Shown piece after piece: positions 1 to 20,808 of a stretch of 20,808 nucleotides of DNA. The translations under genes were made by a program, and so were the position numbers. The notes beneath the pieces are model-generated. The model was not told the DNA's origin. It was given only the letters and a program-made list of their open reading frames with translations, and did no database searches. Position 1 is the stretch's first letter. Each line of letters opens with the position of its first letter. Origin of the DNA: Candidatus Campbellbacteria bacterium RIFCSPLOWO2_02_35_12 (GTDB lineage: Bacteria > Patescibacteriota > Minisyncoccia > Phycocordibacterales > UBA2163); assembly GCA_001774455.1 (NCBI GenBank), contig MFAC01000014.1:1-20808 (forward strand), read 5' to 3'.

Positions 1-1
1 T

Positions 2-604
2 TATTTTGAAAATGAAAAAATTAAAATTGCCCAAGCGGAAAGCTCTTTTGCCCAAAAAGCGAGAAATGAGCTTGTAGAAATAGAAACAAAACTTGATCGT
101 TTGCTTGATTTGCAACTGGACGGCAATTTGTCGCAAGCGGAATATACCGCCAAAAAGTACAAGCTCATTCTCGCTAAAAAAGATTTGGAAGAAAAAATCC
201 ATGCTTTTGGGCGAAAGAGCAATAATCGGTTCGAACTTGCCATTGCCTTTCTAAAGGACGCCAACCAAGCCGAAAAATACGCTCAACAAGAAAATCCCGA
301 AAGGATTCGGGATTTTCTCAAAAAGATTGGTTCGAACTTCCGCATTGCCGACCGCTCTTTGGTTTTGGATTTCAAAAATGCCTTTCAAATTGCGGAAAAA
401 TACCATGCCGAGGCGCTTTGCGCCGAGGCTTCCAACCTTGATTTTTCGAAATGTGATTCTTGGCGGAGAGTGAGGGATTCGAACCCTCGAGGGGCTATAA
501 ACCCCTACCTCGTTAGCAGTGAGGCGCTTTCGTCCACTCAGCCAACTCTCCAATATACTTCGTATTGTCGCCGCTTATTTCATACACGCGATTTTTTACT
601 TTAA
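2..604 (+). CDS. Serine site-specific recombinase, C-terminal part (5' end outside window)
   Basis: The frame is open from base 2 and enters from upstream, so only the C-terminal part is seen. Visible residues form a charged, helical stretch with the pattern LDRLLDLQLDGNLSQAEY, then a KKDLEEK segment and a segment ending ERIRDFLKKIGSNF. That is the usual tail of large serine recombinases (the coiled coil after the zinc-ribbon domain), which cut and rejoin DNA at att sites. The catalytic domain is not in view. The frame has no stop before the tRNA-Ser gene: it reads across the antisense of that tRNA from codon TGG at 461 and stops at 604, so the last 48 or so residues are probably not conserved protein. 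Sampled lines here are 42-45% GC against about 27% in a sampled line of rnc, which fits recent acquisition. Family assignment rests on pattern memory, not on a search. Confidence 0.72.
   Translation, partial: YFENEKIKIAQAESSFAQKARNELVEIETKLDRLLDLQLDGNLSQAEYTAKKYKLILAKKDLEEKIHAFGRKSNNRFELAIAFLKDANQAEKYAQQENPERIRDFLKKIGSNFRIADRSLVLDFKNAFQIAEKYHAEALCAEASNLDFSKCDSWRRVRDSNPRGAINPYLVSSEALSSTQPTLQYTSYCRRLFHTRDFLL
461..551 (-). tRNA. tRNA-Ser (anticodon GCU)
   Basis: Read on the minus strand, the 91-base gene starts GGAGAGT and ends ACTCTCC-G-CCA, giving a 7-bp acceptor stem with an encoded CCA tail. The anticodon loop reads CTGCTAA, hence GCU for AGC/AGU codons. A long variable arm with a GGGG/CCCC stem marks a class II tRNA, and the T arm carries GGTTCGAATCC. 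The 3' end of the tRNA abuts the recombinase gene, the standard arrangement for elements that integrate into tRNA 3' ends. Confidence 0.96.
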
Positions 605-674
605 CCGATTATATAATACCATTTTTTATTTTTTTTCATCTATTTTTTACTTACGGCATATTGGTTTGTAAATA

Positions 675-783
675 TCTTGAATTACGAAATACAAAAATTT
701 AAGTCCTTGAGTCACAAAATTTCTTTATCTTCTAAATATTTTTACTCAAATAGACCGTAAATTTTTGCATTTCGTAATTCATA
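675..783 (+). mobile_element. MITE-like palindromic element, copy 1
   Basis: The core from GAATTAC (679) to GTAATTC (780) is 102 bp and its ends are inverted repeats of each other over about 24 bp with one mismatch. A perfect 7-bp direct repeat, GTAAATA, flanks it at 668-674 and 784-790, as expected for a target-site duplication. The inner arms can also pair here: TTGAGT on the left with ACTCAA on the right. The element lies between tRNA-Ser and the 3' end of comF, both minus-strand. Apart from it, 605-828 shows no gene. Confidence 0.85.
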
Positions 784-828
784 GTAAATAGACAGGACGC
801 TTAAATAAAATAAATATTTTTTGATTTT

Positions 829-1485
829 TTAATGCGCTATTGCAACACTAATTATATTTTTTGCTCCCGCGGCAAGCAGGACTTTTCGCGCTTCTTTTAA
901 TGTCGCGCCTGTTGTTATAACATCGTCAAGCAGAATTATATCGCGATTTTTTATTTCATCCGGCTTGTTAACATAAAAAACCCCCTTAATATTTTTAAGT
1001 CGTTTTGACCTGACAAGCGTTGTCTGGCTCGAAGTATTTTTTATTTTTTTAAGTAAATCTGTTTTTAAAATACATAAAGATTCTCCCGCAATATCGCAAA
1101 GTTCTTTTGCTAAAATTTCAGTCTGATTAAATCTTCTTTCCTGAAGATGTTTTTTGTGCATCGGAAGCGGTATGAGAAGCGGTTTATTAAAATCCGAATA
1201 TACATTTAAATCCGATAATTCTTCTTGCAGGAAGTCATATAAGATTTGCGCGAATAATTTCGCGACTTTTTTATTTTTTTTATATTTAAGCGACCATATC
1301 ATATTTTTTATGACTTCATCTCTATAATCAAAAAGAGTATATATAAATTCATCTTCCGTTTTATTGTTAAGAGATAATTTTTTTGACAAAATATCAATAG
1401 ATATATTTTCCGCTTTTTTATCAAATTCGTCTTTTGGAAAAAAAAATTTTAATACCGTTTCTATAATTTTGTTGAATTTAAACAT
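829..1485 (-). CDS. comF: ComF-like phosphoribosyltransferase (competence-associated)
   Basis: A 218-residue protein with the PRPP-binding signature LLDDVITTGATLKEARKVL near its C-terminus and the ComF-type segment PLPMHKKHLQERRFNQTEILAKEL before it. ComF proteins act with DNA uptake in competent bacteria; their exact reaction is not settled. The ATG at 1485 is chosen because the frame upstream of it runs into repeat copy 2, which would add about 49 unrelated residues. The N-terminal four-cysteine zinc ribbon of many ComF proteins is missing: the only cysteines are in the middle (ELCDIAGESLCIL). It lies divergent to the pilus cluster, which fits a role in uptake through type IV pili. A TAATAT lies 7 bases before the ATG and could be a -10 for a leaderless mRNA, without a clear -35. 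Confidence 0.85.
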   Translation of the reverse strand: MFKFNKIIETVLKFFFPKDEFDKKAENISIDILSKKLSLNNKTEDEFIYTLFDYRDEVIKNMIWSLKYKKNKKVAKLFAQILYDFLQEELSDLNVYSDFNKPLLIPLPMHKKHLQERRFNQTEILAKELCDIAGESLCILKTDLLKKIKNTSSQTTLVRSKRLKNIKGVFYVNKPDEIKNRDIILLDDVITTGATLKEARKVLLAAGAKNIISVAIAH

Positions 1486-1591
1486 AGCGTTTATATTATA
1501 ATTAAGTATAATATTATTATACGATAAGTTATAAATTGCCACGCGACTCTGAACATAATATTTTATATTTAACGGATAAATATTATAAATA

Positions 1592-1701
1592 CTATGAATT
1601 ACGAAATACAAAAATTTAGATCTCCGGGTCATAAAACCCCTTTATTTTCTAAATGTTTTTGCTCAAATAGACCATAAATTTTTGTATTTCGTAATTCAAA
1701 A
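1592..1701 (+). mobile_element. MITE-like palindromic element, copy 2
   Basis: The 102-bp core (1596-1697) has perfect 24-bp terminal inverted repeats counting the adjacent T and A. Flanking 7-mers ATAAATA (1585-1591) and ATAAACA (1702-1708) differ at one base and look like a target-site duplication. It sits between the divergent comF and pilM genes, and its right end is 10 bases from the pilM ATG, so it occupies whatever control region these genes share. Confidence 0.85.
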
Positions 1702-1707
1702 ATAAAC

Positions 1708-2847
1708 ATGTCTTTATTTGATTTTTTTAAAAAAAAAGAAATAAGCGTTGTCGGTATTGATATCGGCGCGTCCTCAATAAAAGTGGTACAGCTTAAAAAA
1801 CACAAAGGTGTTGCCGTACTTGAAACATACGGAGAGCTCTCTCTCGGTCCGTACTTCGGCGCGGAAATAGGGCAGGCTACAAATCTTCCAGCTTCAAAGA
1901 TAGCCGAAGCTCTGAATGATTTGCTGATTGAGGCAAATGTTACGGCTAAAAAAGCCGGCGTATCAATTCCTTTTTCGTCAAGTTTGATATCGCTTATTTT
2001 AATGCCGCCGCTTAATCCGAAAAATCTTTCTTCAATGATACCGATTGAAGCAAGAAAATATATTCCGGTGCCAATATCCGAAGTAACATTGGACTGGTTT
2101 GTTATTCCCGACGAAGATTTTTCTTTTAAAGGAGATTACGATTCTGACGGACAAATTAGCAAAGACAGCGTTAAGAAAAAAGAAGACGACAAAAAAATGA
2201 AAGTGCTTCTTGTCGCTATTCATAATGATATTTTAAATAAATATAATGAAATAATAAACGGCACCGACCTTGCCATTGGTTTTTTTGAAATAGAGATTTT
2301 CAGCGCGATAAGAGCCGTTGTGGAACAAAGTATAACCCCGACTATGGTGATTGATATGGGCGCCAGAGATACAAAGCTGTATATAGTTGAATTTGGAATA
2401 ATCAAATCTTCGCATGTAATAAACAGCGGAGCGCAGAATATTACTCAAACACTTTCAAAATCTTTAAGCATAACTATACCAAAAGCCGAAGAATTTAAAA
2501 GAAAAGCGGGTGTTATTGAAAGTTTCGGAGATAATAAAATTATAGATTCCAGAGATGTTATCATACCGGCGCTTGAGCGTATTTTTACCGAAGCAAACAG
2601 AGTTATGACGCAATATCAGCAGAAAAATAATAAAAATATCGGCAATGTGATACTTACCGGAGGCGGAGCAATAATGAAAGGAATACTTTCTGTTGCGGAA
2701 AAGTATTTTGAAACAAATATAATGCTAAGTAATCCATTTTCAAAAACAAAATCACCAGCGTTTCTTGAAGAAATTTTGAAAGAAGTTGGGCCCGGATTTG
2801 CCGTTGCCGTCGGTCTTGCTCTGCGAAGACTTCAGGAGATTGACTGA
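1708..2847 (+). CDS. pilM: PilM, actin-like type IV pilus assembly ATPase
   Basis: A 379-residue FtsA/actin-fold protein. The N-terminal phosphate loop is GIDIGASSIKVVQLKK (about residues 17-32), the second phosphate loop is VIDMGARDTKLYIVE near 215, and the adenosine motif is VILTGGGAIMKGI near 315. PilM is the cytoplasmic member of the PilMNO(P) alignment complex and binds the N-terminal tail of PilN. The first residues, MSLFDFFKKKE, form the typical short amphipathic start. It opens the pilus cluster. The ATG follows the end of repeat copy 2 by 10 bases, with no Shine-Dalgarno sequence. It ends in TGA, which shows that TGA is a stop in this organism. Confidence 0.93.
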   Translation: MSLFDFFKKKEISVVGIDIGASSIKVVQLKKHKGVAVLETYGELSLGPYFGAEIGQATNLPASKIAEALNDLLIEANVTAKKAGVSIPFSSSLISLILMPPLNPKNLSSMIPIEARKYIPVPISEVTLDWFVIPDEDFSFKGDYDSDGQISKDSVKKKEDDKKMKVLLVAIHNDILNKYNEIINGTDLAIGFFEIEIFSAIRAVVEQSITPTMVIDMGARDTKLYIVEFGIIKSSHVINSGAQNITQTLSKSLSITIPKAEEFKRKAGVIESFGDNKIIDSRDVIIPALERIFTEANRVMTQYQQKNNKNIGNVILTGGGAIMKGILSVAEKYFETNIMLSNPFSKTKSPAFLEEILKEVGPGFAVAVGLALRRLQEID

Positions 2848-2893
2848 CATCAATACAAATAAATGAATTAATAGTAAATATATTTATAATTAT

Positions 2894-3002
2894 TCTTGAA
2901 TTACGAAACGCAAAAATTTAGGTCCTCGGGTCGCAAAATCTCTTTGTCTTCTAAATGTTTTTGCTCAACCAGACCATAAATTTTTGCGTTTCGTAATTCA
3001 CA
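2894..3002 (+). mobile_element. MITE-like palindromic element, copy 3
   Basis: The 102-bp core is 2898-2999. Its terminal inverted repeat is perfect although it differs from the other copies: ACGC at 2908-2911 is matched by GCGT at 2986-2989, where most copies have ATAC and GTAT. This is a compensatory pair of changes. Flanking 7-mers TAATTAT (2887-2893) and GAATTAT (3003-3009) match at 6 of 7. It separates pilM from the pilN-like gene. A TATAAT at 3060-3065 downstream has no convincing -35. Confidence 0.85.
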
Positions 3003-3116
3003 GAATTATGTTATTAACATTAAAGATAATATAAACTCTCTATGCGCGTAAAAGTGATGTATAATAATATAGACTACCTATCTTGTGGTGGCAAATAGTG
3101 ATAAAGATAAAAAATT

Positions 3117-3713
3117 ATGGATATAAAATCGCATACATCGTTTATACCGAAAAAAGCATTTAATGCCGCAAACACCGCTTTGCATTCAAAAGGAAACAGT
3201 ATAGGCATTTTGTTTCTGCTGACGCTTATTATTTTTATCAGCGCTCTTGTTTTCTCGCTTGGCGTGTTTTTATATCAGCAATTTTTAATTAAAGACATAG
3301 AAAATAAAAGCTCTCAATTAAAAAGAGCCCGCGCGGAATTTGAGCCAACTCTTATTCAGGAAATAAATCGTCTTGAAAAACGGATACAATCTTCGCGAAA
3401 TATATTAAGAAAACACAAAACAACATCATCATTTTTTAATTTACTTGAAGATTTGACACTTGTAAATATTCAGTTTAAAAATCTTGAATATAATGTAGAT
3501 GAAAACGGCAGAGCGAACATCTCAATGAAAGGAAAAGCAAAAAGTTTTAATTCCGTCGCGCTTCAGTCTGACATATTTGGTAAGAGCGGGTCTATACAAG
3601 AGCCAATTTTTTCTAATCTTAATATTGATAATAAAGGTGATGTAGAATTTGATTTTATGGCTTTTATAGATTCAAATTTGATTTTATATGAAAATACAAT
3701 ATTGACGAAATAG
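3117..3713 (+). CDS. pilN: PilN-like inner-membrane pilus assembly protein
   Basis: The 198-residue product has a cytoplasmic N-terminus of about 30 residues, one strong transmembrane helix (IGILFLLTLIIFISALVFSL, about residues 29-48), then a coiled-coil segment (KDIENKSSQLKRARAEFEPT and onwards) and a small alpha/beta region. This is the layout of PilN, which links cytoplasmic PilM to PilO. The short sequence FIPKK near the N-terminus may be the PilM-binding peptide. Sequence identity to characterised PilN proteins is low, so the call rests on topology and on the position between pilM and the PilO-like gene. Confidence 0.7.
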   Translation: MDIKSHTSFIPKKAFNAANTALHSKGNSIGILFLLTLIIFISALVFSLGVFLYQQFLIKDIENKSSQLKRARAEFEPTLIQEINRLEKRIQSSRNILRKHKTTSSFFNLLEDLTLVNIQFKNLEYNVDENGRANISMKGKAKSFNSVALQSDIFGKSGSIQEPIFSNLNIDNKGDVEFDFMAFIDSNLILYENTILTK

Positions 3714-3741
3714 ATTGAATAATAATTAATTTATATTAAAT

Positions 3742-4293
3742 ATGATTAGATTAACACTTCCAATTATTTTTACACTTATCTCAATAGGACTTTTTTTCTT
3801 GTATATTGACCCTGTTTATAGCGATATTCGGCTTAAGATTAGCGAGAGAAATGAATCTGACAACGCGCTTGACAAGTCAAAAGAATTAAGAGAGGTTAGA
3901 GATAAATTACTTTCCGTCTACAATACATTTTCTACGAACGATATTGACCGTTTAGAAAAATTATTACCGGATAATGTTGATAATGTGCGACTTATTCTTG
4001 ACATTGATTACATAGCGTCAACTTACGGTATGCGTATAAAAAATGTAACTATCAATAAAAAAGACAATAGAGAGGTTGGAGTTATAGGTCCGAGCAATAA
4101 GCTGTTTGAATCGGTTAAACTTTCATTTTCCGTAATTTCCCCGTATGACAATTTTATACAATTTATCAAAAATATAGAAAAGAGCTTAAGGGTTGTTGAT
4201 ATTACAGAGGTATCTCTTGTCCAGCAGGGAGATGAAATTAATAATTTGATATATGAATACAGAATAGGACTTGAGACTTACTGGTTGAAGTAA
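3742..4293 (+). CDS. pilO: PilO-like inner-membrane pilus assembly protein
   Basis: A 183-residue protein with an immediate transmembrane helix (LPIIFTLISIGLFFLYI), a charged coiled-coil stretch to about residue 75, the segment KLLPDNVDNVRLILDIDYIA, and a C-terminal ferredoxin-like domain. The pattern LLPDNVDNVRLILDI... followed by SPYDNFIQFIKNIEKSLRVVDI is typical of PilO, which dimerises with PilN in the periplasmic-side alignment complex. It follows the pilN-like gene by 28 bases and is probably cotranscribed with it. Confidence 0.78.
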   Translation: MIRLTLPIIFTLISIGLFFLYIDPVYSDIRLKISERNESDNALDKSKELREVRDKLLSVYNTFSTNDIDRLEKLLPDNVDNVRLILDIDYIASTYGMRIKNVTINKKDNREVGVIGPSNKLFESVKLSFSVISPYDNFIQFIKNIEKSLRVVDITEVSLVQQGDEINNLIYEYRIGLETYWLK

Positions 4294-4331
4294 AAATGAA
4301 ACGCAAAGTAAAAAAATAAAATAAAACAGAT

Positions 4332-4700
4332 ATGAAAATTCTAAAAAAATATAAAAATAAAATTCTTATTGTGGTAATTATAATTGTTGCGGCTATCGGT
4401 TATAATATTTTATTTGGCGGAGAGGAGAATAATCTTCTTATGTCAGAAAGCGTAAATGCCGTAGGTAAAACGGAGGATGATGAACTAATATCTTTACTCA
4501 TAAATTTACGTTTAATTAATCTTGATGGAAGTATTTTTTCAGACCCTGTTTTTAGAAGTTTAGAAGATTTTGGTCAGAAATTAGCGCCGGAATCTGTGGG
4601 AAGAAACAATCCTTTTGCGCCGATAGGAGTTGACGCAAACCGCGACACATTAAGCGATAGCACGGATGAACAGACAATAGGCGCTGGACAAATGCAATAA
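4332..4700 (+). CDS. Small membrane-anchored pilus cluster protein, possibly PilP-like
   Basis: A 122-residue protein with an N-terminal membrane anchor (ILIVVIIIVAAIGYNILFGG) and a short outer part. It contains SIFSDPVFRSLEDFGQ and the motif RNNPFAPIG near residue 95. The RNPFAP-type motif recalls the RDPF segment of PilP lipoproteins, but there is no lipobox cysteine and the PilP beta-sandwich is absent. Its place directly after the PilO-like gene suggests that it replaces PilP at the inner membrane. The function is inferred from position and this one motif. Confidence 0.6.
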   Translation: MKILKKYKNKILIVVIIIVAAIGYNILFGGEENNLLMSESVNAVGKTEDDELISLLINLRLINLDGSIFSDPVFRSLEDFGQKLAPESVGRNNPFAPIGVDANRDTLSDSTDEQTIGAGQMQ

Positions 4701-4739
4701 TTTATATTTACGCGGGATTTATAAATTACGCCTATATGA

Positions 4740-4849
4740 TTATGAATTACGAAATACAAAAATTTAGGTTCTCTGGTTGCAAAACCTCTTTATCTTCTAA
4801 ATATTTTTACAAAACCAGACCATAAATTTTTGTATTTCGTAATTCAAAG
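4740..4849 (+). mobile_element. MITE-like palindromic element, copy 4
   Basis: The core 4744-4845 has perfect 24-bp terminal inverted repeats. A perfect 7-bp direct repeat, TATATGA, flanks it at 4733-4739 and 4850-4856. The right-hand copy of this repeat contains the pilB start codon, so the insertion took place exactly at the start of pilB and displaced its original upstream sequence by about 117 bases. The inner arm sequences CTGGTT and AACCAG can pair. Confidence 0.87.
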
Positions 4850-4852
4850 TAT

Positions 4853-6607
4853 ATGAATTTACTTTCTATTTTAGAAAAAAAAAATATTATAGATGAAAAA
4901 GATATTGCGTTAATAAAAAAAGAAGCCGAAATATCGGGTAATTCTTTTGAAAAAATACTCATTAAAACAGGTATTAAGCAGGATATTATATTAAAAGCGA
5001 AAGGAGAGTATTATAATATACCGATATGGGAGCTTAAAAATAAAAGCGTGCCGTTTGAGGTGTTTAAGTATATTCCGGAAGAGTCGGCATTGCATTATAA
5101 ATTCGTTCCGCTTGGAGTCAGCGACAATATTTTGGAAGTCGGCATCCTTGACCCCGATAATTTAGACGCGCTGGACGCTCTTAATTTTATTTCTTCAAAC
5201 GCGGATACGCCATTTAAGATTTATCTTATTTCAGAGAATGATTTTGATGAGATTTATAAGATGTATAAAGGTTTTTCCGGAGAAGTCAATAGAGCGATAT
5301 CGGAACTTGATACTGAATTGGTGAAAGACAAAAAAATAAAAGCGTTGGGAGAAGATAAAAAAGTTTCCAATACCGATATAATAAAAGAAGACGCTCCCGT
5401 TACAAAAATTGTCGCGAATATAATTCATTACGCGGTTGAAGAACGCGCGTCGGATATTCACATAGAACATATGAGCAACTCTATAAGGGTAAGATTTCGT
5501 GTAGACGGGACATTAAGCACGAGTTTGATGTTGCCGTTAAAAACGCATCAAGCTGTTGTGGCGCGCTTGAAAGTCCTTTCGTCAATGAAACTTGATGAAA
5601 AGAGAAGACCTCAGGATGGGAGATTTTCAGCAAAAATAAATAATAGGAAAGTTGATTTTCGTGTTTCAACATTCCCTTCATATTACGGAGAGAAAGTGGT
5701 AATAAGAATATTAGACACGGATAAAGGCGTGCGAAAGATTGATGAGTTTGGACTTAGCGAAAGAAATTTAAGACTTATTAAGAATGCCATAAAACAGCCA
5801 TACGGTCTTATACTTATATCAGGTCCTACCGGTTCCGGCAAATCAACAACACTTTATTCAATGCTTAATGAAACAGACCATGAGTCAAAAAATGTTTTGT
5901 CGCTTGAAGACCCAATTGAATATAACATTGACGGAATAAGCCAGTCGCAAGTGAGACCTGAAATAGGATATACATTTGCAAACGGCCTTAGAACAACACT
6001 TCGGCAGGACCCGGATATTATAATGGTTGGAGAGATAAGAGATAAAGAAACGGCCGGGCTTGCCGTACAGGCGGCTTTGACGGGACATCTTGTATTGTCA
6101 ACAATTCACACCAATAATGCAATCGGCGTTATCCCGAGACTTTTAGAGATGGAGGTAGACCCGTTTTTAATTGCCCCGACACTTATCATAGCAGTCGCTC
6201 AACGACTTGTGAGAACATTATGCCCAGCCACAGGTAAGCCGATAGAAATAGAAGAAAGTATGAGAAAAATGATTGAGAGTCAATTTTCGGATTTACCGGA
6301 GAAATATAGAAAAACTCTGCCAATAGGTAAAAATTTTTTTGACCCCGAACCGAATGAAGGATGTCCAACAGGAATGAGAGGACGGATGGCTGTATTTGAA
6401 ATAATTGAGATGAATAAAGAAATTGAAGAAATAATTCTCAAAAATCCTTCAGATTTGGAAATTCAAAAAATCGCGCGCAAAAACGGAATGCTGACAATGA
6501 AAGAAGACGCTATATTGAAAGCGTTTGATAAGAAAATTCCGTTTAGCGAGATTAATACGCTCGGAGGAGAATTTCTTTTTGAAGAAAATAATTTAGAAAA
6601 ATTTTAG
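4853..6607 (+). CDS. pilB: PilB/GspE-family pilus extension ATPase
   Basis: A 584-residue hexameric motor ATPase that drives pilus assembly. The N-terminal MshEN-type domain (about 1-150) carries the PIWELKNKSVPFEVFKYIPEE segment. The catalytic core has Walker A GPTGSGKST at 324-332, the Asp box LSLEDPIEYNI, Walker B DPDIIMVGEIRD and the His box GHLVLSTIHTNNA. The C-terminal zinc-binding four-cysteine motif usual in PilB is degenerate: only LCPATGK and EGCPTGM remain, one cysteine in each half. The start codon lies within the right target duplication of copy 4, and there is no Shine-Dalgarno sequence. Confidence 0.95.
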   Translation: MNLLSILEKKNIIDEKDIALIKKEAEISGNSFEKILIKTGIKQDIILKAKGEYYNIPIWELKNKSVPFEVFKYIPEESALHYKFVPLGVSDNILEVGILDPDNLDALDALNFISSNADTPFKIYLISENDFDEIYKMYKGFSGEVNRAISELDTELVKDKKIKALGEDKKVSNTDIIKEDAPVTKIVANIIHYAVEERASDIHIEHMSNSIRVRFRVDGTLSTSLMLPLKTHQAVVARLKVLSSMKLDEKRRPQDGRFSAKINNRKVDFRVSTFPSYYGEKVVIRILDTDKGVRKIDEFGLSERNLRLIKNAIKQPYGLILISGPTGSGKSTTLYSMLNETDHESKNVLSLEDPIEYNIDGISQSQVRPEIGYTFANGLRTTLRQDPDIIMVGEIRDKETAGLAVQAALTGHLVLSTIHTNNAIGVIPRLLEMEVDPFLIAPTLIIAVAQRLVRTLCPATGKPIEIEESMRKMIESQFSDLPEKYRKTLPIGKNFFDPEPNEGCPTGMRGRMAVFEIIEMNKEIEEIILKNPSDLEIQKIARKNGMLTMKEDAILKAFDKKIPFSEINTLGGEFLFEENNLEKF

Positions 6608-6678
6608 ATAATATAATACATTGATACTTATAACGGTATGTTTTATACTACTTATAATATATAAATAAACATAAAAAT

Positions 6679-7065
6679 ATGGATAAAAAAAATAAAATAT
6701 TTCTTATAGATGACGATAGTTTTATGACCGATATGTACGCGATTAAGTTTAAAGAACACGGTTTTGATGTGAGTACAAGCTTGGATTCAAAAGAGGCCTT
6801 AGATAGATTGAGAGAGGGCTTTTCTCCTGATATTATATTATTTGATATTATAATGCCAAAACTTAGCGGAATTGAATTTTTAGAAATTGTCAGGAAAGAA
6901 AAACTCGCGAATAATGCAGTATTCATCGCTTTATCTAACCAATGGAAAGAAGAAGAGGTTGATAAAGTGAAATCTTTGGGTATTGCGGATTATATAATAA
7001 AAGCGGAATCCATACCATCGGAGGTTTTAGACAAAGTGGAAAAAATCATTGAAAAACACGGTTAA
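6679..7065 (+). CDS. Stand-alone response-regulator receiver domain (CheY-like)
   Basis: A 128-residue single receiver domain with no output domain. The acidic pocket is D11-D12-D13, the phospho-acceptor is Asp56 in LFDIIMP, the conserved Ser/Thr is Ser86 (IALSNQ) and the conserved lysine is Lys108 (YIIKAES). All residues needed for phosphorylation are present. It sits 71 bases after pilB and 27 before pilT, so it probably modulates extension or retraction, as CheY-like proteins do in twitching systems. No histidine kinase is visible in the window. Confidence 0.9.
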   Translation: MDKKNKIFLIDDDSFMTDMYAIKFKEHGFDVSTSLDSKEALDRLREGFSPDIILFDIIMPKLSGIEFLEIVRKEKLANNAVFIALSNQWKEEEVDKVKSLGIADYIIKAESIPSEVLDKVEKIIEKHG

Positions 7066-7092
7066 GGATATAATAATTTTCAATATAATTAT

Positions 7093-8166
7093 ATGGAAAA
7101 TATAACAGATTATAAAAAAGAATTAAAAGCGTTAATTGACCTTGTTATTAATGAGTCAGCGTCAGACCTTCATTTATCATCGGACAATTATCCCACAATA
7201 AGAGTAAACAGCGTTCTTATTCCACTTTTAAAAAGACGAAGATTATCGGGAGAAGACACATTAGGTTTTATCTCGGAACTTTTAACGCAAGAGCAAAAAC
7301 AAAATTTTTTATTAAATAAAGAAATTGATTTTTCGTATAAATATGATGAAAACACTCGTTTCAGAGGAAACGGTTTTTTTCAGCAAGGAGAAATAGGAAT
7401 ATCACTCAGACTTATTCCAAAACAAATTAAAACCCTGGAAGAGCTTAATCTGCCTCCGATTCTTGAGATTTTCGCGCAAAAAAAACAGGGTTTTTTTCTT
7501 GTTGTCGGCCCTGTTGGACAAGGTAAGACAACGACGCTTGCTTCAATGATTGAAATTATAAATAAAAGCAGGGCGGAACATATAATCACGATTGAAGACC
7601 CCATAGAATATGTTTTTGAGCAGAAAAAATCTATGATTGACCAGCGCGAAGTAAGGATTGACACCAAAGATTTTGCCACGGCCTTGATGTCCGTATTCAG
7701 ACAGGATGTTGATGTGTTGATGATAGGAGAGATGCGTGGCGTTGAGACAATATCAACCGCGGTAACCGCCGCGGAAACCGGACATTTGGTATTATCAACA
7801 CTTCATACCAATAATGCCGCTCAGACAATAGACAGAATTATAGATTCATTTCCGGAGGTCGGACAAGAACAAATTCGCATTCAGCTTGCCGCGTCTTTGG
7901 CGGGAATATTTTCTCAGCGATTGGTGCCGAGAATTTCAGGCGGATTAATTCCGGTTTATGAACTTCTTATCAATAATAATGCCGTTGCAAATCTTATTCG
8001 CGAAAAGAGAACGCAGGAATTAAATATGGTTATTGAAACAAATATGGAAGAAGGAATGATTGACTTAAATAGGTCTCTTGCCGATTTTGTGAGGCGCGGA
8101 GAAATCACAATAGAAGATGCGAGAGCCCATTCACTTAATCCAAAGGTGCTGGAACAGATTGTATAA
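7093..8166 (+). CDS. pilT: PilT-family pilus retraction ATPase
   Basis: A 357-residue protein of normal PilT length. It begins with the PilT-type segment LIDLVINESASDLHLSSDNYPTIRV, which distinguishes it from PilB. Walker A is GPVGQGKT at 139-146, the Asp box is ITIEDPIEY, Walker B is DVDVLMIGEMR and the His box is GHLVLSTLHTNNA. The motor depolymerises pilin at the base of the pilus and so powers twitching and DNA uptake. The gene lies between the receiver gene and pilC with gaps of 27 and 28 bases, consistent with one operon. Confidence 0.95.
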   Translation: MENITDYKKELKALIDLVINESASDLHLSSDNYPTIRVNSVLIPLLKRRRLSGEDTLGFISELLTQEQKQNFLLNKEIDFSYKYDENTRFRGNGFFQQGEIGISLRLIPKQIKTLEELNLPPILEIFAQKKQGFFLVVGPVGQGKTTTLASMIEIINKSRAEHIITIEDPIEYVFEQKKSMIDQREVRIDTKDFATALMSVFRQDVDVLMIGEMRGVETISTAVTAAETGHLVLSTLHTNNAAQTIDRIIDSFPEVGQEQIRIQLAASLAGIFSQRLVPRISGGLIPVYELLINNNAVANLIREKRTQELNMVIETNMEEGMIDLNRSLADFVRRGEITIEDARAHSLNPKVLEQIV

Positions 8167-8194
8167 ATCACAAATCACAAATTAAAATATATAT

Positions 8195-9400
8195 ATGTTA
8201 TTCAAATACACAGCTATAGACAAAACAGGAAATGAGACAGCGGGAAGTATTGACACGATTAATAAAGATGTGGCAATCAGCTCGCTCCAAAGACAAGGTC
8301 TTGTCATATCGTCTATAATTTCTGCTGAAGAAAAATCTTTTTTTAAGAGAGAAATATCTTTTTTTGACAGAGTTTCCAATAAAGAGATAGTTATGCTTTC
8401 ACGGCAAATATCAACACTTTTTGAATCGCAAGTATCCGCTTTACGCGTATTTAAACTGCTTGGCTCCGAATCTTCAAACAAGATATTAAGAGCGGCTCTT
8501 ATAGATGTGGCAGATGACATACAATCGGGAAAATCAATATCAGACGCGCTCTCGGAACATAATAAAATATTCTCTCCTTTTTATGTAAATATGGTGCGCG
8601 CGGGGGAAGAGTCGGGGAAACTTGACCAGATATTTTCATATTTGGCGGATTATTTGGATAGGTCGTATGAAATAACATCAAAAACGAAAAATGCTTTAAT
8701 CTATCCGGCTTTCGTAACATTTACTTTTATTACAGTTATGATTCTTATGTTGACATTGGTTATTCCAAAAATAAGCGACATTTTTGTTGAATCAGGTCAA
8801 GAATTGCCAATATATACAAAAATAGTGGTGGGCGTAAGCGATTTTTTTGTGAATTACGGAATTTTTCTTTTAATATTAGTAATTATAGGAGGATTTTTTT
8901 TGTGGAAATATAATAAAACAGAACAAGGCAAATCGTCTATTTCACAATTTAGACTTTCTATTCCATATTTGGGAAATTTATATAAAAAACTTTACTTATC
9001 TAGAATTTCCGATAATTTAAGCACAATGCTTTCAAGTGGTATAACAATGACGCGCGCAATTGAAATAACAGCTACTGTTATCGGCGATACGACATATGAA
9101 AAATTGCTTAATAAATCAGCGCAATCTATAAAATCCGGCAGTTCCTTATCGGAATCTTTTACCGGACATAAAGAAATACCAAGTATTTTGATACAAATGG
9201 TAAAAGTAGGAGAAGAGACGGGAGAACTTAGCAATATTTTAAACACATTGTCTAAATTTTATGCGAGAGAAATAAAAAATACGGTAGATACTCTTGTTAC
9301 TCTTATAGAACCGATAATGATTGTGGCTTTAGCGCTTGGTGTCGGAGTACTCTTAGCGGCGGTTCTTATGCCTATATATAATATATCTTCCGCCATATAA
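8195..9400 (+). CDS. pilC: PilC/GspF-family inner-membrane platform protein
   Basis: A 401-residue polytopic protein with two T2SSF repeats. The first (about residues 65-190) contains VSALRVFKLLG and VRAGEESGKLDQIFSYLADYLD; the second (about 270-395) contains ITMTRAIEIT and VKVGEETGELSNILNTLSKF. Hydrophobic helices lie near 167-190, 220-238 and at the C-terminus (EPIMIVALALGVGVLLAAVL). PilC is the membrane platform turned by PilB and PilT. The short leader has two AAATCAC units and no Shine-Dalgarno sequence. Confidence 0.94.
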   Translation: MLFKYTAIDKTGNETAGSIDTINKDVAISSLQRQGLVISSIISAEEKSFFKREISFFDRVSNKEIVMLSRQISTLFESQVSALRVFKLLGSESSNKILRAALIDVADDIQSGKSISDALSEHNKIFSPFYVNMVRAGEESGKLDQIFSYLADYLDRSYEITSKTKNALIYPAFVTFTFITVMILMLTLVIPKISDIFVESGQELPIYTKIVVGVSDFFVNYGIFLLILVIIGGFFLWKYNKTEQGKSSISQFRLSIPYLGNLYKKLYLSRISDNLSTMLSSGITMTRAIEITATVIGDTTYEKLLNKSAQSIKSGSSLSESFTGHKEIPSILIQMVKVGEETGELSNILNTLSKFYAREIKNTVDTLVTLIEPIMIVALALGVGVLLAAVLMPIYNISSAI

Positions 9401-9430
9401 CCTTGCATTATCAATATTTTGGTACTTGAG

Positions 9431-9439
9431 TTATCCACA
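9431..9439 (+). promoter_or_regulatory. Exact DnaA-box match (TTATCCACA)
   Basis: A perfect match to the DnaA consensus box upstream of the pilin promoter. A second exact match is at 18617-18625. One isolated box does not make an origin and may be chance, or may serve DnaA-linked regulation. Confidence 0.35.
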
Positions 9440-9448
9440 CAGTGTTTT

Positions 9449-9476
9449 TTGAAATAGCTATAAATAGTTATATAAT
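9449..9476 (+). promoter_or_regulatory. Probable promoter of the pilin gene
   Basis: TTGAAA (9449-9454) and TATAAT (9471-9476) are separated by 16 bases. Transcription from here would give a leader of about 75 bases before the ATG at 9560. The leader contains an AT-rich hairpin formed by GCTTTTTAAT and ATTAAAAGC at about 9494-9516, unlike the leaderless-looking promoters elsewhere in the window. Confidence 0.5.
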
Positions 9477-9559
9477 TTTTATGTTGCAAAAAAGCTTTTT
9501 AATTTAATATTAAAAGCGGTCGTTTAAATAATTTATTAATTAAAATAGTTAATTTGATT

Positions 9560-9988
9560 ATGAAAAAGGCAAGAAATAAAGGTTTTACGCTTATTGAGCT
9601 TTTGGTTGTTATCGCGATTATCGGAATTTTATCGTCCGTTGTTTTGGCGAGCTTAAATACTGCTCGTCAAAAATCGCGAGACGCAAAAAGAATCGCGGAT
9701 ATGAAACAGCTTCAAATAGCTCTTGAGTTTAGTTTTGATAAAAATAGTCAATATCCGACTCAAGTTATAGCGGCAAACATATCAACAGCTTTGGCATCGC
9801 TTGTAACCGATAACTTTATACCGGCGCTTCCCTCCGACCCGCAAAGCACGAATAACCAATACTTCTACATATCGGCAACAGGAGCGTCTTACTGTGTAGG
9901 AGCTAATCTTGAAGGTAGTACAAATCAGTTAGATACATGTGGTACGGATGATTTAGCCGCCGCTTATGATCATGAAGTCGGTCCATAA
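9560..9988 (+). CDS. Type IV pilin (prepilin)
   Basis: A 142-residue prepilin with a class III signal: short basic leader MKKARNKG, cleavage expected between G and F, then FTLIELLVVIAIIGILSSVV with the conserved Glu at mature position 5. The head domain holds two cysteines (SYCVG and DTCGT) about 24 residues apart, which could form the D-region disulphide. The ATG at 9560 is chosen over a TTG two codons upstream because it gives the standard leader. It follows the assembly genes, has its own probable promoter and is followed by a strong terminator, so it is likely the abundant pilus subunit. No prepilin peptidase gene is in the window. Confidence 0.93.
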   Translation: MKKARNKGFTLIELLVVIAIIGILSSVVLASLNTARQKSRDAKRIADMKQLQIALEFSFDKNSQYPTQVIAANISTALASLVTDNFIPALPSDPQSTNNQYFYISATGASYCVGANLEGSTNQLDTCGTDDLAAAYDHEVGP

Positions 9989-10021
9989 TGATTTTTTGAG
10001 TTGTTATTGTAATTATATTTT

Positions 10022-10154
10022 GAATTACAAAATAGCTTTATGCTGAAATCGCAAAAAACCGCCGATAAAGCGGTTTTTTGCTGAAATATTACAGAACCCC
10101 AAATTACAAAATTAGATGACGAACATTTTATAACGAGGAAGAGTTTCGTAATTC
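10022..10154 (+). repeat. Possible decayed or rearranged palindromic element
   Basis: The ends GAATTACAAAATA (10022) and TTTCGTAATTC (10144-10154) resemble the two ends of the MITE-like family, but the interior differs and contains the pilin terminator. A second left-end-like AAATTACAAAATTA lies at 10101. No 7-bp flanking duplication is visible. Confidence 0.4.
10051..10081 (+). terminator. Intrinsic terminator after the pilin gene
   Basis: GCAAAAAACCGC (10051-10062) pairs perfectly with GCGGTTTTTTGC (10070-10081) across a 7-base loop. The T run is part of the stem, so the structure can act in both directions. It separates the pilin from rnhB and is the only clear terminator in the window. 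Confidence 0.8.
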
Positions 10155-10179
10155 ACGATAATGCAATCCGTTAATATAA

Positions 10180-10836
10180 ATGAATTATAAATATGTAATC
10201 GGCATAGATGAAGCAGGACGCGGGCCTCTTGCGGGACCTGTTGCAATTGGCGCGGTCTTGTTTTCAAAAAATGAATACAAAAAGTTTAAGCTCCGTTTGA
10301 ACGGAAAATTCAAATTAGAATCGAATATTTTGAAAGATTCAAAAAAACTTTCTGAAAATAAAAGAGAAAAATGGTTTAAATTTATGGAAGATAAACAAAA
10401 TCTTGCGCAAAAATCATTCTTGGGCGGGACAGAAAAAGACTTCAGATTTTTAGTAGTATTTTCAAGCGCGAAAATAATAGACAATAAAGGAATTAATCAC
10501 GCGATAAATATCGCCATTAAAAAGATACTTTTAAAATTTTCCGTAAATAAAGATAAATGTCTGATACTTTTAGACGGAGCTCTTAAAGCTCCGAGCATAT
10601 TTTTGAATCAAAAAACAATAATAAAAGGGGACGAAAAAGAACCGATAATATCTCTCGCTTCAATTGCCGCAAAAGTGAAAAGAGATAGAAAAATGACAAG
10701 TTTATCCAAAAAATATTTTGAATATAATTTTGAAAAGCATAAAGGTTATGGCGTAAAAGCTCATTATAGAATAATAAAAAAATACGGAATATGCGCCATT
10801 CATCGTAAAAGTTTTTTGAAAAAAATTTTTAATTAA
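10180..10836 (+). CDS. rnhB: Ribonuclease HII
   Basis: A 218-residue RNase HII, which removes ribonucleotides and RNA primers from RNA-DNA hybrids. The active-site DE pair is in GIDEAGRGPLAGPVAIGAV (Asp10, Glu11). DSKKLSENKREKWF follows, then LILLDGAL with the third carboxylate, and SLASIAAKVKRDRKM with the fourth region. Between the GPVAIGAV strand and DSKKLSE there is a lysine-rich insertion of about 20 residues. It has neither a Shine-Dalgarno sequence nor a clear promoter close to the ATG. Confidence 0.95.
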   Translation: MNYKYVIGIDEAGRGPLAGPVAIGAVLFSKNEYKKFKLRLNGKFKLESNILKDSKKLSENKREKWFKFMEDKQNLAQKSFLGGTEKDFRFLVVFSSAKIIDNKGINHAINIAIKKILLKFSVNKDKCLILLDGALKAPSIFLNQKTIIKGDEKEPIISLASIAAKVKRDRKMTSLSKKYFEYNFEKHKGYGVKAHYRIIKKYGICAIHRKSFLKKIFN

Positions 10837-10865
10837 TCTTGAATTCTCAAAAAATGATTTAAATA

Positions 10866-10974
10866 TTATAAATTACAAAATACAAAAATTTAGGTCCTTG
10901 AATCGCAAAACCTATTTATTTTCTAAATATTTTTGCAAAACCAGACCGTAAATTTTTGTATTTCGTAATTCAAG
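10866..10974 (+). mobile_element. MITE-like palindromic element, copy 5
   Basis: The core 10870-10971 has a left end with two G-to-A changes (AAATTACAAAATAC) and an intact right end. Flanking 7-mers TTAAATA (10859-10865) and ATAAATA (10975-10981) match at 6 of 7. It lies between rnhB and rpmF. Confidence 0.82.
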
Positions 10975-11057
10975 ATAAATAAGAAAATTAAAGACATTAA
11001 AGCCAAATTTCAAATCCTAAAATTGTTCAAGCCACTGAACATAATTGACAGATAAGT

Positions 11058-11086
11058 TTGCCAAAATTCGTCTATTTTGATATAGT
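11058..11086 (+). promoter_or_regulatory. Promoter of rpmF, probably giving a leaderless mRNA
   Basis: TTGCCA (11058-11063) and TATAGT (11081-11086) are 17 bases apart, and the rpmF ATG begins 7 bases after the -10. Transcription is therefore expected to start at or within a base or two of the A of the ATG. Confidence 0.6.
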
Positions 11087-11093
11087 TATATTT

Positions 11094-11390
11094 ATGACAG
11101 TAAGGATGAGACATACAAGAAGCCATACCGCAAACAGGCGGTCGCATCATAGTCTTAAAGAACCGAGGATTTCTTTATGCATGGATTGTAAAGCTCCGCA
11201 CAAACGACACAATGTATGTCTTTCTTGCGGCAGATATAAAGGTAGAGTGGTTATAGATATGGCAGTAAAACTTGAGAAAAAACAAGCGAAAGCAAAAGCG
11301 AAAAAAGAAGCAATGAGCGAAGAAGCCACAAGCGACGCAGAACAGACAGAAGATAAAATACTTAATGCCGAGGAATTATCTAAGAAATAA
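11094..11390 (+). CDS. rpmF: Large-subunit ribosomal protein bL32 with C-terminal tail
   Basis: A 98-residue protein. The basic N-terminus TVRMRHTRSHTANRRSHHSL and the zinc-ribbon cysteines CMDC and CLSCGRYKGR identify bL32. It is longer than the usual 55-65 residues because of a lysine/alanine- and glutamate-rich tail (KKQAKAKAKKEAMSEEATSD and onwards) that is predicted to be helical or disordered. The ATG at 11094 is preferred over a TTG at 11058 because the extra residues are unlike bL32 and would overlap the promoter. Confidence 0.92.
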   Translation: MTVRMRHTRSHTANRRSHHSLKEPRISLCMDCKAPHKRHNVCLSCGRYKGRVVIDMAVKLEKKQAKAKAKKEAMSEEATSDAEQTEDKILNAEELSKK

Positions 11391-11422
11391 AAGATTTAAA
11401 ATACTGAGGATAAATTTGTAAT

Positions 11423-11450
11423 TTGTAATTTGTAATTTATTACCTATATA
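11423..11450 (+). promoter_or_regulatory. Possible promoter of nusB, with 7-bp tandem repeat
   Basis: TTGTAA (11423-11428) and TATATA (11445-11450) are 16 bases apart, and the ATG follows by 6 bases, again implying a leaderless transcript. The -35 is one of three tandem TTTGTAA units at 11415-11435, so several alternative -35 boxes exist. Confidence 0.45.
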
Positions 11451-11456
11451 GTTTTT

Positions 11457-12398
11457 ATGGCAAATAGGCATCTTTCAAGGTCAATAGTATTACAAACATT
11501 GTTTGAGTTGGATTTTAACGGTTTTATTGGTAAAAACCCGCTTGGCAGTAAAACAGAAAGAAAAACCGAAGATACTAAAATAATTCTTGCGCGTAATGCC
11601 GAAGAATTTGCTCCCGGGATGGAAGATTTTTTATTTGCGAGAGAACTCTTAGACAATATTTTAGAAAAGAGAGAAAGCATAGATACAATTATAGAGAAGG
11701 CGGCTCCTGAATGGTCAATTGATAAAATTTCCATTGTTGACAGAAATATATTAAGAGTCGGTCTATATGAGCTTTTATTTTCAGATAGAAAAGAAGTGCC
11801 GGCAAAAGTTGCCATTAATGAAGCAATTGAGCTTGCCAAAACATTTGGCGGGGAGTCCAGCGGAAGATTTATAAACGGAGTATTAGGAGCGGTATATAAA
11901 GAAATGGGAGAACCGGGCAAAGAAGAAGTTTCAAAGAAAAAAAATAAAAAAAAGATAAAAGATATTCCGTATGAAAAAATGTCGATAAAAAAACTCGGTG
12001 GAGCTGTTATATACGCAAACAATAATAACAATATTTATCTCGCATTAGTTCATGATGTTTTTGGACACTGGACTCTTTCAAAAGGAGGAATAGATGAAAA
12101 AGAGAATAAAGAAGACGGCACAGTTAGAAAAATAAAAGAAGAACTTGGCATTGAAGTAAAAATTAAAGATAAACTTGGAGAAAATGAATATATCGCTTCA
12201 GACCCGGAAATAGGAAAGTTGAGAAAACAAGTGGTGTATTTTTTGGCAGAATCAAAATTTGATGATTTAAAACTTGCGGATAAAGATGGATTAAACGACG
12301 CTAAGTGGTTTAAACTTTCAGATATTGTTGAACTTAATTTCTATGACGATATACTTCCAATCGTCACAAAAGCTGTAAATATATTATTAAAAAAATAA
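11457..12398 (+). CDS. nusB: NusB - NUDIX hydrolase fusion protein
   Basis: A 313-residue protein. Residues 1 to about 150 form a NusB domain ([70 protein letters not shown]), the RNA-binding antitermination factor that works with NusE/S10. A lysine-rich linker ([10 protein letters not shown]) leads to a NUDIX fold from about 175 to the end. The Nudix box is G-x5-E-x7-R-K-I-x-EE-x-G-I around [12 protein letters not shown]; the REUxEE motif has Lys in place of its first Glu, but the EE pair needed for metal binding is kept. NUDIX domains hydrolyse nucleoside diphosphates linked to another group; the substrate here cannot be told. No stop or frameshift separates the two halves. Confidence 0.9.
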
Positions 12399-12426
12399 AG
12401 AATTATTTTTTAGAAGTATAAGTTAA

Positions 12427-12536
12427 CTATGAATTACGAAATACAAAAATTTAGGTCCTCGGGTCGCAAAATCTCTTTATCTTCTAAAATATTTTTGCTC
12501 AACCAGACCATAAATTTTTGTTTTTCGTAATTCAAG
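12427..12536 (+). mobile_element. MITE-like palindromic element, copy 6
   Basis: The core 12431-12533 is 103 bp, with one extra A in the loop region and one mismatch in the terminal repeat. The flanks are ambiguous: AAGTTAA (12420-12426) and AAGGTAA (12534-12540) match at 6 of 7, but at a different offset from the other copies. The element ends 16 bases before the rnc ATG. Confidence 0.8.
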
Positions 12537-12549
12537 GTAATAAAAAATT

Positions 12550-13239
12550 ATGAATTTTGGACAATTTGAAAAAAAATTAAATATTGTATTTAAAAATAAA
12601 AACCTTTTGAAACAATCTTTCACTCACAGGTCATATTTGAATGAAAATAAAAGTTTTAGAATGGCTCACAATGAAAGACTTGAATTTTTGGGTGACGCCG
12701 TGCTGGAGCTTGTCGTTACAGAGTATTTATATGGAAAATATCCTGAAAAAACAGAAGGAGATTTAACCTCATATAGAGCGGCGCTTGTAAATACTATTAC
12801 ACTTTCATCCGTGGCCAGTACGCTTTGTATGAATGATTTTTTATTGCTTTCAAAAGGCGAGGCGAAAGATATAGGACGCGCTAGGCAGTATATACTCGCG
12901 AATACTTTTGAATCATTTGTGGGTGCGCTTTATTTAGACCAAGGATATAATGCCGCGAAAAATTTTATCGCAAAAAATTTATTTCCGCTTACAGATGAAA
13001 TAGTGGAAAAAGGTCTCTGGCAGGATAGTAAAAGTCGTTTTCAAGAAGTCGCGCAAGAGAAAGTAAGTATTACCCCGCAATATAAAACAATGCAAGAAAT
13101 CGGTCCCGACCATGAAAAAAATTTTATTGTTGGCGTGTATCTCGGTGAAGACTTTGTAGAGAAAGGAGAAGGCAAATCAAAACAAGAAGCGGAACAGGAC
13201 GCCGCGCAAAAAGCGCTTTTGATAAAAGAGTGGGATTAA
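12550..13239 (+). CDS. rnc: Ribonuclease III
   Basis: A 229-residue double-strand RNA endonuclease that matures rRNA and other structured RNAs. The signature HNERLEFLGDAVLELVV carries Glu42, Glu45 and Asp49. The second metal-site segment is LANTFESFVGALYLDQG with Asn118 where E. coli has Asp114, while Glu121 is kept. The C-terminal double-stranded-RNA-binding domain (about 155-229) ends with EGKSKQEAEQDAAQKALL. Length is normal. The ATG at 12550 gives a standard RNase III N-terminus. Confidence 0.95.
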   Translation: MNFGQFEKKLNIVFKNKNLLKQSFTHRSYLNENKSFRMAHNERLEFLGDAVLELVVTEYLYGKYPEKTEGDLTSYRAALVNTITLSSVASTLCMNDFLLLSKGEAKDIGRARQYILANTFESFVGALYLDQGYNAAKNFIAKNLFPLTDEIVEKGLWQDSKSRFQEVAQEKVSITPQYKTMQEIGPDHEKNFIVGVYLGEDFVEKGEGKSKQEAEQDAAQKALLIKEWD

Positions 13240-13284
13240 TAACACAAAAAATCATAAGTATTTAAAAATTTAAAGATATGCACA

Positions 13285-13393
13285 CTATGAATTACGAAAT
13301 ACAAAAATTTAGGTCCTCAGGTCGTAAAACCTCTTTGTCTTCTAAATGTTTTTGCTCAAATAGACCGTAAATTTTTGTATTTCGTAATTCAAG
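13285..13393 (+). mobile_element. MITE-like palindromic element, copy 7
   Basis: The core 13289-13390 has perfect 24-bp terminal inverted repeats. A perfect 7-bp direct repeat, ATGCACA, flanks it at 13278-13284 and 13394-13400. It lies between rnc and smc. A solo right-end-like sequence (TTTTGTAATTCA, about 13502-13513) sits further downstream. Confidence 0.87.
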
Positions 13394-13524
13394 ATGCACA
13401 GGTCTGACTTGTACATATCGATGTTTTGTATGATTTTTAAATTTTTCAACAAAGCGCAGCAATAATAGTTAAATTTGATTGAAAAAACTTAGTTAAAAGA
13501 GTTTTGTAATTCAAAGTAAAATTG

Positions 13525-13530
13525 TATAAT
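13525..13530 (+). promoter_or_regulatory. Probable -10 element of smc
   Basis: A consensus TATAAT ends 6 bases before the smc ATG, which would give a leaderless mRNA. The -35 is weak (TTTTGT at 13502-13507 with a 17-base spacer) and overlaps the solo repeat end. Confidence 0.45.
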
Positions 13531-13536
13531 AATTAA

Positions 13537-15801
13537 ATGTATCTCAAATCTCTTGAGCTTTTGGGCTTTAAATCATTTGCGAAAAAAAGCGTTTTTGATT
13601 TTACTTCAAAGATTTCCGGTATTGTCGGTCCGAACGGTTCAGGCAAATCAAATGTAGCCGAATCACTTCGTTTTGTCTTAGGCGAACAGTCCATTAAATC
13701 GCTTCGCGGAAAACGCGGAGAGGATTTGATATTTAACGGTTCAAAAACAATACCACGCTCAAACAGGGCGTCCGTAAAAATTTTATTTGATAATACTAAA
13801 CGTTTTTTGAATATTGATTTTGACGAAGTGGCGATAGAGCGTGTCGTATATCGCGATGGTGTGAATCAATATTTTATAAATAGTTCGCAGGTTCGTCTTC
13901 GTGATATCGCGGAATTACTATCCTCCGCCAATATCGGCTCGTCGGGACATCATATAATATCGCAAGGCGAAGCAGATAGAATATTAAACGCCAACATAAA
14001 AGAGCGAAAAGAAATGATAGAAGATGCACTGGGATTAAAAGTATTCCAATATAAAAAACAGGAAAGTCAAAAGAAACTGCAAAAGACGGAAGATAATATA
14101 TCGCAAGTTGAATTATTGCGGAAAGAAAATGCTCCACATATAAGATTTCTTAAAAAACAGGTTGACAAAGTTGAGAAATCAATCATTATGCGCGATGAAC
14201 TTAAAAAACTCTCTTTAGAATATTTAAAAAGAGAATCCGAATATATTTCATTTACTAAAAAGAAAACAGAGAAAGCTCAAAAAGCTCCTCAGGATGAATT
14301 AAGGACTCTTGAAGAGAAACTCCAAAGAGCGAAAGAAATATTATCCAAATCGTCAAAAAGCGATAAAAAAAGCGACGAATTGATAACAATAGAAAAAAAA
14401 TTGACTGATATAAGAACGCAAAAAGATACTCTAATACGAGAGCTTGGACAAATAGAAGGAGAAATTTCAGGAGAAAACAGAAGAATAGAAAAAGAAAAAG
14501 AAAACCAAAAAATTATTGAGAACAGAACCGTAAATTATAATGAATTAAATAAAGTGGCAGAACAAGTATATTCGCAAATAAGCGTCGCCGAAGAGAAAAA
14601 CAACATATCTGAAATAAAAAACACTCTTCGCTCTATTGGCTCAATAATAAAAAATTTTATAGCGATAACATTTTCTAAAGACAAAGATACGGAAATTTAT
14701 TACAATGAGTTTGAGAATCTAAAAAATAAGAAGACAAAAATTGACAAAAACCTGGCAAATATTTTAGAAGATGAATCTTTATATAATGAAAGATATTCTA
14801 TTTTAAAAACAAAGATAGAAGCCGAAAAAGATAACAATAGAGAAGCGGAGCGCGAGATATTCAGCATTATGTCTCATCAGAGTCAATTAAGAGCGACACT
14901 TGATAAATTTGAAAGTATTGAAAACGATTTAATTCATAAAGAACAAGATTTTGAAATGGAGCTTCAAGAAGCCACCGTTCTTGTTGGCAGAGCAGCACTT
15001 GATTATGATAAATATAATTTAGAGGAAAGTCTTGAAGAAATAGTAAATGAAGGACGACAAACACAAGAAGATAGAAGAAGAAAAATTGAAAAAATCAAAA
15101 TACGACTTGAAGAATTCGGCGGTGGCTCCGGTGAAGAGACAATAAAAGAATACAAAGAAGCGCTCATGCGGGATGAATTTTTAGAGAATGAAATCATAGA
15201 CCTTGAAAAATCAGCAAGAGCTCTTAAAGATTTGATAAAAAATTTGGAAGAAAGATTAAGCATTCAGTTTAATGACGGAATAGAAAAAATAAATAAAGAG
15301 TTTCAAAATTTTTTTACGCTTATGTTTGGAGGAGGTGAAGCTGGTTTGTCTGTGATAAAAGAAAAGAAAAGAAAAAAATCGGATATAAATATTCTCTCTG
15401 ATATGGAAAATAATTCGGAAAAAACTGAAGAAGATGAGGATGAAGAAGAAGGGATTGATATTTTTATAAGTTTGCCGCACAAGAGGACAAAAGGTCTTGT
15501 AATGCTCTCCGGAGGCGAGCGTGCTTTGACATCCATCGCTCTTTTGTTCGCTATGTCGCAAGTAAATCCACCACCATTTTTGGCGCTTGACGAAACAGAC
15601 GCCGCGCTTGATGAAGCAAATTCAAAACGATACGGAGATATGATAGAAAATTTATCCAAATATTCTCAGCTTATTTTAATTACTCATAATAGAGAAACAA
15701 TGAGCCGCGCCGGTATTTTATACGGTGTTACAATAGGTTCAGATGGTATTTCAAAATTACTCTCTATCAAGTTTGAAGAAGCGGTTCAGGTCGCAAAATA
15801 A
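13537..15801 (+). CDS. smc: Short SMC-family chromosome segregation ATPase without a recognisable hinge
   Basis: The N-terminal head starts YLKSLELLGFKSFAKKSVFDF with Walker A GPNGSGKSN (31-39), then LRGKRGEDLIFNGS and the Q-loop region. The C-terminal head has the ABC signature LSGGERALTSIALLFA (from 657), Walker B FLALDETDAALDEAN (from 681, Asp685-Glu686) and the switch His717 in LITHNRETM. These are clear SMC hallmarks. At 754 residues it is about 400 shorter than typical bacterial SMC (about 1,150-1,200). The middle (about 170-600) is charged coiled coil broken near residues 360-390 by SIGSIIKNFIAITFSK, and no hinge domain can be recognised. An acidic stretch (TEEDEDEEEG) lies just before the C-terminal head. 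It may be an SMC that dimerises differently, or an SbcC/RecN-like relative. Confidence 0.88.
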   Translation: MYLKSLELLGFKSFAKKSVFDFTSKISGIVGPNGSGKSNVAESLRFVLGEQSIKSLRGKRGEDLIFNGSKTIPRSNRASVKILFDNTKRFLNIDFDEVAIERVVYRDGVNQYFINSSQVRLRDIAELLSSANIGSSGHHIISQGEADRILNANIKERKEMIEDALGLKVFQYKKQESQKKLQKTEDNISQVELLRKENAPHIRFLKKQVDKVEKSIIMRDELKKLSLEYLKRESEYISFTKKKTEKAQKAPQDELRTLEEKLQRAKEILSKSSKSDKKSDELITIEKKLTDIRTQKDTLIRELGQIEGEISGENRRIEKEKENQKIIENRTVNYNELNKVAEQVYSQISVAEEKNNISEIKNTLRSIGSIIKNFIAITFSKDKDTEIYYNEFENLKNKKTKIDKNLANILEDESLYNERYSILKTKIEAEKDNNREAEREIFSIMSHQSQLRATLDKFESIENDLIHKEQDFEMELQEATVLVGRAALDYDKYNLEESLEEIVNEGRQTQEDRRRKIEKIKIRLEEFGGGSGEETIKEYKEALMRDEFLENEIIDLEKSARALKDLIKNLEERLSIQFNDGIEKINKEFQNFFTLMFGGGEAGLSVIKEKKRKKSDINILSDMENNSEKTEEDEDEEEGIDIFISLPHKRTKGLVMLSGGERALTSIALLFAMSQVNPPPFLALDETDAALDEANSKRYGDMIENLSKYSQLILITHNRETMSRAGILYGVTIGSDGISKLLSIKFEEAVQVAK

Positions 15802-16183
15802 TCGTTCAATCGCTTAGGTTCAATCTTGATAAAAAATTAACAGCGAGGTTAAACTTTGATGTTAATATGGCCATCAGCTTAATAATTTTTAATTCACAAT
15901 TTACAATTAATTTTTCAACTTATACAAAACAGCAATCCATCAAGGACCATCTTTGATGTTTCTTGCTATTCTGTGAAATATTTTATACTAAAAAAGAGCC
16001 TATAATTAATTCAAAGTATATATTATAAATAAGACAAAATAATATTAAAAATGTAAAACTTTGGCAAAATTGGTCAATTTGGATATTTAGAAAAGTAACA
16101 AATCTTAAGTAATATTAAAATACGAGCATATTTTTTAATCTCGCGCATAAAACATTTATACATTGATAATGATTGTGCAAAAA
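15802..16183 (+). other. 382-bp intergenic stretch without a recognised gene
   Basis: AT-rich spacer between the convergent smc and the small membrane protein gene. It contains AATTCACAATTTACAATT at about 15891, similar in style to short repeats near 8168 and 11415, and a weak hairpin (CATCAA with TTGATG, about 15937-15958) without a T tract. No strong terminator, RNA gene or coding signal was seen. Confidence 0.5.
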
Positions 16184-16342
16184 TTATTTTGGTTTCCTAA
16201 ATCCAAAAAAACCCAAGATTGCCGATGCCGCTAGTGAAATAGTAAGGATATATTCAGGGTTGGATTCCTCTCTGGACAGAATTGTAAATGTTGCCATAAA
16301 CCAAATTGCGACAATAGTAATAGCTATCCAAGGATATTTCAT
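16184..16342 (-). CDS. Small membrane protein (52 aa), paralogue of the one at 17926-18084
   Basis: Reading the minus strand from the ATG at 16342 gives 52 residues: MKYPWIAITIVAIWFMATFT, then the polar turn ILSREESNPEY, then ILTISLAASAILGFFGF ending RKPK. That is two hydrophobic helices joined by a charged loop. It is the same length as the product at 17926-18084 and aligns without gaps (shared M-[KR]-YPWIA-x-TIV-x-IW start, [RK]E loop and LGF-R end). It starts 23 bases after the kinase-like gene on the same strand, so the two are probably cotranscribed. Function unknown. The length match, the conserved motif and the operon position are the evidence that it is a real gene. Confidence 0.8.
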   Translation of the reverse strand: MKYPWIAITIVAIWFMATFTILSREESNPEYILTISLAASAILGFFGFRKPK

Positions 16343-16365
16343 ATTTTATTATATTAATTATTAAA

Positions 16366-17913
16366 TTAAACCCTCTTTATTTTATTATACAACTCAGGAT
16401 ATTTTTCCGCCAGTATATACACGATATCGGTAAATTTTTCTTTCATATTGTATTCTTGTTCCCTGTTATACTCTAAATTTTCTTTAATTTGTCTTGTTCC
16501 GTATATTCTATACGCTTCTTTATTATGTATTGAAGTTTTTACTTTCTCCAGTGAATGCAGGTTAAAAAACGATTGTATCGCTTTTATCATGTTAAAGTTA
16601 TCAGCCATTTTAAGACATACCATATCAATAATAAGCAATGCGCGTATAAATGCAATTACATCTGACGGAAATTTTAAATGATACTTTTCAACGGCTTTAA
16701 CCATTTTAAGAAATGCCACCGCGGCACTACGCTCCTTTAATTCCAAATCCTTATTTCCTGTATGAAAATGCCAGTCATTCACGATGGGTTTAAAATCCTC
16801 CGTTAATTTGTCAGTAATGAATCTTAAGACGATATCATAAAACGTTTTTATTTTTTTGTCATCAAGAACACTCCCCATTTCATTTTTGATGTAAGTTCCG
16901 ATAAAATTTACCATACCGTCTGCCGCGATTTTAAATTCAAGTTCCGCAACCCCATTAATATATCGCAGTAAATCAAAATTATTATATTTTGATTTACCTA
17001 TAATACCGAAGTCAATATAACCTATTTTATTTTTTGAAAATATCATCAGATTTGCCGGGTGCGGGTCTGCATGAAATACGCCATCAATAAAATACTGGCG
17101 CATTAAATCACTAATGAATAAATTTGAAACTCGGAGCAAATCAATACCATTTTCTTTTAAGGTATTTTTTATATGTTCAGGATTTACCATCAGCTCATTA
17201 ATAATTTTATTGACTTGAAAACCATACAAAAATTCTTGCACGATAATTCGCTTGGTTGTGAATTCATGATAAATAATTGGTATAACTATATTTTCTAACC
17301 TATTTTTTTTGACATTATCATAAATGGTTTGCGCATTACGCGCCTCAATCGTATAATCAAGTTCATCATGTAACCACTCTTTAAATTGAAACAATACATC
17401 ACTCATTGAGACGGTTTTTAAGATACCCACCCCGTCTATAATATAGGCAAAGATACGCAATAACACCATATCGGAAGTTATATATCTTTTAACATTTGGT
17501 TTTTGAATTTTTATTATTATATCCTTTCCATTATATGTACCTTTGTATACTTGGGCGAATGAAGCTGTGGAAATGGATGTTTCATTAAAATTATCAAAAA
17601 CATCTTTTATATTTTTTCTCGTATCATCTAAAAAAACCCCAAACATTTTATTGTTTGGTATGGTGCGGGCATTGTCTAATAGATTCAATAACGCGACAGC
17701 ATAATTTATTGGCAATAAATCAAAACGCATAGCCAATATCTGACCAAACTTCATAAATATGCCGCCAACATCTTCAAATACCAATCGTAGGCGAATAGGA
17801 TTATCTAATCTCTGCCGAACTCCAAATTGGTCAATATATGTTTTCTTGACTGAATATTTTAGGAATATAAATGATATAAGAAAAATTCTTTCAATAAATA
17901 TAAACGGTTGCAT
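16366..17913 (-). CDS. UbiB/ABC1-family atypical protein kinase-like protein
   Basis: A 515-residue member of the ABC1/ADCK/UbiB family. The family-specific KxGQ motif is seen in GGIFMKFGQILAMRFDLLP; the altered nucleotide-loop region is STASFAQVYKG; the lysine follows in IIIKIQKP; the ExD motif is DELDYTIEARNA; the catalytic loop is DGVFHADPHPANLM; the metal-binding motif is YIDFGIIG. UbiB proteins are membrane-associated ATPases linked to ubiquinone or other isoprenoid-lipid handling. No quinone pathway gene is in the window, and such small genomes usually lack one, so a lipid or membrane role is only a guess. It lies 12 bases after one 52-residue membrane protein gene and 23 before its paralogue. 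Confidence 0.88.
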   Translation of the reverse strand: MQPFIFIERIFLISFIFLKYSVKKTYIDQFGVRQRLDNPIRLRLVFEDVGGIFMKFGQILAMRFDLLPINYAVALLNLLDNARTIPNNKMFGVFLDDTRKNIKDVFDNFNETSISTASFAQVYKGTYNGKDIIIKIQKPNVKRYITSDMVLLRIFAYIIDGVGILKTVSMSDVLFQFKEWLHDELDYTIEARNAQTIYDNVKKNRLENIVIPIIYHEFTTKRIIVQEFLYGFQVNKIINELMVNPEHIKNTLKENGIDLLRVSNLFISDLMRQYFIDGVFHADPHPANLMIFSKNKIGYIDFGIIGKSKYNNFDLLRYINGVAELEFKIAADGMVNFIGTYIKNEMGSVLDDKKIKTFYDIVLRFITDKLTEDFKPIVNDWHFHTGNKDLELKERSAAVAFLKMVKAVEKYHLKFPSDVIAFIRALLIIDMVCLKMADNFNMIKAIQSFFNLHSLEKVKTSIHNKEAYRIYGTRQIKENLEYNREQEYNMKEKFTDIVYILAEKYPELYNKIKRV

Positions 17914-17925
17914 ATTTCAGTTGCA

Positions 17926-18084
17926 TTATGCGGAACTCCTGAATCCCAATAATGCAAGCACTGTGCTGATAATAACTCCCAAAACATAAAGCCAAGTTGG
18001 ATCCAACTTCGGCTCTTTAGATATTAATATGGCTATAGGAATCCATATACCAACAATTGTAAATGCTATCCATGGGTATCTCAT
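17926..18084 (-). CDS. Small membrane protein (52 aa), first gene of the kinase operon
   Basis: Reading the minus strand from the ATG at 18084 gives 52 residues: MRYPWIAFTIVGIWIPIAIL, the polar loop ISKEPKLDPTW, then LYVLGVIISTVLALLGFR and the end SSA. Two hydrophobic helices are joined by a charged loop. It is an ungapped homologue of the product at 16184-16342. It ends 12 bases before the UbiB-like gene and has a good promoter directly upstream, so it is the likely first gene of a three-gene operon. No known family is recognised. A role as membrane anchor or regulator of the kinase-like protein is an inference from position. Confidence 0.82.
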   Translation of the reverse strand: MRYPWIAFTIVGIWIPIAILISKEPKLDPTWLYVLGVIISTVLALLGFRSSA

Positions 18085-18092
18085 ATTTCTAT

Positions 18093-18121
18093 ATTATAAC
18101 AACAACGCATTTATTTTACAA
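18093..18121 (-). promoter_or_regulatory. Promoter of the small-protein/UbiB operon
   Basis: On the minus strand TTGTAA (18116-18121) and TATAAT (18093-18098) are separated by exactly 17 bases, and the ATG follows 8 bases later. This fits a leaderless or nearly leaderless mRNA. Confidence 0.6.
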
Positions 18122-18263
18122 TGATATGTACAGTTAACCTTATGAGATGACATTCTGATAAGATTGAGGTAACAAAGGTTAATTATCAGAATTTATAAGG
18201 GCTAATCCCAAAAACACATTATGGCGAACAAAAATCAAGCACCTGGTATATCCGGTCAAAATC

Positions 18264-18390
18264 AAACCCGTCCAAGGACTGTCCTTGGACAGGAAGAACC
18301 CGTCCAAGGACTGTCCTTGGACAGGAAGTCCTTGGACAGGAAACCCGTCCAAGGACAGTCCTTGGACGGGTTTGTCCTTGGACGGGTTTT
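18264..18390 (+). repeat. Dense palindromic repeat cluster (GTCCTTGGAC family)
   Basis: The 10-mer GTCCTTGGAC or its complement occurs eight times in 114 bases (forward at 18281, 18313, 18328, 18358, 18374; reverse at 18270, 18302, 18347). The stretch 18341-18373 is a perfect 33-base palindrome with 16-bp arms about the base at 18357. The sequence is clearly GC-richer than its surroundings. It lies inside the IS remnant and is translated in no meaningful frame. Confidence 0.85.
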
Positions 18391-18399
18391 CTTATTGGA

Positions 18400-18649
18400 A
18401 AAGGTATCGTCTCATTATTTCATTCTAAAATCTTCTCCGAGACTTGAGACGGAGCGGTTGAAAGAGCTCGTGAAGTTTATTTATCAAGAATATTATTTAA
18501 ATCCGAGAAGAACTTGAAAATCCTTGGAGGAATATTTACATTTCTATAATTACGAAAGAATCCCTCTTGGAAAGTATTTAAACGGTATGATTTCAATTGA
18601 GAAATTAAATTATTATTTATCCACAGTATCGCCATTGAAGGTTAACTAA
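18400..18649 (+). pseudogene. Transposase C-terminal remnant with in-frame TGA
   Basis: One reading frame gives SSPRLETERLKELVKFIYQE, then YYLNPRRT, a TGA at 18515-18517, then KSLEEYLHFYNYERIPLGKY and on to EKLNYYLSTVSPLKVN with a stop at 18647-18649. The FYNYERxxLG...EKLNYY pattern resembles the C-terminal end of rve/DDE integrase-type transposases (IS481/IS3-like). The TGA probably replaces a TGG. Genuine genes in this window end in TGA, so this is a stop. The last codons overlap the right terminal repeat. The upstream border at 18400 is approximate; the family is a tentative call. Confidence 0.55.
18617..18625 (+). promoter_or_regulatory. Second exact DnaA-box match (TTATCCACA)
   Basis: An exact consensus match that lies within the transposase remnant, where it encodes part of LSTVS. 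It is therefore most likely coincidental. Confidence 0.2.
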
Positions 18650-18666
18650 ACATAAGTAGAAGTGCG

Positions 18667-18695
18667 TTGATAAGAAACGTTTTTTAAGTTAAAAT
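18667..18695 (+). promoter_or_regulatory. Promoter of pheST, probably giving a leaderless mRNA
   Basis: TTGATA (18667-18672) and TAAAAT (18690-18695) are 17 bases apart, and the pheS ATG follows 7 bases later, the same geometry as at rpmF. This supports 18703 as the true start of the short PheS. It lies just outside the right end of the IS remnant. Confidence 0.6.
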
Positions 18696-18702
18696 ATCAC
18701 TA

Positions 18703-19434
18703 ATGATAAATTGTAAAAAAGGGCATTTGCATCCTATAACGCAGATGATAGATAAGATTAATTCTATATTTTTTGTTTTAGGTTTTGAGGTCGCGGATGG
18801 TCCCGAGATGGAGAGCGAATATTATAATTTTGACGCGCTTAATATACCAAAAAATCATCCCGCGCGCGATATGCAGGATACTTTTTGGGTAAAAGACAAA
18901 AAAGATATCTTAATGCGAACGCACACTTCTAATGTTCAGATTCATTATATGGAAAATAATAAGCCACCTTTGAGAGTTATCGTTCCAGGAAAAGTATTTA
19001 GGAATGAAGCGACAGATGCGACGCATGAAACACAGTTTTATCAATTAGAGGGATTTATGGTTGATGAAGTTACAACACTCGGAACATTAAAAGCCGTCTT
19101 AAAAAATTTTCTTGAGAAATTTTTTAACAAAAAGATTGATATAAGATTTAGACCGAGTTTTTTCTCATTTGTTGAACCGGGTATTGAAGTGGACATATCG
19201 TGTTTTAAATGCGGAGGCAGAGGATGTTCAATTTGTAAAAATAGCGGCTTTATAGAAGTGCTTGGAGCGGGAATGATTCATCCAAATGTATTAAAAAATG
19301 TAAAAATTAATTCTGAAAAATATCAGGGTTTCGCATTTGGCATGGGCATTGACCGTCTTGGAATGTTAAAGTATGGAATTGACGATGCACGGCTGTTTTA
19401 TAACGGTGATTTAAGATTTGTCCAGCAATTCTAA
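18703..19434 (+). CDS. pheS: Phenylalanine-tRNA ligase alpha subunit, without N-terminal tRNA-binding domain
   Basis: A 243-residue catalytic core of PheS. It starts MINCKKGHLHPITQMIDKI, which is where the aminoacylation domain begins in ordinary PheS, so the N-terminal coiled-coil arm (about 85-100 residues) that contacts tRNA is absent. Class II motif 2 is in KVFRNEATDATHETQFYQLEG, with FALNIPKNHPARDMQDTFW-type substrate-pocket residues before it, and motif 3 is GFAFGMGIDRLGMLKYGI. A cysteine cluster CFKCGGRGCSICK, present in many PheS proteins, may bind zinc. An in-frame TAA lies 18 bases upstream, so no longer start exists. pheT follows after 5 bases. Confidence 0.95.
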   Translation: MINCKKGHLHPITQMIDKINSIFFVLGFEVADGPEMESEYYNFDALNIPKNHPARDMQDTFWVKDKKDILMRTHTSNVQIHYMENNKPPLRVIVPGKVFRNEATDATHETQFYQLEGFMVDEVTTLGTLKAVLKNFLEKFFNKKIDIRFRPSFFSFVEPGIEVDISCFKCGGRGCSICKNSGFIEVLGAGMIHPNVLKNVKINSEKYQGFAFGMGIDRLGMLKYGIDDARLFYNGDLRFVQQF

Positions 19435-19439
19435 AAAAT

Positions 19440-20693
19440 ATGAGAGCAAGTTATAATAAAATACAGGAATATTTCAGCAAAAAATTACTGAAGCCGAAAA
19501 AATTGGCAGAACTTTTGACGAATCATTCTTATGAAGTTGAAAATATAGAAGAAGTTGACGGAGATTATATTTTTAATATAGATATATTGCCAAATCGGGC
19601 AGGAGATTCATCCTCAGACGGAGGTGTTGCGAAAGAAATCTCAATTATTTTGAATACCCCACTTAAAGAAAATCCATTTTCTGGTAAATTAAGCAAATTA
19701 AAAATAAGTATTTCTGTATCAGATATAAATAAACTTCTCGGCTCTAATATATCTCAAAAAGAAGCGGAGAATATCTTTAAGAGATTGGGATTTAATTATG
19801 AAGTAAATGGAGAAGATTTTATTGTAAATCCTCCTATTGAACGGATGGATTTAAAAGTGAAAGCGGATTTAATAGAAGAAGTTGGAAGAATTTACGGTTA
19901 TGAAAATATTGAAGCAAAACTTCCGGAGAAGATGGAAAGAGAAAGCAAAATTAATAAAAAATTATACTATACAAGCAAAATAAGACAATTTTTAGCAGAC
20001 AGGGGATTCTCAGAGGTTTATACATATTCATTCAGAGACAAGGGAGAAGTGGAAATTGAAAAACCGTTCGCGTCCGACAAAAATTTTTTACGAGCAGATT
20101 TACACGCGGGATTAAGCAATTCATTGCGGCAGAATATCAAAAATATGCCATTGCTTGATTGCGATGATATAAAAATTTTTGAGATAGGTAATATTTTTTT
20201 GAAAAACAAAGAACATACGTCTCTTGCTCTCGGTGGTGATTTAAAATATATTGGAGAAGTCATAAATGAATTATCGAAAATTCTTGGTGTTGAAATTATT
20301 GGTGATATGAAAGAAAATATTTTTGAAACAAATTTTGACGAACTTATCGGCAAACTCGCCTCTCCGTTGAATTCATATAAAAAAGAGGAAATAGAAAAAG
20401 ATATTATATACAAACCAATAGCGGCATACCCATTTATGTTAAGAGATATAGCGATTTGGGTTCCAAAAAACAAAACAAGCGAAGATATTTTTAATGTTAT
20501 TAAAAAATCAGCGGGAGAATTGCTTATAAATATAAAATTATTTGATAAGTTTATAAAAGATGACAAAATATCATATGCGTTTAATCTCGTCTTTCAATCT
20601 CAAGAGAAGACGCTTTCAGATAAAGAAGTTAATAAAATTATGGATAAAATAACAGGCGCTTTAAATAGCAATTCCAGATGGGAAGTCAGGTGA
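19440..20693 (+). CDS. pheT: Phenylalanine-tRNA ligase beta subunit, minimal form without editing domain
   Basis: A 417-residue PheT against about 800 in most bacteria. The N-terminal B1 part ends in FNIDILPNRAGDSSSDGGVAKEI and passes directly into the B5 DNA-binding-like domain (KISISVSDINKLLGSNISQKEAENIFKRLGF). The B3/B4 domain, which hydrolyses mischarged Tyr-tRNA, is missing, as is the tRNA-binding OB-fold. The catalytic-like core (LIEEVGRIYGYENI, FLRADLHAGLSNSLRQNI, IFEIGNIF) and the C-terminal FDX-ACB domain (KPIAAYPFMLRDIAIWV to the end) are kept. It pairs with PheS in the (alpha-beta)2 enzyme. Loss of editing suggests relaxed proofreading or proofreading by another factor. Confidence 0.94.
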   Translation: MRASYNKIQEYFSKKLLKPKKLAELLTNHSYEVENIEEVDGDYIFNIDILPNRAGDSSSDGGVAKEISIILNTPLKENPFSGKLSKLKISISVSDINKLLGSNISQKEAENIFKRLGFNYEVNGEDFIVNPPIERMDLKVKADLIEEVGRIYGYENIEAKLPEKMERESKINKKLYYTSKIRQFLADRGFSEVYTYSFRDKGEVEIEKPFASDKNFLRADLHAGLSNSLRQNIKNMPLLDCDDIKIFEIGNIFLKNKEHTSLALGGDLKYIGEVINELSKILGVEIIGDMKENIFETNFDELIGKLASPLNSYKKEEIEKDIIYKPIAAYPFMLRDIAIWVPKNKTSEDIFNVIKKSAGELLINIKLFDKFIKDDKISYAFNLVFQSQEKTLSDKEVNKIMDKITGALNSNSRWEVR

Positions 20694-20705
20694 TTTCGTA
20701 ATTCA
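20693..20705 (+). repeat. Solo right end of the MITE-like family
   Basis: ATTTCGTAATTCA, continuing AAGA, is identical to the right end and flank of copies 5 and 7 and starts on the last base of the pheT stop codon. No left end is present nearby. Confidence 0.5.
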
Positions 20706-20728
20706 AGACACAAGATAAAAATTGAAAG

Positions 20729-20808
20729 TTAAAAATTTGATAACAAATAAAATATATCGTCTTGCGCTATTTTTTTATCTCTTTCAATTTCCTCAAATAG
20801 CGCCAAAA
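20729..20808 (-). CDS. 3' end of a probable convergent gene (5' part outside window)
   Basis: On the minus strand a frame enters from the right edge and gives LALFEEIERDKKIAQDDIFY then LLSNF and a TAA stop at 20729-20731. The composition looks like real protein and it ends neatly convergent to pheT, but 25 residues are too few to assign a family. A 9-bp inverted repeat, GCGCTATTT and AAATAGCGC (20764-20772 and 20795-20803), lies within it. Confidence 0.4.
   Translation of the reverse strand, partial: LALFEEIERDKKIAQDDIFYLLSNF

Follow-up and report, generated by a model that had tools for sequence, protein, structure and literature searches.

MITEs of the kind described here are already known, and the element of this study adds another. 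Its closest precedent is MITECca01 of the Cardinium endosymbiont cOegib, which has ISCca4 of the IS982 family as its parent and makes up 3.5% of the chromosome with 169 copies (PMC9769881). Both elements combine IS982-like ends, the lack of a transposase, a very high copy number, a mostly intergenic location and a reduced host genome. They differ in size (about 240 bp in MITECca01, 110 bp here), in host group and in the 7 intact parent copies listed for the Cardinium genome (PMC9769881); unlike MITECca01, the element studied here also occurs in another bacterial family, has base-exact empty sites and shares its end with several interiors. BrickBuilt and other MITEs of Porphyromonas gingivalis are likewise short and possess ends common to full ISs, and one lies inside another; they were matched to IS5-family elements, show variable-length duplications in three of four copies and together account for 1% of the genome (PMC4596501).

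The window analysed here, a stretch of 20,808 nucleotides, contains all seven copies that the original prediction had placed in it. The MITE unit consists of a near-palindromic 104-bp core with 3 bp on either side, i.e. 110 bp instead of the predicted 109 or so (copy 6, with 111 bp, is the exception), and the cores start at 678, 1595, 2897, 4743, 10869, 12430 and 13288, which are the seven sites foreseen, each shifted by one base to the left. The terminal inverted repeat is near-perfect over the expected ~24 bp and extends imperfectly out to ~42 bp. The copies and the repeats around them are:

675-784, + strand: MITE copy 1 (3+104+3 bp)
668-674 and 784-790: GTAAATA flanking copy 1 (TAAATA in the 3/3 register, with 3-bp spacers)
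1592-1701, + strand: MITE copy 2, between a phosphoribosyltransferase (comF-like) gene and pilM (genes by Pfam)
1585-1591 and 1702-1708: target repeat of copy 2, ATAAATA and ATAAACA
2894-3003, + strand: MITE copy 3, between pilM and the next gene of the pilus operon
2888-2893 and 3004-3009: target of copy 3, AATTAT
4740-4849, + strand: MITE copy 4, directly upstream of a pilB-like ATPase gene (T2SSE by Pfam)
4733-4739 and 4850-4856: target of copy 4, TATATGA, containing the ATG start of the pilB-like gene
10866-10975, + strand: MITE copy 5, between the genes for RNase HII and ribosomal protein L32 (Pfam)
10860-10865 and 10976-10981: target of copy 5, TAAATA
12427-12537, + strand: MITE copy 6 (111 bp), between the NusB-NUDIX and RNase III genes, lacking a clear duplication
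13285-13394, + strand: MITE copy 7, between the RNase III and SMC genes
13278-13284 and 13394-13400: repeat of copy 7, ATGCACA

The window's own genome assembly (G000; 357,328 bases, 59% complete) holds about 80 copies in its 357 kb, with 78 element ends in forward and 80 in reverse orientation. This amounts to about 2.5% of the assembly and to about one MITE per 4.5 kb. In the open-licence literature, within the text accessible there, we found no account of MITEs in genomes like this one, which is very small and probably of the Parcubacteria type. The element is non-coding and multicopy and, at 110 bp, too short for a transposase gene, whereas ISs of the IS982 family carry one; 63 of 64 copies lack a 60-base overlap with any frame of at least 80 aa. 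Identity between copies averages 90%, and three copies within G000, window copy 3 among them, have identical cores (104/104).

Exact direct repeats of 6 or 7 bp lie directly outside the unit in 41 of the 60 G000 copies with complete flanks, counted with the spacer set to 3 bp both left and right. By length, 20 of these 60 copies carry a 7-bp, 21 a 6-bp and one an 8-bp repeat, and 18 have no exact repeat in this register. When the right flanks were shuffled 10,000 times, the count of 6/7-bp repeats averaged 1.7 and never exceeded 8 of 60; the enrichment over shuffled controls on which the original prediction had staked its case is therefore present. Its 7-bp duplications are likewise real, but measure 6 or 7 bp and not always 7. 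The exact heptamers it named at copies 1, 4 and 7 are in place, those of copies 1 and 7 at a 2-base right spacer, and copy 6 is indeed ambiguous. The copies of G003, a genome of the same genus, show an exact repeat in three of seven cases, a number reached by 59 of 10,000 shuffles. Furthermore, one MITE copy (in L015) is inserted inside another, with the exact 7-bp target TCTTATA.

Short, palindromic, intergenic elements in high copy number also recall REP-like palindromes spread by a Y1 (RAYT) transposase. To our knowledge, target duplications are not expected from Y1 enzymes or REP-RAYT palindromes, and with duplications at 41 of 60 copies and ends that match IS982-type elements, this origin appears scarcely conceivable.

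Empty alleles, which had been proposed as a further check, were found in G003, where a contig syntenic with the window lacks all seven window copies (7/7). Three of the seven sites (copies 2, 3 and 4) are empty to the exact base, with single targets of 7, 6 and 7 bp: at copy 2 the BLASTN alignment breaks at 1591/1702 with a 7-bp overlap in G003, and the overlap is 6 bp at copy 3 and 7 bp at copy 4. Copies 1, 5 and 7 are missing from the G003 gaps, with diverged flanks that blur the exact joint, and copy 6 is missing together with a short stretch around its site. Within the genus, the element was matched in G000 and G003 and not in G001, G002, G004 and G005, that is, in none of the latter four of the five other genomes. 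Because flanking repeats are enriched, one copy is nested in another and sites are empty in G003, the elements are, judged by sequence comparison, MITEs that have moved, as had been predicted, and not fixed palindromes.

Immobile intergenic palindromes that serve regulation, as terminators or RNA hairpins, would share some of these features. Copy 3 is predicted to form a hairpin over almost its entire length (-43.8 kcal/mol, z -10.5), nearly all copies (63/64) lie outside frames, and in G000 (n=61) and G009 (n=23) an arm matches its partner in the same copy better than the arms of other copies, a comparison in which the relatedness of copies is uncontrolled. The pair of positions with the highest mutual information is an arm pair, while many other top pairs are not; excess matching of the inner arms is clear only in G009 (n=23), and in G003 (7 copies) within-copy matching is not clearly better. 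An alignment of 30 sequences with some reverse-oriented copies of G316 was left out of the counts. We do not claim a selected RNA; at gathering thresholds, a tRNA was the sole Rfam match in the window. Target duplications, nesting and patchy distribution all argue against fixed palindromes, and as an origin of the elements these are already refuted by the exact empty sites, so that we regard them as very improbable. Later use of the MITE as a hairpin in transcripts may nevertheless have occurred.

Members of the IS982 family are about 1 kb long, with inverted ends and a short duplication. Two complete ISs of this type, both in other genomes of the same order, have ends that the MITE ends match with 0-1 mismatch in 15, and duplications of the same size as those of the MITE. 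The one in G121 (L086:407-1407, 1.00 kb) bears CCTTGAATTACGAAAT at both ends and is flanked by GTATTTA with a right spacer of 2 (TATTTA in the 3/3 register); the other, in G133 (L124, 1.01 kb), has one mismatch in 15 at its ends and the target TAAAACA. A full-length IS with such ends, as sought by the original prediction, thus exists in the order, although not in G000. Pieces of an IS982-type element occur in G316 and G242, and G003 retains a small broken relic, of which 65 residues with one stop could be aligned; 125 bases separate it from the end, nearly the same as the 123 in G121. Among the end pairs of more than 500 bp listed for stretches L046-L121, only that of G121 had a flanking repeat. 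The 277-aa protein of the G121 element, the only one covered by the NCBIfam scan, reaches 133.4 bits with the IS982 model (NF033520), just over the cut-off of 130, and 107.3 bits (1e-30; cut-off 27) with Pfam DDE_Tnp_1_3 (PF13612).

MITE and IS ends diverge beyond about 16-18 bp, so the MITE did not arise from any of the ISs found by simple internal deletion. Ends of this type and flanking repeats also mark short elements with different interiors in G009, G050, G082, G182 and more genomes, and in G009 both CTN and CCCC ends were found around the same interior.

The mover could alternatively have been a DDE transposase of another family, the ends being similar by chance. Indeed, an IS982-type transposase was found neither in G000 (59% complete) nor in G009, which is rich in MITE copies and 97% complete, and a PF13612 profile search of 11 genomes matched G316 only, so that no parent is seen in G000 or G009; IS5 and IS4 models also score on the G121 protein, below their cut-offs. 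The missing parent weakens the tie to IS982 and leaves mobility unaffected. Against chance similarity stand the 0-1 mismatch in 15 and the 6-7-bp duplications of two complete IS982-type elements, as well as IS982 being the only NCBIfam model above cut-off, and we consider another family improbable. DDE_Tnp_1 (PF01609) was rejected as the mover because none of the six genomes of the genus, among them G000, has a match to it.

The sequence itself shows the limits of the unit, its target duplications, one nested copy, base-exact empty sites, a location between genes, copies with identical cores and ends nearly identical to those of complete IS982-type ISs; an IS982-family transposase is most likely what moved the elements. 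Movement of the 110-bp MITEs in trans by such a DDE transposase is the reading we favour, with a probability of about 0.92. The enzyme would recognise both ends (about CTN-TGAATTACGAAATRC, inverted), move the 110-bp unit, be it by copy-out or by cut-and-paste, and join it to a staggered 6- or 7-bp cut in AT-rich intergenic DNA, where gap filling would leave the direct repeats. It was presumably the transposase of the ISs seen, or a close relative, whose gene may now lie in the unassembled part of G000 or have been lost. In a variant compatible with movement by an IS982-family transposase, the MITEs are now immobile relics in this lineage; the 59% assembly in which no transposase was found and the mean copy identity of 90% fit this state, while the three 104/104 cores and the nested insertion suggest late activity, and we judge it rather unlikely.

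The core of window copy 3 is 102/104 (98%) identical to a G009 copy (L061:1665) from another family, whereas RNase III identity between the two families is 69%, which points to horizontal transfer; the MITE has apparently passed between bacterial families. In viral contigs, a 26-base pattern of the element had no match and transposase peptide patterns matched 8 stretches, none confirmed as a relative, so that no viral vector was seen. More tentatively, it is possible, if doubtful, that the shared ~16-bp IS982-type end acts as a passport across an order of Parcubacteria-type genomes. In that case, several unrelated short interiors would owe their movement to transposases with related ends, end types would switch, elements would be transferred between families, and their hairpins would now form a main part of intergenic space and transcripts in one lineage, and some process that goes further than the transposase's requirements at the ends might keep the two arms matched.

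These insights show that such a small genome can be heavily loaded with mobile DNA that stays mostly in the gaps between genes, and the MITE provides a marker for horizontal exchange among bacterial families of this type. MITEs could also explain conserved intergenic hairpins and some of the contig breaks in assemblies of such genomes.

The seven MITE copies that the original prediction had counted in the window are real. In the whole assembly (G000; 357,328 bases in 37 contigs, completeness estimate 59%), a 24-base end pattern allowing up to 3 mismatches matched 78 forward ends and 80 reverse ones; the reversed control pattern gave 0 matches in the same search. The load amounts to about 80 copies, i.e. 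one per 4.5 kb or about 2.5% of the assembly, a figure that is an estimate because strongly diverged ends would escape the pattern and fragments would be counted. When aligned with their flanks, the copies share a core of 104 bp, TGAATTACGAAAT...ATTTCGTAATTCA, outside of which 3 more bases follow on each side (CTA...AGA being the commonest margins, 22/49, and TCT...CAG occurring in 6/49) before a direct repeat begins.

Comparison with G003, a genome of the same genus, revealed that these copies are insertions. Its contig G003:C46 is syntenic with the window from ~533 to 15,804 (RNase III is 90% identical between the two genomes), and the BLASTN alignment is interrupted at exactly 1591/1702, 2893/3004 and 4739/4850 (copies 2 to 4), its pieces overlapping in G003 by 7, 6 and 7 bp, which corresponds to a single unduplicated target. 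Flank lengths are equal in both genomes once the element and one repeat are omitted (64, 65 and 74 bases). At copies 1, 5, 6 and 7 the element is missing in G003 too, with flanks too diverged for an exact joint. Empty alleles, as anticipated for mobile elements, are thus found in a relative for 7/7 window copies, base-exact for 3/7. Within G000, one copy is nested inside another (locus L015, contig G000:C21), with TCTTATA flanking it on both sides. The target repeat of copy 4 (window 4733-4856) contains the ATG start of a pilB-like gene, so that the start region of this gene was duplicated by the insertion.

The flanking repeats were compared with shuffled controls in 60 G000 copies, which are part of the approximately 80; left out were 9/69 rows, namely fragments of the one interrupted copy, weak second-strand rows, copies truncated at contig ends and a copy at L018:1926 with a damaged left end. 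Exact direct repeats measured 7 bp in 20 copies, 6 bp in 21 and 8 bp in one, and 18 had none. The enrichment predicted for such duplications is present, as 41/60 copies carry 6 or 7 bp, against a mean of 1.7 and a maximum of 8 in 10,000 permutations of the right flanks between copies; the proposed length of 7 bp holds for 20/60 copies, but in 21/60 it is 6 bp. A or T make up 132/140 bases of the twenty exact 7-bp targets. Such repeats also flank 9/21 copies in G009, a genome of another family (shuffles: mean 0.5, maximum 5; 4/25 weak, partial or spurious rows left out), and 3/7 in G003, a count equalled in 59/10,000 shuffles (3/10 rows left out for weak score or N).

A 15-base end, TGAATTACGAAATRC, occurs exactly in 24/397 genomes of the order, and the reversed pattern had no match among the rows shown; G003 falls outside the 24 because its ends differ by one base. 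End pairs with flanking repeats were searched on stretches around the listed TGAATTACGAAATRC matches. In G121 (L086), such a pair spans 995 bp between outer core ends, with CCTTGAATTACGAAAT at both sides and the repeat GTATTTA, and encodes a 277-aa protein that narrowly passes the NCBIfam IS982 model (133.4 vs 130 bits) and clears Pfam DDE_Tnp_1_3 by far. Its relatives were found in 9/30 genomes, most of the 30 having been picked for possessing the end. G133 harbours a complete element (1 mismatch in 15 at each end, target TAAAACA). In G316 a copy sits at a contig end, with its match divided over two frames and 2 and 3 mismatches in the ends. Four pieces at contig ends in G242 have ends of a CCCC type, shared with a second copy group in G009, and in G003 a relic remains, with 65 residues aligned, a single stop and a distance of 125 bases to an end, against 123 in G121. 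A full-length IS with nearly the MITE's ends, as the original prediction had suggested looking for, exists in complete form in G121 and G133, but none was found in G000: searches of G000 (59% complete) and G009 found no relatives of the G121 protein, and PF13612 adds none there. Aligned proteins of G121, G133, G242 and G338 conserve the motifs DST/DPT, ADAGY and R..[VI]E together with their surroundings, which presumably include the DDE residues. Judged from these sequences, an IS982 transposase is the probable mover of the family.

Such ends also enclose other interiors. G009 (L046:1729-1869) has a 135-bp core with the same ends, a GTCATTCCCGCG-type palindrome inside and the repeat TTATAAT, and G050 a 159-bp core with the repeat TCTAATA. 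Among end pairs of less than 400 bp printed for loci L086-L121, 15/29 have an exact 6-8-bp repeat, a raw count without shuffle control and with spacers of 2 to 4 allowed. Four of these (G225 and G316) have an interior like that of the window's element, and in 11/15 it looks different, judged on the printed bases. Since interiors vary around like ends, the common feature of these elements is the end more than the interior. At G009 loci L050, L053, L065, L072 and L073 the same interior stands between CCCC/GGGG-type ends, an apparent switch to the ends seen on the IS982-type pieces from G242.

The element itself was matched in 5/60 genomes searched (relatives and G000), namely G000, G003, G009 and, weakly, G050 and G051; this search gave no match in four congeneric genomes, G001, G002, G004 and G005. 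Window copy 3 and one G009 copy are identical at 102/104 core bases; between G000 and G003 (61 and 7 copies compared), no pair exceeds 92.3%. On average, the nearest neighbour of a G000 copy is 92.6% identical in G009 and 87.9% in G003. RNase III of G000 is 69% identical to that of G009 and 90% to that of G003; between families, the element is hence more similar than within the genus. Horizontal transfer, in either direction, would give such a pattern, with a single gene (RNase III) as yardstick.

Only 1/64 G000 copies considered overlaps a predicted frame (>=80 aa) by >=60 bases, perhaps a spurious one, and a few others overlap by less than 60. Frames flank 54 copies on both sides; they run in the same direction at 36 of these copies, diverge at 13 and converge at 5. 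Smaller genes are invisible to these counts. Copies within a likely pilus operon (PilM, PilO, T2SSE-type ATPase) would be transcribed. Copy 3 as RNA has a predicted fold of -43.8 kcal/mol (z -10.5), and a role of the hairpin in transcripts is possible.

Other features of the window are:
11457-12398, NusB (residues 7-148) and NUDIX domain (192-294) in a single frame
13537-15801, an SMC-like protein that at 754 aa is short for an SMC (SMC_N match, residues 2 to 739)
16366-17913, ABC1/UbiB-type atypical kinase domain (PF03109), in a reduced genome
18252-18389, array of clustered self-complementary units, GTCCAAGGAC / GTCCTTGGAC, in direct and inverted orientation before the phenylalanyl-tRNA synthetase gene, unrelated to the MITE

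An IS982-derived MITE is known from Cardinium, where, according to PMC9769881, MITECca01 has 169 copies, mostly intergenic, covering 3.5% of the chromosome; the probable IS982 mover would make the window's family alike. A term search of the main text of a MITE review (PMC10969869) returned neither IS982 nor Patescibacteria. Among the open-licence papers listed in searches on Patescibacteria, Parcubacteria and the candidate phyla radiation (for MITEs and non-autonomous elements as well as insertion sequences and palindromic repeats), no account of MITEs in such genomes came up; the MITE-like repeats of PMC10907252 are those of Thiohalocapsa and the matching terms in PMC10633639 concern laboratory methods. 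The MITE family is, as proposed, real and was once mobile, and perhaps it still is. IS982-type MITEs as such are known; unusual here are their density in a reduced genome and their occurrence across families.
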